DNA of 64,000 nt from Anaerotruncus colihominis (GTDB lineage Bacteria; Bacillota; Clostridia; Oscillospirales; Ruminococcaceae), in contig CP102255.1 of assembly GCA_025146135.1 (NCBI GenBank), forward strand, positions 558,001 to 622,000, written 5' to 3'. The notes beneath the pieces were generated by a model, which saw nothing but the letters and a program-made list of their open reading frames with translations, was not told the DNA's origin and did not search any database. Shown piece after piece: positions 1 through 64,000 of the stretch; position 1 is the first letter of the stretch, and each line of letters begins with the position of its first letter. The position numbers were made by a program, and so were the translations under genes.

Positions 1-390
1 AACATTTTGATGGAATTGAGACGAAAACCGAATATACAACCGCTTTTTGCGGGCGGTTATTATCACGCAAATGCACAGATGTTTGAAAGTAAGGAGGGCG
101 TTGAATTCATCAGCGGAATCCGTGTGCAAAAGGCGTTTGTTTCAGCGGCAGGCGTTCACTGCCAGTTGGGCGTAACCTGCATCAACAATTACGAGATCGA
201 GACAAAACGGGCGATTTTGCGCTCCTCGCTGGAAAAAATTCTTGTAGCGGATTCAAGCAAATTTGGCCGGGTCTGCGCGGCTTACTGCTGCGATATGAAT
301 GATATTGATACGATCATCACAAATAAGGACCTTTCGCCCGAATGGATCGACCAGATTCGCAGCAAGGGGATCAAGCTGTACCTTGTTTAA
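1..390 (+). CDS. DeoR-family transcriptional regulator, C-terminal part (cut by window edge)
   Basis: The frame is open from the first base, so the gene enters from the left; only about 129 C-terminal residues are visible. They read like the DeoR C-terminal sensor domain that binds phosphorylated sugars or related metabolites: a GG-turn early (LFAGGYYHAN), the segment QKAFVSAAGVH, then ILVADSSKFG and the closing pattern DIDTIITNKDLSPEW, all typical of that fold. The N-terminal helix-turn-helix lies outside the window. Its target operon is therefore unknown; the next gene is separated by a promoter of its own. Confidence 0.8.
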   Translation, partial: NILMELRRKPNIQPLFAGGYYHANAQMFESKEGVEFISGIRVQKAFVSAAGVHCQLGVTCINNYEIETKRAILRSSLEKILVADSSKFGRVCAAYCCDMNDIDTIITNKDLSPEWIDQIRSKGIKLYLV

Positions 391-483
391 TTATGAGCAT
401 GCGCCGCGGCTGATACAGCTTTTGATTTTTAAAAAAGCCCCGGATACAGACGAAAAATTTGTGTGAAGAATCTGTGTTCCTAT

Positions 484-512
484 TGGACAGCGCATAGGGT
501 TTGGAGTATAAT
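484..512 (+). promoter_or_regulatory. Sigma-A-type promoter of the fapA-like gene
   Basis: TGGACA at 484-489, a 17-base spacer and TATAAT at 507-512. It sits downstream of the first in-frame ATG (463), which argues that translation starts at the later ATG at 544, after GGGAGG at about 530-535. Confidence 0.65.
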
Positions 513-543
513 AGAAGCAATCACACCTATGGGAGGTTTTGGC

Positions 544-2316
544 ATGGCGGATAAGAAGCAGTTTGACGGATCGGAAACGTCGAAAAAGTCTAAAAGCCTG
601 CTTTTCTCTCTCTCGCAGGCAAAGCCGGCGTCCACCGCCGAGGCGGAGACATCGGCTAATCAAAGCTTGCTGTACACGCTCTGGAAAAGCGTCTCCGGAA
701 AGTTTGCGAAGCCTGCACAGCCGCAGGAAGAAAAACCGGCTGCCCAGGAGCCGGAGGCGGAGCTGTTTGAGGATGATCATCCGCTTGCAAGGCTGCGGCG
801 CGCCTGGAGCCAGGAGCAGGCGGCATCCCGTGGGGACAATACAGATTCGGACCAGGCGCCCTTCGGGCCGCAGGATCTGCTTGATGGCGGGGAGCTGCTG
901 CCGGTTCACCGCCGGCTGATCGAGCAGGCTGCCCGGTCGGCTGCAGAGATGCTCGCGTCGTTTCATGGCGATGGTGAACAGCTCCAGGCGGTCAATGGGC
1001 ATGTCGGGGTGATGGAATCCGAGGATGGCCTGAGCGCCTGGCTGCTGTTGCTGCCGCCGCTGTATGGGGGCGGCGATGTGACGCTGGAGCATTTGTATAC
1101 CGCGCTGGTCGAGCGCGGTATTACATATGGCGTCGACATACAGGCGCTTGAGACATTGGCGCAGCCTCTTTATTTCCGTATTGTCGAGGCTGCGCGGGGG
1201 ACGCCGCCGGTTGACGGTGAGGATGGAAGCGTCGAGGAGGTCATCCCGACCAGTTCCAGCGTCCGGTTTGTGGAAAAGCAAAACGGCATCATCGACTTTA
1301 AAGATATGAACTGGTTCCACAATGTCAATGCGGGAGACGTTCTTTGCCGGCTGATCCCGCCTGTGCCGGCAAAGAACGGGACCAACATCCATGGCGCCCA
1401 GCTTACCGCCAGGGAAGGGCGCAGGGCTGTGCCGCCTGCGGGGAAAAACACGGTTGTCAGCGAGGACGGCCTTACGCTCGTCGCCAGGATTGAGGGCGAG
1501 GTTGTTTACCGGTCGGGCCAATACCATGTGGAGCAGGCGCTTACAATCAATGGAAATGTCGATTTTTCCACAGGCAACCTCGATGTAAAGGGCGCGGTGA
1601 TCGTGATGGGCGATATCTGCGAAGGCTTTACAGTCAAGGCCAGCGGCGATATCACTGTATATGGGATGATCGAAGGCGCGACGCTGGTTTCGGGCGGGAA
1701 CATCTTTGCAAAAACCGGCATGAATGGAAATGGAAAGGGTTCAATGACAGCCAGGGGGGAGATCCGCTGTAAATTTATTGAAAACGGTTCTGCTGATGCA
1801 GAGGGAAATATTTATTTGGAGAGCGCGATCAATGCGCGGTTGTCAAGTCAAAGCTCCGTTTTGGTCAAATCAGGCCGCGGCGCACTGATCGGCGGGGAAA
1901 CTGTCGCGATGAAAACGATCGAGGCCACGTCGGCCGGCAATAAAAACAATTACCTGACAACCGTTTCCATCAAAGCGACCGAATCGTTCAAAATAAAGCA
2001 AAAGCAGGTCGAGGACGACCTTCGGAAAACGTTTGAGGAGCTGGATGAGCTGACCTCGTCAGAAAACGGCACGGCTATGACGAATGAAGCGCGCCTGCGC
2101 AGCAGCACGTTGAAAATGAAGGAACGAAAGCTTCGCCAACAGCTCGAGCAGATGCGCGCGCAATGTGAGGAGCTGGATTCAGCCGTCATGCGCTTCGGCG
2201 CACTGTATCCAAACACGGTGGCTGGAATCGGCGGCGCGGCCGCAACCTCCAAGCAGGAGCATACTCACTGCCTGATTTATCAAAAGGATCGTGAAATTGT
2301 GTTTGGCACGGTATAA
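544..2316 (+). CDS. FapA / DUF342 family polymer-forming protein
   Basis: 590-aa protein of the FapA (DUF342) family. The first 100 residues are charged and low in complexity. The middle carries the conserved family segment around NWFHNVNAGDVLCRLIPP and NGTNIHGAQL. Next comes a repetitive beta-solenoid stretch with many short NGNV/DVKG/SGDITV turns, and then an acidic coiled coil near the end (DDLRKTFEELDELTSSE, ERKLRQQLEQMRAQ). Family members are linked to flagellar assembly or cell-envelope scaffolding, but many occur without flagella genes nearby, as here. The start at 544 was chosen for its RBS and because it follows a good promoter; the longer frame from 463 would begin upstream of that promoter. 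Confidence 0.8.
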   Translation: MADKKQFDGSETSKKSKSLLFSLSQAKPASTAEAETSANQSLLYTLWKSVSGKFAKPAQPQEEKPAAQEPEAELFEDDHPLARLRRAWSQEQAASRGDNTDSDQAPFGPQDLLDGGELLPVHRRLIEQAARSAAEMLASFHGDGEQLQAVNGHVGVMESEDGLSAWLLLLPPLYGGGDVTLEHLYTALVERGITYGVDIQALETLAQPLYFRIVEAARGTPPVDGEDGSVEEVIPTSSSVRFVEKQNGIIDFKDMNWFHNVNAGDVLCRLIPPVPAKNGTNIHGAQLTAREGRRAVPPAGKNTVVSEDGLTLVARIEGEVVYRSGQYHVEQALTINGNVDFSTGNLDVKGAVIVMGDICEGFTVKASGDITVYGMIEGATLVSGGNIFAKTGMNGNGKGSMTARGEIRCKFIENGSADAEGNIYLESAINARLSSQSSVLVKSGRGALIGGETVAMKTIEATSAGNKNNYLTTVSIKATESFKIKQKQVEDDLRKTFEELDELTSSENGTAMTNEARLRSSTLKMKERKLRQQLEQMRAQCEELDSAVMRFGALYPNTVAGIGGAAATSKQEHTHCLIYQKDREIVFGTV

Positions 2317-2374
2317 TTGATATTTTAATTTTCAAACAGGCCCCAGGGAACAACATGATTTTAGGTGAAGCAAA

Positions 2375-2929
2375 GTGGATGATTTGGATATCGGCAGCGT
2401 GCTGCAGGCCAGCCGCGGTGAAAAAAAGATCAGCCTGCGCCAGTTGGCGGAAAGGACTGGTCTGACAGCTTCGATGTTAAGCCAGATTGAACGGAATCTT
2501 GTCAACCCTTCCATCAATACGCTCAAGGTGATCGCAGCGGCTCTCGAGATTCCCATGTATAAATTTTTTATGGGCGGCGGCGCTGACAAAAATCTGGTCG
2601 TACGGCGTGACGCGCGCATTACGCTCGGACGTCCTGAGGCGGAGGATATCGTATATGAGTTGCTGACCGCGAATGTCAGCGGCAGTATCGAATTCTGCAT
2701 GATGCACATACCGGCCAAGAACGGTTCCCACAATGTGGAGTCCATCCACAAGGGCGAGGAAGTCGCATATGTGGCGCAGGGGAAGATTACAGTCTATATC
2801 AACGGCGCCGCATATGAACTGGAGACGGGCGACAGCGTGCTGATTCCGCCGGGCAGCGTCCACCGCTGGCAGAACAGCGCGGATGAGGAGGCGCAGGTGC
2901 TGTTTGCCGTCACACCACCGAGTTTTTAA
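2375..2929 (+). CDS. XRE-family regulator with C-terminal cupin domain
   Basis: 184 aa, GTG start preceded by TTAGGTGAAG. Residues about 8-62 form an XRE helix-turn-helix (SLRQLAERTGLTASMLSQIE, then NPSINTLKVIAAAL). Residues about 105-180 are a cupin_2 barrel (HKGEEVAYVAQGKITVYING ... GDSVLIPPGSVHRWQN). This architecture (PuuR-like) usually senses a small molecule and controls an adjacent catabolic operon. It lies directly upstream of, and in the same direction as, the M20 peptidase, GntP permease and D-serine dehydratase genes, which have a palindrome-overlapped promoter between them and this gene. Inferred role: regulator of that D-amino-acid operon. Confidence 0.85.
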   Translation: MDDLDIGSVLQASRGEKKISLRQLAERTGLTASMLSQIERNLVNPSINTLKVIAAALEIPMYKFFMGGGADKNLVVRRDARITLGRPEAEDIVYELLTANVSGSIEFCMMHIPAKNGSHNVESIHKGEEVAYVAQGKITVYINGAAYELETGDSVLIPPGSVHRWQNSADEEAQVLFAVTPPSF

Positions 2930-3021
2930 CTGTGTTCAGTTAAATTTAACAAATTTCGAGGCTTTCTGTTCAGCATTCATACAGATTTCTCTCTGTATAG
3001 CCAATTTTTTAATGGAATCTG

Positions 3022-3092
3022 TTGACTTCCAATAAAATGATGTTAAACTGTACTTAACGATACGGCTTTATTGTCGTGTACAGTTTAACATC
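3022..3092 (+). promoter_or_regulatory. Promoter with a perfect 15-bp inverted repeat (candidate operator/attenuator)
   Basis: A -35-like TTGACT (3022-3027) and a -10-like TAAACT (3044-3049, 16-base spacer) precede the M20 gene. GATGTTAAACTGTAC (3039-3053) is repeated exactly inverted at 3078-3092 as GTACAGTTTAACATC. The left arm covers the -10 region. The right arm is followed by a T-rich tract (TTCTTTTTTTC), so the element could also act as a transcribed hairpin or terminator. The XRE-cupin protein encoded immediately upstream is the obvious candidate binder. Confidence 0.6.
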
Positions 3093-3137
3093 TTTCTTTT
3101 TTTCTAAGGAAAATAACGGTATTGGGAGGTCGTTTTT

Positions 3138-4319
3138 ATGGGAAAAGATTTATCGGCGGCGTATGCGTACATTGATGAAATCCGGGATGAAACCATTGCG
3201 CTTTACAAAGAATTTGTAAACCGTGAGAGCTGGAGCAAAACGCCGGACAAGGTCCGTATTTTTTCCGATTTTCTCAAGGGGGAGATGGAGAAGGCCGGCT
3301 TTGAATGCCGCTATGTGCCTGTCGGCGTCAACGCCGATACGCTTGTCGGCATTCTCGGCAAGGACCGTCCTGGTAAACCGATTCTGTTCTGCGGACATAT
3401 GGACACGGTGTTCCCGACAGGGATGCATCCGGAAAACCCGTTTAAGATTGAGGACGGAAAAGCGTATGGACCGGGTGTGCTCGATATGAAGGGCGGCATT
3501 CTGATTGCGCTGACGACAGTCAAGGCGCTGAACAAAATCGGATATGCGGACAGGCCGATCAAGTTCTGCTTTTCAGGCGATGAGGAGATCAATCACACCG
3601 GCTCGCAGGGCGCTGAGGTGATCGAGGCCGAGGCCAAAGGCTGCCTGTGCGCCTTCAATATGGAAACCGGCATGATCGACAACTACCTGTGCACCGGGCG
3701 CAAGGGCTGCCTGCGTTACACGGTGGAGGTCGACGGTGTGGAGACGCACTCCGGCAACGACTTCCAGGGCGGCAGAAGCGCCATTGCCGAGATGGCCTAT
3801 AAAATCATTGATTTTCACAATATGACCGATCTTTCAATCGGAAATACCTGCAACATCGGCACTATAACCGGCGGAACGGTACCCAACGCGGTGCCCGCTC
3901 ACTGTGAAGTGGTTCTCGATATGCGCTATACCACTCTGAGCGGCAAGGAGAAATTGCTCGCGCAGCTTGATGAAATCTGCAAGCGCACGCACATCGACGG
4001 AACCACCACAAAATATGCGTTTTTAAACAAGCTCGATGTGTTTGAGACAACCGACGAAGGGATGCGCTTTTTCAATTTTGTAAAGGACATCGCAAAGGAA
4101 TACGGCCTGCCTGAGGTCAGCGGGCGTCCGCTTGGCGGCGGTTCCGACGCGGCCTCCACAACCATGGCCGGTGTCCCGACCATCTGCTCCTGCGGCGTGC
4201 GCGGTCAGTGGAACCATACCATGAAGGAATATGCGGTTGTCGATTCGATTTTCGACAGGAGCAAAATGTATGTCGCCGCCGTTGCAAATGCAGACCGGTT
4301 TGCAGAGGGTGCGGACTGA
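3138..4319 (+). CDS. M20-family metallopeptidase (carboxypeptidase G2-like)
   Basis: 393-aa cytosolic zinc peptidase of the M20 family; start supported by GGGAGG 8 bases upstream. The metal and catalytic residues are in place: HMD (H87, D89), LDMKGG (D116), GDEE (E149/E150), METG (E176) and the late histidine in GQWNHTMKEY. A dimerisation lid domain is inserted in the middle (HSGNDFQGGRSAIAEMAYKI). M20 enzymes cleave peptides or N-acyl amino acids. As first gene of an operon with a GntP permease and D-serine dehydratase, it may release a D-serine-containing or acylated substrate; that is inference. Confidence 0.85.
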   Translation: MGKDLSAAYAYIDEIRDETIALYKEFVNRESWSKTPDKVRIFSDFLKGEMEKAGFECRYVPVGVNADTLVGILGKDRPGKPILFCGHMDTVFPTGMHPENPFKIEDGKAYGPGVLDMKGGILIALTTVKALNKIGYADRPIKFCFSGDEEINHTGSQGAEVIEAEAKGCLCAFNMETGMIDNYLCTGRKGCLRYTVEVDGVETHSGNDFQGGRSAIAEMAYKIIDFHNMTDLSIGNTCNIGTITGGTVPNAVPAHCEVVLDMRYTTLSGKEKLLAQLDEICKRTHIDGTTTKYAFLNKLDVFETTDEGMRFFNFVKDIAKEYGLPEVSGRPLGGGSDAASTTMAGVPTICSCGVRGQWNHTMKEYAVVDSIFDRSKMYVAAVANADRFAEGAD

Positions 4320-4367
4320 GACGGCGAAACGATCATAAAAATTCCTGCTTAGGAGGGAGAGATAGCA

Positions 4368-5720
4368 ATGAATACCCTGGTTGTGTTTCTGATTTCCATG
4401 ATCTTTCTGTTGACAGTTCTGATCAAATTCAAATGGAGCGCGTCGGTGGGGCTTGTGTTGGCGACCATTCTGATGGGCCTGCTTTCAGGCATGCAGGTGG
4501 GCGAGCTGACCGGCTTTATCAGCGGCGGGTTTGGCAATACCATGACAAGCACGGGCCTTGTCATCATCTTCGGCTGCATCTTCGGCGAGATGCTCGGTTC
4601 CTCCGGCGCGCTGGAGGAAATCGCGAAATTCCTGCTGCGCAAGGTTGGCTCCAAGCATGATTACCTCGCGATCAATCTGCTGGGCTACGTGGTGTCCATC
4701 CCCGTTTATTTCGGGTCGGCCTACGTCATGCTTTCGCCGCTTCTGAATTCCCTTCAGAAGCTTACCAACAAAAAAATGATTGGGTATGTCAACGCGCTGT
4801 TTGTCGGCTTGCTGCTGACGCATTGTGTTGTAGCGCCCACGCCGGGTCCGGTCGCTGTCGCGGCGGAGGTTGGCGCAAATCTGGGCTGGTTTATCTTCTA
4901 CGGTATGATTGTCTCCATTATTGCCAGCCTGATCTGCGGCTGGCAGTTCTCCAACGCACTCAACGCGCATGACCGGAAAGCTGTGCGGGAGATGATATCC
5001 TCGGACAACGAGCTGATTCAGGCTGACCCGACGAAGCCGTCTGCGGCGACAGGGTTCCTTCTCATCCTGTTTCCGATCGTTCTGATCGTGCTCGGCTCTG
5101 TCATTCCGATGTTTGTTGCAGAAGGTTCCGTCATCTATACGATTTTCCAGTTCGTCGGCGATAAGAACATCGCGCTGTTCATGGCGATGCTGCTTTCGGC
5201 AATCGTGCTCAGAAAATATCTTGTTGCGGGACCGGCGAGCAAGGGGATCATGCGCTACATCGATTCCAGCGCCAACAAGGTCGGCAGTATCCTCATGGTC
5301 ATCGGATGCGGCGGCTGTTTTGCCAAGGTTATCACGGAAACGGGTATCGGCGACGCGCTGGCGGAGATGTTCTCACACTTTAATATGCCGGTGATTTTGC
5401 TTGGTTTTATTCTTGCCATGATTATCCGCGCGGCAGTTGGTTCCGCGACCGTCGCCATGATGACGGCCGTATCGATTGTCGGCCCGGCCATCGCAATTCA
5501 GGGGCTTTCCCCGGTGCTTGTGGGTCTTGCGGTCTGCGCGGGTACGGTCGGCCTGACGCTTCCGACGGACGGCGCGTTCTGGCATCCGTCCCAGCTCAAT
5601 GGGATTTCCATCAATGAGACGATGACAGTCACCATCAGCACGACTCTGGCCAGCTTGGCAGCGTTTGCAATCATTCTGCTGCTCAACTGCTTCAGCGGCG
5701 TTCTGCCCGGATTATTTTAG
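4368..5720 (+). CDS. GntP-family permease (DsdX-like, probable D-serine/gluconate-type transporter)
   Basis: 450-aa polytopic membrane protein, about 12 hydrophobic segments, RBS TAGGAGGG. GntP-family hallmarks include the early SGGFGNTM and [11 protein letters not shown] segments, the [16 protein letters not shown] loop and the later [14 protein letters not shown] and [16 protein letters not shown]. The family imports gluconate, D-serine (DsdX) and related acids with protons. Position directly before D-serine dehydratase (18-base gap) favours D-serine as substrate. Confidence 0.85.
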
Positions 5721-5737
5721 AAATTAGGTGCCAATCC

Positions 5738-7099
5738 ATGGAAAACATGATACTGACAATGACGGAGGATGAGTGGGTAAAAAAATACCCGCTCATCCGT
5801 TCTCTCCAGAATTTGCAGGAATGCTTCTGGATCAACGACAAAAAGGAACCGTTTGACAGCGCGGTCAAAAAATGCGCGCTTGGTATGCATGATATTGAGG
5901 ATGCCAGCGACCGGCTGACGCGGTTTGCGCCGTATATCGCAAAGGCGTTTGCACAGACGGCAGCAAGCGGCGGGATTTTAGAGTCGCCGCTGCGCGAAAT
6001 ACCGCATATGAAGCGCGCGCTGGAGGAGCGCAGCGGCGTCGCTATCGGCGGCCGGATGCTGCTGAAATGCGACAGCGAGCTGCCGATCTCAGGCTCCATT
6101 AAAGCGCGCGGCGGTATCTATGAGGTTTTAAAGCACGCAGAGGAACTTGCAGTCGAACACAAGCTGCTGTCCTATACGGATGATTATGCCTGTTTGGCGC
6201 AGCCGCGTTTTCGGGACTTTTTTTCGCAGTATAAAATCGCGGTCGGTTCAACGGGCAACCTGGGCCTTTCCATCGGGATTATGAGCGCCAAGCTTGGGTT
6301 TCACGTGACAGTCCATATGTCGGCCGACGCGCGCCAGTGGAAAAAGGATATGCTGCGCGGCCTTGGCGTCCATGTCATCGAGTATGAAAACGATTACAGC
6401 AAGGCGGTTGCCGAGGGCCGCCGCCAGGCCGAGGCCGATCCGTACTGTTATTTTATCGATGATGAGAATTCCAAGGACCTGTTTTTGGGCTATACGGTGG
6501 CTGCCCTGCGGCTGAAAAAGCAGTTGGAACAGATGCAGATTACAGTTGACCAAGCGCATCCGCTGTTTGTTTATCTCCCGTGCGGCGTGGGCGGCGGGCC
6601 TGGCGGTGTTGCATTCGGCATCAAGAGCATCTATGGGGATGCGGCGCATTGCTTTTTTGCAGAACCGACGCATTCCCCCTGTATGCTGCTTGGAATGTAT
6701 ACGGGATATTATGACCGCGTCAGCGTTCAGGATTTCGGCATCGACAACCGCACCGCGGCCGACGGCCTGGCGGTCGGCCGGTGCTCGCATCTGGTCGGCC
6801 CGATGATGCATCCGTTCATGAGCGGTGCGATGAGCGTCTGCGACGAGCGCATGTACCGGCTGCTGGCGATGATGGCCGACACAGAGCAAATCCGCCTGGA
6901 GCCAAGCGCGCTGGCCGGCGTGCCAGGCGCCGTCAATTTGTTTGGAACGAATGCGGGAATGGATTATTTAAAGCGGGAGGGGCTTTCCGCGTCCGCTGAC
7001 CATTTCACGCACATTGTATGGGCAACAGGCGGCAGCATGGTGCCTGACGACGTTATGCGCGCGTATTATGAAAAGGGAAAGGCGCTGCAATCGCTCTGA
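5738..7099 (+). CDS. dsdA: D-serine dehydratase (D-serine ammonia-lyase)
   Basis: 453-aa PLP enzyme converting D-serine to pyruvate and ammonia. The PLP-binding lysine is in SGSIKARGG (K122), the phosphate-cradling region in GSTGNLGLS and the glycine-rich loop in [13 protein letters not shown]. Length matches DsdA (about 440-450). It ends a three-gene operon with the permease and M20 peptidase and is followed by a strong hairpin. The regulator here is an XRE-cupin protein, not the LysR-type DsdC known from enterobacteria. Confidence 0.92.
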
Positions 7100-7118
7100 C
7101 AGGCGCTTTACAAAAAAG

Positions 7119-7156
7119 CGGGCGGGGCGGGCTGTATTTACAGCCCGCCCCGCCCG
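7119..7156. terminator. Bidirectional terminator between dsdA and larA
   Basis: An 18-bp GC-rich stem (CGGGCGGGGCGGGCTGTA and its complement) with a TT apex, preceded by A6 and followed by TTT. It lies between two convergent genes, so it can serve both. Confidence 0.85.
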
Positions 7157-7170
7157 TTTCAAATTTGCTT

Positions 7171-8472
7171 TTATTGCTCCAGAATCGGCAGCGTTTGCGC
7201 GCCGTGCTCCAAAATTGCCGTGGGAACATCCAGCGTCCCGCCCAGATACGTTTTGGCCAGCTCCAGCGCCTCGTCCAAAGTTTTAACCACATCGATCTGG
7301 ACATTCTTAAACAATTCGGGTTCCATCTCGGTCACACAGATCAGATGGTATTTTTCCGAAAACTCCGCGAACAGATAACCGACATATCCGCCGATGGAGA
7401 AATTTTTGCGCACATCCGCTTCCCGCTGCGTCATATCTGTAAAATCCTGAATATAATGGGCGCAATCCTTGTCGCCGAAGCCCTCCAGGCAGGCGGAAAT
7501 CATGATCAATACCGCGCCGTCGTTGGCGATGCGCACCTGATTGGTAATTGTTTTGGAGGACTGATAGAGATTGATATCCTTCGGATATCCGCCCGCAGAA
7601 GCGATTACAAGATCAGCCCGGCGCTTCACATGCACGCCGTCCATTTTATGAACCAGCGCGCAGGCTGCCCGGTGCGCCGCGATCCAATGGCCGGCAAAGG
7701 CCGCTGTAATATTTTGATTGGAATCGGCTACGACATTGAGCAGGAAATCGGGCTTTGCAAAAGCGGCGGCCTCCTCCATATCGCTGTGGAAGGGATTGCT
7801 GGCCTCCAGATTGCCGCTGTGCACATCGGGATTGGCGCCGCTGCCGATTCCAGGATTCAGAGCGAAATTGTGATTATGCAGGATAGTGTCGATATAGGCA
7901 ATTCCCGGAACAATCGATTTTCGTCCGCCGCCGTAACCGGCAAGGAAATGATATACAACGCCTCCGGTCAAAATCAAACGGTCGCAGTCAAGCGCGGCGC
8001 GGTTGAGCCAGACCGGCGTACCGCGCGATGTGGTTCCGACATAGCGCATCTGTTCCTTCTGGCGGCAATCATGATCGATTGTGCGGATACGTGCATAAAG
8101 CGATTCGCCGATCAGACTTTTCCATTCGGCTTCTGTTTGAGCGCGGTGCGTTCCTGTGGCGCTTATAATTAAAATCTGATCGTCGCGCACGCCGATTTTG
8201 CCAAGCTCCTCCACCAGGATGGGCAGATAGCTTTTGGGTGCCTGCCAGCTTCGGGTCACATCAGAAATAACAATGCAGACCGTTTCGCCGGGACGGATGA
8301 TTTCATTGAGCCGGGGGGAACCGATCGGCGTGTCGAGCGCCTCGCGGATACATTGCTCGACAGACCTTCTTTCCAACGGCACCTGGTTCGGTTCCAAAAC
8401 CTCCGCCAGATTTTTCTCATCGAACGAGGCGCTCTGCACGCCGTGCGCATAGGGAAAGGAAAACGTTAGCAT
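7171..8472 (-). CDS. larA: LarA-family nickel-pincer-dependent racemase
   Basis: 433 aa. LarA uses a nickel pincer nucleotide bound to a lysine and racemises lactate or related 2-hydroxyacids. The residues known in Lactiplantibacillus LarA (H108, H174, K184, H200) all appear one position later: H109 in GTHRAQ, H175 in VVYHFLAG, K185 in GGRKSIVPG and H201 in LHNHNF. No larB, larC or larE cofactor genes are in the window. The substrate could be lactate or another hydroxyacid, since many LarA homologues have different specificity. It is convergent with the D-serine operon. Confidence 0.85.
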   Translation of the reverse strand: MLTFSFPYAHGVQSASFDEKNLAEVLEPNQVPLERRSVEQCIREALDTPIGSPRLNEIIRPGETVCIVISDVTRSWQAPKSYLPILVEELGKIGVRDDQILIISATGTHRAQTEAEWKSLIGESLYARIRTIDHDCRQKEQMRYVGTTSRGTPVWLNRAALDCDRLILTGGVVYHFLAGYGGGRKSIVPGIAYIDTILHNHNFALNPGIGSGANPDVHSGNLEASNPFHSDMEEAAAFAKPDFLLNVVADSNQNITAAFAGHWIAAHRAACALVHKMDGVHVKRRADLVIASAGGYPKDINLYQSSKTITNQVRIANDGAVLIMISACLEGFGDKDCAHYIQDFTDMTQREADVRKNFSIGGYVGYLFAEFSEKYHLICVTEMEPELFKNVQIDVVKTLDEALELAKTYLGGTLDVPTAILEHGAQTLPILEQ

Positions 8473-8603
8473 GGTGATGCCCTTCTTTAATCTGAATTAT
8501 ATCCCTGCGAGCGGGAGAAACGTCCCGCATACGCGCAGGCAATCTGTCTGGGCGGCTTGCGGCCTGCGCCGGTCCGGCGGAGGGCCGGCGCGTTTTCTAT
8601 AAA

Positions 8604-8632
8604 ATTATAGCAGGCATACCTTTGAGAATCAA
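8604..8632 (-). promoter_or_regulatory. Promoter of larA
   Basis: On the minus strand TTGATT (8632-8627), 17-base spacer, TATAAT (8609-8604). The transcript would have a leader of about 120 bases carrying a GC-rich inverted repeat near 8565-8592 (GCGCCGG ... CCGGCGC). Confidence 0.55.
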
Positions 8633-8698
8633 GCCTGGATATCCGCCGGCAGGCGGACGGCAATGATGCCAGGTATCCGCAATACGGATATACAAAAG

Positions 8699-8727
8699 TT
8701 GACAGCGCGGATAGCGTACCCTATACT
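8699..8727 (+). promoter_or_regulatory. Consensus promoter of the YczE-like membrane protein gene
   Basis: TTGACA (8699-8704), exactly 17 bases, TATACT (8722-8727). It lies downstream of the first in-frame ATG at 8663 and so fixes the start at the later ATG (8771). Confidence 0.75.
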
Positions 8728-8770
8728 GAAGAAAAAGCTTTTTGACCTGGCTGAAGGGGAGGGCGCCGGC

Positions 8771-9487
8771 ATGAAAAGAACCAGAGACAAACGGCCGCGC
8801 GGTATGGACCGCATTTGGAGAGGAGCCATCTACGCGGCGGGCATGATATCCCTGGCAATCGGGCTGACCTTGTATACCAAGACAGGGCTTGGCGTTTCCC
8901 CGGTTGTTTCGGTTTCATTTTCCATTACGGAAATTTGGGGAATCAATTACGCGCTGTCAACCTTTGGCGTCTACATGCTGTTTTTGGCGGTTCAATTGCT
9001 TCTGAAGGGAAAGGCGCGCCGCCCGGGTGATCTGCTGCAAATCCCATTCAGTCTGGTATTCGGCTTGCTGCTTGACTGGTTCAGTCTGGTACAAATCCGT
9101 TTTTACACACTGTGGCAAAATCTGCTGCTGCTTTTTGCTGCGATGGCGTTTACAGCGGTGGGGATGTCCATGATGGTCGACATGCGCCTGGTGTTAAGTC
9201 CGGCGGACGGCCTGGCCGACACGATTGGAAAATGTACAGGCAGAGGCGTCGGCTTTGGAAAAAATATTGTGGATCTGTCCTGCGTGGTTGTTACCTGTGC
9301 CGTCAGTTATCTTTTCAGCGGCAGGATAACAGCGATTGGACTTGGCACACTGATCGCAATGATCTGCGTGGGCAGGCTGGCCGCATTGTTTCAACTGTTG
9401 TTTTACGAGCCGCTGCTCCGGCGCGCGGGTTTGCCGGAAGCACACCGTTGCGGCGCCTCGGAACAATTGGCAGAGGAATCCGCCTGA
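8771..9487 (+). CDS. YczE/YitT-like integral membrane protein
   Basis: 238 aa when started at 8771, which follows a promoter and a GGGGAGGG ribosome binding site. After a short basic N-terminus there are about six hydrophobic segments. The pattern GLTLYTKTGLGVSPVVSVSFSI and later DMRLVLSPADGLAD with KIVDLSCV-like spacing resembles the YczE family of uncharacterised Firmicutes membrane proteins. No substrate or reaction is known for the family. It is monocistronic. Confidence 0.7.
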   Translation: MKRTRDKRPRGMDRIWRGAIYAAGMISLAIGLTLYTKTGLGVSPVVSVSFSITEIWGINYALSTFGVYMLFLAVQLLLKGKARRPGDLLQIPFSLVFGLLLDWFSLVQIRFYTLWQNLLLLFAAMAFTAVGMSMMVDMRLVLSPADGLADTIGKCTGRGVGFGKNIVDLSCVVVTCAVSYLFSGRITAIGLGTLIAMICVGRLAALFQLLFYEPLLRRAGLPEAHRCGASEQLAEESA

Positions 9488-9598
9488 TCAGACCGTCGGC
9501 GGCAAGGGCTGCGTTCAGGTTGGTGGCGTATGCGGCAAGCAGCCGGATACCGCCAATTTGCAGGATGAATTGGTGATAGAGCCGAATTTATACCTATC

Positions 9599-9642
9599 AT
9601 GGATGAACGGGAGCATCTTTTTTGATGCTCCCGTTCATCCAT
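9599..9642. repeat. Perfect 19-bp inverted repeat with a T6 loop
   Basis: ATGGATGAACGGGAGCATC at 9599-9617, loop TTTTTT, exact complement at 9624-9642. No T-run follows the stem on either strand, unlike a normal intrinsic terminator. It sits between two convergent genes and may still act as one. Confidence 0.7.
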
Positions 9643-9677
9643 GTGCGGCCGTGCATCCAATCCGACGGATACGGCGC

Positions 9678-10184
9678 TTACTTCTGGGCGTTTGATATAA
9701 TTTTTTTTGCCAGATCATAAATGCTCTGCTTATAAAGAACGAGACTGATTTCCAGGCTGGGATGGGATTTTTCAAAACCGCCGACCACATCTGCTACAAT
9801 TTGAAGCGCCTGGGCGCGCGGAATATGAAAATCGCCGGAAAACATCAGTGGAATCGCGACACTTTTGCAATGGTAAGCGGCCGCTTTTTGCAGCGCAGAG
9901 CGGTAACAGTCGGCGAACAGCATTCTGTCGTTATAGCGGCCGCTGTACCATCCAACGCCCGCCACATGAATAATATATTTGCATGCGAGTCCGAATGATG
10001 GCGTTATGACGGCTTTTCCGATGCGGCATCGGCCTATTTTTTTACAAGCGGCCAAAAGCTTTTCAGTATCCGCCGCGGCAAAAATGGCGCTGCAAATACC
10101 GGGACACGGCCTCAGATCGGAGCTTGCCGCGTTGACGATGGCGTCTGTGTCCATCTTTGTGATATCTCCAAGTACCAAACGCAT
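9678..10184 (-). CDS. Macrodomain protein (O-acetyl-ADP-ribose deacetylase-like)
   Basis: 168 aa from the ATG at 10184, which has AGGAGTG just upstream; a longer frame to 10259 would run into nhaC. The macrodomain fold is visible: LGDITKMDTDAIVNAAS at the start (GDIT and NAA are hallmark ADP-ribose contacts), GICSAIF in place of the usual glycine-rich G-V-A/D-I loop, and later IPLMFSGDFHIPRAQA matching the (A/S)-x-G-x-(Y/F) loop region. Macrodomains bind or hydrolyse ADP-ribose derivatives. It follows nhaC by 13 bases in the same direction. Confidence 0.8.
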   Translation of the reverse strand: MRLVLGDITKMDTDAIVNAASSDLRPCPGICSAIFAAADTEKLLAACKKIGRCRIGKAVITPSFGLACKYIIHVAGVGWYSGRYNDRMLFADCYRSALQKAAAYHCKSVAIPLMFSGDFHIPRAQALQIVADVVGGFEKSHPSLEISLVLYKQSIYDLAKKIISNAQK

Positions 10185-10197
10185 ACGATCACTCCTA

Positions 10198-11571
10198 TCA
10201 CATAACAACTCCGCCAATGAGATAACCCGCCGCGCTGACAGCCGCAGCAAGCAGCGCATAGGGCATCTGCGACAGCGCGTGGTCCATATTCTGCATTTTG
10301 CAGCAGCTTGAGGTCAATACCGTCGCATCCGAATAGAAGCAGGCATGACTGCCGAGCACTGCGCCGGAAACGATCGCTCCCATGGTCAGCAGCGGATTTG
10401 CCCCGATTGAAAAGGCGAGCGGCAGGATGATGGGCGTGACAATTGCGGGGATGCCCCAAACGCTTCCGGTGCTGAAATTCAAAATTGCGACAAGCAGAAA
10501 GGTAATCATGGGAAATACAGCGGCGTTCACAAAGGGACGGACAGCATTGATTATGTAGCCTGCGATTCCGATATCGCTCATCGCTTCCTGCATTACGAAG
10601 GCGAAATAGATGATTGCAATGGTGGGGATCATATTGCAGAATCCATGCATGGCCAGGTCGCAAAATCGGGTGAGCGTCAATTTTTTGCGGGGAACATAGA
10701 GCGCAAGGCAGGTCAGGATTGCGGCGGCTACGGCAAGAAACAGCTCGCCCGACCAGATGGCCAGCACAATCAATACGCCGACCGGAAGAATGAAATCTAT
10801 GATATTTCCCTTGACCTCAACTGCGCGCGCATCCTCATCTTCCTCCTCCAGGTTCAATTCCCTGCTTTCCAGGGAATAGACCTTTCCCGTCGTTTTAACA
10901 CGGTCATATGCCTTTTTCATACGGCCCAGCTTGGGCAGAAAGCCAAAGCAAAACAACGGCACGATTACAACGGCGGCGATGGCATAGAATGTGTAGGGAA
11001 TGACATGGTAAAAGGTTTCAATCGCGTTTCCATAGCCAAGCTCCGCGACGCCGTTCTCCGCAAAAAAGAGTCCGGAGAAAAAGATCGCCCAGGTGGAAAA
11101 GGGGAGCAGCGCGCAGACCGGCGCGCCGGTGGAATCGATCACATAGGAGAGCGTCTCACGGGGCACCTTGTGCGTATCGGTCAGCTTTTTCATACAGGTG
11201 CTCAAGGTCATGATATTCAAGTAATCATCCACAAAAATCAGAATCCCCATGATCCAGGTGACCAGAAGCGTGGACTTGGGTCCGCGGCACAGCCGTCCAA
11301 GCCACTTGGAAAAGCCAAGCGTCCCGTGGGACGCGCCCAAAAGCGCAATCAGACTGCCGAACAGCGCGCAGACCATGAACACCCATTCATGATCGCGGTC
11401 TGTCGCCACCTTGAAAAACGCCTCCATCCACCCGGTGGGGAAATTCCATCCGCAGATGATGATGTAGGCGACAACCGTGCCGACGATCAGAGGTTCCAAA
11501 GTCCGTTTGGTCAGCAATGCCAAAACAATCACTACGATAATTGGCAGCAGGGTCCAAAGGCCAAAATCCAT
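10198..11571 (-). CDS. nhaC: NhaC-family Na+/H+ antiporter
   Basis: 457-aa membrane protein with about 11-12 hydrophobic segments. NhaC features include GILIFVDDYLNIMTLSTCMKK (a paired acidic site in a membrane segment), DSTGAPVCALLPFSTWAIF and the late FYSDATVLTSS. A hydrophilic, acidic loop (NLEEEDEDARAVEVKG) lies in the middle. Start chosen at MDFGLWTLLP with GAGGCGGA upstream; the frame continues 48 codons further without RBS support. Substrate could be Na+/lactate- or malate-type exchange as in MleN relatives. A TTAA direct repeat resembling the kdp/ktr upstream pattern lies about 190 bases upstream. Confidence 0.85.
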   Translation of the reverse strand: MDFGLWTLLPIIVVIVLALLTKRTLEPLIVGTVVAYIIICGWNFPTGWMEAFFKVATDRDHEWVFMVCALFGSLIALLGASHGTLGFSKWLGRLCRGPKSTLLVTWIMGILIFVDDYLNIMTLSTCMKKLTDTHKVPRETLSYVIDSTGAPVCALLPFSTWAIFFSGLFFAENGVAELGYGNAIETFYHVIPYTFYAIAAVVIVPLFCFGFLPKLGRMKKAYDRVKTTGKVYSLESRELNLEEEDEDARAVEVKGNIIDFILPVGVLIVLAIWSGELFLAVAAAILTCLALYVPRKKLTLTRFCDLAMHGFCNMIPTIAIIYFAFVMQEAMSDIGIAGYIINAVRPFVNAAVFPMITFLLVAILNFSTGSVWGIPAIVTPIILPLAFSIGANPLLTMGAIVSGAVLGSHACFYSDATVLTSSCCKMQNMDHALSQMPYALLAAAVSAAGYLIGGVVM

Positions 11572-11742
11572 TTTAGTCCGCCTCGATTTCTTATATGTTT
11601 TTGGGGACATGATTAAAAACCAGCCTGTGCAGAAATTGAAAACAAGCGCCCCTACAAATCGGTTCTGAGCAAGCCCTTTGAAAGACGGCGACGTAAAAAC
11701 CGCTTGCAATCCCAACGCTGCTATTTCGCTTTCTATTACGGA

Positions 11743-11782
11743 CTAATATAGCAGATTCTATTTTAAGGTGCTGTTAAGGTGC
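11743..11782 (-). promoter_or_regulatory. Direct repeats upstream of nhaC (11-bp period)
   Basis: TTAAGGTGC occurs twice (11763-11771 and 11774-11782), 11 bases apart, and a degenerate third core CTAA lies at 11743, 20 bases from the first. The same 20/11 spacing of TTAA cores is exact upstream of the kdp and ktr operons. A -10-like TATATT (11750-11745, minus) overlaps the degenerate core. Possible KdpE site, weaker than the other two. Confidence 0.35.
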
Positions 11783-11824
11783 GTTCCCTCCTATTAAAAA
11801 AGCATTATGATCTTTGGCTGTATA

Positions 11825-11989
11825 TAGAAGCTGTACCAATGGAGGAACGCACATGTCCCGGCGGAAAATTTTCCGTCCGGGCTGCGTCAGAAAAACTTGA
11901 AATCCGCCAGGATTCCTACGCGTTTCTTCCTTGCCGGGCAAAAAATTTCCTCACCGCTCCATGCACTTTCCCCATTGGTACAGCTTCTA
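11825..11989. repeat. 165-bp dispersed element with 18-bp terminal inverted repeats (copy A)
   Basis: TAGAAGCTGTACCAATGG at 11825-11842 is exactly inverted at 11972-11989. The interior includes the palindrome GGAAAATTTTCC (11863-11874) and the segments CTTGAAATCCG, AGGATTCC and CTTCCTTGCCGG, all found in the same order in the copy near 31855-32015. It has no credible coding capacity. It fills most of the roughly 470-base gap between nhaC and kdpE; the rest holds the nhaC upstream region. Confidence 0.8.
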
Positions 11990-12040
11990 AATCAAAACCG
12001 GCCGCCCCAATTGATGGGGCGGCCCGCCGATATGAGGCGC

Positions 12041-12745
12041 TTATTCCACACGCAGCATCCGGTATCCGACGCCGATATGCGTTTGAATATACTGCGGGGA
12101 GTCAGGCTCCTTTTCCAATTTTTTGCGCAGTGTAGCCATAAACACGCGCAGAGAAGCAATATCGTTATCCCAGCTTCGATTCCAGATTTGCTGGGCAATA
12201 AACGTGTGCGTTAAGACCTTGCCAACATTTTTAGATAACAGACATAAAAGCTTGTATTCGCTGGGGGTCAGATGCAGCTCCTGACCGTCCATATAGGCGC
12301 AGCCCGCGGCATAATCCACCTTCAGCTTTCCATTTGTGAATACAGAATCCGCGTTTGCCATACCGCCTGCCTGTATCGCAGCCAAGCGCCGCTGCGTGAC
12401 GCGCAGCCTGGCAAGCAGCTCCTCAACGGAGAACGGTTTGGTCAAATAGTCGTCAGCGCCCGCGTCCAAAGCTTCTATTTTATCGGTGTCCTCGCTGCGG
12501 GCGCTGATCACGATAATTGGAAGATTGGACCAGGTTCGGACCTTGCGTATAACCTCGATGCCGTCCATATCAGGCAGCCCCAAGTCCAGCAGGATGATTT
12601 CGGGATTGTGTGAGGACGCCTCCAAAATGGCGGATTCGCCGTTGGCGGCCGTCAAAAAGCGGTAATCGTGCGCTTTGAGCGTGGTTGTGATTAAATTACG
12701 GACGGGTACGTCGTCCTCAACAACTAAAATTAAAGGTTTATTCAT
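12041..12745 (-). CDS. kdpE: KdpE response regulator
   Basis: 234-aa OmpR/PhoB-type regulator. Receiver domain with acidic pocket EDD (10-12), phosphoacceptor D54 in LLDLGLPDMDG and K in DDYLTKPFS; C-terminal winged helix (LTPSEYKLLCLLSKN ... GVGYRM). Its ATG overlaps the end of kdpD copy 1 by 8 bases, so the two are translationally coupled. Known role of the family: activation of the kdp K+-ATPase operon under K+ limitation. It is the only KdpE here and has two potential KdpD partners. Confidence 0.93.
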   Translation of the reverse strand: MNKPLILVVEDDVPVRNLITTTLKAHDYRFLTAANGESAILEASSHNPEIILLDLGLPDMDGIEVIRKVRTWSNLPIIVISARSEDTDKIEALDAGADDYLTKPFSVEELLARLRVTQRRLAAIQAGGMANADSVFTNGKLKVDYAAGCAYMDGQELHLTPSEYKLLCLLSKNVGKVLTHTFIAQQIWNRSWDNDIASLRVFMATLRKKLEKEPDSPQYIQTHIGVGYRMLRVE

Positions 12746-15371
12746 GCAGTTCAACCTCCCCGGATGGTATTGAAAATGTAAAGATTGTCCCATGCGGAAT
12801 TTGGTCCGCAACGCTGATTTCTCCTCCATGCGCATTTACAATCGATTTACACAGCGCCAGCCCCAGCCCCATGCTGCGGCGGCTGTCCGCGATTTTGGCG
12901 GAGGCGCTGTAAAACATTTCGAATATATGCGGCTTTGCTTCAGCGGAAATGCCGGGACCATTGTCCGCGATGGAAACAAGGACAAAATCCCCCTGCTTTT
13001 TCCACTCGATACGGATATCGGAACCTACCGGCGTATATTTTATCGCGTTATCGATGATATTGATGAGTACCTGGACGATAAGCCTCACATCGATTTGAAC
13101 CAAAATGTATTCATCAGGTTCGCGGACGATCAGATGGTAGTCCGCGCTTTTGCGGTTGATATGGCGCAGCGCCTCTGCAATTACTTCATCCATGAGTTCT
13201 GTGGACATATGCAAGTTCATACGCCCTTCTTCCAGCCTGCTGACGGACAAAAGATTTTCCACCAGATTGATCAGCCACATCGCGTCATCGTATATGTCCG
13301 TATACATTTGTTCTTTGGTCTGTGCGTCAAACAGCTTGCCATTGGAAAGAAGATTGCTTGCATTCCCCGATATGGCGGTGAGGGGTGTACGCAGATCGTG
13401 GGAGATGGAGCGCAGCAGATTGGCCCGCAGCTGTTCATTTTTTGCCAAAACAGCCGCGGCTTCCTTTTCCTGCGCGTTCTTCTGGTTTTCCAGCGCCAAA
13501 GCGCACTCCCCCAAAACGGAGAGCAAAATGCCGTTTTCAAAAGAATCCAACGGCTTTGCTTTTGCCGCTATTCCAATCACGCCATATACCCGATCGCCGA
13601 TTCGTACAGACCAATAGACGCAGAGGGAATCAGAAAAGGTTTCAGTCCCAGTACCGGCGCGCCGGTTATTTTTCATAACCCACTGTGCGACCGCTTGTTC
13701 CTTTGCGCTGGTATACGGTGTATCAGAGCAGCCCTCATCGGCGGTGCAAAAAAGGACCGGTTGTGACAAAACACCGTTTTCAGCGCGGTATACAACGATA
13801 TCCCTTTGAAAAAGTCTGACCAGCTGCCGTGCGGTTATGGCCATGATTTCCGATTGATCCACAGCCTTTTGCAAACTCTGATTCGTTTCAAACAAGAGTT
13901 TCGTGCGCCAGGCAACCTGTGCGGCTCTCTGTGCGTGGGACTTCAGCTTTGACGCTAAGGAGCCGGTGATGAGCGCCGCGATAAACATGACCAGAAATGT
14001 GACCAGATAGCCGCTGTCATATGCGTGCAGAGAATATCGCGGTTCCGTAAAGAAAAAGTTGAAAATAAGAACGCTGGCGGCTGATGAAATAAAGCTGCAT
14101 ACAGGGCTTTTTGTGGTCACAGAGATCAGCATGACGCTGAGGATATAAATGGTAATGATATTGGCTTCAGTAAAGCCAAGCTTGAAAAACAGAAAGCCGA
14201 CAAGGGTCGCCAGAAGCAACAGCAGCACGCTTTTTACAAGATCACACAGGGAAACGGATAAAAGCCGCATCGGTTCCCTGTAGGCAGGCGCAGAACGCTT
14301 GTTGAGTCCATTGTCGGGAATGATATGAATATCCAGTTCTGGAGCAAGCTCGATCAGCCGTTCTGTCAACGAAGGCGCGCGGAAAATGGTTCGGCGGGAT
14401 ATCCCGCTGCGCCCGATCATGATCTTTGTCACACCGGATAAACGTGCAAATTCCGCGATCTGATAGGGGATATCGTCGCCATATACAGTTTCGACGGACG
14501 CGCCTAACTGTTCGGCCAAACGGATATTGGACCGCAGTCTGTCTTTGTCGGCCTGAAAGCTCCACTGGAACTGTTTTGTTTCCACAAACAACGCTGTAAA
14601 GCCGCATCGAAAGGCGCCGGCCATCCGTGCGGCGGTACGTATGATCTTGGCGTTAGAGGGTGCAGAGGACAGACAGACGAGAATGTGTTCATGGGTCCGG
14701 TATCCTGCTTGCTTCTGTGCTTTGCGAGTTTGCAGCGCAATCCGGTCCGCACAGCGGCGCAGACCTAATTCTCGAAGGGCGTTCAACTGTGTAATGGATA
14801 AGGGGGAAGATAAAGCACCGGGCTGCTTCGCTTTCAGACGATCGAGCAGATCCTGCGGCTCCAGATCCGCAAATTCAACCCGGTCGGCAGCGTCAAACAC
14901 ACTATCGGGCACCCGTTCAGGCAGACCATGCCCAATGATGGCTGAGACGGTGTCCTGAAGGCTTTCGATATGTTGAATATCCAATGTGGTATAGACATCG
15001 ATTCCTGCCTTTAAAAGCTCCTCGATATCCTGATATCGTTTTTTATGCCGGCAGCCGTCCGGGTTCTGATGAGATAAATCGTCGATCAGAATCAATTGCG
15101 GCATTCTGTGCAGCGCGGCGTCCAAATCAATTTCCATAGATGCAGGCGTTCCCTGCTGAATTTGCTTGCACGGCAAAGTCTCAAAACGATCTGCCATTAA
15201 CTGTGTTTGCGGCCAGCCGTTCGCGGCGACAAGTCCGCTGACAACCACTGCCCCCGCCTGCCTGGCGCGCTCGGCGGCCTCAAGCATGGCGTAGGTTTTT
15301 CCTGATCCCGGCGCATAACCGGCAAAAATGGTCAGGGAACCTTTTGGTTCAGACCGGGTCATTGGAGCCAT
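12738..15371 (-). CDS. kdpD: KdpD sensor kinase, copy 1 (divergent N-terminus)
   Basis: 877 aa. Order: KdpD N-terminal domain with Walker A GYAPGSGKTYAML, universal-stress-like domain (ILVCLSSAPSNAK ... GFTALFV), four membrane helices around 400-490, a GAF-like region, HisKA (SHDLRTPLTAISG) and HATPase (DNGPGIS, MGLGLAL). The segment that is usually DELAHTNAPG-like reads DDLSHQNPDGCRH, and the residues after the P-loop (SGLVAANGWPQTQ) do not match the usual ER/HGR motif, so the N-terminal domain is diverged compared with copy 2. FTALF replaces the FTAxY motif reported for c-di-AMP binding in Staphylococcus KdpD. RBS GGGGGGAA precedes the ATG. Confidence 0.9.
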   Translation of the reverse strand: MAPMTRSEPKGSLTIFAGYAPGSGKTYAMLEAAERARQAGAVVVSGLVAANGWPQTQLMADRFETLPCKQIQQGTPASMEIDLDAALHRMPQLILIDDLSHQNPDGCRHKKRYQDIEELLKAGIDVYTTLDIQHIESLQDTVSAIIGHGLPERVPDSVFDAADRVEFADLEPQDLLDRLKAKQPGALSSPLSITQLNALRELGLRRCADRIALQTRKAQKQAGYRTHEHILVCLSSAPSNAKIIRTAARMAGAFRCGFTALFVETKQFQWSFQADKDRLRSNIRLAEQLGASVETVYGDDIPYQIAEFARLSGVTKIMIGRSGISRRTIFRAPSLTERLIELAPELDIHIIPDNGLNKRSAPAYREPMRLLSVSLCDLVKSVLLLLLATLVGFLFFKLGFTEANIITIYILSVMLISVTTKSPVCSFISSAASVLIFNFFFTEPRYSLHAYDSGYLVTFLVMFIAALITGSLASKLKSHAQRAAQVAWRTKLLFETNQSLQKAVDQSEIMAITARQLVRLFQRDIVVYRAENGVLSQPVLFCTADEGCSDTPYTSAKEQAVAQWVMKNNRRAGTGTETFSDSLCVYWSVRIGDRVYGVIGIAAKAKPLDSFENGILLSVLGECALALENQKNAQEKEAAAVLAKNEQLRANLLRSISHDLRTPLTAISGNASNLLSNGKLFDAQTKEQMYTDIYDDAMWLINLVENLLSVSRLEEGRMNLHMSTELMDEVIAEALRHINRKSADYHLIVREPDEYILVQIDVRLIVQVLINIIDNAIKYTPVGSDIRIEWKKQGDFVLVSIADNGPGISAEAKPHIFEMFYSASAKIADSRRSMGLGLALCKSIVNAHGGEISVADQIPHGTIFTFSIPSGEVELHE

Positions 15372-15481
15372 TGAAGTTCCCCCCTTTAAACAAAAGTAGA
15401 AAGGACTGGGGCCAGAGCTTTAGACGTGACGCAAGCGCATCATCTATCCAAAGGAACCATCGCCCTGGCCATGAAAGGCAG

Positions 15482-15617
15482 AATAATCGCTCTGCGGTTA
15501 TTATACCATGTCCGCGAAGCGGCATGGTATAATCGCCCGTCAAAAGGCGGTTGCCGCGCAAGCGGCGAGCCGTTGGGCATAACCCTGGTATAATAACCGC
15601 TCTGCGGTTATTATACC
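15482..15617. repeat. Composite palindrome cluster, copy 1
   Basis: Four adjacent hairpins in 136 bases upstream of kdpD copy 1: 15482-15502 (AATAATCGC / GCGGTTATT), 15500-15533 (34 bp, arms ATTATACCATG and CATGGTATAAT with a GAA loop), 15535-15578 (GCCC...GGGC outside, GCCGC/GCGGC inside) and 15587-15617 (14-bp perfect stem GGTATAATAACCGC). The 34-bp unit recurs, inverted and with compensatory changes, at 34350-34383. No gene in this stretch. Confidence 0.75.
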
Positions 15618-15624
15618 ACAGACT

Positions 15625-16110
15625 TCAAAAATTCCTTACACCCACGCGCCGAATAAATTCCGGGACAAGCGGAGAGGGCGCTTCTTTGCTCCAAACCAGA
15701 GCCTGCTTGTGCATCATCTGATCTATAGGCTGGAGCAGGACGCCGGATTCTTCAAGACGCAGAGTCCGCGGCTCAAACTTGACGAATGCGGTTTCCAGAC
15801 ACAGGCCGGTGCGTGTTTCAGCAGAAACGACAGCCAAATCGGCCTTTCCACATGCAAGATACCGCAGGATCTCCTGTTGTTGGCCAAAAACAATTGTCAC
15901 TTCCAAATTTGGATAATCCCTTTTTATATCGCTGTATGTATCCAATACAAACTGGATCGCATAGAGGCTTGAAACCGCGATCATCAAATGACAGCGGTCA
16001 GTTTTTTCTGTGCTGCTGCGTATCCGGCCCAGATCACTGTCCAGCCTGGACATCAGATAATAGAGGAATACGGCGACGCTTAAAAAGCCAGCCAATAAAA
16101 CAATTTCCAT
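15625..16110 (-). CDS. Membrane-anchored LysR-effector-domain-like protein
   Basis: 161 aa from the ATG at 16110 (AGGAGG 7 bases upstream; the ATG at 16116 is too close to it). A single hydrophobic helix at about 3-21 is followed by a soluble domain. The segment HLMIAVSSLYAIQFVL, the YPNLEVTIVFGQQQEIL strand-helix and the GKADLAVVS turn have the spacing of the LysR substrate-binding (type 2 periplasmic-binding-like) domain. There is no helix-turn-helix. It sits between ktrA and kdpD copy 1 in the same direction. A ligand-sensing role for K+ transport or kinase control is inference; I do not recognise a named family. Confidence 0.55.
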   Translation of the reverse strand: MEIVLLAGFLSVAVFLYYLMSRLDSDLGRIRSSTEKTDRCHLMIAVSSLYAIQFVLDTYSDIKRDYPNLEVTIVFGQQQEILRYLACGKADLAVVSAETRTGLCLETAFVKFEPRTLRLEESGVLLQPIDQMMHKQALVWSKEAPSPLVPEFIRRVGVRNF

Positions 16111-16146
16111 CAGCATGCCTCCTTTGGCTTGCGGATAAAGAATGAT

Positions 16147-16797
16147 TTATATATGGAAGCACTTTTGAACATCGCGCAGAGTTCCTAAAACAAGAAATGT
16201 ACTGTGCTCCGGCAGGCAGGTTTCCGGTTTGATGACGGTCATGGAGAGCTTCCCGTTTTCCTTGATCGCCAGAATGTTGACATGGTACCGTTTGCGCACA
16301 TCCAACTGTCCGATGGTTTTTCCGGCCCAGCTATCCGGTACAGATACTTCGAAAATAGCCTGATCGTCCCCAAGTGAAATATAATCCGAGATATGATCGG
16401 AGCTGTATCGGATAGCCGTCCAGACCGCCATCTGCTTTTCAGGGTATACGACTTCATCCGCGCCATTGCGCAGCAAAAATTTTGCCTGTACATCCCGTGC
16501 GGCCCGTGCGACCACCTTTTTTGCCCCCAGCTCTTTCAAAAGGGACGCCGTTTCCAGAGAGCTTTGAAAATTATCCCCGATGGCAACGATGCATACATCA
16601 AAATTGCGAACCCCCAGCGAAGAAAGAAATTCTTCGTCGGTGCTGTCGCCTATTTGCGCATTGGTAACAAAGGGAAGCACTGCGTTTACTCTGCTTTCAA
16701 CCCGGTCAACCACCATGACCTGATGATTTAATTCGTTCAATTTTTGTGCAATATGACGCCCAAAACGGCCAAGACCAATCAGTAGAATCGCTTTCAT
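16147..16797 (-). CDS. ktrA: KtrA/TrkA-type K+ channel regulatory subunit (RCK protein)
   Basis: 216 aa, one RCK_N plus RCK_C unit as in KtrA, half the length of two-unit TrkA. The Rossmann nucleotide motif GLGRFGRH is at 8-15 with an acidic residue ending beta-2 (VVDRVESR). RCK_C begins near 140 (VSVPDSWAGKTIGQLDVR). It gates the KtrB-type membrane subunit encoded 45 bases upstream in the same operon. RBS AAGGAGG. Confidence 0.9.
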   Translation of the reverse strand: MKAILLIGLGRFGRHIAQKLNELNHQVMVVDRVESRVNAVLPFVTNAQIGDSTDEEFLSSLGVRNFDVCIVAIGDNFQSSLETASLLKELGAKKVVARAARDVQAKFLLRNGADEVVYPEKQMAVWTAIRYSSDHISDYISLGDDQAIFEVSVPDSWAGKTIGQLDVRKRYHVNILAIKENGKLSMTVIKPETCLPEHSTFLVLGTLRDVQKCFHI

Positions 16798-16842
16798 AAG
16801 TCCTCCTTAAAAAGACGGCGTTTCCGATTTTATAACTGCCTT

Positions 16843-18186
16843 CTAGCCAACGGTGATCCGCTCCTGAGGCAGCTTCGCATTTGTCGACTGCGTATGGGAC
16901 ATGGTGGCAAAGATCAAGGTCAGGCCTCCCACGCGCCCAAAAAACATGAGAGAAATCAAAATCAAATGGGATACAATCCCCAGCTGTGGGGTGATATTCA
17001 GGGACAGCCCGACCGTTCCGATGGCGGATGCAGTTTCAAACAGGCAGTCGAGCAGGGGAAGGTTTTCCATACGGCTGATGATCAGCCCGGCTGTCAAAAA
17101 TAAAAACAAATACATGATCAAGATGGTTGCAGCCTGGCGCACCGCATCGTTGGAGATTCGCCGGTTAAAAAAATTAGCGGACTCTTTCCTGCGGAAAACA
17201 GCCAATGAGCTTGCCAGCAAAACAGCCAGCGTCGTTGTTTTCATACCGCCCGCAGTAGAACCGGGTGAACCTCCGACCAGCATCAAAACAGTCATGATAA
17301 ATTGGCCGGGTTCGCTCATTGCAGTCAGGTCTGCGGTGTTAAAGCCCGCGGTTCTGGGTGTAACCGACTGGAAAAGAGAAAGCAGCAGCCGCTCGTCCAA
17401 AGGCGCCTGCACAAACTCAAAAAGGAAAAAATAGACGGAAGGGATTGCGATCAAGGCGAGGGTAACGGTGAGAATAACCTTGCTCTGCATCCGGTATTTT
17501 CGAAAATGGAAACGATTCGTTCGTATATCATCCCATGTGAGAAATCCAATGCCGCCGGTGATGATCAGCAGCATGATGACAATGGAGACAATCGGATGAT
17601 CGGAATAACTGGTCAATGACGAAAAGGGAGCTATGACCCCCATGAGGTCAAAGCCTGCATTACAGAATGCGGATATGGAATGAAACAGTGCGTACCATAC
17701 GCCCCTGAGCGTCCCGAAATCCTTCAAAAAAATCGGCAGCAGAATCGCTGCACCCAGCAGCTCAATAACCAGAGCGGTCTTTAAAATAAATCCGGTCAGA
17801 CGGACAATCCCGCCGACATTTGGCGCCGCAATAGCCTCCTGCATGGTGCTGCGCTGCATCAGACCAATTCTGCGGCCGGAAAGAATGGCGAAAGCACCCG
17901 CGACCGTCACCACGCCAAGCCCTCCTATTTGGATGAGCAGAATAATGATAAGCTGCCCAAAGCCGGACCAATAGGTCGCTGTATCGTGAAGGACCAAGCC
18001 TGTTACACAAACGGCTGAGGTGGATGTGAACAGCGCGTCCACAAAGGGAGTCCAGATGCGCTGTTTTGTGGAAATGGGAAGCATCAGCAGAAAGCTTCCA
18101 GCCAGAATTACGAGCAGGAATCCCAGAATAATAATCTGAAAAGGCGATGTGCGTTTTTTCTGCTGGAGCGGCCGCATAAACACCAT
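16843..18186 (-). CDS. ktrB: KtrB/TrkH-type K+ translocating subunit
   Basis: 447-aa membrane protein of the Trk/Ktr/HKT superfamily. The four pore-loop regions with the selectivity glycine are visible: STSAVCVTGLV, SISAFCNAGFDL, SVTPRTAGFNT and TASAIGTVGLSL. It forms the K+ path with KtrA, encoded next. Two ATGs nine bases apart (18186 and 18177) are both possible. The promoter upstream carries the same TTAA spacing as the kdp promoter. Confidence 0.9.
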   Translation of the reverse strand: MVFMRPLQQKKRTSPFQIIILGFLLVILAGSFLLMLPISTKQRIWTPFVDALFTSTSAVCVTGLVLHDTATYWSGFGQLIIILLIQIGGLGVVTVAGAFAILSGRRIGLMQRSTMQEAIAAPNVGGIVRLTGFILKTALVIELLGAAILLPIFLKDFGTLRGVWYALFHSISAFCNAGFDLMGVIAPFSSLTSYSDHPIVSIVIMLLIITGGIGFLTWDDIRTNRFHFRKYRMQSKVILTVTLALIAIPSVYFFLFEFVQAPLDERLLLSLFQSVTPRTAGFNTADLTAMSEPGQFIMTVLMLVGGSPGSTAGGMKTTTLAVLLASSLAVFRRKESANFFNRRISNDAVRQAATILIMYLFLFLTAGLIISRMENLPLLDCLFETASAIGTVGLSLNITPQLGIVSHLILISLMFFGRVGGLTLIFATMSHTQSTNAKLPQERITVG

Positions 18187-18221
18187 CTCTTAATACCTCT
18201 TTATAAAATCTTTATACACCC

Positions 18222-18284
18222 ATTATCCACATCGGGTCTAAAAGGGGTATTAATGTTTTATAATCCGCATTAAAATGGCATTAA
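18222..18284 (-). promoter_or_regulatory. ktr promoter with TTAA triplet (candidate KdpE site)
   Basis: TTAA cores at 18250, 18270 and 18281 (plus-strand coordinates; spacings 20 and 11), the last two inside exact GCATTAA repeats (18267-18273, 18278-18284). A -10-like GATAAT lies at 18227-18222 on the minus strand, 23 bases from the proximal core. The kdp promoter shows the same 20/11 spacing with its -10 at almost the same distance. Confidence 0.5.
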
Positions 18285-18344
18285 GACGCGCGGTGCCGTG
18301 TATTCATCCTGCCGGAATTCCATGTATTTGCAAGTTATGTATTC

Positions 18345-18539
18345 TTATAGCCATCCGCACAACAAGGAGATTGGAAGCATGGCGGCCAGTGTGCAGATAA
18401 CAACCGCGAGCAGGGTGAGCAGAGGCAGCCCTATAAACATTACAAGAAGTCCAAGCAGCGGGTGATGAAGAATAAAACGTTCAGCGGTTGTATCAAAACG
18501 GTTTTCAAAACGGGAAAACTTCCTTTTCAGCGTATCCAT
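18345..18539 (-). CDS. Small membrane protein (64 aa)
   Basis: A basic, aromatic N-terminus (DTLKRKFSRFENRFD) is followed by one long hydrophobic stretch (about 28-60), enough for one or two helices. Strong RBS (TAAGGAGG, 8 bases) and a TATAAT-like -10 on the minus strand at 18568-18563 support expression. Not recognised. Location between kdp and ktr suggests a K+-related accessory, but nothing in the sequence proves it. Confidence 0.6.
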   Translation of the reverse strand: MDTLKRKFSRFENRFDTTAERFILHHPLLGLLVMFIGLPLLTLLAVVICTLAAMLPISLLCGWL

Positions 18540-18633
18540 AATGGGTTCCTCCTTATGAACCCATTATAATCAATGCAAGCTTAAACTGGGGATAAGATTG
18601 ATGGACTGAGGTTAAGAATTAATAAATATTCAA

Positions 18634-18684
18634 AAGAACAAGGCGTCCGGCCTGTGGATACCACGGGATGAACGCCTTGCTCTT
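18634..18684 (-). terminator. Terminator after the kdp operon
   Basis: Arms AAGAACAAGGCGT and ACGCCTTGCTCTT separated by about 25 bases, shortly downstream of the 295-aa gene stop on the minus strand and followed by T-rich sequence. Confidence 0.65.
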
Positions 18685-18726
18685 TATTGTTTTTTGTGTT
18701 GTAAAATGGACCGCAGACCCCAAAAG

Positions 18727-19614
18727 TCACTGGTTTAACGGGAACAAAATTTTCATAAGCACCTGCTCGGCGGCCCCTGTGTGATCCACGCCAAAATAAA
18801 GCCGCTTGCCCAAACCATCCAGCAGCTCGAATTGGCTGCCGCGGCAGATGAATTGTATATTTAACTGCTCCAGGACGCTGAAAAGTGAAAGCGTCCATTC
18901 GATCCAGTTGGGTGCGCACTGATTGACAAGCGTATCCCACAGCCATTCAAATTCCGGCGGGAAAATCCGTTTTTCCAAAAACAGGAGCCACAACTTCTGC
19001 TTTTGCTCCAGGGTCAGGCTGAGCAGACAGGCTAGGGGAGCATCATCCGGGCAGTCTTGTTCAAAATAAACGTAGCAGAAGGACAGCGTGCGGTCAATAC
19101 AGGCCAGATGCTGCTGTTCGAGAAAATCGGCGTACTCCCATTCCATTGCCGCTGCGGGGCGTCCGTCCTCAACCGCCCGGAGCAAGTCAAAAAGGCAGCG
19201 CGCTGCTTTGGTGTCAGGCAGAAGGAGAGTCAGGTACAAATCGCGCAGCTCGTCAAACCAAACGCCGGAAACGCTTTGCTGGCGCATCACAAGACTGTCG
19301 CCGTCGCCGGCAAAGCTGATTCCGATCAACTCGCCGCTGTCTGCGATGCCAAAGACCTCAAGCGGCCAGGTTTGGTCTATTTTGGATACCAAGGAACCAA
19401 AATTTTCAGCCAGTTCATCGGTTGGAAAGGACAACACCTCATATCCAATCTTTAGCTGTCTGTCGCCGTGACGGTAAAAAACTCTGTGAGGCAGACCGAG
19501 CCAGTCGTTCAGAGATTTTATCAGGCAGATGATCAGCCAAGCGGGAGAATTTTCCACAGCCACGGTCTTTGGACAAATGGTGCGTTCTATGGTTTGATTG
19601 TAGCGAAACCGCAT
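18727..19614 (-). CDS. Unrecognised 295-aa protein downstream of kdpC
   Basis: Starts 37 bases after kdpC with GGAGG 8 bases before the ATG, so it is the last gene of the kdp operon. No signal peptide or membrane segment. It is leucine- and tryptophan-rich and acidic (for example FLEQQHLACIDRTLSFCYVY, EFEWLWDTLVNQC). I see no P-loop, helix-turn-helix or catalytic motif and cannot assign a family. It could be a cytosolic accessory or regulatory protein of the K+ system. Confidence 0.7.
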   Translation of the reverse strand: MRFRYNQTIERTICPKTVAVENSPAWLIICLIKSLNDWLGLPHRVFYRHGDRQLKIGYEVLSFPTDELAENFGSLVSKIDQTWPLEVFGIADSGELIGISFAGDGDSLVMRQQSVSGVWFDELRDLYLTLLLPDTKAARCLFDLLRAVEDGRPAAAMEWEYADFLEQQHLACIDRTLSFCYVYFEQDCPDDAPLACLLSLTLEQKQKLWLLFLEKRIFPPEFEWLWDTLVNQCAPNWIEWTLSLFSVLEQLNIQFICRGSQFELLDGLGKRLYFGVDHTGAAEQVLMKILFPLNQ

Positions 19615-19651
19615 ATATGCGCCTCCGTTCTGGCGATTGGTTCATCCCCTT

Positions 19652-20329
19652 TTATTGCTTGCCGGCCTCGCGGATCAGTCCCATGCTCTCTGCAATGTCC
19701 AAATTGACGCCCAGAACGTTGACGGTTTCCTCACCGAAAATGCCAAGCAGCTTGCCCTGCGTGTTATCAGCCACAATCTGTTCCAGCTCCTGCTGGCTCA
19801 GGCCGGAGGCTTCAGCCAAAGCCGGAATCTGGATTTGTGCCGCTTGTGGAGAGATATGCGGATCCAACCCGGAGCCGGAGGCTGTCACCATATCGGCGGG
19901 GATGTCCTCGCGGCTGACGCCGGGATTGGCGTCCAAAAACGCTTCAATATCCGCTTGTACACGTTCCACAAGGGCAGGGTTGGAGGGCGCATAATTGTTG
20001 GAGCCGGATCCAAGGCCGGCAAATTCCGTACCGTCGTTGTAAAACTGATTGCCCTGGGCATCCTCGTAGTAGGTGTTGTAATGATATGCTGAAGGACGCG
20101 TTTTCATAAAGTAGGGCTTTGTAAATTCCTGCCCCACATGGGCGGCGCCGACTGGCGTTCCGTCCGCTGTAACCAGGCTGCCATGCGCCTGGCTTGGGAA
20201 AATTACAGCGGAGATCCCACTGAGCACGACCGGAAATGCAAAGCCGCAGAGAAAGAGAAGCAGCAGTGTTACGACCACGGCCTGACGCACCCAGTGGAGG
20301 AAGGCGCTTTTATTTGTGGTTTCATTCAT
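19652..20329 (-). CDS. kdpC: K+-transporting ATPase subunit C
   Basis: 225 aa. One N-terminal membrane helix (about 15-38) followed by the extracytoplasmic domain typical of KdpC: GSLVTADGTPVGAAHVGQEF, FMKTRPSAY, the SNNYAPSNPALVE segment and GSGLDPHISPQAAQ near the C-terminus. KdpC connects KdpA and KdpB in the complex. It begins 13 bases after kdpB with AGGAGG. Confidence 0.95.
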   Translation of the reverse strand: MNETTNKSAFLHWVRQAVVVTLLLLFLCGFAFPVVLSGISAVIFPSQAHGSLVTADGTPVGAAHVGQEFTKPYFMKTRPSAYHYNTYYEDAQGNQFYNDGTEFAGLGSGSNNYAPSNPALVERVQADIEAFLDANPGVSREDIPADMVTASGSGLDPHISPQAAQIQIPALAEASGLSQQELEQIVADNTQGKLLGIFGEETVNVLGVNLDIAESMGLIREAGKQ

Positions 20330-20342
20330 AAGGGATACCTCC

Positions 20343-22394
20343 TCAGAAGCCCATCCCCATCACGCCTAAAAGCGGGGTGATAAGGATATCGATCAATTTA
20401 ATACCTACAAATGGTGTGATTATGCCGCCCAGGCCATAGATCATCATATTGCGCGCCAGCATTTTTCCAGAGGACATCGGGCGGTATTTGACGCCCTTCA
20501 TCGCCAGTGGAATCAAGCACGGGATGATAATCGCGTTGAAGATCAGGGCCGACAGGATTGCGCTGTATTGTGTGGACAGCCCCATGATGTTGAGCATCTG
20601 AAGCTGTGGGATAGCCGTCATAAACATTGCGGGAATAATGGCGAAATACTTGGCGATATCGTTGGCAATCGAAAACGTGGTCAGCGACCCGCGCGTAATA
20701 AGCAGTTGCTTGCCAATCTCCACCACTTCCAGGATTTTGGTGGGATCGCTGTCCAGATCGACCATATTGGCGGCTTCCTTTGCGGCGGTGGTGCCCGAAT
20801 TCATAGCCAGCCCCACATTGGCCTGGGCCAAAGCGGGCGCATCATTGGTGCCGTCGCCTGTCATAGCCACAATTTTGCCTTCGGACTGTTCTTTTTTAAT
20901 CACGCTGATTTTATCCTCCGGCTTACATTCGGCTATGAAGCCATCCACACCGGCTTCCTTGGCAATGGTGGCGGCGGTCAGCGGGTTATCGCCTGTGCAC
21001 ATGATTGTCTTGATGCCGATGGCGCGGAGACGTGCGAAACGTTCCGTCATGCCCGGCTTTACGGTATCCTTTAAATAGATGACGCCCAGGATCCGGTTGT
21101 TTTCACATACTGCCAGCGGTGTGCCTCCCAGGGAGGATACTCTTTCAACATGGGTGTGGAGATCTGCCGGGATTTTGCCGCCCTGCTCCAGTACATATTG
21201 CTCAATGGCGTCAGAAGCGCCTTTTCTGATTTTGGAACCATCGGGCAGATCGACGCCGCTCATACGGGTCTGTGCGGTAAACTCCTGGAAGGAGGAGCCA
21301 TCGGTTTCCACGCTGTTGTCCCCCAGACGGCGTGCCAGCTCCAGAGTGGATTTACCCTCGGGCGTATCGTCATGGAGGCTGGTCAACGCGGCGCAGCGAA
21401 TCAGATCGCTGCGGCTGGCGCCCTCTACAGGAAAGAAGTCGGCCGCCAGACGGTTGCCAAAGGTGATGGTCCCGGTTTTATCCAAAATCATGGTGTCTAC
21501 GTCTCCGCAGGCCTCCACGGCCTTGCCGCTCATAGCAATCACGTTGAACCGGGTGACCCGGTCCATGCCGGCGATACCGATCGCGGAGAGCAAGCCGCCG
21601 ATGGTGGTGGGGATCAGGCAAACCATCAGCGCAATCAGCGTGGAGGTCTGGAGCTGCACTCCTGAATAGAGCCCGATAGGATACAGGCTTACAATGACAA
21701 TCAGGAAGATGATGGTCAACGACACGAGCAGGGTATTTAAAGCGATTTCATTCGGCGTTTTTTTACGGGACGCCCCTTCAACCAGGGCAATCATCCGATC
21801 CAGAAAGCTGTTGCCCGGCTCGGAGGTGATGCGCACCTTCAGCCAGTCGGATACAACGGTTGTTCCGCCTGTTACGGAGCAGAAATCACCGCCGCTTTCA
21901 CGGACGACAGGCGCGGATTCGCCGGTGATCGCCGATTCGTCCACTGAGGCGATGCCCTCGATGACCTCGCCGTCATTGGGAATGATTTCGCCGGCGCTCA
22001 CCAGGACAACGTCGCCTTTTTTCAGCTCGCTGGAGGAGACGATCGTCTCGTTTCCATCCTCGTCCAGCAGATGGGCCTGCGTTTCCTTCTGCGTTTTTTT
22101 CAGGCTGGCAGCCTGCGCCTTGCCGCGTCCTTCGGCCACAGATTCGGCGAAGTTTGCAAACAGGACGGTGATCAGCAGGATGATGGAAACCACCAGATTA
22201 TAAGTACGCACGCTGCCGTCGGTTTCACCGAGCAGGCCGGGGAAAAAGGTGAGAGCCAGGGTGATAAAAAAACCGATCTCCACCACGAACATCACGGGGT
22301 TTTTCATCATATAGCGCGGGTTCAGCTTGGCAAAGGAGCCAACCAGCGCCTGCCGGAAAATTTCCGGCGTTACCAGTTTCTGTTTACTGCTCAT
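20343..22394 (-). CDS. kdpB: K+-transporting P-type ATPase subunit B
   Basis: 683-aa P-type ATPase that hydrolyses ATP for the Kdp complex. Catalytic motif [11 protein letters not shown] with the phosphorylated aspartate, TGES in the actuator domain (AITGESAPV), [10 protein letters not shown], and [18 protein letters not shown] in the P domain; KGAS in the nucleotide domain. RBS GGGAGG. It begins 16 bases after kdpA. Confidence 0.97.
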
Positions 22395-22410
22395 TTTTAT
22401 CTACCTCCCA

Positions 22411-24165
22411 TCAGGACCAAAGCGTCAAATGCTCTGCGATTGGCCCTAAAGCCAGCGCAGGGAAGAAGGTCAGGGCGGCGAAGATATATACCACAAAGAC
22501 CAGGATCACTGCGAAGGAAACCGTCTCGGTTTTCAGTGTACCGACCGACTCGCTGACAAACCTCTTTTTCATCAGTGAGCCTGCGATGGCCAACTGAATG
22601 ATGATCGACAGATACCGTCCGAAGAACATTGCAAGACCGGCTGTAATATTCCAAAAGTAGCTGTTGTCCGCCAACCCTTCAAATCCGGAACCGTTGTTGG
22701 CCGCCGAGGAAGCATATTCATACAGCACCTGGCTTAATCCATGGAAGCCGGGGTTTGTAATGCCCTCCAGCCCCGCAGGGACGGCTACCGCCAGCGCAGA
22801 GAAGGAAAGGATCAGCAGCGGATGAATGATAATGCAAAGAGCGGTGAGCTTCATTTCACGCCCTTCGATCTTCTTGCCTAAGTACTCCGGCGTGCGCCCA
22901 ATCATCAGCCCGCAGATAAATACGGCGAGGATGGCGTACATGATCATATTCATCAATCCTACGCCTTTACCGCCGAATACGACGTTAAGCATCATGTGGA
23001 GCAGCGGGACCATGCCGCCCAGAGGCGTCAGGGTATCGTGCATGTTGTTGACGGTACCGGTTGTGAAGGATGTGGTTGTTGTGGTAAACATCGCCGACTG
23101 GGCAATGCCAAACCGCACTTCCTTGCCTTCCATGCTGCCCATGGACTGATCGAGACCCACCTGCTCCAGCGCCGGATTTCCCTGGCTCTCAGACCAGAAA
23201 CAAACGCTCAGGCCAATTAAAAAGATGATTCCCATTGCCAAAAAGATCGTGCGGCCTTCCCGGCCGATGATCCTGGAAACGAGAGAACGGTCTTTCGTGT
23301 CTGCCTGTTCGTTCTGGCCGGCTGCGCGGGCGCGTTTGCTGTCCAGCACCATCTTGCCGAATGTAATAACGCAGGCCCCGGGGAGAATCATCATCGAATA
23401 TAATTCGATCAGATTAGAGAGAATGGTTGGGTTTTCAAGCGGCGTCGACGAGTTGGCCCCCAAAAAGCCGCCTCCGTTGGTACCGAGATGCTTGATGATT
23501 TCCAGCGCCGCTATGGGGCCCTGCGCGATGATCTGTTTGGTACCTTCAATGGTAGTGACTACAGTATTGGCAATGAAATTCTGCGGAACGCCCTGCCATA
23601 CCAGCAGCAGGCCGCCGACGATTGAAAAGGGGATCATGATACGTGTGGTAATACGCACAAGATCCACAAAGAAGTTGCCCACATTCTCCTTGGTCCGTCC
23701 GGCAAGCCCGCGGATAAAGGCTACGCAGGCGGCATAACCGGTCGACGCCGATACAAACATCATAAAGATGATCACCAGCATTTGGGAGAGATAGCTTAGG
23801 CCGCTCTCACCCGAATAGTGCTGAAGGTTTGTATTCGTCATAAAGCTGACGATCGTGTTAAACGCAAGCGTCGGCTCCATATCGCCGATGCCGTTTGGAT
23901 TAAATAGTCCAATGTGCTGAATGCGTAAAATGAGATATCCTATGAATACCATAACGGCGTTTGTTCCCACGAGGGCAAGCGCGTACTGTTTCCAGTTCAT
24001 GCCCCTTTGGGGATTGACGCCGCTGATTTTGTAAATAAGTCCGTCGACCCGGTCAAATACCGGATCGGCAAAGGTGTGCTTCCCAGCGGCGATATGATAC
24101 ATATACCGCCCCACCGGGATGACGATCAACAGATATATAATGATCGTCAGCGCAAGCTGCAGCAT
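22411..24165 (-). CDS. kdpA: K+-transporting ATPase subunit A
   Basis: 584-aa membrane subunit that selects and conducts K+. About ten membrane helices; the pore loops related to KcsA are visible as NTIVSFMTNTNLQHYSGE, HLGTNGGGFLGANSSTP and SSAANNGSGFEGL. RBS GGAGGG 7 bases before the ATG. It follows the tiny kdpF gene. Confidence 0.97.
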   Translation of the reverse strand: MLQLALTIIIYLLIVIPVGRYMYHIAAGKHTFADPVFDRVDGLIYKISGVNPQRGMNWKQYALALVGTNAVMVFIGYLILRIQHIGLFNPNGIGDMEPTLAFNTIVSFMTNTNLQHYSGESGLSYLSQMLVIIFMMFVSASTGYAACVAFIRGLAGRTKENVGNFFVDLVRITTRIMIPFSIVGGLLLVWQGVPQNFIANTVVTTIEGTKQIIAQGPIAALEIIKHLGTNGGGFLGANSSTPLENPTILSNLIELYSMMILPGACVITFGKMVLDSKRARAAGQNEQADTKDRSLVSRIIGREGRTIFLAMGIIFLIGLSVCFWSESQGNPALEQVGLDQSMGSMEGKEVRFGIAQSAMFTTTTTSFTTGTVNNMHDTLTPLGGMVPLLHMMLNVVFGGKGVGLMNMIMYAILAVFICGLMIGRTPEYLGKKIEGREMKLTALCIIIHPLLILSFSALAVAVPAGLEGITNPGFHGLSQVLYEYASSAANNGSGFEGLADNSYFWNITAGLAMFFGRYLSIIIQLAIAGSLMKKRFVSESVGTLKTETVSFAVILVFVVYIFAALTFFPALALGPIAEHLTLWS

Positions 24166-24196
24166 AATCGTTCCCTCCTACTTGACTATTCTGATA

Positions 24197-24274
24197 CTAA
24201 AATTTTTCCGGGTGTACCAGGGCGTAAACCAGATATACGCCCATCAGCAGCACGATGCCGCCCAATATCAACAT
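24197..24274 (-). CDS. kdpF: KdpF, 25-aa membrane peptide
   Basis: Reading the minus strand from ATG at 24274 gives a 25-residue peptide: MLILGGIVLLMGVYLVYALV then HPEKF and a stop. A single hydrophobic helix and the HPE(K/R)F-type ending fit KdpF, the small stabilising subunit of the Kdp complex. GGAGG lies 6 bases upstream, after a small hairpin (24291-24305). It directly precedes kdpA. Confidence 0.88.
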   Translation of the reverse strand: MLILGGIVLLMGVYLVYALVHPEKF

Positions 24275-24375
24275 ATAAATCCTCCGTTCCACCGCACTGC
24301 GCGGTATCAATACAAATGAAAGCTCCCCCACGGACGGGGATTTTTCCTACCGCTTTTCTCTTTATCTCAAGCCGG

Positions 24376-24474
24376 TTACTCCTGGTTGTCATTTTGTTGC
24401 TGGCACCATTTGGTCAGCAGCCAGACCAGCCCGAAACAGACAGCCAGCGTTCCGACCATCAAGAGATCCATCAT
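24376..24474 (-). CDS. Small membrane peptide at the head of the kdp operon (32 aa)
   Basis: Minus-strand ORF from tandem ATGs (24474/24471): hydrophobic helix MVGTLAVCFGLVWLLTKW followed by a polar tail CQQQNDNQE. GGAAGG lies 10 bases upstream. It is the first ORF of the kdp transcript, 100 bases before kdpF. Not recognised by name; similar short membrane ORFs ahead of kdpF are plausible in clostridial kdp operons. Confidence 0.6.
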   Translation of the reverse strand: MMDLLMVGTLAVCFGLVWLLTKWCQQQNDNQE

Positions 24475-24572
24475 ATGCGATACGCCTTCCTTTCCTGAGA
24501 CATTCCGCCGCGCTGTGAACAGGGTTTCCCATATGCTTTAAAAGCACGGCAAGGCTTTTTTGTTGCCCCCAT

Positions 24573-24636
24573 AGTATACTGCAAGCCGTAATAAGCGGGG
24601 ATTAAGGGTTTTGACACGGCGTTAAGAAAAAATTAA
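24573..24636 (-). promoter_or_regulatory. kdp promoter with TTAA triplet (candidate KdpE site)
   Basis: Minus-strand -10 TATACT at 24578-24573 without a good -35, as expected for an activated promoter. Upstream, TTAA cores at 24602, 24622 and 24633 (plus-strand positions) have spacings of 20 and 11, the same as in front of ktrB. The most distal pair lies within an A/T tract. Confidence 0.5.
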
Positions 24637-24653
24637 TTTTTTGTCCGCATCGG

Positions 24654-27338
24654 TCACTCCAAGCCCCGTCGGTCGACAGCGGGGAGTGTAAAACGGAATA
24701 CCGTTCCCGACGGCCTGTTGTCGGATACGGTGATTTGCCCGTTATGCTGGGCAATGATTGACCGGCAGAGATTCAGCCCCAATCCCAATCCCCGCTGACA
24801 ATCCGACCGGCCTTGCTCCGCGGTGTAGAATAAATCGAACAGATGCTTTTTCGCTTCGTCCGGAATGCCGGGACCGTCGTCGGAAATGGATACCTCCACC
24901 ATGTCCCCCTTACGCTCGCCGCTTAAAACAATGTGCGAGCCGTTGGGGGTGTATTGAATGGCGTTATTCATGATGTTGATGATAACACGCAGGATCAGCT
25001 TCGCATTTATATTTGCCATCAACATCGGGTCCTGCAGCACAATCGAAATATTATGTTCGCGCGCCCGGCGGTCCAACTGCGTTGCCGCACTTTGGAATAT
25101 ATCCTCCAAAAGCTGCGGCTCCATGGGGAGGGCGCCCTTGTCCGCCTCAAGGTGCGTCGCTGCCAACAGGTTTTCAGTCATACTGATCAGCCAATTCGTA
25201 TCGTCATAGATGCCTGTGTACAGTCTTTCTTTGGCCGCGTCATCCAGGGGGCATTCCTTTTGCATCAAGATGGACGCGCTGCCGCTGATATTTGTAAGCG
25301 GGGTGCGCAGGTCATGGGATACGGCGCGGAGCAGATTTGCCTGGAGGTGCTCCTTTTGCGCCTGAAGCGCGGCCTGGTTTTTTTCCTCCTGCAAGCGCAG
25401 ACGCTCCAGGCTTAAACCGCATTCGCTTAAAATGGCGATCATAAAATTTTTCTCAGAAGCGTCTGGGATGGGATATCCGGCGATCGGAATTCCCACAAGC
25501 CCCATGGCGCCCCGCGCACCGCGGACAGACAGAAACAGCCATTTGGAATCCGGCAATGTGTTCGTCGTGGCGCCAGCGTGTTTATTGTTTTTCTGGACCC
25601 ACTTTGCCACGCCGATTTCCTCGGTGGTCAATTGCTTCAGTACCCGTTTTTCGTCCGCCGGCTCCACACGAAACGACAGATTTTCATCCGGATGGTTTAA
25701 ACTGTATAAAACGGGCCGGTCAAAAAGCCTGTTCAATTGCTCCGCGGCCAATTGTAAGCATTCCAACTCATTTCGGCCCTGCTGAAGCTTTTGACTGCTT
25801 TCCAGCAGCAATTCCGTGAAATAACTTTTTTGCGCCGTCAACTGCGCCTGCGTTTTAACCTGGCTTGCAAGAGAGCTTGCAATGAAGCTGGAAAGCAGCA
25901 TGATCAGAAATGTGATAGGATAACTTGGATCGGTGGCCTGGAAAGTGAATTTTGGTTCAGTAAAAAAGAAATTAAAGGCAGCTACGCTTAAAAGCGAGCT
26001 GACGGCGCCATACAGGTGTCCGTTTGTCCAGACGGCCGTTACCAGAACACCCAGAATAAAAACCGTGATGATATTTGATTCGCTGAAGCCTGCGGAATAA
26101 AAAGTGAAGCAAAGCAGGGTGGAGATGAGCAGAACAAGCAGCATTTTCCCCGTGTCCTTCCAGGAAAACACAAGCTTTTTCCTGTGGATTTTTCCTAGGG
26201 GTTTTTTATAAAGGGGCTGCTGATCAGGGATGATATAAACATCCAGATCGGTCAGCTCGATTAAACGGTCGGCCATGCTTTTTTTGCGGGTTATAGAATT
26301 AGACCGGTGATTCATGCGCCCCATCACAATTTTCGTTACACCGCTGACACGGGCGTATTCGGCGATCTGTACCGCTGGATCGGTACCGTATACCGTTGCA
26401 ATCTGAGCGCCCAATTGTTCCGCCAGACGCAGGTTGCTTCTCAGCCGTTTGATGTTTTCTCCGGACAGCTCTTTGGTTTCAGGCGTCTGTACAAAAAGAG
26501 CTGTAAAGCCGCTGTGAAAGGCCTCGGCCATACGCGCGGCGGTTCGTATGACCTTGGCGTTGGACGGCGCCGAGGAAAGGCAAATCAGGATATGCTCCCC
26601 CGCACGGGCGGTTTGCCCCTTCCGGTCATGTACAGCCGCCCGATTAAGCCGGTCCGCCGTTCTGCGCATGGCAATTTCACGCAGCGCCGCCAGGTTTTCC
26701 GCGGTAAAAAAGTTCTCAAGCGCCTGTTTGGCCTGGCGTTCCCGGTAGACTTTGCCGGCGCGCAGCCGTTTGACCAGATCATCCGGTTCGATATCCACAA
26801 GCTCCACCTGGCTTGCCAGGTCGAACACGAAATCCGGTATACGTTCGTTGACCACTACGCCGGTGATGGAAGAAACAAGATCGTTCAAGGACTCCAGATG
26901 CTGTACGTTAACGGTGGTGTAAACATTGATCCCCGCCCGCAGAAGCTCCTCTATGTCCTGGTATCGCTTGGTATGGCGGCATCCCGGCGCATTGCTGTGC
27001 GCAAGCTCATCTACAAGAATCAATTGCGGCCTGCGCTGTAGGGCGCTGTCCAAGTCAAATTCCTTCAGTTTGATTCCGCGATAGTCAATTTCCTTGCAGT
27101 CAAGCACCTCCAGACCCTCCAGCAATGCCAGGGTGTCCGGACGGGTGTGCCGCTCCACATAACCGACGACCACGTCGATTCCCTCGTTTTTTGCTTGATG
27201 CGCTGCTTCCAGCATGGCGTAGGTTTTGCCGACGCCTGCCGCATAACCAAAAAAGATTTTCAACTTTCCGTTGGCGGCGCCGGTCACCGTTTCATTATTT
27301 TCCAGAGGCGCTGACGGATTTTTATAATGTTCATCCAT
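24654..27338 (-). CDS. kdpD: KdpD sensor kinase, copy 2 (canonical)
   Basis: 894 aa from MDEHYKNP (AAGGAGA 7 bases upstream; an upstream in-frame ATG at 27359 lacks this). The KdpD N-terminal domain is canonical: GYAAGVGKTYAML, GYVERHTRPDT, LVDELAHSNAPGCRHTKR. It is followed by a universal-stress-like domain (ILICLSSAPSNAK, GFTALFV), four membrane helices, GAF-like segment, HisKA SHDLRTPLTNISG and HATPase DDGPGIPDE / GLGLGLNL. No kdpE follows; the kdp structural operon does. It presumably shares KdpE with copy 1. Confidence 0.92.
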   Translation of the reverse strand: MDEHYKNPSAPLENNETVTGAANGKLKIFFGYAAGVGKTYAMLEAAHQAKNEGIDVVVGYVERHTRPDTLALLEGLEVLDCKEIDYRGIKLKEFDLDSALQRRPQLILVDELAHSNAPGCRHTKRYQDIEELLRAGINVYTTVNVQHLESLNDLVSSITGVVVNERIPDFVFDLASQVELVDIEPDDLVKRLRAGKVYRERQAKQALENFFTAENLAALREIAMRRTADRLNRAAVHDRKGQTARAGEHILICLSSAPSNAKVIRTAARMAEAFHSGFTALFVQTPETKELSGENIKRLRSNLRLAEQLGAQIATVYGTDPAVQIAEYARVSGVTKIVMGRMNHRSNSITRKKSMADRLIELTDLDVYIIPDQQPLYKKPLGKIHRKKLVFSWKDTGKMLLVLLISTLLCFTFYSAGFSESNIITVFILGVLVTAVWTNGHLYGAVSSLLSVAAFNFFFTEPKFTFQATDPSYPITFLIMLLSSFIASSLASQVKTQAQLTAQKSYFTELLLESSQKLQQGRNELECLQLAAEQLNRLFDRPVLYSLNHPDENLSFRVEPADEKRVLKQLTTEEIGVAKWVQKNNKHAGATTNTLPDSKWLFLSVRGARGAMGLVGIPIAGYPIPDASEKNFMIAILSECGLSLERLRLQEEKNQAALQAQKEHLQANLLRAVSHDLRTPLTNISGSASILMQKECPLDDAAKERLYTGIYDDTNWLISMTENLLAATHLEADKGALPMEPQLLEDIFQSAATQLDRRAREHNISIVLQDPMLMANINAKLILRVIINIMNNAIQYTPNGSHIVLSGERKGDMVEVSISDDGPGIPDEAKKHLFDLFYTAEQGRSDCQRGLGLGLNLCRSIIAQHNGQITVSDNRPSGTVFRFTLPAVDRRGLE

Positions 27339-27496
27339 ATGGTTCTCCTTCCGTATCATTGGAGTGGCGCAATGTCTTTTTATAATTAAGATAGCACAGC
27401 AGACCCAATGAAAGCATAAATCTTTTTTGTTTTACATTAAGACTATATAAAGGCGGCGCAGAAATCCCATACCACAGCCTTCCCGGCTTAGAAAAA

Positions 27497-27531
27497 CCAC
27501 CTTGAGACATGCTGTCAATGGATCAAGGTGG
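27497..27531 (-). terminator. Hairpin with T-run on the minus strand
   Basis: CCACCTTGA and TCAAGGTGG (9-bp stem) followed on the minus strand by TTTTT. Second of three successive minus-strand terminators in the kdpD2-to-tRNA gap. Confidence 0.6.
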
Positions 27532-27589
27532 AGCGGGTTCGTTGAAAGGATAAACATTTAATAATTATATTGAGCGGAAATACAAAGAA

Positions 27590-27631
27590 AAAGTCCCCGG
27601 TTTCCTTTTTGAAAAGAAAACCGGGGACTTT
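27590..27631 (-). terminator. Strong terminator of the possible small RNA
   Basis: 14-bp perfect stem AAAGTCCCCGGTTT / AAACCGGGGACTTT, with TTTTTC following on the minus strand and TTTT on the plus strand. Confidence 0.75.
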
Positions 27632-27795
27632 TGTCAATAGAGACGCAGCGATTGGTCGGTTTGGAGCGGCCAACAGTCCCAGACAAGGTAAAAGGTCAGA
27701 GCGCGCATTGGCGCCAGGTCCTTGCCTGGTGCGGGAAAGCCATGACTTCGGGCGAAACTGATTTATAAGGGTGCTGTCTCGCCTTGATGGCACAT
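27632..27795 (-). ncRNA. Candidate structured small RNA between two terminators
   Basis: About 160 bases with no credible ORF lie between the tRNA-Leu terminator and the strong terminator at 27590-27631. On the minus strand the two ends can pair (GGCGAGACAGC near 27790 with GCTGCGTCTC near 27640). Internal stems include CCAGG CAAGGA CCTGG (about 27710-27727) and TTGGCCG / CGACCAA (about 27650-27674). The end-to-end closing stem and size are reminiscent of 6S-type RNA, but I could not identify the family. No clear promoter was found. Rest of this gap holds only terminators. Confidence 0.3.
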
Positions 27796-27860
27796 TCCGC
27801 ATATAAGGAGGAACGAGAGAGCGGATGGATGGCTTATTTTCTGCAAAAGGCAAAAAATAA

Positions 27861-27888
27861 GCCGGAGCAAAGTGGACTTTGCTCCGGC
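27861..27888 (-). terminator. Terminator of tRNA-Leu
   Basis: GCCGGAGCAAAG / CTTTGCTCCGGC stem, followed on the minus strand by TTATTTTTTG. Confidence 0.75.
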
Positions 27889-27889
27889 G

Positions 27890-27976
27890 TGGTGCCGCTG
27901 ACCGGGATCGAACCGGTACGGTGTCGCCACCGAGGGATTTTAAGTCCCTTGCGTCTGCCTATTCCGCCACAGCGGC
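27890..27976 (-). tRNA. tRNA-Leu (anticodon UAA)
   Basis: 87 bases including encoded CCA. 7-bp acceptor GCCGCTG/CAGCGGC, anticodon stem AGGGA/TCCCT around loop CTTAAAA (anticodon TAA), a long variable arm (CGGTGGCGACACCG) as in class II tRNAs, and TTCGATC in the T loop. Confidence 0.97.
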
Positions 27977-28217
27977 ATAAATCTTGCCTCCCTCTAATGA
28001 TAAACGATTGTCGGCTAATAGTCAAGCCGTTGGAGCAATTCCGGGCATGGTTATATGCTTGCAGGAAAAGAGTTGTGAATGCAGGTATACCGGTACATTT
28101 AGAAGGAATAAATTTGGGTTATCGAACTTTCATATAGTAATTTTCTGCCGAATATGATAATATAGATTATCGGTTGAAACCATGGGACGGTCAAAAACAG
28201 ATTATGGGAGGCAGACG

Positions 28218-28970
28218 ATGATTTTCAAAAAGAAGTCGTATTACGATGAGATGCCAGAGACAGAAACAGTAAACGGGGATACGCCCGCACAGGCACAGCA
28301 GGAAATACCGGCCGAGCCGGCGCCGGCCTCCGTTGCACCCACTGGGCCGGCCGCGTCCGGGCAGTCCGGCAAGGAGGATGGGAGCATGAATGAATCGGAC
28401 CTGACCGCTTCAATTTCCAAAAATACGGTTGTCAAGGGCGATATTGCGACCAAGGATAATCTGGAGATTTTCGGCCATGTTGAGGGCGATGTGATCAGCA
28501 AAGCGGTCGTGAAGGTCTATGGCGTTGTGCGCGGTAAGATCTGCTGTGAAACATTCGTTGCGAGCGGCGCGAAAATCTGCGGAGATATCACCTGTACGCA
28601 TTCGGTTGTAGTGCGCACAAATACGGAGATCGAGGGCGACATCAAGTGCGGTTCGGCCAATATCAGCGGAACGGTTTTGGGCAATGTAACTGCTGGGGAG
28701 ATGGTTTCTCTCAGCGAGACGGCGTCTGTAACGGGCAATGTCATCGCTGCTGGTATTGAAGTCAGCAAGGGTGCGATTCTCAACGGCTCTGTCGAGACGC
28801 AGAAAAAGGAGCCGCCCAAGCCAAAGGAAAAAGTGAAAGCAGTGGAGCAAAAAGAAAAAGTGGAATCGAAAACGGAGACGAACGCCGCGCCGTCGGCTGA
28901 GAGGCCAGCCGGAGAGGCGCAGAAAACCGAGGAAAAGATTCCGGCCGCAGCGGCCAACGGCTCCATATAA
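28218..28970 (+). CDS. Bactofilin-family polymer-forming protein
   Basis: 250 aa, ATG with GGGAGG 7 bases upstream. A proline/alanine-rich N-terminal tail (to about 60) precedes a bactofilin core (about 65-190) with repeating short strands: TVVKGDIATKDNLEIFGHVE, GVVRGKICCETFVASGAK, GTVLGNVTAGEMV. The C-terminus is a charged Lys/Glu tail. Bactofilins self-assemble into cytoskeletal filaments near the membrane and act in shape or envelope organisation. It is monocistronic, ended by a terminator. Confidence 0.85.
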   Translation: MIFKKKSYYDEMPETETVNGDTPAQAQQEIPAEPAPASVAPTGPAASGQSGKEDGSMNESDLTASISKNTVVKGDIATKDNLEIFGHVEGDVISKAVVKVYGVVRGKICCETFVASGAKICGDITCTHSVVVRTNTEIEGDIKCGSANISGTVLGNVTAGEMVSLSETASVTGNVIAAGIEVSKGAILNGSVETQKKEPPKPKEKVKAVEQKEKVESKTETNAAPSAERPAGEAQKTEEKIPAAAANGSI

Positions 28971-29003
28971 AAAAGAACCGGCGAGACCGCCGGTTCTTTT
29001 TTT
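28971..29003 (+). terminator. Terminator of the bactofilin gene
   Basis: AAAAGAACCGGCG / CGCCGGTTCTTTT stem, AGAC loop, T7. Confidence 0.9.
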
Positions 29004-29165
29004 ATGGCGTTTCACGACTTTTATTTACAAATTGCGCTTTACATTTAATATAGAATTCTATACAATAAATTTATTCATATTTTTATACCCGGCCCCGCCC
29101 GGCGCTGGCAAAGGATATCCAGAAGCTGCCAGGCGGGGCGCGGACCATAAAGAGAGGGGTTTATT

Positions 29166-29393
29166 ATGCCGCGCGGACGCAAAAAGACGGTCAATTTGTC
29201 CTATGAGCAGCGTATTGAAGAAATCGAGGGAAAGATCGAAGCGCACAAAAACGCGATTTCTGATTTGAAAAAGGAATTAAAACGGTTGACGGCTGAGAAA
29301 GAGCAGGCCGATTTGGAGAAGATCTGCGCGCTTGTAAAGGCGTCGGGGAAAACACCCGAGGAGGCTCTTGCCGTTTTAAAGGGAGAGGCATAG
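29166..29393 (+). CDS. Small coiled-coil protein (75 aa)
   Basis: AGAGAGGGG precedes the ATG. The N-terminus is basic (PRGRKK), followed by one long predicted coiled coil with heptad spacing (IEEIEGKIEAHKNAISDLKK) and a short C-terminal helix with TPEEALAVLK. No enzyme motif. A GC-rich imperfect hairpin (about 29093-29141) lies in its leader. Resembles small charged proteins common in Clostridia, function unknown. Confidence 0.65.
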   Translation: MPRGRKKTVNLSYEQRIEEIEGKIEAHKNAISDLKKELKRLTAEKEQADLEKICALVKASGKTPEEALAVLKGEA

Positions 29394-29479
29394 AAAGAAA
29401 CGGCCGTGTGCGGCCGTCTGTTCCTCTTTACGCTGGTTTTTATTGACGAACAGGTCAATTTCTGTTATAGTCAAAGGGA

Positions 29480-29567
29480 AAACAGGGGAGCCAAAAGGCT
29501 GAGAATGAGTGCACCGCATTCTAAACCCTCGAACCTGATACGGGTAATGCCGGCGTAGGAAGCATAT
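29480..29567 (+). ncRNA. TPP riboswitch (THI element)
   Basis: Hallmark pieces in order: AGGGGAGCC, GGCTGAGAATGAG, ACCCTCGAACCTGAT, GGGTAATGCCGGCGTAGGAA. It lies about 150 bases before thiC and is followed by a terminator, so it controls thiC by premature termination when thiamine pyrophosphate is present. Confidence 0.96.
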
Positions 29568-29600
29568 CGACACGATTTTGTGCCAGTTTGTTGTTTTACA

Positions 29601-29628
29601 AGGGGCCGTACCAGGGGTGCGGCCTTTT
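29601..29628 (+). terminator. Expression-platform terminator of the TPP riboswitch
   Basis: GGCCGTACC / GGTGCGGCC 9-bp stem followed by TTTT, 35 bases after the aptamer. Confidence 0.75.
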
Positions 29629-29718
29629 GTTCTGCCCTGCCATACAGTCCGCCCGAACCGGCGCAGCCGCGCGCCGGTTGACCGTGACAGACGCTGTAAC
29701 AGAAAGGAAGAACTTGCA

Positions 29719-31023
29719 ATGGGGTACACAACGCAGATGAACGCCGCAAGGCAGAAAATCGTAACGAAGGAAATGCAGGCTGTCGCCGCCTGGGAAGGGA
29801 TCGGCATGGACCGGCTTTTAAAGCTAGTCGCAAACGGGCAGGCCGTCATTCCGGCCAACAAGAATCATAAATGTTTAAAGCCATTTGGCATCGGCAGCGC
29901 CCTGAAAACAAAGATTAATGTCAATCTCGGCACCTCCCGCGACTGCATGAATATGGATGTGGAGCTTGAAAAGGTCATGAACGCCGTCAATATGGGCGCG
30001 GAGGCCATCATGGATTTAAGCTCGTTCGGCGATACGCGCGTATTCCGCCGCAAGCTGACTGCGGAGTGTCCGGCGATTCTCGGTACAGTGCCCATTTACG
30101 ATGCAATCGTCTATTACAATAAGCCGCTCAAGGACATCACCAGCCGGGAGTGGATCGACGTATTCAAAATGCATGCCGAGGATGGCGTCGACTTTATGAC
30201 GATCCATTGCGGGCTGAACAGGAGCACAGCCGCGCGCTTCAAGCAATCCAAGCGGCTGTTGAATCTTGTTTCACGCGGCGGCAGCTTAATCTTTTCATGG
30301 ATGGAACTGACAGGCAATGAGAACCCATTTTTCGAATTTTATGATGATATACTGGAAATCTGCCGGCAGTATGACGTGACACTGAGTCTTGGTGACGCGT
30401 GCCGCCCCGGGTGTATCGCCGATGCGGGCGACGTTTCACAGATCGAGGAACTTGTTGTGCTCGGTGAGCTGACGGCGCGCGCCTGGGAAAAGGATGTGCA
30501 GGTTATGGTGGAAGGCCCGGGCCATATGGCGCTCAATCAGATTCAAGCTAATATGGAAATCCAACAAACGCTCTGTAAAGGCGCGCCGTTTTATGTCCTC
30601 GGTCCGCTTGTTACGGATATCGCCCCCGGTTATGATCATATCACAGCGGCGATCGGCGGGGCAATCGCCGCTACATATGGCGCGTCCTTTCTTTGTTATG
30701 TCACGCCGGCGGAGCATCTGCGTCTGCCAACCGTCGAGGATGTGAAAGAGGGAATTATCGCCTCCAAAATCGCTGCGCACGCGGCCGATGTGGCAAAGGG
30801 GCTGCCCGGTGCGGCTGACTGGGATTACAGGATGGGACAGGCGCGCCGCACGCTCGATTGGGAGCGCCAGTTCGAGCTGGCGATTGATCCGGAAAAGGCG
30901 CGCCGCTATCGCGCTCAGTCGCAGCCGGAGCACTCGGATACCTGTACTATGTGCGGCAAGATGTGTTCGGTGCGCAATATGAACAAAATTTTAAACGGTG
31001 AGAATGTCGATATTATGGAATAA
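29719..31023 (+). CDS. thiC: Phosphomethylpyrimidine synthase ThiC
   Basis: 434 aa, the short clostridial/archaeal-type ThiC without the N-terminal extension of enterobacterial enzymes. It converts aminoimidazole ribotide to hydroxymethylpyrimidine phosphate by radical-SAM chemistry. Conserved segments: [52 protein letters not shown]. The C-terminal cluster motif is CTMCGKMC, that is Cx2Cx3C, one residue shorter than the Cx2Cx4C of longer ThiC. Start at 29719 has AAAGGAAG; the longer frame to 29578 lies inside the riboswitch platform. Confidence 0.96.
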
Positions 31024-31050
31024 CCGCCTTTTCGCCGGAGAGGAGAGCCG

Positions 31051-31407
31051 ATGGACAAGCTGTTGGCCCGGTCAGGGCTTCTGGATGGAATCGATGAAAA
31101 GGATCTGACGCATCTGTTCGGCTGTACGGGCGGCCGTGAGCGTTCGTTCAGCGCGGGGGAGCCGATCTGCGAGGAAGGCGGGCGCCCGTCAGTCTGCGTG
31201 CTGCTCGCGGGCTGCGCGGCGTCTGTACCGGACGGCATGTCCCGCGTGTTCGAACCAGGCGATGTGTTTTTGTGCGATGGCGCTTCCATCTGTGCCAGGG
31301 CGCCTTCACGCGCCCTGGTGTTCCGCGAGGACCGTTTTCGTTGTGTGTGCGGCGCTTCATGCGCCTATCACCGCCGGTTGGTCGAAAATCTTGCAAGTCT
31401 GATTTAA
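31051..31407 (+). CDS. Degenerate cyclic-nucleotide-binding-like (Crp/Fnr effector fold) protein
   Basis: 118 aa, 27 bases after thiC, RBS GGAGAGGAG. The pattern SFSAGEPICEEGGRPSVCVLLAG then FEPGDVFLCDG follows the Crp/Fnr effector barrel, but the protein stops before any dimerisation helix or helix-turn-helix. It holds seven cysteines (for example CGASCAY), so redox or metal sensing is possible. It may be a decayed regulator or a stand-alone domain. Confidence 0.6.
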   Translation: MDKLLARSGLLDGIDEKDLTHLFGCTGGRERSFSAGEPICEEGGRPSVCVLLAGCAASVPDGMSRVFEPGDVFLCDGASICARAPSRALVFREDRFRCVCGASCAYHRRLVENLASLI

Positions 31408-31484
31408 CAGCAGTTCGTTAAGCAAATCCGCGCGGCATTTCAGTTTTATCTGCGCCGCGTATCGCGGCGGAATGGAGGATTTTT

Positions 31485-31787
31485 ATGAGTCTGTTCAGCA
31501 GAAGGCCTTCCTTTCAGGAAGGTCTGGAAACGTTTCAAAAAACGCCGGGCGCGGTGCTTTTGGATGTGCGCACACCTGAAGAATTTGCGGCAGGCCACGT
31601 TCCGGAGGCGGTCAACGCGCCGCTCGACGCTTTGGAGCGTATCGATTACCAGCAGGACACGCCGCTGTTTGTCTATTGCCACAGCGGCGCGCGCAGCGGG
31701 CGGGCATGTATTCTGTTGGAGAAGGCGGGATATCATGCCGTTAATATCGGCGGGATCGCAGAATATACCGGCAGGCTTGACCGCTGA
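31485..31787 (+). CDS. Rhodanese-like sulfurtransferase (single domain)
   Basis: 100 aa, GGAGG 8 bases before the ATG. Contains the rhodanese signature LLDVRTPEEFAAGHVPEAVN and the active-site loop CHSGARS with its catalytic cysteine. Such proteins carry sulfane sulfur. Downstream of thiC and the Crp-like gene in the same direction; a role in sulfur supply to thiamine synthesis is possible but not shown. Confidence 0.88.
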   Translation: MSLFSRRPSFQEGLETFQKTPGAVLLDVRTPEEFAAGHVPEAVNAPLDALERIDYQQDTPLFVYCHSGARSGRACILLEKAGYHAVNIGGIAEYTGRLDR

Positions 31788-31854
31788 TCCGATTTTTTGT
31801 TTCCGGAACTCTGAAACGCTTGAGAATTTCCGCTTTTTGGTGTATGATGAACTC

Positions 31855-32015
31855 AGGAGCTGCACCAATGGGAGACGTACATGTCTTGGCGGAAAATTTC
31901 CCGTTCGGATCGGGTGGGAAAAGCTTGAAATCCGTCAGGATTCCCACGTTTTCCTTCCTTGCCGGATAAAAAACTTTTCCGAAGATCCATGCGTTTTTCC
32001 AATTGGTACGCTTCT
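31855..32015. repeat. 161-bp dispersed element (copy B)
   Basis: Same order of segments as copy A at 11825-11989: GCTGCACCAATGGGAG, ACATGTCTTGGCGGAAAATT, GCTTGAAATCCGTCAGGATT, CCTTCCTTGCCGG and CCAATTGGTACGCTTCT. The terminal inverted repeats are degenerate (about 13 of 16 matched). It occupies most of the gap between the rhodanese and kinase genes. Same orientation relative to the plus strand as copy A. Confidence 0.75.
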
Positions 32016-32106
32016 TATCCGAAAACAGAAGGGCAACGCGTCTGGCCCGGTTTAGGAGCGAGGGACGGTTTCAGAGCAAAAGACCGCTATGATCGGAGGG
32101 ATGACT

Positions 32107-32733
32107 GTGAAAAATTATGTGATCACAATTGCAAGGGGATATGGAAGCGGTGGCCGGACCATCGGCAAAATGCTTGCCAAGGAGCTTGATATTCATTACT
32201 ACGACCAGGAGCTTCTGCGCATGGCGTCCGATGAAAGCGGAATCAGCGAATCGTTGTTCGCGCGCGCTGACGAAAAATTAAAGACGCCGGTGCTCTTTAA
32301 GGCGGGGCGCAAAAGCGCCTACACGGGCGAAATCATCCCGCCTGACAGCGTGGATTTTACCTCGGAGCAGAATCTGTTCAACTATCAAGCCAAGGTAATA
32401 CGCGATTTGGCTGAAAAGGAGTCGTGCGTCATCGTTGGCCGCTGCGCTGATTTTATTCTTGGAGAGCGCGAAAACGTCCTGCGCTTGTACGTACATGCGC
32501 CCTTTGAGTATTGTGTGAAAAAGGCGATGGAAGTGCACGCCTCGTTTGACGAGGAGGAAGCGCGCCGGTATATCCGCCGGATTGATAAGTACCGGCGGGA
32601 TTATTACCGCTATTTTACGGGGCGCGACTGGAACGCGGCCGAAAATTATGATCTGTGTATCAACAGCAGCATGCTTGGATGGGATAAATGCGTCGCGCTT
32701 GTCAAGGCATATTTGGAGATTAAAATGGCATAA
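32107..32733 (+). CDS. Cytidylate-kinase-like family protein
   Basis: 208 aa from GTG at 32107, which has GGAGGG 6 bases upstream; the ATGs at 32089 and 32101 are badly placed for it. It begins like the family: MKNYVITIARGYGSGGRTIG, which includes the P-loop GYGSGGRT. Later DQELLRMASDESGISE, the CVIVGRCADFIL strand and a lid region rich in arginine (ARRYIRRIDKYRRDYY). The family (PF13189-type) are P-loop nucleotide kinases whose physiological substrate is mostly untested. Confidence 0.8.
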   Translation: MKNYVITIARGYGSGGRTIGKMLAKELDIHYYDQELLRMASDESGISESLFARADEKLKTPVLFKAGRKSAYTGEIIPPDSVDFTSEQNLFNYQAKVIRDLAEKESCVIVGRCADFILGERENVLRLYVHAPFEYCVKKAMEVHASFDEEEARRYIRRIDKYRRDYYRYFTGRDWNAAENYDLCINSSMLGWDKCVALVKAYLEIKMA

Positions 32734-32755
32734 TCGCTTTGCCATGAAAAAGGGG

Positions 32756-32802
32756 CGTTCGGGGACGGATTTTTTAGCCGCCTCCCGGACGTCCTGTTTT
32801 TT
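32756..32802 (+). terminator. Terminator after the kinase-like gene
   Basis: CGTTCGGGGACGG pairs with CCGCCTCCCGGACG (some mismatches and G-U pairs), then TGTTTTTT. Confidence 0.6.
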
Positions 32803-32950
32803 CGCCCGGCCAAAATATAATCCTGTTTGTTTAAAACAGGACTTCTATCCGGCGCTGCCGTGTTAGCACATAAATATAGGGACCGGCTTGCTGCTTTGTT
32901 CAGAGATTATTCATATATTTGTATAAATGTGTTTGATAAGTGGAATAAAA

Positions 32951-33036
32951 ATTACAAATTGGTTACAAAAAGCGGATGAAAGATTACAAATTGGTTACAA
33001 AATCCGTTGACTTTTTTTGTATCCCTGGGGTATAAT
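32951..33036 (+). promoter_or_regulatory. Promoter with two GGTTACAAAA boxes, exported-protein gene 1
   Basis: ATTACAAATTGGTTACAAAA occurs exactly twice, at 32951-32970 and 32983-33002 (32 bases apart). The second copy abuts a -35 TTGACT (33007-33012), which is followed after 18 bases by TATAAT (33031-33036). The same GGTWACAAAANCC box sits next to the -35 of the genes at 35919 and 37502. The 220 bases before it hold no gene. Confidence 0.7.
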
Positions 33037-33075
33037 AGGAACAGGGAAGGCTTGGACTTTCCCGGGGAGGCCCAC

Positions 33076-34272
33076 ATGAAACGATTGTTTTGTCTGCTGC
33101 TGGTTGTTGTGCTGGCATTTGGCGCCGCGCCGCTAGGCGCATCCGCCGCATCCGCCGCCAACGGCTCGGTGGCATTGCAACTGAATAACGACGGTGCGGC
33201 GGAGCTGATTGACGCCGACGGCGCGGTTCGCGCAGTCAGCGATCCGGCTTCCTCCGACGCGGGCAGCTTTAAATTTGAAGCTGCGCCCGATCAGACGCTG
33301 TATTTATGCCTGGGCGTCTCTGACGGCGGCGATATGTCCATGCTATGGAATGATTCCGTGGGCGATCTGACCGGTGTGGCGTCGCCCGGCGAGCTGGCAG
33401 ATCAGGAGCTGTTTAAGCTCAAGGTCAGCCGCGACGGAGATGGAGCGCGCCTTGTGCGTGTTTCCCAGTACAATGAGCGAGCCATCGGCGGCAGCGCGCG
33501 CAGCGCATGGCTGAAAATCGATATCGCGGCAAGCGATTCGATTGATGAGCAGAAAGCGGTTGTGGATCTGGCCTTTACTGCGCGTGACGACGATGAAAAC
33601 GGCAAATGGGAGAAGGGCGATTATGCGCTTTTGCGTTTGACACTGTGGATTGGCAGCGCTGTTGAGGAGGGCGGGGACGCCCTGCGCGCCGCAGGGGATT
33701 CGTTCGTTTACAAGCCTGATTCCAATTCAGAGAACATAGTGACATGGGAGGACGTGGCGTCACTATCGTTTTCCGCGAGCGACGATGCGAAAAAGTTTTA
33801 CGCCCGCCTTTCTACCAAGCACGATCCGATTTATGCGGCGTATGAGGACAGCGCGGATCTGTATTTCCGCAATTTTACCGGCGCGCCCACAATTTCAGCG
33901 TCCTCCCGTGCGACGTTGACGTTGTATTATCCGTGGGAGGATGGGGGTCCCGATCCGGCGGCCTGCCACGTCTATCTGGCGGATGCGGACGGCTCACTGC
34001 GCGATGTTACAAAGCTGTTTACCTATATCGGAGAAGATGAGGATGGCAGCGCGGTGAATGGCTGGCGGATACGCACACGTACGCTGGGATGCTATATCAT
34101 TGCGGACCGCGCGCTGGATTTGACTTTGCAGCAGGAACAGGCTGTCCAAACGCAGCCTGAGACGGTTTCTGTCTCGGAACAGGCTTCTGTGCCGCCTGCT
34201 TCAGAGAATGCTGCGGCATTGCCGTTTGATATCAACCGCAATGCAAAACCGATCCCGAATACAGGGATTTAA
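33076..34272 (+). CDS. Exported protein 1 of the NPxTG-type cluster (398 aa)
   Basis: GGGGAGG precedes the ATG. A signal peptide is clear (KRLFCLLLVVVLAFGAAPLG ... ASAASAA). The middle contains a beta-rich segment ending in YALLRLTLWIGSA that resembles the gene-2 protein (SMHFEFWIGDA). The C-terminal part (FRNFTGAPTISASSRATLTL ... FTYIGEDEDG ... IRTRTLGCYIIADR) matches in order the C-terminal domain of proteins 3 and 4. It ends at PIPNTGI with no hydrophobic tail: the sorting-like motif is present but the membrane segment and basic tail are missing. Function unknown. Confidence 0.8.
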   Translation: MKRLFCLLLVVVLAFGAAPLGASAASAANGSVALQLNNDGAAELIDADGAVRAVSDPASSDAGSFKFEAAPDQTLYLCLGVSDGGDMSMLWNDSVGDLTGVASPGELADQELFKLKVSRDGDGARLVRVSQYNERAIGGSARSAWLKIDIAASDSIDEQKAVVDLAFTARDDDENGKWEKGDYALLRLTLWIGSAVEEGGDALRAAGDSFVYKPDSNSENIVTWEDVASLSFSASDDAKKFYARLSTKHDPIYAAYEDSADLYFRNFTGAPTISASSRATLTLYYPWEDGGPDPAACHVYLADADGSLRDVTKLFTYIGEDEDGSAVNGWRIRTRTLGCYIIADRALDLTLQQEQAVQTQPETVSVSEQASVPPASENAAALPFDINRNAKPIPNTGI

Positions 34273-34298
34273 AATAAACGCAAAGCGTTTATTTTATT
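34273..34298 (+). terminator. Terminator directly after exported protein 1
   Basis: AATAAACGC / GCGTTTATT stem with AAA loop and TTATT, starting at the base after the stop codon. Confidence 0.75.
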
Positions 34299-34304
34299 CT
34301 TCAT

Positions 34305-34421
34305 GGCAGGGCGATACGCGGGCGCAGCCCGCTGCTGCCCTGATGGCCGATTGTATCATGCCGCGCTGCGGACATGATACAATACAACGCGCATGGTCTG
34401 CCTATGCGCGTTGTATTTTTT
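34305..34421. repeat. Composite palindrome cluster, copy 2
   Basis: Three adjacent hairpins: 34305-34339 (GGCAG...CTGCC outside, GCGGGC/GCCCGC inside), 34350-34383 (34 bp, arms ATTGTATCATG and CATGATACAAT) and 34381-34417 (14-bp stem AATACAACGCGCAT, then T6). The central unit is the inverted counterpart of 15500-15533 with paired substitutions. The remaining roughly 100 bases up to the next promoter show nothing further. Confidence 0.75.
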
Positions 34422-34534
34422 ATTGCGAAAAAACGGCCTGTGGATTTTCATTTTTTGGTACGCAAGGATGTTTTTTGTAGGAAGTATTTAAAAGGCCGCT
34501 CCTGTTTTTAAAGTCGGATTTGACAGTGAAATGG

Positions 34535-34563
34535 TTGCTTTTTCCCGGGCATTATGCTATAAT
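34535..34563 (+). promoter_or_regulatory. Promoter of exported protein 2
   Basis: TTGCTT (34535-34540), 17 bases, TATAAT (34558-34563). It lacks the GGTWACAAAA box found at the sister genes. A leader of roughly 200 bases follows; no known riboswitch was recognised in it. Confidence 0.5.
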
Positions 34564-34767
34564 CCATATACTTCACGTAATGATTGATTGGTTCATAAAC
34601 GCTTGTTTAAAAATTTTTATCCTCCTGCCTGCACTTGCTTATTACACAGAAAGTCAGAGGCGGGCTGCCTGAATCTGACGAGGAGAATCGGCTGCATACA
34701 TTGGGGGAAAACATCCTTTAAACAGGACTTTTTTGTTATGAACTCGACCTGAGAGGAGGCCCCAGGT

Positions 34768-35520
34768 ATGAAGCATTTGTCATCCTGGACGTTCGCAGCT
34801 TGTATGGCTGTTTGCGCGGCAAGCGTAACTGTCCTGGCTTATGCGATCAGCACGACAATTGATCTGACGGGCACGGTGTATGATGATAACGGGAAGGATG
34901 TAACTGCAAAATATGAGGTCTTGTTCGACGAGGGAAATGTAACGATCAACAGGGCGCCTGTCGGTGAAAAGCTTTATTTTGAGATTGGCAATGGAACAGA
35001 TTTTCGTGTTGTGGAAGGAATGACTGTCGACGCTGCGGCGCTTGCAAACAGCGATAATTTTTCCTACACGCTTGAACGCGGCGAAAATGGAGACTTGCTC
35101 GATTATGCCAGGCTTGTAACCAAGCGGTTCGATGATGGGGAACGAAAGCGTTATTTTGAAATTGCGCTTGTAGTTCCGCAGGAGGATCAAAAGCAGGCTG
35201 TTACGTTTGATCTTTCGTTTAAGGCAAAGCACACGGAGGATCATTATTGGCAGGCAGGGGATACGGCGTCCATGCATTTCGAATTTTGGATCGGCGATGC
35301 TGCCCAGCCGTCATCGTCCGAGGAATCCCAAGCGCCTGCATCAAGCTCCAGCCTGGCCAGTACGCCGGCAGCTTCGCAGACTACATCGGTACCCCCCACC
35401 CCTCAGAGCACGCCCGAGGAGGCTCCCGCTCCAACCGGATCGCATGACTTCACGGCTGCCGCCGCGGCCTTGATGGCTGTGTCAGCTGCGGCTATCCTGT
35501 TGGTGAATAAGCGCCGTTAA
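34768..35520 (+). CDS. Exported protein 2 of the cluster (250 aa), LPxTG-like tail
   Basis: GAGAGGAGGCC precedes the ATG. Signal peptide (TFAACMAVCAASVTVLAYA), a single beta-rich domain (about 30-180) whose YFEIALVVP and SMHFEFWIGDA segments resemble protein 1, then a Ser/Pro/Thr-rich linker. The end APAPTGSHD + about 17 hydrophobic residues + NKRR is a sortase-type cell-wall sorting signal variant. Predicted surface-anchored; function unknown. Confidence 0.8.
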   Translation: MKHLSSWTFAACMAVCAASVTVLAYAISTTIDLTGTVYDDNGKDVTAKYEVLFDEGNVTINRAPVGEKLYFEIGNGTDFRVVEGMTVDAAALANSDNFSYTLERGENGDLLDYARLVTKRFDDGERKRYFEIALVVPQEDQKQAVTFDLSFKAKHTEDHYWQAGDTASMHFEFWIGDAAQPSSSEESQAPASSSSLASTPAASQTTSVPPTPQSTPEEAPAPTGSHDFTAAAAALMAVSAAAILLVNKRR

Positions 35521-35564
35521 GGTTATACACGCGTGCGCGTATATAGAAGTATTGCGAATACATG

Positions 35565-35600
35565 ATCCGCTGGACTGTATGGTCCAGCGGATTTTTTTTA
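35565..35600 (+). terminator. Terminator of exported protein 2
   Basis: ATCCGCTGGAC / GTCCAGCGGAT stem and T7. Between here and 35800 lies an AT-rich stretch with no gene. Confidence 0.9.
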
Positions 35601-35803
35601 GCAGCCATGACTGAAGGCGGCAAAATACGGCGTCGCTGGGAAAATTCGGGGCGATTTTGCGGCGGCTGTATCAAGCTGGAAACGGAGTATTCTATGTGCA
35701 TCCAGGCATGTCGGCCATATCATGGATTTTTGATTTTTTAAATAATATTTTTGATAATAAGTTGATTGTTTATGTTAAATTTTAATAATAATTATGACAA
35801 TTT

Positions 35804-35883
35804 GGTAACAAAAACCTCTTGAAAAGAGCTTGTTTTGCAGATATACTAAGTCTCGTTCCAAGCGGCTCGGATGCGCCGGGCCG
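35804..35883 (+). promoter_or_regulatory. Promoter, upstream box and leader hairpin of exported protein 3
   Basis: Box GGTAACAAAAACC (35804-35816), -35 TTGAAA (35819-35824), 17 bases, -10 TATACT (35842-35847). The leader then has an 8-bp hairpin CGGCTCGG / CCGGGCCG (35863-35883), followed by TTTTTCAGGAGGAAC. The whole arrangement is duplicated before exported protein 4 with a compensatory C-G to T-A change in the stem. Confidence 0.75.
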
Positions 35884-35918
35884 GAGGGCAAAACGATTTT
35901 TCAGGAGGAACCCCAATT

Positions 35919-37136
35919 ATGAAAAAAATGCTTGCAGTTATGCTTGCCGCCGCCACGACCATGTCCGTTGGCGTGACAGCTTTTGCGAATGACGAAATCG
36001 GCAACGGTACCGCCGTTGTTTCCAGCTATGCCGACCTGCTTCTCGATTCCGGTGATCCGGGCAGCTCCTCGAGCGACGCGGAGGACAACAGCTCCTCGAG
36101 CGATTCTTCTTCCGAAGACGAGTCCGTCTCCCTCGAGAACGCGACCGATGTGAAGATCGGCGCTGACGAGGACGGCGTTGTGCTCGGCGACGATGTTCTC
36201 GAGCCTGGCAAAGAGTACAAGTTCCCGGTCAGCCTGACGGTTGACGGCAAGGACACCAAGATCACTGAGGAACTGATGGACGGCTACAAGTTCAACTATT
36301 CCAAGATCTCCTCCAAGGGCATGAGCCGCTTTGAGATCGAGGAGTACAAGGGCCAGTACTACCTGTACGTTGAGGCGCGCGACACTGTCGTGACCAAGCC
36401 GGTTGACGTGAAGTACAACGTCAAGCTGGTGCGCAAATCGAACAACCTGTCCGTGTTCACACAGGAAGTCAAGTTCCAGTACGGTTATGAGGAAGCGAAC
36501 GGCGATTACATCAGCGGCCTCGACAAGGGCGACGTCGTTGAGATCGACAACGACCGTCCGGTCATCACCGATACGCAGTTCGACAAGATCGCGAAGATCA
36601 ACGATTACAAAAACGTCACCCTGTCCGGCAGCGGCTGGGAGTTCACGGTCAACGTGACTGACGAGAGCACCAAGAACATGGTTCACAACAATGCGGGCAT
36701 CAAAGAGGTTCTTGCCAAGTATCCGGATCAGGACTTCAAGTTCTTCTCCTTCCCTGGCAAGCCGTCCTTCGCAGCGACCGGCCGTATGGCGCTCGATGTT
36801 GACGATATCGTCGACGATTTCGAGAAGATGTACACCTACCGCTATGCGAACGGCACCATCTACCGCATCAACGCGACCTTTGACAGCGAGGAAAACACGC
36901 TGAACTTCCGCACGAACAAGCTCGACAACTTCTTTGTTACGAACAAGTTCATCGAGGACGGCACGGTTGTCTCCAAGGACGACGTGACGGATTCCGACGA
37001 TACGACGAGCACTCCGGACGAGAACAAGGGCAACCCGTCCACGGGCGCCAGCGACATGATCAACGCTGCCGTTGCGGCTGCGTTCGCTGGTCTGGCCGGT
37101 GTCGGCGCTCTGGCTGCGAAGAAGCGCTCCAAATAA
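35919..37136 (+). CDS. Exported protein 3 (405 aa), intact NPSTG-type sorting tail
   Basis: Signal peptide MKKMLAVMLAAATTMSVGVT (cleavage near AFA-ND), then DEIGNGTAVVSSYADLLLD and a short Ser/Asp tract (about 40-65). The bulk (70-375) is beta-rich with no catalytic motif. The C-terminus is NPSTGASD + hydrophobic alanine/glycine-rich helix + KKRSK, a complete sorting-type signal. About 80 percent identical by eye to protein 4 immediately downstream. RBS CAGGAGGAA. Codon usage is strongly biased and even (AAG, AAC, TTC), which suggests high expression. A 467-codon antisense frame across it is a by-product of that bias. Confidence 0.85.
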   Translation: MKKMLAVMLAAATTMSVGVTAFANDEIGNGTAVVSSYADLLLDSGDPGSSSSDAEDNSSSSDSSSEDESVSLENATDVKIGADEDGVVLGDDVLEPGKEYKFPVSLTVDGKDTKITEELMDGYKFNYSKISSKGMSRFEIEEYKGQYYLYVEARDTVVTKPVDVKYNVKLVRKSNNLSVFTQEVKFQYGYEEANGDYISGLDKGDVVEIDNDRPVITDTQFDKIAKINDYKNVTLSGSGWEFTVNVTDESTKNMVHNNAGIKEVLAKYPDQDFKFFSFPGKPSFAATGRMALDVDDIVDDFEKMYTYRYANGTIYRINATFDSEENTLNFRTNKLDNFFVTNKFIEDGTVVSKDDVTDSDDTTSTPDENKGNPSTGASDMINAAVAAAFAGLAGVGALAAKKRSK

Positions 37137-37181
37137 GAATTTGCATCCGCACAGGGATAAACCCACGCGAATGACCAGGAT

Positions 37182-37213
37182 AGGACCGCCGGCCCGATTG
37201 GGCCAGCGGTCCT
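37182..37213 (+). terminator. Hairpin after exported protein 3
   Basis: AGGACCGC...GCGGTCCT outer stem and GGCCC/GGGCC inner stem; only a weak T-run follows (TGCTTATAT). Confidence 0.65.
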
Positions 37214-37387
37214 GCTTATATAGGAATAAGAGCGGTGAAAACAGGGTGCGCCAAGGACATTGGAAGGAGCGCCGCACAGATGTATCCAGAACCAGATACA
37301 ACATTCTGGAATTTTGATAAAATTAATAAAATTATATATTTTAATATTGATTTAAATATATAATTTAAACAAAAATAATGACAATGT

Positions 37388-37467
37388 GGTAACAAAATCC
37401 TGTTGATAAAGCGTATAAAATCAGATATACTGAGTCTCGTTCCAAGCGGTTCGGATACGCCGGACCG
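37388..37467 (+). promoter_or_regulatory. Promoter, upstream box and leader hairpin of exported protein 4
   Basis: Box GGTAACAAAATCC (37388-37400), -35 TTGATA (37403-37408), 17 bases, -10 TATACT (37426-37431), leader hairpin CGGTTCGG / CCGGACCG (37447-37467). A very AT-rich tract (37305-37383) lies upstream and could act as an UP element. Confidence 0.75.
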
Positions 37468-37501
37468 AAGGGCAAACCGATTTTTCAGGAGGAACCTAAC
37501 C

Positions 37502-38755
37502 ATGAAAAAAGTGCTTGCAGTTATGCTTGCAGCCGCCACGACCATGTCGATCGGCGTGACAGCCTTTGCGAATGACGAAATCGGCAACGGTACCGCCGTT
37601 GTTTCCAGCTATGCCGACCTGCTTCTCGACTCCGGCAATCCGGACAGCTCCTCGAGCGATGCTTCCAGCGACACCTCGAGCGACAATTCTTCCAGCGATA
37701 CCTCCAGCGACAACTCCTCCAGCTCTTCTGAGGACGAGTCCGGCGACGTTTCCCTTGAGGATGCGACCGACGTTAACATCGGCGCTGACGAGGACGGCGT
37801 TGTGCTCGGCGACGATATCCTCGAGCCTGGCAAGGAGTACAAATTCCCGGTCAGCCTGACCGTGGGCGGCAAAGCCGTTAAGATCACGGACGAGCTGATG
37901 GATGGCTACAAGTTCAGCTATTCCAAGATCTCCTCCAAGGGCATGAGCCGCTTTGAGATCGAGGAGCACAAGGGCCAGTACTACCTGTACGTTGAGGCGC
38001 GCGACACTGTGACCACCAAGCCGGTTGATGTGAAGTACAACGTCAAGCTGGTGCGCAAATCGAACAACCTGTCCGTGTTTACGCAGGAAGTCAAGTTCCA
38101 GTACGGCTATGACGAGGCCGACAGCGATTATATCAACGGCCTCGACGAGGGCGATACCGTTGAAATCAGCAACGACAACCCGGTCATCACCGGCACGATG
38201 TTTGATAAGATCGCCAAGATCAACAACTACAAGAACGTCACCCTGGCCGGCAACGACTGGGAGTTCACGGTCAACGTGACCGACGAAACCACCAAGAACA
38301 TGGTCCACAACAATGCGGGCATCAAAGCTGTCCTGGCTGCGTACCCGGATCAGGACTTCAAGTTCTTCTCCTTCCCCGGCAAGCCGTCCTTCTCGGCGAC
38401 CGGCCGCATGGCGCTCAACGTTGACGATATCGTCGACGATTTCGAGAAGATGTACACCTACCGCTACGCGAACGGCACCATCTATCGCATCAACGCGACC
38501 TTCGATGGCGATGAGAACACGCTGACCTTCCGCACGAACAAGCTCGACAACTTCTTCGTTACGAACAAGTTCATCGAGGATGGCACCGTTGTTTCCGATG
38601 CTGAGGATACCGATACGGACGATACAAACGATTCCAACAACGGTTCTTCCTCCAACCCGGACAAGAACAATCCATCCACCGGTGCCAGCGACATGATCAA
38701 CCGCGCTGTTATGGCTGCGTTCAACGATCTGGCTGAGGATAAGAAACGCTTCTAA
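37502..38755 (+). CDS. Exported protein 4 (417 aa), tandem duplicate with eroded tail
   Basis: Signal peptide and first 45 residues are nearly the same as in protein 3. The Ser/Asp tract is expanded (repeats of SSDTSSDNS). The beta-rich body is co-linear with protein 3. The C-terminus keeps NPSTGASDMIN but continues RAVMAAFNDLAEDKKRF, so the hydrophobic helix is interrupted by N, D, E and D residues and is unlikely to span a membrane. It may be released rather than anchored. Function unknown. Confidence 0.85.
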   Translation: MKKVLAVMLAAATTMSIGVTAFANDEIGNGTAVVSSYADLLLDSGNPDSSSSDASSDTSSDNSSSDTSSDNSSSSSEDESGDVSLEDATDVNIGADEDGVVLGDDILEPGKEYKFPVSLTVGGKAVKITDELMDGYKFSYSKISSKGMSRFEIEEHKGQYYLYVEARDTVTTKPVDVKYNVKLVRKSNNLSVFTQEVKFQYGYDEADSDYINGLDEGDTVEISNDNPVITGTMFDKIAKINNYKNVTLAGNDWEFTVNVTDETTKNMVHNNAGIKAVLAAYPDQDFKFFSFPGKPSFSATGRMALNVDDIVDDFEKMYTYRYANGTIYRINATFDGDENTLTFRTNKLDNFFVTNKFIEDGTVVSDAEDTDTDDTNDSNNGSSSNPDKNNPSTGASDMINRAVMAAFNDLAEDKKRF

Positions 38756-38774
38756 ATTCTAATAAGCGTTTTAT

Positions 38775-38816
38775 AAACAGAGAACCGGCAGGTTAACGCC
38801 TGCCGGTTCTCTGTTT
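38775..38816. terminator. Bidirectional terminator between exported protein 4 and the nucleotidase
   Basis: 18-bp perfect stem AAACAGAGAACCGGCAGG, loop TTAACG, with T-rich flank on both strands; the genes are convergent. Confidence 0.9.
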
Positions 38817-38830
38817 AATCGTATGTAGCG

Positions 38831-40864
38831 TTAAGCCGCTGGCATAATGAACACCTGGCCTGTTTCGATCAGATTGGGGTCGATGATTTGCGCTTTATTC
38901 AATTCATAAATTTCCACCCACCGGAATCCATCGCCTAATTGGCTTTGCGCGATATTCCATAGACAATCGTTTGTTTTTACTGTGTAATTTTTTGCTGAAG
39001 AAGCGGCACCGGCAGAATCTGAGCCAGTGGAAACATCCGGCTGCGTATCGGGTTTTGAAGCGGTCGCACTTCCGCTTTCGTTGGTATCCAGGGCCGGGAG
39101 CTTACCTTCCGCGCGAAGCGCCGGACCGTTGAGAGAAGCGACATTCGGAGTACGGCCGTCCTCGGAGGCGGGAATTTGAATCTCACCGGACCGGACTTTT
39201 TCATAAATCAAATCCTTCTGCGCGTCATCCAGCGGCGCGCCGATGATTTTCCAGTTGTTGTCACAAACTGGCATCAGCGGCTCTGACAGGCCTGCGACAT
39301 ATTCTGTGATCATATCGCGGACCGCGCCGCCCTCATAGACAACATCGGATTCCTGGATCAGTCCCGCTGAAACAAGGCCGCCATACCGATAGTTATTTAA
39401 TGCAAGCACCAGAGACTGGTCGTCGCGCAGAGGTTCACCTTGATAAGTGACGTTGACAATCCGGGAGCCTTCCGGCTTGGAAATATCAATTTCGTAATTG
39501 ACACCTGCAAACATATCGTAGTTGTACATACGGATGTCAGGATTGAAACTGATGGTAACATCACCGGGCTGATATTGATTGAAAAAGTTTCCCGCTTGTT
39601 GCTCCATGATTTTTTTCAGTTGCGCACCGGTTACCTTCACCGCGAACAGCGTGTTATCATATTTATATATTTTTACGCTGTCCCGATGTAAAAATGGACC
39701 AGCGGTCAGGTTGGATGAGGCGTCAAACAAAGCAGCGAGAGAGACATCGGCTCCGGACTCTTTCATTTGGACGATATTGACAAGATCTGTGATGGGATTA
39801 TCCTGCACAATGGCCGCTGGGATTCCGGGAAGGATTTCAACTGGATCCATAAAGGTTTTTCCAACTTCCCCCACTTTTTTTCCAGCGAGATTCCGGCTCT
39901 TGGTGTCAAGATCCTTAAACGCAGCGAGGAAAGCAGCATTGGGGGTGACAGTGGACGTATCCAGCAGGGTCGCCTTTGTAGCAGCGTTGTTCACGACCCA
40001 CTTTCCATCTTTATTTTCCACCTCAAATACCAGCTTACCGACATACTGGCCGTTATTGGCGGGTTCCAGCACCGGAACGCCGGCAATCGCTTCTTCCACT
40101 GTCGCATGCGCGTGCCCGATGAGGAGTGCATCCAGACGGTCAGCATACTTAGTGGCGATCGCTTCCACGCCGGCGCTGCCGTATTCACCCTCCAGCCCAT
40201 AATGGATCGCGCCGATGACAATATCCGCTTTGCCCTCCAGCTCGTTCAGGATTTTTCCAGTTTCATCAATCGGATCGGTAAACTTCATATTGTTGTAATG
40301 GGTGGGATCGGATTTTTCCCATTGCGGAATATGGGGAGCGTCAATTCCGAATATGGCGACTTTGACACCTTTTACGTCAAAAATCTGATATGCGCTTTGA
40401 TACCGTGAACCGTCCGCCTTATAGATGTTTCCGGCCAACGTAACGCCATCAAATTCTGAAATGGCTTTTTCCAAGCTGCTGAATTCAAAGTTGAACTCAT
40501 GATTACCCAGAACCCACGCGTCATATTGGAGATAGTTCAGAGCCGCGATCATCGGGTGAGGGACATCATTTCGAAACTCCTGAATATAATTGGCTTGAAG
40601 GCTATCTCCAGTGTCAATCAGAAGAAGGTCGGGATCTGTTTTGCGCTCATTTTCCACGATGGTAGCAACATGCGCCAGACTGGATTGGGTTTGTACATTT
40701 GAGGCATAATCAAAAGGATTTACCATGCCATGCAGATCGCTTGTTTGGAGCACGGTAACTGTAACCTTGCCGCCAGGTTCGGAGGCCAGAACATCTGCCG
40801 ATGCGCCCAAGACCATGACGCCAGTCAATACTGCCGCCACAAGTTTCCTGAAAAGCTTTACCAT
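38831..40864 (-). CDS. Secreted 5'-nucleotidase / cyclic phosphodiesterase with C-terminal LysM
   Basis: 677 aa with signal peptide. The calcineurin-like metal motifs are in order: SDLHG, DTGDSLQ, GNHEFNF, GAIHYGLEGEYG, IGHAHA. The UshA/CpdB C-terminal domain follows (DNPITDLVNIVQMKESGADV ... NPDIRMYNYDMFAGVNYEI). After a Ser/Thr/Asp linker comes one LysM (YTVKTNDCLWNIAQSQLGDG ... IETGQVFIMP). It hydrolyses extracellular nucleotides for phosphate or nucleoside scavenging; LysM would hold it on peptidoglycan. RBS GGGAGG. A minus-strand TATAAT lies at 40920-40915. Confidence 0.92.
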   Translation of the reverse strand: MVKLFRKLVAAVLTGVMVLGASADVLASEPGGKVTVTVLQTSDLHGMVNPFDYASNVQTQSSLAHVATIVENERKTDPDLLLIDTGDSLQANYIQEFRNDVPHPMIAALNYLQYDAWVLGNHEFNFEFSSLEKAISEFDGVTLAGNIYKADGSRYQSAYQIFDVKGVKVAIFGIDAPHIPQWEKSDPTHYNNMKFTDPIDETGKILNELEGKADIVIGAIHYGLEGEYGSAGVEAIATKYADRLDALLIGHAHATVEEAIAGVPVLEPANNGQYVGKLVFEVENKDGKWVVNNAATKATLLDTSTVTPNAAFLAAFKDLDTKSRNLAGKKVGEVGKTFMDPVEILPGIPAAIVQDNPITDLVNIVQMKESGADVSLAALFDASSNLTAGPFLHRDSVKIYKYDNTLFAVKVTGAQLKKIMEQQAGNFFNQYQPGDVTISFNPDIRMYNYDMFAGVNYEIDISKPEGSRIVNVTYQGEPLRDDQSLVLALNNYRYGGLVSAGLIQESDVVYEGGAVRDMITEYVAGLSEPLMPVCDNNWKIIGAPLDDAQKDLIYEKVRSGEIQIPASEDGRTPNVASLNGPALRAEGKLPALDTNESGSATASKPDTQPDVSTGSDSAGAASSAKNYTVKTNDCLWNIAQSQLGDGFRWVEIYELNKAQIIDPNLIETGQVFIMPAA

Positions 40865-41051
40865 TGAACATTCCTCCCGTTGCCAATTGTCTGTTGGACA
40901 AAAGTATTACTATTATTATAGCGAGAATTTGGTAAAGCACAATAGGAGTTCAGTAATTAAAATCATTTTATCATTTAGAGAAACAAAATTTTGGATATTG
41001 TGCACAATAGAGATGGGCGGAATTAATAGAAATCAGATATCGCATTTTGCA

Positions 41052-42464
41052 CTATGAGCGGCGTCTCATCAATAGCCGCTGGACGTTTTGAAGCAGCAAG
41101 CGGAAATTGAGCGCGGTTACAACAAGGCACAGTCCGATTTCAGGCAGCAGCCACCCGGTTTCAAACGTCAGCAGAATATAGGTTTGCACGCCGAGCAGTG
41201 CCAGATTTAAAAGCAGTTTAAACGGATGCCAATGTAGCGGTACGATCCGCCGTGTATCGATGATGCGTACAGTGAACACAACAAGATAGCCGGCCAGCGT
41301 GGCCACGACGCCGCCCTGTACCCCGAAATTGGGGATCAGCGTCATATTCAGAATGATATTGATCCCGGCGCCGAGCGCCGTTGTGACAAGCGTGGCGAAG
41401 CTTTTTTTCTCAAGCATATAGATGGTCCCGAGAAAGGATACGAGGCAGGAAAACGACGTGGCCAACAATAAAACAGGGATGAATCTCCAGGACTCATAGT
41501 ATTCGCCGTATGCCAGAATACGGTTGATCCACTTGCATAGCAGGATCAGCCCGGACGCAGAGGTAAAGATCAGAGCCTGATATGATGCAAATACGTTGCT
41601 GAAAAAGCGGGTACGTCCCTGCTGGTCCTCTGTAAAGGCGGAAAGCTGCCAGGCATCGGAAAAGATCCCGGCGAGCAGGTTGATGATGGTGGGAACTTTG
41701 TATGCGACGGTGAGCAGACCGTTGGCCCCCTGACCCAGGTAATAGGCGATAAAGAAGGCGTCGGAGGCGTTTGTGATCCACCAGAAGATATTTGTCGGGA
41801 TCAGCGGCAATGCGTAACGCACCATTGACGCGGCGACCGACCAGTCGCAGCCGAAAAAACGGATATACCTGCGCAGATTGGCTATGGTAAAAAGGAAAAG
41901 CGCCGACAGCAGGTCCGAGAGAATTGTAGCAAGCACATAGCCCGTCACGCCGAGCTTAAATACGACAAGAAAAACCACATTGAATAAAATGACCGTCGCC
42001 GTGGCCATAACGCCGTCAAAGGCATAAAGCCGCACAAGCTGCCGCGCGCGTACAAACTGTGAGCAGAGCGAACGCAGGCAGGCGGTCAGCACGTAGATAT
42101 AAACAAGATAGGCGTTTCCATCAAGCAGATGAAAGCGCGCAAGAGCGGGATAGAGCAGCAGAAAGATCAGATAGCCGCTGCCGATCGCCGTCAGCGCGCC
42201 GGTGAACACATCGCGCTTATCGTTGGCGCGGTCAAGTCCGAACCGGATGATTGCGTTTGACATGCCAATCGATGCAAGCGGAATGATCAGATTGGCCGTT
42301 TTTACAATCAGGTCGCCTGTGCCCAGCTGGTCAGTGGTGAGAACGCGCGTATAAAAGGGGACAAGCAGAAAAACGAGCACCTTCGAGCTGAAGGTGCCGA
42401 TTGCAAAGATCAGCGTATTGGAAATGAGTTTTTTATACTTGTCCAGGTCGCCGCCTCCCTGCAT
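41052..42464 (-). CDS. Polysaccharide-type flippase (MATE/MVF superfamily, Wzx-like)
   Basis: About 470-aa polytopic membrane protein with 12-14 hydrophobic segments; the opening KYKKLISNTLIFAIGTFSSK and RVLTTDQLGTGDL are typical of lipid-linked oligosaccharide flippases. The only in-frame ATG near the start (42464) has no RBS. GGGAGG lies inside the next codons and is 7 bases from a CTG at 42446, which would give DKYKKL directly after the initiator, the usual family start. True start is therefore uncertain. It follows the COG2426-type gene by 35 bases. Confidence 0.85.
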   Translation of the reverse strand: MQGGGDLDKYKKLISNTLIFAIGTFSSKVLVFLLVPFYTRVLTTDQLGTGDLIVKTANLIIPLASIGMSNAIIRFGLDRANDKRDVFTGALTAIGSGYLIFLLLYPALARFHLLDGNAYLVYIYVLTACLRSLCSQFVRARQLVRLYAFDGVMATATVILFNVVFLVVFKLGVTGYVLATILSDLLSALFLFTIANLRRYIRFFGCDWSVAASMVRYALPLIPTNIFWWITNASDAFFIAYYLGQGANGLLTVAYKVPTIINLLAGIFSDAWQLSAFTEDQQGRTRFFSNVFASYQALIFTSASGLILLCKWINRILAYGEYYESWRFIPVLLLATSFSCLVSFLGTIYMLEKKSFATLVTTALGAGINIILNMTLIPNFGVQGGVVATLAGYLVVFTVRIIDTRRIVPLHWHPFKLLLNLALLGVQTYILLTFETGWLLPEIGLCLVVTALNFRLLLQNVQRLLMRRRS

Positions 42465-42499
42465 GTTTGTCGGGGCGTTGTGCCCGCTTGTGATACATG

Positions 42500-43000
42500 T
42501 CAGAACAGCCTTAGAAATCCAAGCAGTCCGTAAGCGCCGGCCGTCATGATAACGCCGGCAATTAACACGCCGCCTGTAATTGCCAGCAGCGCGTTTTTCA
42601 TGCGCAGGCCAAGCAGCGCAGCGAGTGCCGCGCCCGACCATGCGCCCGTACCGGGCAAAGGAATGCCGACAAACAGGCACAGCCCGATGGTTTCATAACG
42701 CGTGACCTTGTCCGCCTTTGACATCAGCTTCGCCTCATATTTGGCGGTGATACCAGAAAGCAGACGCGTCGATTTAAGCCACTTGAACAGCGGCCGGCCA
42801 AACAGCACGATAAACGGTACCGGCAGCAGGTTGCCGACAACCGAAATCAGAAATACGACGGGCCATTCCATACCAAGCGCCGCACCGAGCGGAATCGAGC
42901 CGCGCAGCTCGATCAATGGAGTCATGGAGACAATCAGCAGCGCGACCTCGCGCCCGGCTCCCGAAAAAAAGTCAAAAATTTGCTGCATAAGCTGATCCAT
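42500..43000 (-). CDS. Small multidrug export / COG2426-type membrane protein
   Basis: 166 aa with about four hydrophobic segments. The conserved features ELRGSIPLGAALGM, GNLLPVPFIVLFGRPLF and GIPLPGTGAWSGAALAALLG fit PF06695 (called small multidrug export protein, although transport is not well shown; distant DedA-like pattern). Shares the operon with the flippase. Confidence 0.85.
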   Translation of the reverse strand: MDQLMQQIFDFFSGAGREVALLIVSMTPLIELRGSIPLGAALGMEWPVVFLISVVGNLLPVPFIVLFGRPLFKWLKSTRLLSGITAKYEAKLMSKADKVTRYETIGLCLFVGIPLPGTGAWSGAALAALLGLRMKNALLAITGGVLIAGVIMTAGAYGLLGFLRLF

Positions 43001-43035
43001 AAAAGTAAACAGTTCCGCCCTTTCCTGTCAGCGCA

Positions 43036-43083
43036 AGCGCCCGGTCGGGCGCTGCATTTGCCGCCGGCGCTTTGCGCCGGCGG
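43036..43083. terminator. Tandem GC-rich hairpins
   Basis: AGCGCCCG/CGGGCGCT (43036-43053) and CCGCCGGCGC/GCGCCGGCGG (43061-43083). T6 follows only on the plus strand. They lie between two minus-strand genes and could mark the end of the amidohydrolase transcript. Confidence 0.5.
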
Positions 43084-43160
43084 TCTGTTTTTTCCATTAT
43101 AGTCAAATTATGCGCAAAAGGCAATCGGATATTGCCCGCGTATCGAAAAAATGTAAGGGG

Positions 43161-43967
43161 TTAAAGCGCAAGCTTTAACAGACAAGCGGCATTTTTCCAC
43201 AGGATGTTCTCAAGATCGCTGCCGGTCACGCCCACACGGCGCAGCAGCGCCAGTTCATCGGGCGCGGTGCTCCAGGGGCAGTCGGTGCCGAACAGCACAT
43301 GATCAGAGCCGCGTTTATACAAAAGCGCGCGAAATGCGTCAGGGTCCAGCAGGGGGGCGCTCATGGCCGTATCGAAATAGACGTTGTCCAACCCGCACAG
43401 ATGCTCCGAGGCGTCGGCACAGTCGCCGAGCGCACCCATGTGGGCGGCGATGATTGTCAGACGCGGAAACGCGCGCGCGACGCGCGCGATTTCCTCCGCT
43501 GGCGCGCGGTTGGCGCCGGGCGCGACAGGGTCGCGTCCGGCATGCAGCAAGAGCGGCAGGCCGCAGTCACAGACCGCCTGATAAACGGGGTAGTATCGTT
43601 CGTCGCCGAACTGAAAATTTTGATACGCCGGATGCAGCTTCACGCCGTACAAACCAGCTTTGGAGATCTCCGCCGCGACAGCGGGCGCATCCTCGTCGGC
43701 GGGGTGCAGGCTTCCAAAGCAGAGAAACTGCGGATGCGCTGCCTGCACCTCACAGGCAAAGGAGTTGATGCGGCGGGCCTGTCCCGGCTTTGTTGCAATA
43801 TGCAGCACAACGGAATAATCAACACCCCACCGGCGCATGGCCTCGAGCGTGCCGGTTTGGGTTCCGTCCGTATGATAGGGGATGTCGTGCGCGATTTTGG
43901 ACAGATGCGGCAGCGTGCGCGGGGCGAGAGAATCGGGGAAGATATGCGTGTGAAAGTCAATGATCAT
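43161..43967 (-). CDS. Amidohydrolase-family (ACMSD-like TIM barrel) metal-dependent hydrolase
   Basis: 268 aa from MIIDFHTH; the frame continues 36 codons upstream but the HxH motif at residues 6-8 is normally at the very start. Metal-site pattern: DFHTHIF, VKLHPAYQ, LLLHAGRD, IIAAHMG and FGTDCPW. This is the amidohydrolase_2 family, decarboxylases and hydrolases of varied substrates. Neighbouring genes give no clue to the substrate. The RBS (GGAAAGG) is 11-13 bases away and weak. Confidence 0.82.
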   Translation of the reverse strand: MIIDFHTHIFPDSLAPRTLPHLSKIAHDIPYHTDGTQTGTLEAMRRWGVDYSVVLHIATKPGQARRINSFACEVQAAHPQFLCFGSLHPADEDAPAVAAEISKAGLYGVKLHPAYQNFQFGDERYYPVYQAVCDCGLPLLLHAGRDPVAPGANRAPAEEIARVARAFPRLTIIAAHMGALGDCADASEHLCGLDNVYFDTAMSAPLLDPDAFRALLYKRGSDHVLFGTDCPWSTAPDELALLRRVGVTGSDLENILWKNAACLLKLAL

Positions 43968-44177
43968 AAACAATCGGGCCTTTCCAGAAACAAGTTTATC
44001 AATAAGCGGCGCACGGGTGGGAACACTGTTCATACAGACCCGGCCGTGAGCAACTTGACAGCAGATGAACAACAAAAGCCTGAACAGTCTGTATTATAGC
44101 GCATTGAACAGCCCTTGTAAACCAGCCGTTAATTGGTCCGCCGGTTAGGACGCAATTCAAACAGCCGCCGCGCCCGG

Positions 44178-44314
44178 AGGCTGTTTGTAAAATCAAAATT
44201 TCCGTCTTTTTCTGCAAACAGCGGCGATGGCCGTATTAAAAAGATCAGGAATCCGAAAGAATTCCTGACTTTTCCGCCTTGCATTCTCCCGCTGTTTGCG
44301 AACAATCCGGCAAC
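44178..44314. repeat. Second dispersed repeat, copy C
   Basis: GGCTGTTTGTAAAATCAAAA, TTTCCGTCTTTTTCTGCAAA, TATTAAAAAGATCAGGAATC and CGCCTTGCATTCTCC align in order with 59261-59394. CTGTTTGTA and TGCAAACAG can form a hairpin. The gap 44076-44438 holds this repeat and the copper promoter only. Confidence 0.65.
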
Positions 44315-44369
44315 TCATCTATTTCCAAACAAGCCCTGATTATTCTGCGATAAAACAGCGGAAAAATAC

Positions 44370-44424
44370 TTGACAAATAGATCAATTGGGTATACAATCA
44401 AAACACCCCCACCCCCAGGGGGTG
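44370..44424 (+). promoter_or_regulatory. Copper operon promoter and CsoR-type operator
   Basis: TTGACA (44370-44375), 17 bases, TACAAT (44393-44398), then CACCCCC N7 GGGGGTG (44404-44424). G/C-tract palindromes of this type are bound by CsoR, encoded at the end of this operon. The operator lies just after the start point and blends into the RBS. Confidence 0.8.
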
Positions 44425-44438
44425 AAAGGATGGACATC

Positions 44439-46985
44439 ATGAAAAAAACATTTGATGTAACCGGCATGACCTGTTCGGCTTGCTCGGCACATGTGGAAAA
44501 AAGCGTTGCCAAGGTGGCGGGCGTGCGCTCCGTCACCGTCAATCTTCTTTCTAATAATATGGCGGTCGATTACGATGAAAGCGCCGTCAACGACGCTGCG
44601 ATCATTACCGCGGTCGAGCACGCGGGATATGGCGCTTCGGTGCGCGGATCGGCGCAGACGGCGGCGCACAGCGCGCCGCGCGCGGCCGCTGATCCGATGA
44701 AAGATGAAATCAAAAATATGAAACGCCGTTTAATTGTATCGTTTATATTTTTGATACCATTGTTTTACATTTCCATGGGGCACATGATGGGGCTGCCGCT
44801 GCCACATATTCTTCATGGCAATGCAAACGCGCTTTCGTTTGCGTTTACACAGTTTCTGTTGACGCTGCCGATCATCTATGTCAACCGCAAATACTATCAG
44901 GTCGGTTACAAGACGCTGCTGCGCGGCGCGCCAAATATGGATTCGCTGATCGCGATCGGCTCGACGGCCGCGCTCGTCTATGGCATTGTGGCGATCTATA
45001 TGATCGGATGGGGCTTGGGACACGGCGATGCGGATATCGTTTCCCGGTATTCGATGGACCTCTACTTTGAATCCGCCGGCATGATCCTGACGCTGATCAC
45101 ACTCGGCAAGTTTTTGGAGACGCGCTCCAAGGGCAAGACCTCCGAGGCGATCACAAAGCTGATGGACCTGGCGCCAAAGACAGCCGTTGTCGAACGCGAC
45201 GGCGTGGAAACAGAGGTGCCTGTCGAGCAGGTCACTGTCGGTGATCTCATCGTTGTGCGTCCCGGCCAAAGCGTCCCGGTCGACGGCGAGCTGGTCGAGG
45301 GCAGTACCGCGATCGATGAATCGGCCATCACGGGCGAGAGCATCCCGGTGGAAAAGCACCCGGGCGACCGCGTTGTGGCCGCGACCATCAATAAAACTGG
45401 CTGGTTTAAATTCCGCGCCACCAAGGTCGGCGCGGACACGACGCTCGCGCAGATTATCCGGCTGGTGGAGGACGCCGCGAATTCAAAAGCGCCCATTGCC
45501 AAGCTTGCCGACCGCGTGAGCGGCATTTTTGTACCGGTTGTCATCGGCATCGCGGTGCTGGCGGCCATCGTCTGGTTGGCGCTCGGATATTCGGTGGAAT
45601 TCGCGTTGTCGATCGGCATCGCGGTGCTGGTCATCTCCTGCCCGTGCGCGCTTGGCCTGGCAACGCCGGTCGCCATCATGGTCGGTACCGGCAAGGGCGC
45701 GGAAAACGGCATCCTGATCAAGTCGGCGGAATCGCTTGAGACGCTGCACACGGTCGATACCGTTGTGCTCGATAAAACAGGCACGGTCACGGAGGGGCGG
45801 CCGCGCGTCACAGATGTGCTGACGGCCCCCAATTTTTCAGAGAAGTCCCTTTTGACGCTTGCCGCTTCGATCGAAAAGCCGTCGGAGCATCCGCTTTCCG
45901 GCGCGGTTGTCGCCGAGGCCGAGGCACGCGGCCTGCATACGGACAATGTGACCGATTTTAAAGCGGTTGCCGGACAGGGCGTCGCCGCGCGCGTCGATGG
46001 GAAAATGTATTTTGCAGGCAATCCGCGCATGATGGATGAAAACGGCGTCGATATGGGCGGTTTTCGGGAACAGGGCGAATCCCTGTCGGAGCGGGGGAAA
46101 ACGCCGCTCTATTTTGCGGATGAGGCGCATGTGATCGGCGTTGTGGCCGTGGCGGACACTGTCAAGCCGACGAGTCGTGCGGCGATCGACGCGTTTAAAT
46201 CGATGGGCGTCGACGTGGTGATGCTGACCGGCGATAACCGCCGCACTGCCGAGGCGATCCGCCGGACGCTTGGGATCGGGCACGTCGTGGCGGAGGTGCT
46301 GCCGCAGGACAAGGAGCGCGAGGTCGCGTCGCTCCAGGAGCAGGGCAAAAAGGTTGCGATGGTCGGCGACGGCATCAACGACGCGCCGGCCCTGACCCGC
46401 GCCGACGTCGGCATTGCAATTGGCGCGGGCACGGATGTCGCAATTGAATCGGCCGACGTTGTGCTGATGAAAAGCGACCTGCTCGACGCTGTTACCGCTG
46501 TGGAATTGTCGCGCGCTGTTATCCGCAATATCCGTCAAAATTTGTTCTGGGCGTTTTTCTACAACACCATCGGTATCCCGTTGGCAGCCGGTGTGTTCTA
46601 TTCGCTTCTCGGCTGGAAGCTTAATCCAATGTTCGGCGCAGCCGCGATGAGTTTAAGCTCCGTGTGCGTCGTTTCGAACGCGCTGCGGCTGAAGTTGTTT
46701 AAACCGCGTCATACAGCGGCTTTAAATACAAATAGTAATATTCAAGAAAAAATCAACAAAAAAGTGGAGGCATCGGCGATGAAAAAGACAATGGTAATCG
46801 AAGGAATGAGCTGCGGGCATTGCTCCGCGCGTGTGGAAAAGGCGCTCAACGCGCTCGACGGCGTTTCGGCCAAGGTCGACCTGGAGGCTAAAACGGCCGC
46901 GATTGAGACAGAGGGCCGCGTGAGCGACGAACAGCTCCGCGCCGCAGTGACCGACGCGGGCTACGACGTCGTTTCGCTGGACTGA
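44439..46985 (+). CDS. copA: Copper-translocating P1B-type ATPase with C-terminal CopZ-like domain
   Basis: 848 aa. Order: N-terminal heavy-metal domain (GMTCSACSAHVEKS), eight membrane helices, TGES loop (ITGESIPV), CPC ion site (ISCPCALGLATP), DKTGT, HP motif (SEHPLSG), TGDN, GDGINDAP, then, after a hydrophilic linker (TNSNIQEKINKK), a second heavy-metal domain GMSCGHCSARVEKALN. It exports Cu+. ATG at 44439 is 9 bases from AAAGG; the ATG at 44430 touches it. The C-terminal domain has its own RBS and ATG (see next). One-base overlap with csoR. Confidence 0.95.
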   Translation: MKKTFDVTGMTCSACSAHVEKSVAKVAGVRSVTVNLLSNNMAVDYDESAVNDAAIITAVEHAGYGASVRGSAQTAAHSAPRAAADPMKDEIKNMKRRLIVSFIFLIPLFYISMGHMMGLPLPHILHGNANALSFAFTQFLLTLPIIYVNRKYYQVGYKTLLRGAPNMDSLIAIGSTAALVYGIVAIYMIGWGLGHGDADIVSRYSMDLYFESAGMILTLITLGKFLETRSKGKTSEAITKLMDLAPKTAVVERDGVETEVPVEQVTVGDLIVVRPGQSVPVDGELVEGSTAIDESAITGESIPVEKHPGDRVVAATINKTGWFKFRATKVGADTTLAQIIRLVEDAANSKAPIAKLADRVSGIFVPVVIGIAVLAAIVWLALGYSVEFALSIGIAVLVISCPCALGLATPVAIMVGTGKGAENGILIKSAESLETLHTVDTVVLDKTGTVTEGRPRVTDVLTAPNFSEKSLLTLAASIEKPSEHPLSGAVVAEAEARGLHTDNVTDFKAVAGQGVAARVDGKMYFAGNPRMMDENGVDMGGFREQGESLSERGKTPLYFADEAHVIGVVAVADTVKPTSRAAIDAFKSMGVDVVMLTGDNRRTAEAIRRTLGIGHVVAEVLPQDKEREVASLQEQGKKVAMVGDGINDAPALTRADVGIAIGAGTDVAIESADVVLMKSDLLDAVTAVELSRAVIRNIRQNLFWAFFYNTIGIPLAAGVFYSLLGWKLNPMFGAAAMSLSSVCVVSNALRLKLFKPRHTAALNTNSNIQEKINKKVEASAMKKTMVIEGMSCGHCSARVEKALNALDGVSAKVDLEAKTAAIETEGRVSDEQLRAAVTDAGYDVVSLD
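46779..46985 (+). CDS. Possible internally initiated CopZ-like copper chaperone (68 aa)
   Basis: In frame within copA, ATG 46779 has GGAGG (46766-46770) exactly 8 bases upstream, as good as any RBS here. The product would be a complete CopZ-size metallochaperone: MKKTMVIEGMSCGHCSARVE with the CxxC site, 68 residues. The preceding 30 codons look like former intergenic sequence (NTNSNIQEKINKKVEASA). This suggests a copA-copZ fusion by loss of a stop codon that still makes free CopZ. Confidence 0.55.
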   Translation: MKKTMVIEGMSCGHCSARVEKALNALDGVSAKVDLEAKTAAIETEGRVSDEQLRAAVTDAGYDVVSLD

Positions 46986-47248
46986 TGCGGGCCGATCGTG
47001 AACAGGTCGCACGCCTGTTAAAAACGGCGCGCGGCCAGATTGACGGAATTCTGCGCATGGTGGAGGAGGATCGCTATTGTATCGACATATCCAACCAGAT
47101 CATGGCAGCGGAATCCATCCTTGGGCGTGCCAACCGCGAGGTGCTGCGCGCCCATCTGGAGGGTTGTGTGCGCGAAGCCGTTGACAGCGGCAGCGCGGAT
47201 GAGAAAATTGGGGAGATTGCGGCACTGCTTGATAAGCTGGTCCGCTGA
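46985..47248 (+). CDS. csoR: CsoR copper-sensing repressor
   Basis: 87 aa, all-helical CsoR family. Copper ligands C32, H57 and C61 keep the C-25-H-4-C spacing of the M. tuberculosis protein (C36, H61, C65): RYCIDISNQ and RAHLEGC. ATG overlaps the copA stop by one base. Cu+ binding would release it from the palindrome ahead of copA. Confidence 0.93.
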   Translation: MRADREQVARLLKTARGQIDGILRMVEEDRYCIDISNQIMAAESILGRANREVLRAHLEGCVREAVDSGSADEKIGEIAALLDKLVR

Positions 47249-47272
47249 TTCCTTTTGATCGAATGATACCGT

Positions 47273-47311
47273 TAACTGACAGGGGCGGGCGTTGTCTGTC
47301 CCTGTCAGTTA
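47273..47311 (+). promoter_or_regulatory. 12-bp perfect inverted repeat before the GNAT gene
   Basis: TAACTGACAGGG / CCCTGTCAGTTA separated by 15 bases, between csoR and the GNAT RBS. No T-run follows. It may end the copper transcript or act as an operator. Confidence 0.5.
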
Positions 47312-47330
47312 GCGCAAAGGAGGAGTATGA

Positions 47331-47975
47331 ATGAATGATGCGGTTTTGATTCGAAATGAAAGAGAAACGGATTATCAAAAGGTTGAAGAAATCACAAGGA
47401 AAGCGTTTTGGAATTTATATATTCCCGGCTGCGTGGAGCATTATCTGGCGCATGTCATGCGTGGCCATGCTGATTTTCTGCCGGAGCTTGATTTTGTGGT
47501 TGAAATCGGCGGACAGGTGATTGGTAACATTATGTATACAAAAGCAAAGCTGATTGACGAGTGCGGGGAGGAGAAGGAGATCCTGACCTTTGGGCCGGTC
47601 AGCATTTTACCGGAGTACCAGCGCAAAGGATACGGCAAGAGAATGATGGAATATTCCTTTGAGAGGGCGGCCGCGCTTGGCTATGATACGATCGTCATCT
47701 TCGGCAATCCGGGCAATTATGTAGGACGCGGCTTTAAAAGCTGCAAAAAGTACAACATTTGTATGGAGGACGGGACGTTCCCGGCCGCGATGATGGTAAA
47801 AGTGCTGAAGCCGGGCGCGCTTGACGGCAGAAAATGGGTCTATCATGACAGTCCCGCCATGCATATTGACGAGGCGCAGGCAGAGCAGTTCGATGCCGCT
47901 CTGGAATATATGGAAAAGAAGGAACAGCCAAGCCAGGAGGAATTTTATATCCTGAGCAGCGCCGTCTTAAAATGA
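47331..47975 (+). CDS. GNAT-family N-acetyltransferase
   Basis: 214 aa, AGGAGG 7 bases before the ATG. The acetyl-CoA loop is in SILPEYQRKGYGKRMME (Q/R-x-x-G-x-G). The substrate is not evident. The C-terminal half is longer than in minimal GNATs and is similar to the YhbS-like group. Single gene ended by a strong terminator. Confidence 0.85.
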   Translation: MNDAVLIRNERETDYQKVEEITRKAFWNLYIPGCVEHYLAHVMRGHADFLPELDFVVEIGGQVIGNIMYTKAKLIDECGEEKEILTFGPVSILPEYQRKGYGKRMMEYSFERAAALGYDTIVIFGNPGNYVGRGFKSCKKYNICMEDGTFPAAMMVKVLKPGALDGRKWVYHDSPAMHIDEAQAEQFDAALEYMEKKEQPSQEEFYILSSAVLK

Positions 47976-48010
47976 TCCTTTCCTGCAAAAGAAAGCGTTC
48001 CCAATCAGCT

Positions 48011-48048
48011 AAAAGGGCTGTGCCGCGATTGCGGCACAGCCCTTTTTA
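48011..48048 (+). terminator. Terminator of the GNAT gene
   Basis: 16-bp perfect stem AAAAGGGCTGTGCCGC, loop GATT, then T5. Confidence 0.9.
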
Positions 48049-48120
48049 CAAGATTCAAGATGCTTCTTTGTACAACCTGCCCGTGCATATGCTGATATAG
48101 AGCGGCGAAGGGGTGAAAGT

Positions 48121-48546
48121 ATGTATGATCTGCATAAGCCTGTGAAGCATATTTTGTTATTTCTGACAGGCGGCGTCCTATATTGCCTGACAGAGCTTAT
48201 ATGGCGGGGGCATACGCACCTTTCAATGGCGGCGCTTGGAGGCTGCTGCTTTCTGATGATCGGGCGAATCAATGAGGACTGCCCAAGCTGTGTCTCCCTG
48301 CTTTCTCAAATGGTGCTGTCGGCGCTGGTCGTCACAGCGATGGAATTTGCCGCCGGCTTGGTGCTGAACGTCTGGATGGGGCTTGAAATCTGGGATTATT
48401 CCGATCTGCCGTACAACCTGTTGGGGCAGGTATGCCTTTTGTATATGAACCTGTGGTTTTTGCTGTCTCTGCCCGCCATTCTGCTGGACGACTGGCTGCG
48501 CTGGCGCTGGTTCGACGAACAGGCGCCGCACTACCGCCTGCTGTGA
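48121..48546 (+). CDS. CmpB / PF06541-type membrane protein (putative ABC-transporter type IV)
   Basis: 141 aa, four hydrophobic segments. The family signature is present: MEFAAGLVLNVWMGLEIWDYS followed by YNLLGQVCLLYMNLWF. The annotation as ABC permease is historical; function is unproven. RBS AAGGGGTGAAAG. Confidence 0.75.
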   Translation: MYDLHKPVKHILLFLTGGVLYCLTELIWRGHTHLSMAALGGCCFLMIGRINEDCPSCVSLLSQMVLSALVVTAMEFAAGLVLNVWMGLEIWDYSDLPYNLLGQVCLLYMNLWFLLSLPAILLDDWLRWRWFDEQAPHYRLL

Positions 48547-48636
48547 TTTTCCCACAGCAATCCCAAAAGGGAAAGCCCCGGACCGCCGGACAGGCAAATT
48601 TATACGGGGCAATTGGCTGGCTCACAGTTGCCGATA

Positions 48637-49110
48637 TTATGGATACTGTGCAAGGATCTCCGGCACAAGGTCGGGGGCGACCTGTTTAAACAGGTCGTTG
48701 TCAATGCGTGTATTGGGGGCGCTGCCGCATTGCTTAAGGCAATTTTGCGTATCCAGCAGGAACCGGCCATCGTCAGTGACCTGGCCTGCTTTGATGCCGA
48801 GCGCCGTTTCAAACGCCTTGAGCACGGCCGCGCCGCCCTTGGCCGCACAACGCGGACCTGTACAGACAACGATACGGTGCGCATAGGGCGCGGCGTTCAG
48901 CCCGGGCAGGCGCTTTACAAGCGCCGCTACGGCGGCGGGCGCGGTTTTCATGGCGGCGGCCGCGGCTGCCTGCGCGGCCGGCGGTACGCAGCCGCAGAGA
49001 GATTGGATTTCACGCAGCAGTGCGATGAGCAGCTCCTGTCCGCCTGTTTCGCGGATGGATTTATAGTACGTGAGAAGCTCCTGGAGCTGTTCCTGTTCAA
49101 ATGGTTTCAT
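48637..49110 (-). CDS. Orphan NuoE-like thioredoxin-fold [2Fe-2S] protein
   Basis: 157 aa. Helical N-terminal region then a thioredoxin-like ferredoxin with ligands C83, C88, C124 and C128 (CTGPRCAAKGG, TQNCLKQCGSAPN); the C-x4-C and C-x3-C spacing is that of NuoE/HndA. The N-terminal part contains an alanine-rich helix in place of the usual conserved residues. No NuoF or hydrogenase gene is adjacent. RBS GGAGG 5 bases from ATG. Confidence 0.8.
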   Translation of the reverse strand: MKPFEQEQLQELLTYYKSIRETGGQELLIALLREIQSLCGCVPPAAQAAAAAAMKTAPAAVAALVKRLPGLNAAPYAHRIVVCTGPRCAAKGGAAVLKAFETALGIKAGQVTDDGRFLLDTQNCLKQCGSAPNTRIDNDLFKQVAPDLVPEILAQYP

Positions 49111-49156
49111 GGCATCCTCCGAGAAAGTCCGGAGAAAAATCCGGAACAGATATATT

Positions 49157-49189
49157 AAAAAGAGGCATGTTTAAAACATGCCTCTTTTT
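49157..49189 (-). terminator. Terminator of tRNA-Val
   Basis: Near-perfect palindrome AAAAAGAGGCATGTTT / AAACATGCCTCTTTTT, with T5, immediately 3' of the tRNA on the minus strand. Confidence 0.85.
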
Positions 49190-49265
49190 GGTGGGAACAC
49201 GGGGACTCGAACCCTGGACTTCCTGCGTGTGATGCAGGCACTCTAACCAGCTGAGCTATGCTCCC
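49189..49265 (-). tRNA. tRNA-Val (anticodon CAC)
   Basis: 77 bases including CCA. Acceptor GGGAGCA/TGTTCCC (one G-U), D arm AGCTCAGCTGGTTAGAGT, anticodon stem CCTGC/GCAGG around ATCACAC (anticodon CAC), T loop TTCGAGT. Confidence 0.97.
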
Positions 49266-49335
49266 GAGACCAATGCAGATATTATAGCATGTTTTCGGAA
49301 GCTTGTAAAGGGGTATTTTTACAAGAAACAGACGT

Positions 49336-50385
49336 TCAGTCGTATTCCTGCATCACATTGCCGATGGTCACAATTGAATGCGGCGCCCAAACATACTGCC
49401 CTTCCAACATGGGTACAGCCTCCTGGGGGTTTGCGCCGGTGGAAAGCGCATAGGCCAGATCGAAAATTGCCTGCGCCTGCCCTTGGGCGTCGTTTCGCAC
49501 CGTGCCGGCCAGGGAGCCGTCCTGAATTGCCATAAGCGCAGGCGGAGTGGCGTCGATGCCGACAATAACAGGAAGCTCAGAGATTTCAGCGGCGTGATAA
49601 GCGTCGATCGCACCGAGCGCCATGTCGTCGTTGTTGCAGAATATGACCTCGATGCGGTCGCGCAGCTCCTCATCAGCAAGCCACTGCGCCATTTTCGCGG
49701 AGGCCTGCGCACGCTGCCAGTTGGCAGGCTCGCTGGCAAGCTTTTCGACATCAATGCCAGCCGAGGTCAATGCGGCAATGCAGCTTTCGGTGCGCAGGGT
49801 TGCGTCCTGATGGCCCGGTTCGCCCTCCAGTATGACATATTGGATCCGTCCATCGCCGTTGCGGTCAACAGACGCGGGATTCTCATCGTAAAGGTCCACG
49901 ACGATGCGTCCCTGCATATCTCCCGCCTCGCGCGGATCGGAACCGACATAATAAACGTTCTGCCACCGCTGCATATCCTCGCCGACCGGCTCGCGGTTGA
50001 AAAAGATGACGGGAATATCGGCGGCGCGCGCTTTGTCGATGATGACGGAAGCTGCGGTTCGGTCGACCTCATTGACACAGATCGCGTCATACCCCTGCGC
50101 CAAAAAACGGTCCACCTGCTCGTTTTGAGTCCCCTGGTTTCCGGTGCCATCCAAAATATTGAGTGTGATTTTTACGTTGTCCTGTGTCTCCCGTGCTTTG
50201 GCACAGTCGAGCAGATCGGAAGCAAGCAACGAAATAAACGTGTCGCTTTGCCGGTAGAGCGTTACGCCGATGCGGATGGGATCGGGCGTCATGGACTCGG
50301 ATGGCTTGTCCGCGCAGCCGCTGGGAAGCAGCAGGCAGCAGAACGCGCCGGCAAGCAGTGCGGCGGCCCTGAGACGAGCTTTCAT
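49336..50385 (-). CDS. MglB-like sugar-binding lipoprotein, accessory copy (after the sensor kinase)
   Basis: 349 aa, lipobox LLLPSGC, AGGAGGT RBS. It shares with the transport-linked MglB the calcium loop and following strand (DRNGDGRIQYVILEGEPGHQ), the NEVDRTA segment and NRQP-like FFNREPVGE. This is the glucose/galactose-binding fold. It is the last gene of the yesN-yesM-SBP2-SBP1 operon, away from the ABC genes, so it may present sugar to the kinase rather than to the permease (inference). Confidence 0.85.
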   Translation of the reverse strand: MKARLRAAALLAGAFCCLLLPSGCADKPSESMTPDPIRIGVTLYRQSDTFISLLASDLLDCAKARETQDNVKITLNILDGTGNQGTQNEQVDRFLAQGYDAICVNEVDRTAASVIIDKARAADIPVIFFNREPVGEDMQRWQNVYYVGSDPREAGDMQGRIVVDLYDENPASVDRNGDGRIQYVILEGEPGHQDATLRTESCIAALTSAGIDVEKLASEPANWQRAQASAKMAQWLADEELRDRIEVIFCNNDDMALGAIDAYHAAEISELPVIVGIDATPPALMAIQDGSLAGTVRNDAQGQAQAIFDLAYALSTGANPQEAVPMLEGQYVWAPHSIVTIGNVMQEYD

Positions 50386-50413
50386 AAACGTACCTCCTTG
50401 CATCTGCGATCCG

Positions 50414-51382
50414 TCAGCGGATGAATGGGAACAAGAGCCGCTGTACCTCGGGATCATACATATTGGACCAGTTGACAACCTGGTGCCCGACAACGGTGTC
50501 CGCTTCCGGAATATGGCCCTGTATGCTGTCAACCGCAGCCTTGACGCCGAGATAGCCGACAGCAAAATCGTTTTGCACGACTGTGGCTGTGACAATATCG
50601 TTTTCAATAAACGAGGCGATTTTCCCGGTCGAGCCAATTCCAAACAGGTCGAGATAGTGCGCCTGCATATCGCTGACCGCCTGGGCAGTCAGTTCAAGCG
50701 CGCTTGTATCAAGTGTGACAATCACATCGGCTGTCTTTTTGCCGATGCGTGAGGCAAGCATACGCGACGCTTCAGCGGGATCGCCGTCCGGCAGAGTCCA
50801 AACCTCAATTTCGCCGCCGATACGCCCGAGAACATGCATCAGTCCGGCCCGGCGCTGCGCCACGCTGGCGCATTGCAGGCTGCTGTCCACCACAACTAAA
50901 CGTTTGCGCGCGTTTCCACTGGCGATGATTTCCTCACCGAGCTGTAATCCCATCCCATAGTTGTCGGCCGAAATATACGAGGAGACAGAACCGCTGTAAA
51001 CACCCGTTTCAATACAGATGACGGGCGCTTTTTCCGCGGCTTGTTCTACCGGCGCGGCCAGCGCCGCGCTGTCCGAAGCGGACAGAACGATCGCGTCCGC
51101 GCCGGCGTCAATTTCGCGCTGCAAAAGTGAAATCTGTTCGGCGCTGTCGTTTTCCCCAGACAACGTGATGAAGCTCAAATCAACATTCATTTCGCTGGCG
51201 GCCTGATCGGCGCCCTGCCGGATGGATTCCCAACGGTCCCCAGCGCGCCCGCGCACAATGACGGAAATCCGGTAAATTTCAGGCGGGGGTTCCTTGCCGA
51301 AGGCGTCGAAAGCCAACAGCAAAAAGCCGAGCGCAAACATGCAGAACAGCAACAGGAAGGCGAGCGCCCTGCGCTTTGTCAT
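50414..51382 (-). CDS. RbsB-like periplasmic sugar-binding protein with N-terminal membrane anchor
   Basis: 322 aa. A single uncleaved-looking hydrophobic helix (about 7-27, RRALAFLLLFCMFALGFLLL) without a lipobox cysteine precedes a type-1 periplasmic-binding fold (GADQAASEMNVDLSF, REIDAGADAIVLSASDS, NDFAVGYLGVKAAVD). The calcium loop of MglB is absent. The ATG overlaps the kinase stop (ATGA), which implies coupled expression and a role in sensing. Confidence 0.82.
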   Translation of the reverse strand: MTKRRALAFLLLFCMFALGFLLLAFDAFGKEPPPEIYRISVIVRGRAGDRWESIRQGADQAASEMNVDLSFITLSGENDSAEQISLLQREIDAGADAIVLSASDSAALAAPVEQAAEKAPVICIETGVYSGSVSSYISADNYGMGLQLGEEIIASGNARKRLVVVDSSLQCASVAQRRAGLMHVLGRIGGEIEVWTLPDGDPAEASRMLASRIGKKTADVIVTLDTSALELTAQAVSDMQAHYLDLFGIGSTGKIASFIENDIVTATVVQNDFAVGYLGVKAAVDSIQGHIPEADTVVGHQVVNWSNMYDPEVQRLLFPFIR

Positions 51383-53190
51383 ACAGCCCCCTCCTTTAAC
51401 GGCTGTGCGCCGCCATAAACTAACTGCGGCAGGCGCACACGGATTGTTGTGCCGACATCCGGCTCGCTGATGATCGTCAGGCCATACGGCTCGCCGTAAT
51501 ACAGACGGATGCGCTGGTGCACATTGCGAAGCCCGATACCGGACCCTTTGGAGCGCACCCGTGTCTCGTCGGTCAGTAGTGTGGCGCAAACATCCGCGGG
51601 AATACCGCAGCCATTGTCTTCGACGTCGATGATCAGGTCATCGTCCGCCAGATAAGCGCGCACGCAGATCTCACCGTCTCCGTCGGCAAATTCCATGCCG
51701 TGATAGATTGCATTTTCCAAAAGCGGCTGGATGATCAGCTTGATGGTTGAAAGCCCAAGCGTTTCCGGTTGGGCATCGACAGATACGGTGAATTTGTTTT
51801 TATAACGCATGGTCTGGATGGTCAGGTAATTGCGCGCGTGCTCAAGCTCATCTGAAACTGATATAATCGTTTTGCCCTTGGACAAGCTGATCCGAAACAG
51901 GCGCGCAAGCGCCGTAACCATCGTGACGGCTTCGGGATATCGCTCATTCTCGATCATCCAGACAATGGAATCGAGCGTATTGTAGAGAAAATGCGGATTG
52001 ATTTGGCTTTGCAGCGCGTCGAATTCGCTTTTGCGCTTCGATTCCTGCTCGGCCACGATATCGTCCATCAGGCTGCGCATCTGCGCCACCATTGTGCGGA
52101 TTGTCTTGCCAAGATGCGCCACCTCGTAGGAACCGCCGACCGCGATTTCCGTATCCCAATTTCCGCCCTCCAATCCTTTGACGGAGCGTTCCAGGCGCTT
52201 GATCGGGTTGGCGATGCGTGAGGATATAAACAGATTGACAAAGATCATCAAAAAGATGGTGAACAGAATGATAAACACAGCGAAGGTACGGATGGCGTAG
52301 GAGTCGGATACAGCGTCCTGCATCGGCGTGACGCCGACAATCTTCCAGCCGGTGTAGCCGACCGTTTTGATGGTGACGATCCGTTCCTGGCCGTCGAAGG
52401 TTTCCACATGGCTGCCATCGTCATAGCTGACAGCGGCACGGTTATTTTCGGAGAGAAGATTGGAGTAAAGAAGCTGCTGGCGTGGATGGTAAATGATTTC
52501 ACCGGCGCTGTCTACGAGATAGACGTAACCAGATCCGCCCAGGTTGACATTCTTAAAAAGCTGCTCGATACCGGAATAATTCATGTCGACAAGCAAAACG
52601 CCGCGCGTCACAGCGCCATCGCGTGTCAGCTCGACAGCACGCGAAAGCGAAACGACCCACCGATAATTGTATCCCGGATCGATGAACAGGTTCTGCACAT
52701 GCGGCGTGGAGAAATGCAGATTTTCAATCCGGTCCATAGCCCGGATAAACCATTCCTGTTCAGGCGGGTCGACCGTCGGCTTGAGCATGGAGACAGGCGC
52801 CGCGCCGACAAGCGAACCATCCGCCTCGACCACAACGATACTGACAAGCAAGTCGCGGTTCGTCTCATAGAGCAGGTCCATCTGCTGGTGGATCGATTCA
52901 TCAGCGAGGTCGGCGCTTTTGATCACACGGTAATACATCGCGTCCGATACACGCATCATATTGCGCAGATAGACATCCAGGTTGATATTGACCTGGTCGA
53001 TCACACGCTTGTTTTCCTCGCGGACCATCGCCTCGGTGGAAGCGGCGAACCGCAGATACAGTGCAAAGCCGAGAAAGAGCATCCCGGCCATCGCAGCGAT
53101 CGAGAAGGAAAGCGAGATCAAGAACTGGATGCTGCGCCGGCGGTAATAATTTGTTGCGCGCGCCAGCCAGCCGCCGGCCGCCTTACGCAT
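51379..53190 (-). CDS. YesM-type sensor histidine kinase (dCache-HAMP-His_kinase-HATPase)
   Basis: 603 aa. Membrane helix about 21-47, extracytoplasmic dCache-like domain (about 48-300; DPPEQEWFIRAMD, SLSRAVELTRDG, GYVYLVDSAGEIIYH), second helix (about 303-325), HAMP, phosphoacceptor SQINPHFLYNTLD, ATP-binding boxes PLLENAIYHGME, DNGCGIP, GSGIGLRNVHQR. It overlaps the response regulator stop by 8 bases and the next binding-protein gene by 4. It probably senses sugar together with the two binding proteins. Confidence 0.92.
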   Translation of the reverse strand: MRKAAGGWLARATNYYRRRSIQFLISLSFSIAAMAGMLFLGFALYLRFAASTEAMVREENKRVIDQVNINLDVYLRNMMRVSDAMYYRVIKSADLADESIHQQMDLLYETNRDLLVSIVVVEADGSLVGAAPVSMLKPTVDPPEQEWFIRAMDRIENLHFSTPHVQNLFIDPGYNYRWVVSLSRAVELTRDGAVTRGVLLVDMNYSGIEQLFKNVNLGGSGYVYLVDSAGEIIYHPRQQLLYSNLLSENNRAAVSYDDGSHVETFDGQERIVTIKTVGYTGWKIVGVTPMQDAVSDSYAIRTFAVFIILFTIFLMIFVNLFISSRIANPIKRLERSVKGLEGGNWDTEIAVGGSYEVAHLGKTIRTMVAQMRSLMDDIVAEQESKRKSEFDALQSQINPHFLYNTLDSIVWMIENERYPEAVTMVTALARLFRISLSKGKTIISVSDELEHARNYLTIQTMRYKNKFTVSVDAQPETLGLSTIKLIIQPLLENAIYHGMEFADGDGEICVRAYLADDDLIIDVEDNGCGIPADVCATLLTDETRVRSKGSGIGLRNVHQRIRLYYGEPYGLTIISEPDVGTTIRVRLPQLVYGGAQPLKEGAV

Positions 53191-54793
53191 GGACGGCGTC
53201 CCGGCTGCCGCGGTATTTTGTCGGCGACATGCCGAACTGCTTTTTAAAGACATAGCTGAAATAATTTGGTTCGGTATAGCCGACCTTCAGCGAAATCTCA
53301 TATGTTTTATCCTCGGTGGTGGAGAGCAGCTTGACCGCTTCATCCATGCGTACATTTGTCAGCCACGCAACAAAGCTCATGCCGGTTTCTTTTTTAAACA
53401 GCGTGGAAAAATAGGCGGGAGAGACATGAAGATGATCGCAGAGCATTTCGACCGAAATATCGGGATCACTGAAGTGCTCCGCAATGAACTGCTTGGCGCC
53501 TTCGGCGATACCACGCGTCGAATTGGAACGCTCGCGGCGGATTAGCTCGCTGATGCGCAGGCACAATTCGGATAAACGCGCCTTTAATTCGTCAAGCGAG
53601 TCGAAGGCCTCCAGCCGCAGGCTGGCGGCAAAATCGGGACCAAACACATCGGCTGTGTCAAGCTGATAAGCGCGCGCCAGACGGACCAGTTCAGCCGTCA
53701 GCTCCATCAAATAAAGCTGATACTGCCCAATTGGCAGACGCGTTTCATAAAAACGCCCGATGAACCGGTTGATCGACTGGCGGATTGTGTCAGGCGCTCC
53801 AAGCTTAATCGCCGAAAGCAGCTCCCGCTTGTCCTGTTCGTCGAAGGGGATCTGCGCGGCGGCGTCCGGCTCGATATCATCTATGTAGATAGCGCGTCCC
53901 GTGCCGATAAGCACACGGTAGTCAAGCGCGCTGCGCGCGCCGTCCATGCTGTAATGAAGATCAAAAAGCGTATCGCACACAGTTCCCACGCCGACGGTCA
54001 GCGTTAACTGCAAAAAACGGCGCGCCAACTTGCACACCTGGTCCAGGCTGCTGATGAATTCCAGAACGCCGCCCGGGTCGTCAAATCCGGCAATCACAGC
54101 GACAGAACCATTATACAGTTCGGTAAGCCCCCTGAAACGACGGCCGAGCGCCTCCTCCATCAACTGCTTGACGGAGAATTGGAGCAGCTCCCGCTGACGG
54201 ATTGGCGCGTCCTCGGGAATGTCCGATTCAAATCCGGCCAGCGCCGCTGTGAACTGCGTCCCGACAAGCTGCACACCGTAAAGAGCGGCCTGTTCGGCAA
54301 TCTGTCCGCGCGGAATGCGCCCGTCGAGCAGGCCGGCCACAAACTGCCCGCGCAGCGCGGGCAGGCTTCGCTCGTAGTACGAGCGAAGCCGCTCAATATC
54401 ACGCTTTTCAGCAAACTCTGCATCAAGCTGCCCACGCAGTTTTTGCAGCACGCCGGTCAGTTCAGAGGCACTCACAGGCTTAAGGATGTATTCGGCCGCG
54501 CCGATCTGAATGGCCTTTTGCGCGTATTCAAAATCGTCAAAGCCCGAAAAGAACACCAGCTTGACGCCAGGGAAGCGTTCAGTCAGATGACGCCCGAGCG
54601 TCAGACCGTCCATAAACGGCATCTTGATATCGGTCATGACAACGTCGGGATGCAGCGATTCGGCAAGCTCCAGAGCTTCCTGGCCGTTTTCGGCCGAGCC
54701 GACAAAGGTAAAGCCGCTGCCGGTCCAGTCGATTTTACGCTGAATGCCGTCGCGGATTTCCGCTTCGTCGTCGACAAGCATAATGCTGTACAG
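53183..54793 (-). CDS. YesN-type AraC response regulator (probable CTG start)
   Basis: About 536 aa: receiver (MLVDDEAEIRDG, phosphoacceptor in VVMTDIKMPFMDG, K in ILKPVSASE), a long middle region and a C-terminal AraC pair of helix-turn-helix motifs (SVEMLCDHLHVSPAYFSTLF ... FSYVFKKQFGMSPTKYR). The first ATG (54781) is 17 bases from the only RBS (AGGAGGGG). CTG at 54793 is 5 bases from it and gives the usual MYSIMLVDDE opening, so CTG initiation is likely. Partner of the adjacent YesM-type kinase. Confidence 0.88.
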   Translation of the reverse strand: MYSIMLVDDEAEIRDGIQRKIDWTGSGFTFVGSAENGQEALELAESLHPDVVMTDIKMPFMDGLTLGRHLTERFPGVKLVFFSGFDDFEYAQKAIQIGAAEYILKPVSASELTGVLQKLRGQLDAEFAEKRDIERLRSYYERSLPALRGQFVAGLLDGRIPRGQIAEQAALYGVQLVGTQFTAALAGFESDIPEDAPIRQRELLQFSVKQLMEEALGRRFRGLTELYNGSVAVIAGFDDPGGVLEFISSLDQVCKLARRFLQLTLTVGVGTVCDTLFDLHYSMDGARSALDYRVLIGTGRAIYIDDIEPDAAAQIPFDEQDKRELLSAIKLGAPDTIRQSINRFIGRFYETRLPIGQYQLYLMELTAELVRLARAYQLDTADVFGPDFAASLRLEAFDSLDELKARLSELCLRISELIRRERSNSTRGIAEGAKQFIAEHFSDPDISVEMLCDHLHVSPAYFSTLFKKETGMSFVAWLTNVRMDEAVKLLSTTEDKTYEISLKVGYTEPNYFSYVFKKQFGMSPTKYRGSRDAVHA

Positions 54794-54869
54794 AAAGACC
54801 CCTCCTTGTATACTGAATCAATTTGACATCATAACATCGATGGTATTATAGCACTTTTCCACAAAAAAG

Positions 54870-54902
54870 AAAAGGGCTGGTTTCGTAAAAACCAGCCCTT
54901 TT
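54870..54902 (-). terminator. Terminator after mglC
   Basis: AAAGGGCTGGTTT / AAACCAGCCCTTT stem followed on the minus strand by TTTCTTTTTT. It separates mglBAC from the regulator genes. Confidence 0.85.
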
Positions 54903-54917
54903 GTACGATTTATTTGG

Positions 54918-56147
54918 TTATTTCTTCCTGTACTTTGCCAAGTCGATTGCAACTGCGACTGCAATGATGATGCCCTTGATAACCTGCTGCCACATCGGGG
55001 AGACATTGATGAACTGAAGCCCGTACTGGATGACGGTGAAGATCAGAACGCCGGAGAGGATGCCGCCGACCTTACCGATACCGCCGTTGAGGGATACGCC
55101 GCCGACGACGCACGCGGCGATCGCGTCAAGTTCATAACCGTTGCCGTAGTTATTTGTAGCGCCAGCGGTCCTCGCGCCCTCCAGGACGCCCGCAAAGCCG
55201 TACAGGCCGCCGGCCAGGATGAAGATACCCATGGTGGTGCGGAACACATTGACGCCAGAGACGACCGCAGCCTCGCGGTTGCCGCCGATAGCGTAGACGT
55301 TTTTGCCGAACACCGTCTTGTTGAGGACGAACCAGATTACGACCAGAACGATCAGCGCGATCGGAACAAGAATAGAGATGCCGGGAAATTTGGTTCCGAA
55401 CGCCTTTTCCGCAAATTTAAACTGGCCAAGCAGCGCGAAGTCGGGGCGCACGCCGCCGATGGGCTGCGAGTTGTTGGGCGGCATATCGAAATAGAGCGAG
55501 CATGCGCCATAGATGATGACCTGTGTGGCCAGCGTCGCGATGAACGGATGCATATCGTATTTCGCGACAAGAAAACCGTTAAGCCCGCCGAACATCATAC
55601 AGGCGAGGATGGACAGCGCGACCGGAAGAATAATCGGGACCTGCGGCAGGTCCGGGAAAAAGCGGTTTGCATAGGTGGCTGTCTGGAGCATGGAGCAAGA
55701 GATGACCGACGCGAGGCCGACCATGCGTCCGGCTGAAAGATCCGTACCTGCGATCAGCAGCGTAAAGCAGATGCCGAGCGCGATGATCAGCTTGGTGGAC
55801 GACTGTGTCAGGATATCGAGCACAACGCGCACCTGCATGAATTTGCGTTCCTTGATACAAATAATCACAACGAGCACAAGCAGCGCGAGGATAATCGCGT
55901 TGTTTGTCAAAAAGGTTTTTGCCGTTTTGGAGGAGATCGTCACATCGCCGAGAGAGTCGCGGCGCATATACTGCGACAAAGCATAAAACGCGACGATGAC
56001 GCCGATGCCGATAACGATGACTGGCAGATCGTAAATTGCCTTGATGTTAGCGATTGTCAGCACAATGCCGAGCACGACCAGAACAGCGGCCGCAATGAAA
56101 AAATAGACCGCATAGGTAGCGCGGGAGATCGTGTTGCCTTTTTGCAT
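54918..56147 (-). CDS. mglC: Sugar ABC transporter permease, MglC-like
   Basis: 409 aa from MQKGNTIS (GAGG 8 bases upstream); an alternative ATG at 56174 overlaps mglA. Eight to ten hydrophobic segments; family patterns GTDLSAGRMVGLASVI, GLNGFLVAKYDMHPFIATL, AIGGNREAAVVSGVNV and CVVGGVSLNGGIGKVGG. Forms the membrane channel for the MglA/MglB system. Confidence 0.92.
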   Translation of the reverse strand: MQKGNTISRATYAVYFFIAAAVLVVLGIVLTIANIKAIYDLPVIVIGIGVIVAFYALSQYMRRDSLGDVTISSKTAKTFLTNNAIILALLVLVVIICIKERKFMQVRVVLDILTQSSTKLIIALGICFTLLIAGTDLSAGRMVGLASVISCSMLQTATYANRFFPDLPQVPIILPVALSILACMMFGGLNGFLVAKYDMHPFIATLATQVIIYGACSLYFDMPPNNSQPIGGVRPDFALLGQFKFAEKAFGTKFPGISILVPIALIVLVVIWFVLNKTVFGKNVYAIGGNREAAVVSGVNVFRTTMGIFILAGGLYGFAGVLEGARTAGATNNYGNGYELDAIAACVVGGVSLNGGIGKVGGILSGVLIFTVIQYGLQFINVSPMWQQVIKGIIIAVAVAIDLAKYRKK

Positions 56148-56170
56148 ACCTGGTACCTCACTTTCCGAAC

Positions 56171-57673
56171 TCATTTCATGAACTGCGTTGCAAGCCGCAT
56201 GACCTCAACCTGGTCGAACTGATCCTTTTCAAGGAACCCGGAAACCTTGCCCTCGCACATGACCATGACGCGGTCCGACATGCCGAGCAGCTCGGGCATT
56301 TCGGAGGAAATCATGATGATGCTTTTGCCAGCCTTGACCAGCTCAAGCATAATCGTGTAAATTTCATATTTTGCGCCCACGTCGATGCCGCGAGTCGGTT
56401 CGTCCAGGATCAGGATATCCGGTTCGGTGAGCAGCCAGCGGGCGATCAGGACCTTCTGCTGATTGCCGCCGGAGAGGTTCTGCATAAGCGCCTCAAGGGA
56501 AGGCGTCTTTACATTGAGCTGCTTATCAGCGTCATATGCTGCCTGATACCGTTTTTTCTGGTTGAGAACGCCGTGATTGGCGTAGTTTTTCTGGCTTGCG
56601 ATCACTGTGTTGTCGAGTACGGACAAACAGCCGAATACGCCGGTCGCGCGGCGCTCCTCCGTGAGCAGCGCGATTTTCAGTTTCTTGGCGTCGCGCACAT
56701 TTTTGACGATGGCCGGTTTGCCCTCCTTCTCCACGATGCCCGAAGCGATTGCGCGCAGTCCGAACAATGCCTCGACCAGCTCGGTGCGCTGTGCGCCGAC
56801 AAGCCCGCCGATGCCGAGAATCTCGCCGCGGTGCAGATGGAAGCTGACGTTCTGGAATGATTTGGGCAGTGGGGAACACAGATCCTTCACACGCAGGACT
56901 GTCTCGCGCGGCGGCATCGGGAAATCGCGTACCGGGAAACGGTTTGTCATATCGCGTCCGACCATGCGGTTGATAATCAGATCGGTGGTCAGCTCGCTGG
57001 CGGGCCAAGTGCCGACATACTGTCCATCGCGCATAATGGTCACTTCGTCGGAGATACGCAGGATTTCCTCCATCTTATGCGAGATGTAGATGATCGAGCG
57101 GCCCTCGCTGCGAAGCTGGTTGATGATCTTAAACAGGTGTTCCGTTTCATTATCTGTAAGGGATGAGGTAGGCTCATCCATGATAATTATCTTCGAATTA
57201 TAGCTGACGGCGCGCGCAATCTCCACAAGCTGGAGCGTTGATGCAGAAAGCTCGCCGGCAACTGTCTCAGGGTTGATGTCCAGGTCGACCTTTTCAAACA
57301 GTTCCTTCGTCATGCGGATCATGGCTTTGCGGTCGACCGCGATGCCTTTCATTGGGAAACGGCCAAGCCAGATGTTTTCCATGACTGGCCTGAATCGGAT
57401 GGGGTGCAGCTCCTGATGGATCATGGAGACGCCCAAATCGAGCGCCTGCTTGGAGGTGTTGATGATTTCACGTTTTCCGTCCAGAATGATTTCGCCGCTG
57501 TCCTCATGATAAATACCGAACAGGCATTTCATCAATGTGGACTTGCCGGCGCCGTTTTCGCCCATGAGGGCGTGCACGGTACCCGGCCGCACCTTTAAGG
57601 TGACGCCGTCCAAGGCGGTGACGCCTGGAAATGTCTTGACAATATTGTTCATTTCCAGCATATATTCGCCCAT
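56171..57673 (-). CDS. mglA: Sugar ABC transporter ATP-binding protein, MglA-like
   Basis: 500 aa with two ABC modules. First: Walker A GENGAGKST, Q-loop IHQEL, Walker B IIIMDEPTSSL, with a reduced signature LSASTLQLVEIA. Second: degenerate P-loop GLVGAQRTE, intact signature LSGGNQQKV and Walker B LILDEPTRG. This asymmetry is normal for RbsA/MglA-type proteins. It energises uptake of the sugar bound by MglB. Confidence 0.93.
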   Translation of the reverse strand: MGEYMLEMNNIVKTFPGVTALDGVTLKVRPGTVHALMGENGAGKSTLMKCLFGIYHEDSGEIILDGKREIINTSKQALDLGVSMIHQELHPIRFRPVMENIWLGRFPMKGIAVDRKAMIRMTKELFEKVDLDINPETVAGELSASTLQLVEIARAVSYNSKIIIMDEPTSSLTDNETEHLFKIINQLRSEGRSIIYISHKMEEILRISDEVTIMRDGQYVGTWPASELTTDLIINRMVGRDMTNRFPVRDFPMPPRETVLRVKDLCSPLPKSFQNVSFHLHRGEILGIGGLVGAQRTELVEALFGLRAIASGIVEKEGKPAIVKNVRDAKKLKIALLTEERRATGVFGCLSVLDNTVIASQKNYANHGVLNQKKRYQAAYDADKQLNVKTPSLEALMQNLSGGNQQKVLIARWLLTEPDILILDEPTRGIDVGAKYEIYTIMLELVKAGKSIIMISSEMPELLGMSDRVMVMCEGKVSGFLEKDQFDQVEVMRLATQFMK

Positions 57674-57756
57674 ACAGTCCTCCTCCTTCTATCTTAAAAT
57701 CACGCGGCAAGCCGCCGCGCGCCGCAAAACCGGCCGCCCAAAAACCGGTGGGAAAA

Positions 57757-57807
57757 AGGCGGCGGAGACTGCGGAAAGCGCCTGCTGTTCCGCGTTCCCC
57801 GCCGCCT
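57757..57807 (-). promoter_or_regulatory. GC-rich hairpin between mglB and mglA
   Basis: AGGCGGCGG / CCGCCGCCT outer stem plus TGCGGAA / TTCCGCG inner pairing, in the 160-base gap after mglB. Such hairpins stabilise the upstream message or partly terminate, giving excess binding protein. Confidence 0.5.
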
Positions 57808-57834
57808 GCCTATTTACGCTTCAAAAAATTTTGC

Positions 57835-58995
57835 TCACATGAAATCCTGATAGTTGTCAACCGTCACCTTGACGTACGGAATCCAGACATACTTGCCGTC
57901 GGTCACTTCATAGCCGATCGTCTCGGAAGTGACTTCCTGGCCGTCAGCGGCGACAGCGGCGATGTTGATGGACGCCTTGCCCTGGTTCTCGCCGTCGTTG
58001 AGGACTGTGCCGAGCAGCTCGCCCTTGCTCATGGACTCAAGCGCCGGGGCCGTCGCGTCGACGCCGACCACAGGGATGAACTTTTCAGCGTCGCCGGTGT
58101 TGTAGCCTTCAGCCTTCAAAGCCTCGATCGCGCCGAGCGCCATGTCGTCGTTGTTGGCAAAGACAGCCTCGATCTTGTCAGCGCCGTGAGAAGCAAGGAA
58201 CGTCTTCATCAGGTCGGTCGCCTTGACCTTATCCCACATGGCGGTGTCAGCCGCAAGCTCCTCGACGCCGAACGTGCCATCGCTGGTGATGGCTTCAATG
58301 CAATACTGGCTGCGCAGCGTTGCATCCTGATGGCCAGGCTCGCCCTGGAGCATGACATACTGGATCTTGCCGTCGCCGTTCTTGTCCGCTTCCGGATGCG
58401 CCTTGAAGTAATCGAGGATGATCTCGCCGGACATTGTGCCGGATTCCTCGGCGCGGGCGCCGACATACCAAGCTTTGTCGTATTTGTTCATGTCCTCCTC
58501 GGACGGCTGGCGGTTGAGGAATACGATCGGCAGATCCTCCGCCATGGCCTTGTCAATGATCGGGCCGGCGGCGGTCAGGTCAACCGGGTTGACAGCCAGC
58601 GCGGTGACGCCCTTGGTGATATAGGTGTCGACCTGGTCGTTCTGTGTGGCCTGCTTGTTCTGCGAGTCCACGATTTCCGGAGCCGGAATGCCCAGTTCCT
58701 CGGCCGCAAGCAGCATGTTGTTGCGCACGCCGGTCATAAACGTATCGTCGAATTTGTAGATGCAGACACCGATGCTCACATCGTCGGGAGCGTTGATCTT
58801 AACGCCGGTAGCCTCGCCGGAAGGCGTAGAAGCAGCAGGCGCAGATTCGGCCGGAGCGGACGCCGCAGGGGTGCTTTCAGCCGGCGCCGGGGTGGATTCG
58901 GCCGGTGTCGAGGTTGTGCCGCCGCTGCTTCCGCAGGCTGCCAGCGACATGACCATCAAAGATGCAAATGCAAGAGACAGAACTTTCTTCATCAT
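57835..58995 (-). CDS. mglB: Galactose/glucose-binding lipoprotein, MglB-like
   Basis: 386 aa, AGGAGG 6 bases before tandem ATGs. Lipobox LAAC then an Ala/Pro/Ser-rich linker to about 65. Mature domain with DDVSIGVCIYKFDDTFM, sugar-contact NPVDLTA and FLNRQPSEED, and the calcium loop DKNGDGKIQYVMLQGEPGHQ characteristic of the E. coli galactose-binding protein. First gene of mglBAC. Confidence 0.92.
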   Translation of the reverse strand: MMKKVLSLAFASLMVMSLAACGSSGGTTSTPAESTPAPAESTPAASAPAESAPAASTPSGEATGVKINAPDDVSIGVCIYKFDDTFMTGVRNNMLLAAEELGIPAPEIVDSQNKQATQNDQVDTYITKGVTALAVNPVDLTAAGPIIDKAMAEDLPIVFLNRQPSEEDMNKYDKAWYVGARAEESGTMSGEIILDYFKAHPEADKNGDGKIQYVMLQGEPGHQDATLRSQYCIEAITSDGTFGVEELAADTAMWDKVKATDLMKTFLASHGADKIEAVFANNDDMALGAIEALKAEGYNTGDAEKFIPVVGVDATAPALESMSKGELLGTVLNDGENQGKASINIAAVAADGQEVTSETIGYEVTDGKYVWIPYVKVTVDNYQDFM

Positions 58996-59025
58996 TTCAT
59001 TCCTCCTAAGTCTTGTGTGCGTTTT

Positions 59026-59076
59026 GTGAACAATCTGTAAAATGATTTCCTTATGGTGTTCACTGTCTTTATTATA
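59026..59076 (-). promoter_or_regulatory. mglB promoter region with TGTTCAC inverted repeat
   Basis: Minus-strand TATAAT at 59076-59071 with no good -35, and GTGAACA (59026-59032) mirrored by TGTTCAC (59057-59063). The weak -35 fits an activated promoter; the YesN-type regulator encoded downstream is a candidate. Confidence 0.4.
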
Positions 59077-59260
59077 ATTTGGAGCAAAGCGCGTTACTAT
59101 CAAATATTCTTTCCTGTTTCATTGAATATCTTCACATCTAAACCTGATTGCACGAACTTTCCGAATAATATTTATGCAAAATGCCAATTAAACAGGAAAA
59201 ATAATACGCGCCAAAAAAGCTTTGCATCCGCTAACCTGTGCGCTGCACATGGAACGTCTG

Positions 59261-59394
59261 GGGCTGTTTCTAAAATCGAAATTTCCATTTTTTCTGTAAA
59301 CAGCAGCGGATGCCGTGTTAAAAAGCTCAGAATCCGAAGGGATGCCTGCTTTTGCCTTGCCTTCTCCTGTTGCCTGCGGACAATCCTGCAATTC
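59261..59394. repeat. Second dispersed repeat, copy D
   Basis: GGCTGTTTCTAAAATCGAAA, TTTCCATTTTTTCTGTAAAC, TGTTAAAAAGCTCAGAATCC and TTGCCTTGCCTTCTCC align with copy C at 44178-44314 in the same orientation. The rest of the roughly 500-base gap between mglB and zur holds the two promoters and no ORF. Confidence 0.65.
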
Positions 59395-59422
59395 CTATAT
59401 TATTAAACGGCCCCTGGAGAGC

Positions 59423-59482
59423 TTGACAAAAAGAGAAAAGAGGATATAATTTGAAATTGAGTTTCAATTTCAAATTATATCC
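59423..59482 (+). promoter_or_regulatory. zur promoter with a 19-bp perfect palindromic operator
   Basis: TTGACA (59423-59428), 16 bases, TATAAT (59445-59450). GGATATAATTTGAAATTGA (59442-59460) is exactly inverted at 59464-59482 with a 3-base spacer. The -10 is inside the left arm. The TTGAAATT/AATTTCAA core has the size and symmetry of Fur-family boxes; autoregulation by the first gene is expected. Confidence 0.8.
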
Positions 59483-59495
59483 TCGGAGGGACCGT

Positions 59496-59927
59496 ATGGA
59501 GGTTGAATATAAAACACGGCAGCGTGCACTGATTCTGCAATTTCTTTCAGACAACCGCGAACGCCATCTTTCGGTGGACGAGGTCTTTGACTACCTGCGT
59601 GCACAGCAGTCGCCCGTTGGCAAATCGACGGTGTACCGCTGCCTTGACCGGCTCGTAAGCCAGGGCCGCGCGCGCCGCTATTTTCTGGGGGACGGCGCGC
59701 GTGCGTGTTACCAGTATGTAGACGGGCAGGGCGCCTGCCGCGAGCATTTCCATTTAAAATGCATTGGCTGCGGACAGCTTTTCCATGTATCATGCGAGCG
59801 CCTGGACGAGATTGCCGCACATGTGCTGGAGCACCACGGATTTCAGGTTGACCATACAAAAACCGTATTGTATGGGCTTTGCGCCGGCTGCGCCGCCAAA
59901 CGGAAGGAAACGGAGGGACGACAGTGA
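59496..59927 (+). CDS. zur: Fur-family metal regulator, probably Zur
   Basis: 143 aa, CGGAGGG RBS. Winged helix (RHLSVDEVFDYLRAQQSPVG then STVYRCLDRL) and Fur metal/dimer domain with EHFHLKCIGCGQLFHV and the second CxxC in LCAGCA. The downstream znuACB genes with a His-rich binding protein make zinc the likely co-repressor; Fur or Mur cannot be excluded by sequence. Confidence 0.88.
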   Translation: MEVEYKTRQRALILQFLSDNRERHLSVDEVFDYLRAQQSPVGKSTVYRCLDRLVSQGRARRYFLGDGARACYQYVDGQGACREHFHLKCIGCGQLFHVSCERLDEIAAHVLEHHGFQVDHTKTVLYGLCAGCAAKRKETEGRQ

Positions 59928-60862
59928 CCGGTTTTTTAAAGCGGGCGGCCGCTTTGCTGTGTGCGGCCGTTCTGCTGGCAGGCTGCGGAGCACAGCCGCT
60001 GCCGCCTGAAAATGAACGGATTGAGGTCGTGGCGACGCTGTTCCCGCAATATGATTTTGCGCGGCAGATCGCGGGGGCTCGCGCTGATGTGACGCTGCTT
60101 TTGCCGCCCGGCGTTGAAAGCCACGCTTATGAGCCGACGCCCGCCGATATCATCCGCATCAATCAGGCCGATGTGTTTCTCTATACGGGCGCGTATATGG
60201 AGCCGTGGGCGCAAAAGCTGATAGAAGGGCTTGACGGCGATGTGCAGGTTGTCGATGTGTCGGCGCATGTGCCGCTTGAGGAGGAATCCCATGACCACGA
60301 GGGTCATGATCATGACGGTCACGGCGGCTTTGATCCGCATATCTGGACCAACCCACAGAATGCGAAGGTGATGGTGGATAATATTGCTGCAGCGCTGTCC
60401 GCAGCCGATCCGGCTGGCTCGGGACTGTTTATGACAAACGCAGCCGATTATAAGGCGCAGCTCGATGAGCTTGACGAGACGATCATGGAGATTGTCGGGA
60501 TGTCGGAGCATCGCGAGATTGTGTTTGGCGGACGGTTTGCCATGCGCTATTTCGCTGAACATTATGGACTTGCCTGGTCGGCGGCTTTCGATTCCTGTTC
60601 GGGAGAAACGGAGCCGAGCGTGCGGGCTGTGGCGCAGATCGTCGACAACATCCAAAAAAACCGCATCCCTGTGATCTATTATGAGGAGCTAACCGATCCC
60701 AAGGTTGCGCGCGCCATTGCGCGCGAGTCCGGCGCGCAGCCGCTGTTGCTCCACTCGTGCCACAATGTGTCAAAGGACGAACTTGCGGCGGGTGCGACAT
60801 ACCTGTCCCTGATGGAACAGAATGCGGTAAATTTGAAAAGGGGGCTGAATGGATGGCGCTGA
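59924..60862 (+). CDS. znuA: Zinc ABC transporter substrate-binding lipoprotein
   Basis: 312 aa, GTG start overlapping the zur stop by 4 bases (GGAGGG upstream). Lipobox LLAGC. Cluster A-I fold: ATLFPQYDFARQIAGARADV, GVESHAYEPTPADI (first His ligand), an acidic His-rich loop (EESHDHEGHDHDGHGG) followed by FDPHIWTNP, and a late EELTDPKVA segment. The His-rich loop is typical of zinc-specific ZnuA/AdcA. Confidence 0.93.
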   Translation: MTGFLKRAAALLCAAVLLAGCGAQPLPPENERIEVVATLFPQYDFARQIAGARADVTLLLPPGVESHAYEPTPADIIRINQADVFLYTGAYMEPWAQKLIEGLDGDVQVVDVSAHVPLEEESHDHEGHDHDGHGGFDPHIWTNPQNAKVMVDNIAAALSAADPAGSGLFMTNAADYKAQLDELDETIMEIVGMSEHREIVFGGRFAMRYFAEHYGLAWSAAFDSCSGETEPSVRAVAQIVDNIQKNRIPVIYYEELTDPKVARAIARESGAQPLLLHSCHNVSKDELAAGATYLSLMEQNAVNLKRGLNGWR

Positions 60863-61560
60863 TTTCCTGCCGGCATGTGACCATGCGTTATGAAAACCGG
60901 GTGGCCGTCGACGACGTCAGCTTTGATATTGCGCCGGGTGATTATGTGTGCATTGTCGGCGAAAACGGATCGGGAAAGAGTACGCTGCTCAAAGGGCTGC
61001 TTGGCCTGAAAGCGCCGCGCTCCGGTGAAATCGTCTATGGGGATGGACTGCGCCAAAATATGATCGGCTATCTGCCGCAGCAGACGGTTGTACAGCGCGA
61101 TTTTCCCGCGTCCGTCTGGGAGGTGGTGCTCTCCGGCTGTCTGAACCGGCGCGGCCTGCGTCCCTTCTACACCCCTGCCGAACGGCGGATTGCGCGCGCA
61201 AATATCGAAAAGCTGGGGATCGGCGCGCTGGTCAAAAAATCGTACCGCGCGCTTTCCGGCGGACAGCAACAGCGCGTACTGCTGGCGCGGGCGCTGTGTG
61301 CGACGGAAAAACTGCTTCTGCTCGACGAGCCGGTGACAGGGCTTGATCCGGTTGTCACAGCGGAGCTGTACGCGTTGATCCGCCATCTTAACGAGGAGGG
61401 CGTGACCATTGTCATGGTCAGCCACGATATCAATTGTTCGGTGCATAACGCCGGAAAAATTTTGCATATGGATACGCGCGTGCTGTTTTATGGTGCAGCC
61501 GACGACTATGCCAAAAGCGAGCTTTGCCGCAAATTTATCGGAGGTGACGGTCATGCTTGA
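60853..61560 (+). CDS. znuC: Zinc ABC transporter ATP-binding protein
   Basis: 235 aa. Walker A GENGSGKST, Q-loop YLPQQ, signature LSGGQQQRV, Walker B LLLLDEPVTGLD, H-loop VSHD. ATG overlaps the end of znuA by 10 bases. Confidence 0.94.
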   Translation: MALISCRHVTMRYENRVAVDDVSFDIAPGDYVCIVGENGSGKSTLLKGLLGLKAPRSGEIVYGDGLRQNMIGYLPQQTVVQRDFPASVWEVVLSGCLNRRGLRPFYTPAERRIARANIEKLGIGALVKKSYRALSGGQQQRVLLARALCATEKLLLLDEPVTGLDPVVTAELYALIRHLNEEGVTIVMVSHDINCSVHNAGKILHMDTRVLFYGAADDYAKSELCRKFIGGDGHA

Positions 61561-62398
61561 TCTGCTGCGCGACCTGTTTTCCTATTCGTTTATGCTGCGT
61601 GCCGTCATCGTGGGAGTCCTTGTTTCGCTGTGCGCCGCACTGCTTGGCGTAAGCTTGGTGCTCAAGCGGTATTCCATGATTGGAGACGGCCTGTCGCATG
61701 TCGGTTTTGGCGCTCTGTCGGTTGCTGTGGCGGCTGGCGCCGCTCCTCTGGCGGTATCGGTCCCGGTCGTGGTTGCAGCGGCGTTTTTGTTGCTGCGGAT
61801 CAGCGAGTCGAGCGCCATCCGCGGAGATTCGGCGATCGCATTGATTTCGTCAGCCTCCCTGGCAGCCGGGGTCATCGTCACATCTCTGACAACCGGAATG
61901 AATGTCGACGTGTATGGCTATTTGTTCGGAAGCATCCTCGCTATGAGCGAGGGGGATGTGCTCCTGAGCATTGTGCTGTCTGTGATTGTGATCTGCCTGT
62001 TTGTTCTGTTTTACAACAAGATTTTTGCAATCACATTCGATGAATCGTTCGCGCGTGCGACCGGCACGAATACACGTTTTTACAGTATGCTGATCGCGCT
62101 GCTGACAGCGTTGACAATTGTGGTTGGAATGCGTGTGATGGGGGCGATGCTCATCTCCAGCCTGATTATTTTTCCCGCTTTGACATCCATGCGCGTCTGC
62201 CGCAGCTTCCGCGGTGTGGTGCTGGTTTCGGCGGTTGTTTCCGTTGTGTGCTTCTTTTTTGGAATGCTCGCGTCGTTTGTGTGGTCCACGCCTGCTGGCG
62301 CGTCAGTCGTCGCTGTCAATGTCGTGGCCTTCGGATTGTTCGGCCTTTTCAGCCTTTTTTCCCGCTTTTTTGAAAAAAAGCTTGGTAAAAAACTTTAG
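61553..62398 (+). CDS. znuB: Zinc ABC transporter permease
   Basis: 281 aa, ABC-3 family with about eight hydrophobic segments; LKRYSMIGDGLSHVGFGALS, YGYLFGSILAMSEGDV and GMRVMGAMLISSLIIFPAL are family hallmarks. GGAGGTGACGG upstream; overlaps znuC by 8 bases. Last gene of zur-znuACB. Confidence 0.94.
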   Translation: MLDLLRDLFSYSFMLRAVIVGVLVSLCAALLGVSLVLKRYSMIGDGLSHVGFGALSVAVAAGAAPLAVSVPVVVAAAFLLLRISESSAIRGDSAIALISSASLAAGVIVTSLTTGMNVDVYGYLFGSILAMSEGDVLLSIVLSVIVICLFVLFYNKIFAITFDESFARATGTNTRFYSMLIALLTALTIVVGMRVMGAMLISSLIIFPALTSMRVCRSFRGVVLVSAVVSVVCFFFGMLASFVWSTPAGASVVAVNVVAFGLFGLFSLFSRFFEKKLGKKL

Positions 62399-62486
62399 TC
62401 GGCTGCGCCGCGAACAGCGGGTCAGGCGCTGTGTACAAAAGCTGGCCCTGCCGTGCGCCCGCCCATATGAAGGGAATGGCTGAAAT

Positions 62487-62536
62487 AAAATGCAGACAGG
62501 GGGCTGTGCAATCAGCGCAGCCCCCTGTCTGCATTT
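62487..62536. terminator. Bidirectional terminator between znuB and the chemoreceptor
   Basis: AAAATGCAGACAGGGGGCTG with its near-exact complement (19 bp) around a short loop; A-run on one side and T-run on the other. Confidence 0.9.
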
Positions 62537-62572
62537 TACCTGAATATTTGTGGTTGCCAAAAAAGCGTGCCC

Positions 62573-64000
62573 TTAAATGGAGAGGGCAGATCTTTGGACG
62601 CAAACGGACTGCTTGATCGTAAATTGGCCAACGAGCTGTGTGAGTACCTGTGCCTGGCTTGCAAGCTGTTCGGCGGCTGCGGCGCTCTCCTCGGAGGTCG
62701 CCGAGTTCGTCTGCACGACAGCGGAAATCTGCGATATGCTGTCTGTGATACCGGCAATTGCCTCAGCCTGGTCGGCGGACAAATCTGAAATTGTCTTAAT
62801 CTTCTCAGCGACAGCCCGCGCGCCCTCCACGATGCTGCCAAGCGACTGCTGTGTCGAATCTGTCAAATTGACGCCATTGGTAACAGCCATGAGCGACCGC
62901 TCGATCAAAGCGGTGGTGTTGCTGGCTGCTTCGGCGCTCTTGGCGGCAAGGTTGCGCACCTCATCCGCGACGACGGCGAAGCCCTTGCCGGCTACGCCGG
63001 CACGCGCGGCCTCCACGGCCGCGTTGAGAGCAAGGATATTTGTCTGGAATGCAATATCGTCGATTGTTTTGATAATGTTGCCGATTTCCTGTGAGCTTTC
63101 ACTGATCTCGTACATGGCCTGCGCCATTTCGCTCATCTGCTGATTACAGCTTTCAATCTGGCTGCCCACATCGATTGTAATATCACGGGTTGCCACAGCT
63201 TCTTGTGCGTTGCTGTTGATCTGCCGGGAAATGTCGTTGACCCTGGCAACCAGATGGTCAAGCTCTGAGGACTGTTCCGTGGACCCCTGCGCCAAAGTCT
63301 GCGCGCCAATGGACACCTGTTGCGACTCGTTTGTAACTTCGCCGGCGGAACGCTGAATCTGACACATTGTTTCATTCAAATGTTTCAGAATAACTTCGAT
63401 GGAATGCTCAATGGCGGTAAATTCGCCGATATATTCCACAGTATTTTCACGTGTCAGGTTGCCGTTTGCAATTTCGCCCAGATGTTCTGATATATCGGTG
63501 ATATAGTGCTTGAGCGTTGCCACGGATGAATTCAGGCTCTGAGCCAAAACGCCGATTTCATTCTTGCTGTGGATGTCGATCCGGAAGCTTAAATCTCCCT
63601 GTGAAAGTTTACGGCTGGATTCTGTAATTTCAACAATGGGATACACAATTTTACGGATGATATAGCGCACCAGCAGATAGCATACGACCACAATCAAAAG
63701 GATTGTCAGGACAGAAATAATCTGTGTGATGAGAATGGCTTGGTCAAGCTGCTGCTCATTATAGGCGAGCAGGCTTTCTGAGATGGAGATAACTTCATCC
63801 AATTTGGAAACAAGGGCGCTGACATTGACCTTTGTCTCGTTTAAAAACATTTTGGATGCAGTCTGAGGGTTGGTTTTATTCATTTCTAGAATGGTTTCCG
63901 CCGAATCATGGATACTCTGATGAATCGGCTTTATTTCTTCTATCAGCGTTATGATCCGGGCATCCGGAATTGTCGCCGTATCGGTATTGTACAGCCAGTT
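62573..64000 (-). CDS. Methyl-accepting chemotaxis protein (N-terminus beyond the window)
   Basis: The frame is open to the last base, so at least 475 residues and the true start lies outside. Visible: end of a helical extracytoplasmic domain, membrane helix [24 protein letters not shown], and the signalling domain with the conserved hairpin tip [20 protein letters not shown] and [20 protein letters not shown]. No CheR-binding pentapeptide at the C-terminus (ends VQRSALSI). Ligand unknown. Confidence 0.93.

Follow-up and report, generated by a model that had tools for sequence, protein, structure and literature searches.

In Escherichia coli, KdpE activates kdp from one clear box, described at kdpFABC (Sugiura 1992, as cited in PMC5401905); its reported footprint extends from -72 to -50 and contains the half-sites TTTATA and TTTACA with an 11-bp period (Narayanan 2012, PMC3264566). 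According to the title of the report, KdpE of Clostridium acetobutylicum controls only the kdp operon (Behrens and Duerre 2000), and its T-rich site is described as resembling that of E. coli (PMC5401905). Staphylococcus aureus has both Ktr and Kdp in one cell (PMC3791899, PMC5401905); its KdpE was reported to bind the kdpFABC and kdpDE promoters (PMC3791899; PMC5401905), and Ktr is described there as constitutive (PMC3791899). In Mycobacterium smegmatis, KdpE was reported not to bind the kdpDE promoter (PMC5401905), and autoregulation is therefore not general.

We analyzed a locus of Anaerotruncus colihominis (assembly GCA_025146135.1). The window is the 64,000-nt stretch CP102255.1:558,001-622,000 of the forward strand, and all coordinates refer to it. 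The upstream 11-bp repeat corresponds to the KdpE box of E. coli kdpFABC both in its sequence and in where it stands in the promoter; in addition, a second box takes over the site of the -35 element, and the array is found also at the ktr, kdpDE, antiporter and small-protein promoters. Five promoters thus carry it, whereas the title of the work on C. acetobutylicum, likewise a clostridium, names the kdp operon only. Ktr and Kdp occur together as in S. aureus, but Ktr is predicted here to be induced by KdpE. The pho boxes of PhoB and PhoP are also 11-bp direct repeats overlapping the -35; the likeness lies in these two properties, while the regulator and the genes differ. In the literature searched, neither ktr/kdpDE, antiporter and small-protein targets of KdpE nor a double KdpE box or a reverse-oriented set of boxes covering the kdpDE start were found.

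Gene content of the cluster

The genes are all located on the minus strand. The first, kdpD1 (24654..27359; likely start at ~27338, after the GGAAGGAG ribosome site), encodes a full-length KdpD-like sensor kinase with the best family PRK10490 (4.4e-200; 667 bits, under the cut-off of 1123). Between the kdp promoter and kdpF lies a 32-aa hydrophobic ORF (24376..24474) for which no Pfam family was found. It is followed by kdpF (24197..24274; TIGR02115, 1.4e-5, slightly under its cut-off), kdpA (22411..24165; TIGR00680, 4.1e-201), kdpB (20343..22394) and kdpC (19652..20329), the last two named from place and translation and aligned in relatives. A 295-aa protein (18727..19614), for which the family search gave none, stands after kdpC in many relatives as well. 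Next come orf64 (18345..18539), encoding a small membrane protein, and the ktr operon, comprising genes for a KtrB/TrkH-type K+ transporter subunit (16843..18186; TIGR00933, 1.1e-96, slightly under the cut-off), KtrA (16147..16797; TrkA_N and TrkA_C) and a LysR-substrate-domain-like protein with a hydrophobic N-terminus (15625..16116; PF03466, 2.7e-7). The second full-length KdpD-like kinase, KdpD2 (12738..15371), also has PRK10490 as its best family (1.3e-162; 543 bits, under the cut-off of 1123). The cluster ends with kdpE (12041..12736; 4KNY, 4.8e-57), to whose product no second close homologue was detected in the genome, and a gene of the NhaC-type Na+/H+ antiporter family (10198..11574; PF03553, 3.7e-22). 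Control of the K+ importers by a c-di-AMP riboswitch was considered and rejected: no such Rfam match was found upstream, and at the gathering threshold positions 9000-30000 of the window gave only tRNA and TPP matches.

Architecture of the array and the promoters carrying it

The first-pass annotation had noted TTAA cores at 24602, 24622 and 24633 before kdp and at 18250, 18270 and 18281 before ktrB, with identical spacings of 20 and 11. All six cores and both spacings are present as it described, but the array was understated: it stands at five promoters and has four half-sites, not three. These occupy offsets 0, 11, 31 and 42 and form two 11-bp direct repeats, box A (A1, A2) and box B (B1, B2), whose starts are 31 bp apart; a -10 element is located at offset 57-58, and a recognisable -35 is absent. 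TTAA is palindromic, and the three TTAA cores are three of the four half-sites, and the fourth reads TTATT before kdp and TTTAG before ktr. The two AT-rich half-sites, beginning with TT and repeated with an 11-bp period, are those expected of a KdpE-type promoter (PMC3264566), and A1, usually 58 bp upstream of the -10, would place the box at about -72 to -50, as in E. coli. A search for sigma-70 sites complete with a -35 gave none at the five promoters. The -10 is often TG-extended.

The five promoters are on the minus strand, within one cluster of ~16 kb. At kdpFABC (24573..24636) the half-sites are at 24636, 24625, 24605 and 24594 and the -10, TATACT, at 24578-24573 (score, 34.5; E, 6.6e-6 with a model lacking window sites). 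The promoter of ktrBA-(LysR-like)-kdpD2-kdpE (18222..18286; score, 49.1; E, 1.3e-9) has half-sites at 18284, 18273, 18253 and 18242 and the -10 GATAAT at 18227-18222. Where relatives lack ktr at this position, this promoter stands directly before kdpD2-kdpE; in the window it probably serves kdpD2-kdpE too. The same array precedes kdpD1 (27388..27454; A1 at 27451; -10 TATCTT at 27393-27388; score, 25.9; E, 2.2e-5) and orf64 (18563..18629; A1 at 18626; -10 TATAAT at 18568-18563; score, 28.8; E, 1.2e-3), whose start codon is 87 nt after A1 and which has similar sites in relatives. The kdpD1 and orf64 sites are the weaker ones among the five.

The antiporter promoter (11745..11808) has A1, A2, B1 and B2 at 11808, 11797, 11777 and 11766 and the -10 TATATT at 11750-11745 (score, 30.0; E, 1.1e-5); the training set contained no nhaC promoter. 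Its first half-site is ATAAT and does not begin with TT. An exact TTAA triple at 11763-11797, absent from the earlier list, belongs to it. The offsets 0/11/31/42 read identically in both directions, and a plus-strand promoter directed against kdpE was considered here; it was rejected, and the triple assigned to the antiporter, because the site scores 30.0 in the minus orientation and all plus-strand sites stayed below 8. Immediately downstream lies a dispersed repeat with 12 match rows in the genome, including the query itself and some partial ones.

Just downstream of the ktr/kdpDE -10, a KdpE-like box of the opposite orientation, TTTATA-N5-TTTATA, was detected on the plus strand (18198..18221; 11.0 bits, E of 0.029, and 20.7 by the box-A matrix; the cut of 8 for reverse boxes is arbitrary). 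In some promoters, boxes reversed in this way cover the putative start of kdpDE transcription, which suggests autorepression, with the box at ktr/kdpDE a candidate operator.

In E. coli MG1655, the best match of the matrix in the 260 nt upstream of kdpF was the known KdpE box (11.9; the next, -2.8). E. coli also has a downstream repeat, TTTGC-N6-TTTGC, for which no claim is made because it is poorly matched by the downstream-box score.

Specificity within the genome

The exact pattern TTAA-16-TTAA-7-TTAA occurred three times in the window, with 0.01 expected, and three times in the whole genome of 3,563,916 bases, all inside 13 kb of the window. A backwards control pattern likewise had three genome matches, so the clustering of the triple is remarkable rather than its count. 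This control is what speaks for chance similarity of AT-rich promoters within a genome of moderately high GC content, an explanation of practically negligible probability given that shuffles yield 0.01 to 0.1 matches; the conservation of the array in many named loci already refutes it.

A model based on relatives (R1) was built from 65 of 83 nonredundant sites, with the window excluded and weak or frame-shifted sites omitted by hand; two of the 91 sites used earlier to refine the matrix that chose them were window sites. In the 3.56-Mb genome, where 150 of 451 first-look candidates were scored, R1 ranked the five window promoters 1 to 5 (E, 1.3e-9 to 1.2e-3; 21.0 to 39.9 bits). The sixth match had an E of 0.039. 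The two matches ranking directly after the window promoters, considered as extra targets, were partial, stood at transposase-like and MerR-like genes (labels from ORF reading; both are non-phosphate genes) and were judged to be due to chance.

Conservation in relatives

A spacing not conserved in relatives would have refuted the first-pass inference of KdpE control; the inference survived this comparison. In 74 nonredundant kdp upstream regions, obtained from 80 named loci and the window after removal of near-copies, distances between TTAA pairs peaked at 20 (39 sequences), 11 (37), 31 (28) and 42 (12), the mean per distance being 6.3 pairs. Of these 74 regions, 19 contained the exact triple, as did 9 of 27 ktr/kdpD2 upstream regions, the window being counted in both, whereas 200 first-order random resamplings gave means of 0.1 and 0.01, respectively. 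A distance of 31 bp from box A gave the best box B in 78 of 93 regions, and the -10, which is outside the matrix, was located exactly at offset 58 in 64 of the 75 scorable among 83 nonredundant sites. The gene orf64 occurs in three genomic settings, in most cases, though not in all, preceded by a KdpE-like box. The orf64 spacing was kept in 12 of 14 relatives; L186 and L194 had a weak box (12.1 bits), and a rescan of L192 found none before orf64.

The location of all five promoters in one ~16-kb cluster and their unequal R1 scores would also fit descent from one duplicated promoter, with some (nhaC, kdpD1 and orf64) no longer binding KdpE. We consider this distinctly unlikely: between the window promoters the half-sites and the -10 are retained though the spacers diverge, and relatives have the kdpD1, orf64 and ktr/kdpD2 sites too. 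For the nhaC site, one relative, L118, offers a parallel (matrix score of 17.5; its genome is also that of L174, 23.2 bits), and L056 a weak one (10.4).

KdpE and its co-occurrence with the motif

KdpE has no close paralogue in the genome (identity of the next, ≤35%). Of the listed families, NCBIfam PRK10529 matched it best, with 216 bits against a cut-off of 325; since this curated cut-off was missed, the protein is considered KdpE-like by context, best match and alignment with the E. coli protein. In the alignment with 4KNY (numbering read by eye), R193, R200 and T215, described as the DNA-contact residues of E. coli KdpE (PMC3264566), are conserved.

Among 396 genomes of the family, the motif was found in 59 of 66 with KdpE versus 12 of 330 without it (table 59/7/12/318; Fisher, 5.5e-50, such values overstating independence because the genomes are related), and 101 of 123 motif matches were within 20 kb of a kdpE orthologue. 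The thresholds for KdpE (1e-75) and KtrB (1e-134) were both chosen after inspection of the lists. Of the 79 genomes with a close KtrB, 25 have KdpE, 24 of them with the motif, and 54 lack KdpE, 6 of them with the motif. One per-genome scan scored 13 candidates per genome with stricter filters and recovered four of the five own window sites, while another scored at most seven. Site annotation covered 53 of 53 matches of one search and 7 of 25 of another; rows labelled kdpD2 with negative distances were artefacts and were excluded. All 12 motif-only genomes were fetched except G147, G231 and G232.

In hand-picked sets, the motif was present in 18 of 18 kdpA-bearing relatives (of 19, G143 being left out) versus 3 of 18 genomes without KdpA. 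The three were G004 and G022, with KdpDE and a boxed ktrB present and KdpA not found at E ≤ 1e-50, and G020, with a weak motif and no KdpE at E ≤ 1e-60. A boxed ktrB without kdpA was observed at 20 of 21 loci, picked mostly from genomes without close KdpA. A reading of 46 "KdpE without KdpA" genomes as Kdp-less was dropped because the E ≤ 1e-150 cut had missed distant KdpA, which several of them hold (31%-49% identity). The motif was not found in the stretches fetched around kdpE in G007, G014 and G212, and in G018, G185 and G273 both KdpE and motif were present, but the motif was not before a close ktrB.

The sites could instead belong to another regulator of the OmpR/PhoB family, for example, of the PhoP/PhoB type with TTAAC-like 11-bp repeats, with KdpE a mere neighbour. 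Regulators of this family in Firmicutes commonly have TTAA-like half-sites, at least nine further OmpR-type regulators are encoded in the genome (E ≤ 1e-25), and in three genomes (G097, G190, and G256) ktrBA is boxed and no KdpE was found nearby. Yet the motif is absent from 318 of 330 KdpE-less genomes, and from 48 of 54 in the set with a close KtrB, although these presumably hold other OmpR-type regulators; the top five genome matches are all in the kdp cluster, and the box fits the E. coli KdpE site in sequence and position. We regard this alternative as very improbable.

Array, spacing, genome-wide specificity and the association with kdpE are established by sequence. Since the motif tracks kdpE, and given the pattern in G004 and G022, KdpE control of Ktr is well supported at this level, also without Kdp. 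The original proposal that KdpE controls the ATPase and Ktr gains support from conservation, the E. coli box match and kdpE co-occurrence, but was too narrow: kdpD1, the small membrane protein and the antiporter share the array, and the ktr promoter probably belongs also to kdpD2-kdpE.

Proposed regulation of K+ homeostasis

We interpret the array as a double KdpE box through which KdpE, acting downstream of KdpD1 and KdpD2 under K+ limitation, would activate all five promoters (probability of about 0.88). The inferred parts of this reading are the K+ signal, binding and activation by KdpE, the start sites and ktr-kdpD2E co-transcription. Under K+ limitation, both kinases would phosphorylate the single KdpE, and two KdpE dimers would bind the array head-to-tail. 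The upstream repeat, at about -70 to -55, would be occupied by one of them, as in E. coli; the second would take the downstream repeat, in place of the missing -35, with RNA polymerase held at the (often TG-extended) -10. Because all five promoters carry the array, KdpE would induce kdpFABC, Ktr, the NhaC-type antiporter and the 64-aa membrane protein, as well as its own kdpD1 and kdpD2-kdpE genes, providing positive feedback.

A more elaborate version, a closed K+ circuit with two brakes, is tentative and rather unlikely. Here KdpE would activate the pump, Ktr, the antiporter and its own kinases through the double boxes, Ktr alone operating where Kdp is lacking. The reverse array over the start site might repress the kdpD2-kdpE/ktr operon, and the orf64 product might feed back on KdpD, in the way that MgrB acts on PhoQ, or tune Ktr/Kdp. 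The parallel with MgrB is that of a small membrane protein in the regulon of an ion-sensing two-component system, PhoQ/PhoP in the case of MgrB; for the orf64 product, such membership is predicted.

If the boxes work, KdpDE would act as a K+ regulator of wider scope in gut-type Clostridia, also in genomes where no Kdp pump was found, in contrast to literature in which KdpE of C. acetobutylicum is held, by title, to be kdp-specific and Ktr of S. aureus constitutive (PMC3791899). The array would then allow KdpE targets to be listed from sequence, and it exposes an unannotated family of small membrane proteins, represented by orf64, as a likely member of the regulon.

Gene cluster of the window

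The window belongs to a single contig of 3,563,916 bases. On its minus strand, kdpD1 (24654-27359) is followed by a 32-aa ORF, kdpF, kdpA, kdpB, kdpC, a gene for a 295-aa protein of no recognised family and a 64-aa membrane ORF (orf64, 18345-18539), and then by ktrB, ktrA, a gene for a LysR-domain-like protein, kdpD2 (12738-15371), kdpE and the gene of an NhaC-type antiporter; kdpB and kdpC were identified from their place and translation. Two full-length KdpD-like kinases are encoded, versus a single KdpE. In several relatives (L045, L052, L072-L074) KdpD1 aligns just to about residue 670 and seems to lack the kinase domain. The LysR substrate-binding-like domain protein (15625-16116, minus strand) has a hydrophobic N-terminus and no visible DNA-binding part; its weak relatives (26-29% identity) were found inside ktr-kdpD2E clusters of other genomes.

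A double box shared by five promoters

The first-pass annotation had proposed a KdpE regulon from TTAA cores spaced by 20 and 11 bp before kdp and ktr, and all six cores had been placed correctly. The exact triple has three matches in the window versus 0.01 expected, and these are the only ones in the genome; a backwards control pattern likewise has three genomic matches, so the weight of evidence lies in clustering and conservation. Across 74 non-redundant kdp upstream regions, derived from 80 named GTDB loci with kdpA plus the window, distances between TTAA pairs peaked at 20, 11, 31 and 42, which bears out the two spacings and is expected from four half-sites at offsets 0, 11 (box A), 31 and 42 (box B). 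Of 101 upstream regions (74 from kdp, 27 from ktr/kdpD2), 91 gave scores over 12 with an iterated matrix, against a maximum of 9.3 in 74 resampled regions; these scores are generous, since the same 101 regions served for training. The best distance between boxes was 31 bp in 78 of 93 regions and 32 bp in 7. Of the 75 sites that could be scored for a -10 hexamer, which is not part of the matrix and frequently reads TGnTATAAT, 64 have it at offset 58; at the ktr promoter it lies at offset 57, which explains the distances of 24 and 23 bp noted earlier for kdp and ktr.

Within the window the array precedes kdpD1 (score 25.9), kdpFABC (34.5), the 64-aa ORF (28.8), ktrB (49.1) and the NhaC-type antiporter gene (30.0). 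A sigma-70 scan found no -35/-10 promoter at these five sites, as expected for activator-dependent promoters. A sixth row (8.4 at 11777) was the antiporter array in a shifted register and no separate site. A genome model built from 65 of 83 relative sites, excluding those of the window and of nhaC, returned the same five promoters as matches 1 to 5 of the whole genome (E-values 1.3e-9, 6.6e-6, 1.1e-5, 2.2e-5 and 1.2e-3). The three further rows were two partial matches (0.039 and 0.17), adjoining genes whose ORFs read as transposase-like and MerR-like, and a reverse box (1.64) described below.

A dispersed repeat of about 165 nt (11826-11990 and 31855-32015, plus strand; inverted ends TGTACCAATGG/CCATTGGTACA), possibly a MITE or small-RNA gene, has several genome copies, one of which adjoins the antiporter promoter. 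In other Firmicutes, double boxes were also seen on the minus strand at L108 (5323 and 5994), L111 (4524), L046 (9518) and L066 (3077). The genes behind them, named by reading translations as encoding KdpE-like receiver, CBS-domain-like and dihydrodipicolinate-synthase-like proteins, are possible further regulon members.

KdpE as the predicted regulator

Activation of kdp by KdpE via 11-bp repeats is already known. The E. coli site is given in PMC3264566 as TTTATA-N5-TTTACA (footprint -72 to -50), and it was the best matrix match upstream of MG1655 kdpF (11.9, runner-up -2.8; 17.9 with the box-A part alone). The window KdpE can be aligned with 4KNY, and reading of the alignment showed the contact residues R193, R200 and T215 to be kept; its best family is KdpE, yet the score is under the NCBIfam cut-off. 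No close paralogue was found in the genome, the next match having at most 35% identity.

Of 396 genomes of the family, surveyed at E<=1e-75 for a KdpE orthologue and E<=1e-3 for the motif, 59 had both KdpE and the motif, 7 KdpE only, 12 the motif only and 318 neither, counts that are not independent since the genomes are related, and some thresholds were chosen after the lists were seen. The motif lay within 20 kb of kdpE in 101 of 123 matches. Contigs end in or near kdpDE in four KdpE-only genomes (G363, G400, G401, G407); in the other three (G007, G014, G212) the motif was absent from the stretches fetched around kdpE. Neighbourhoods were inspected in 9 of the 12 motif-only genomes (all except G147, G231 and G232): three had a boxed ktrBA with no KdpE nearby (G097, G190, G256); contigs were cut within a kdpD1 fragment in G017 and G215 and within ktrA in G283; ktr/kdp remnants were present in G146 and G259, and G383 had none.

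The ktr promoter

Annotation covered sixty model matches from genomes of the family, namely a full list of 53 and 7 of the 25 in a second list; 21 of the sixty stand immediately before ktrB. On 20 of these 21 stretches kdpA was absent, the loci having mostly been chosen from genomes without a close KdpA; stronger evidence comes from G004 and G022, which have KdpDE and a boxed ktrB and lack KdpA genome-wide at E<=1e-50. A close KtrB was present in 79 genomes. Of these, 25 have KdpE and 24 of the 25 carry the motif, versus 6 of the 54 without KdpE; by coordinates the motif immediately preceded the close ktrB in 21 of the 25.

The ktr promoter is probably also the regulator's own, because relatives with no ktr found at the locus (L045, L067, L072-L074, L091) carry the same promoter immediately before kdpD2. 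In the window a 253-bp gap containing a palindromic repeat (two copies, GGTATAATAACCGC/GCGGTTATTATACC, 15477-15618) separates the LysR-like gene from kdpD2. Read-through into kdpD2E is probable, and the repeat could affect it.

Directly 3' of the -10, over the predicted transcript start, are reverse-oriented KdpE-like half-sites (18198-18221, plus strand; ATAAAG-N5-ATAAAG-N5-TTAAG-like). At a cut-off of 8, attained by 0 to 0.7% of shuffles, this box was found in the window at the ktr promoter only (20.7). Among relatives, 7 of the 15 non-redundant ktr/kdpD2 promoters carry it and 8 lack it. It also occurred in 3 of 20 family ktrB promoters, none of 46 kdpA, one of 18 kdpD1 and none of four orf64-like promoters, and is largely restricted to the ktr/kdpDE promoter type. 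An AAAG-rich leader with the ribosome site may be the source of part of the signal, because kdpA and kdpD1 promoters also outscore shuffles on the reverse strand (means about -4 versus -10 to -12). The box, although incompletely conserved, would fit autorepression.

According to PMC5401905, S. aureus KdpE is reported to bind the kdpFABC and kdpDE promoters, and the M. smegmatis kdpDE promoter was not bound by its own KdpE. A paper title names kdp as the only target of C. acetobutylicum KdpE, and S. aureus Ktr is described as constitutive in PMC3791899. A literature search of listings and abstract openings, with subscription papers mostly outside it, returned no paper on clostridial KdpE control of ktr, on a double KdpE box or on the orf64-type protein.

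A small membrane protein family

The 64-aa ORF starts 87 nt after A1, the first half-site. Of the 14 relatives that carry a comparable site, 12 have a similar ORF whose start lies 86 to 90 nt past A1; for the exceptions (L072, L100) the script chose a different frame or start. The window protein matched no Pfam or NCBIfam model. Related small proteins are encoded ahead of kdpA in L184, L186, L192 and L194, the box before them being clear in L184, weak (12.1 bits) in L186 and L194, and absent in L192. A protein of the HP...G.P...LL.V type with its own upstream box is divergent from kdpD1 in L080, L085 and L094; it is doubtful in L089 and was not found in L118. The settings are therefore three: between kdpC and ktr, before kdpA, and divergent from kdpD1, with occurrences in L045, L058, L080, L085, L094, L184, L186 and others. 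MgrB of the PhoQ/PhoP system offers an analogy for the small protein. Together these proteins make up an undescribed family of small membrane proteins, whose genes often have a KdpE-type promoter of their own.
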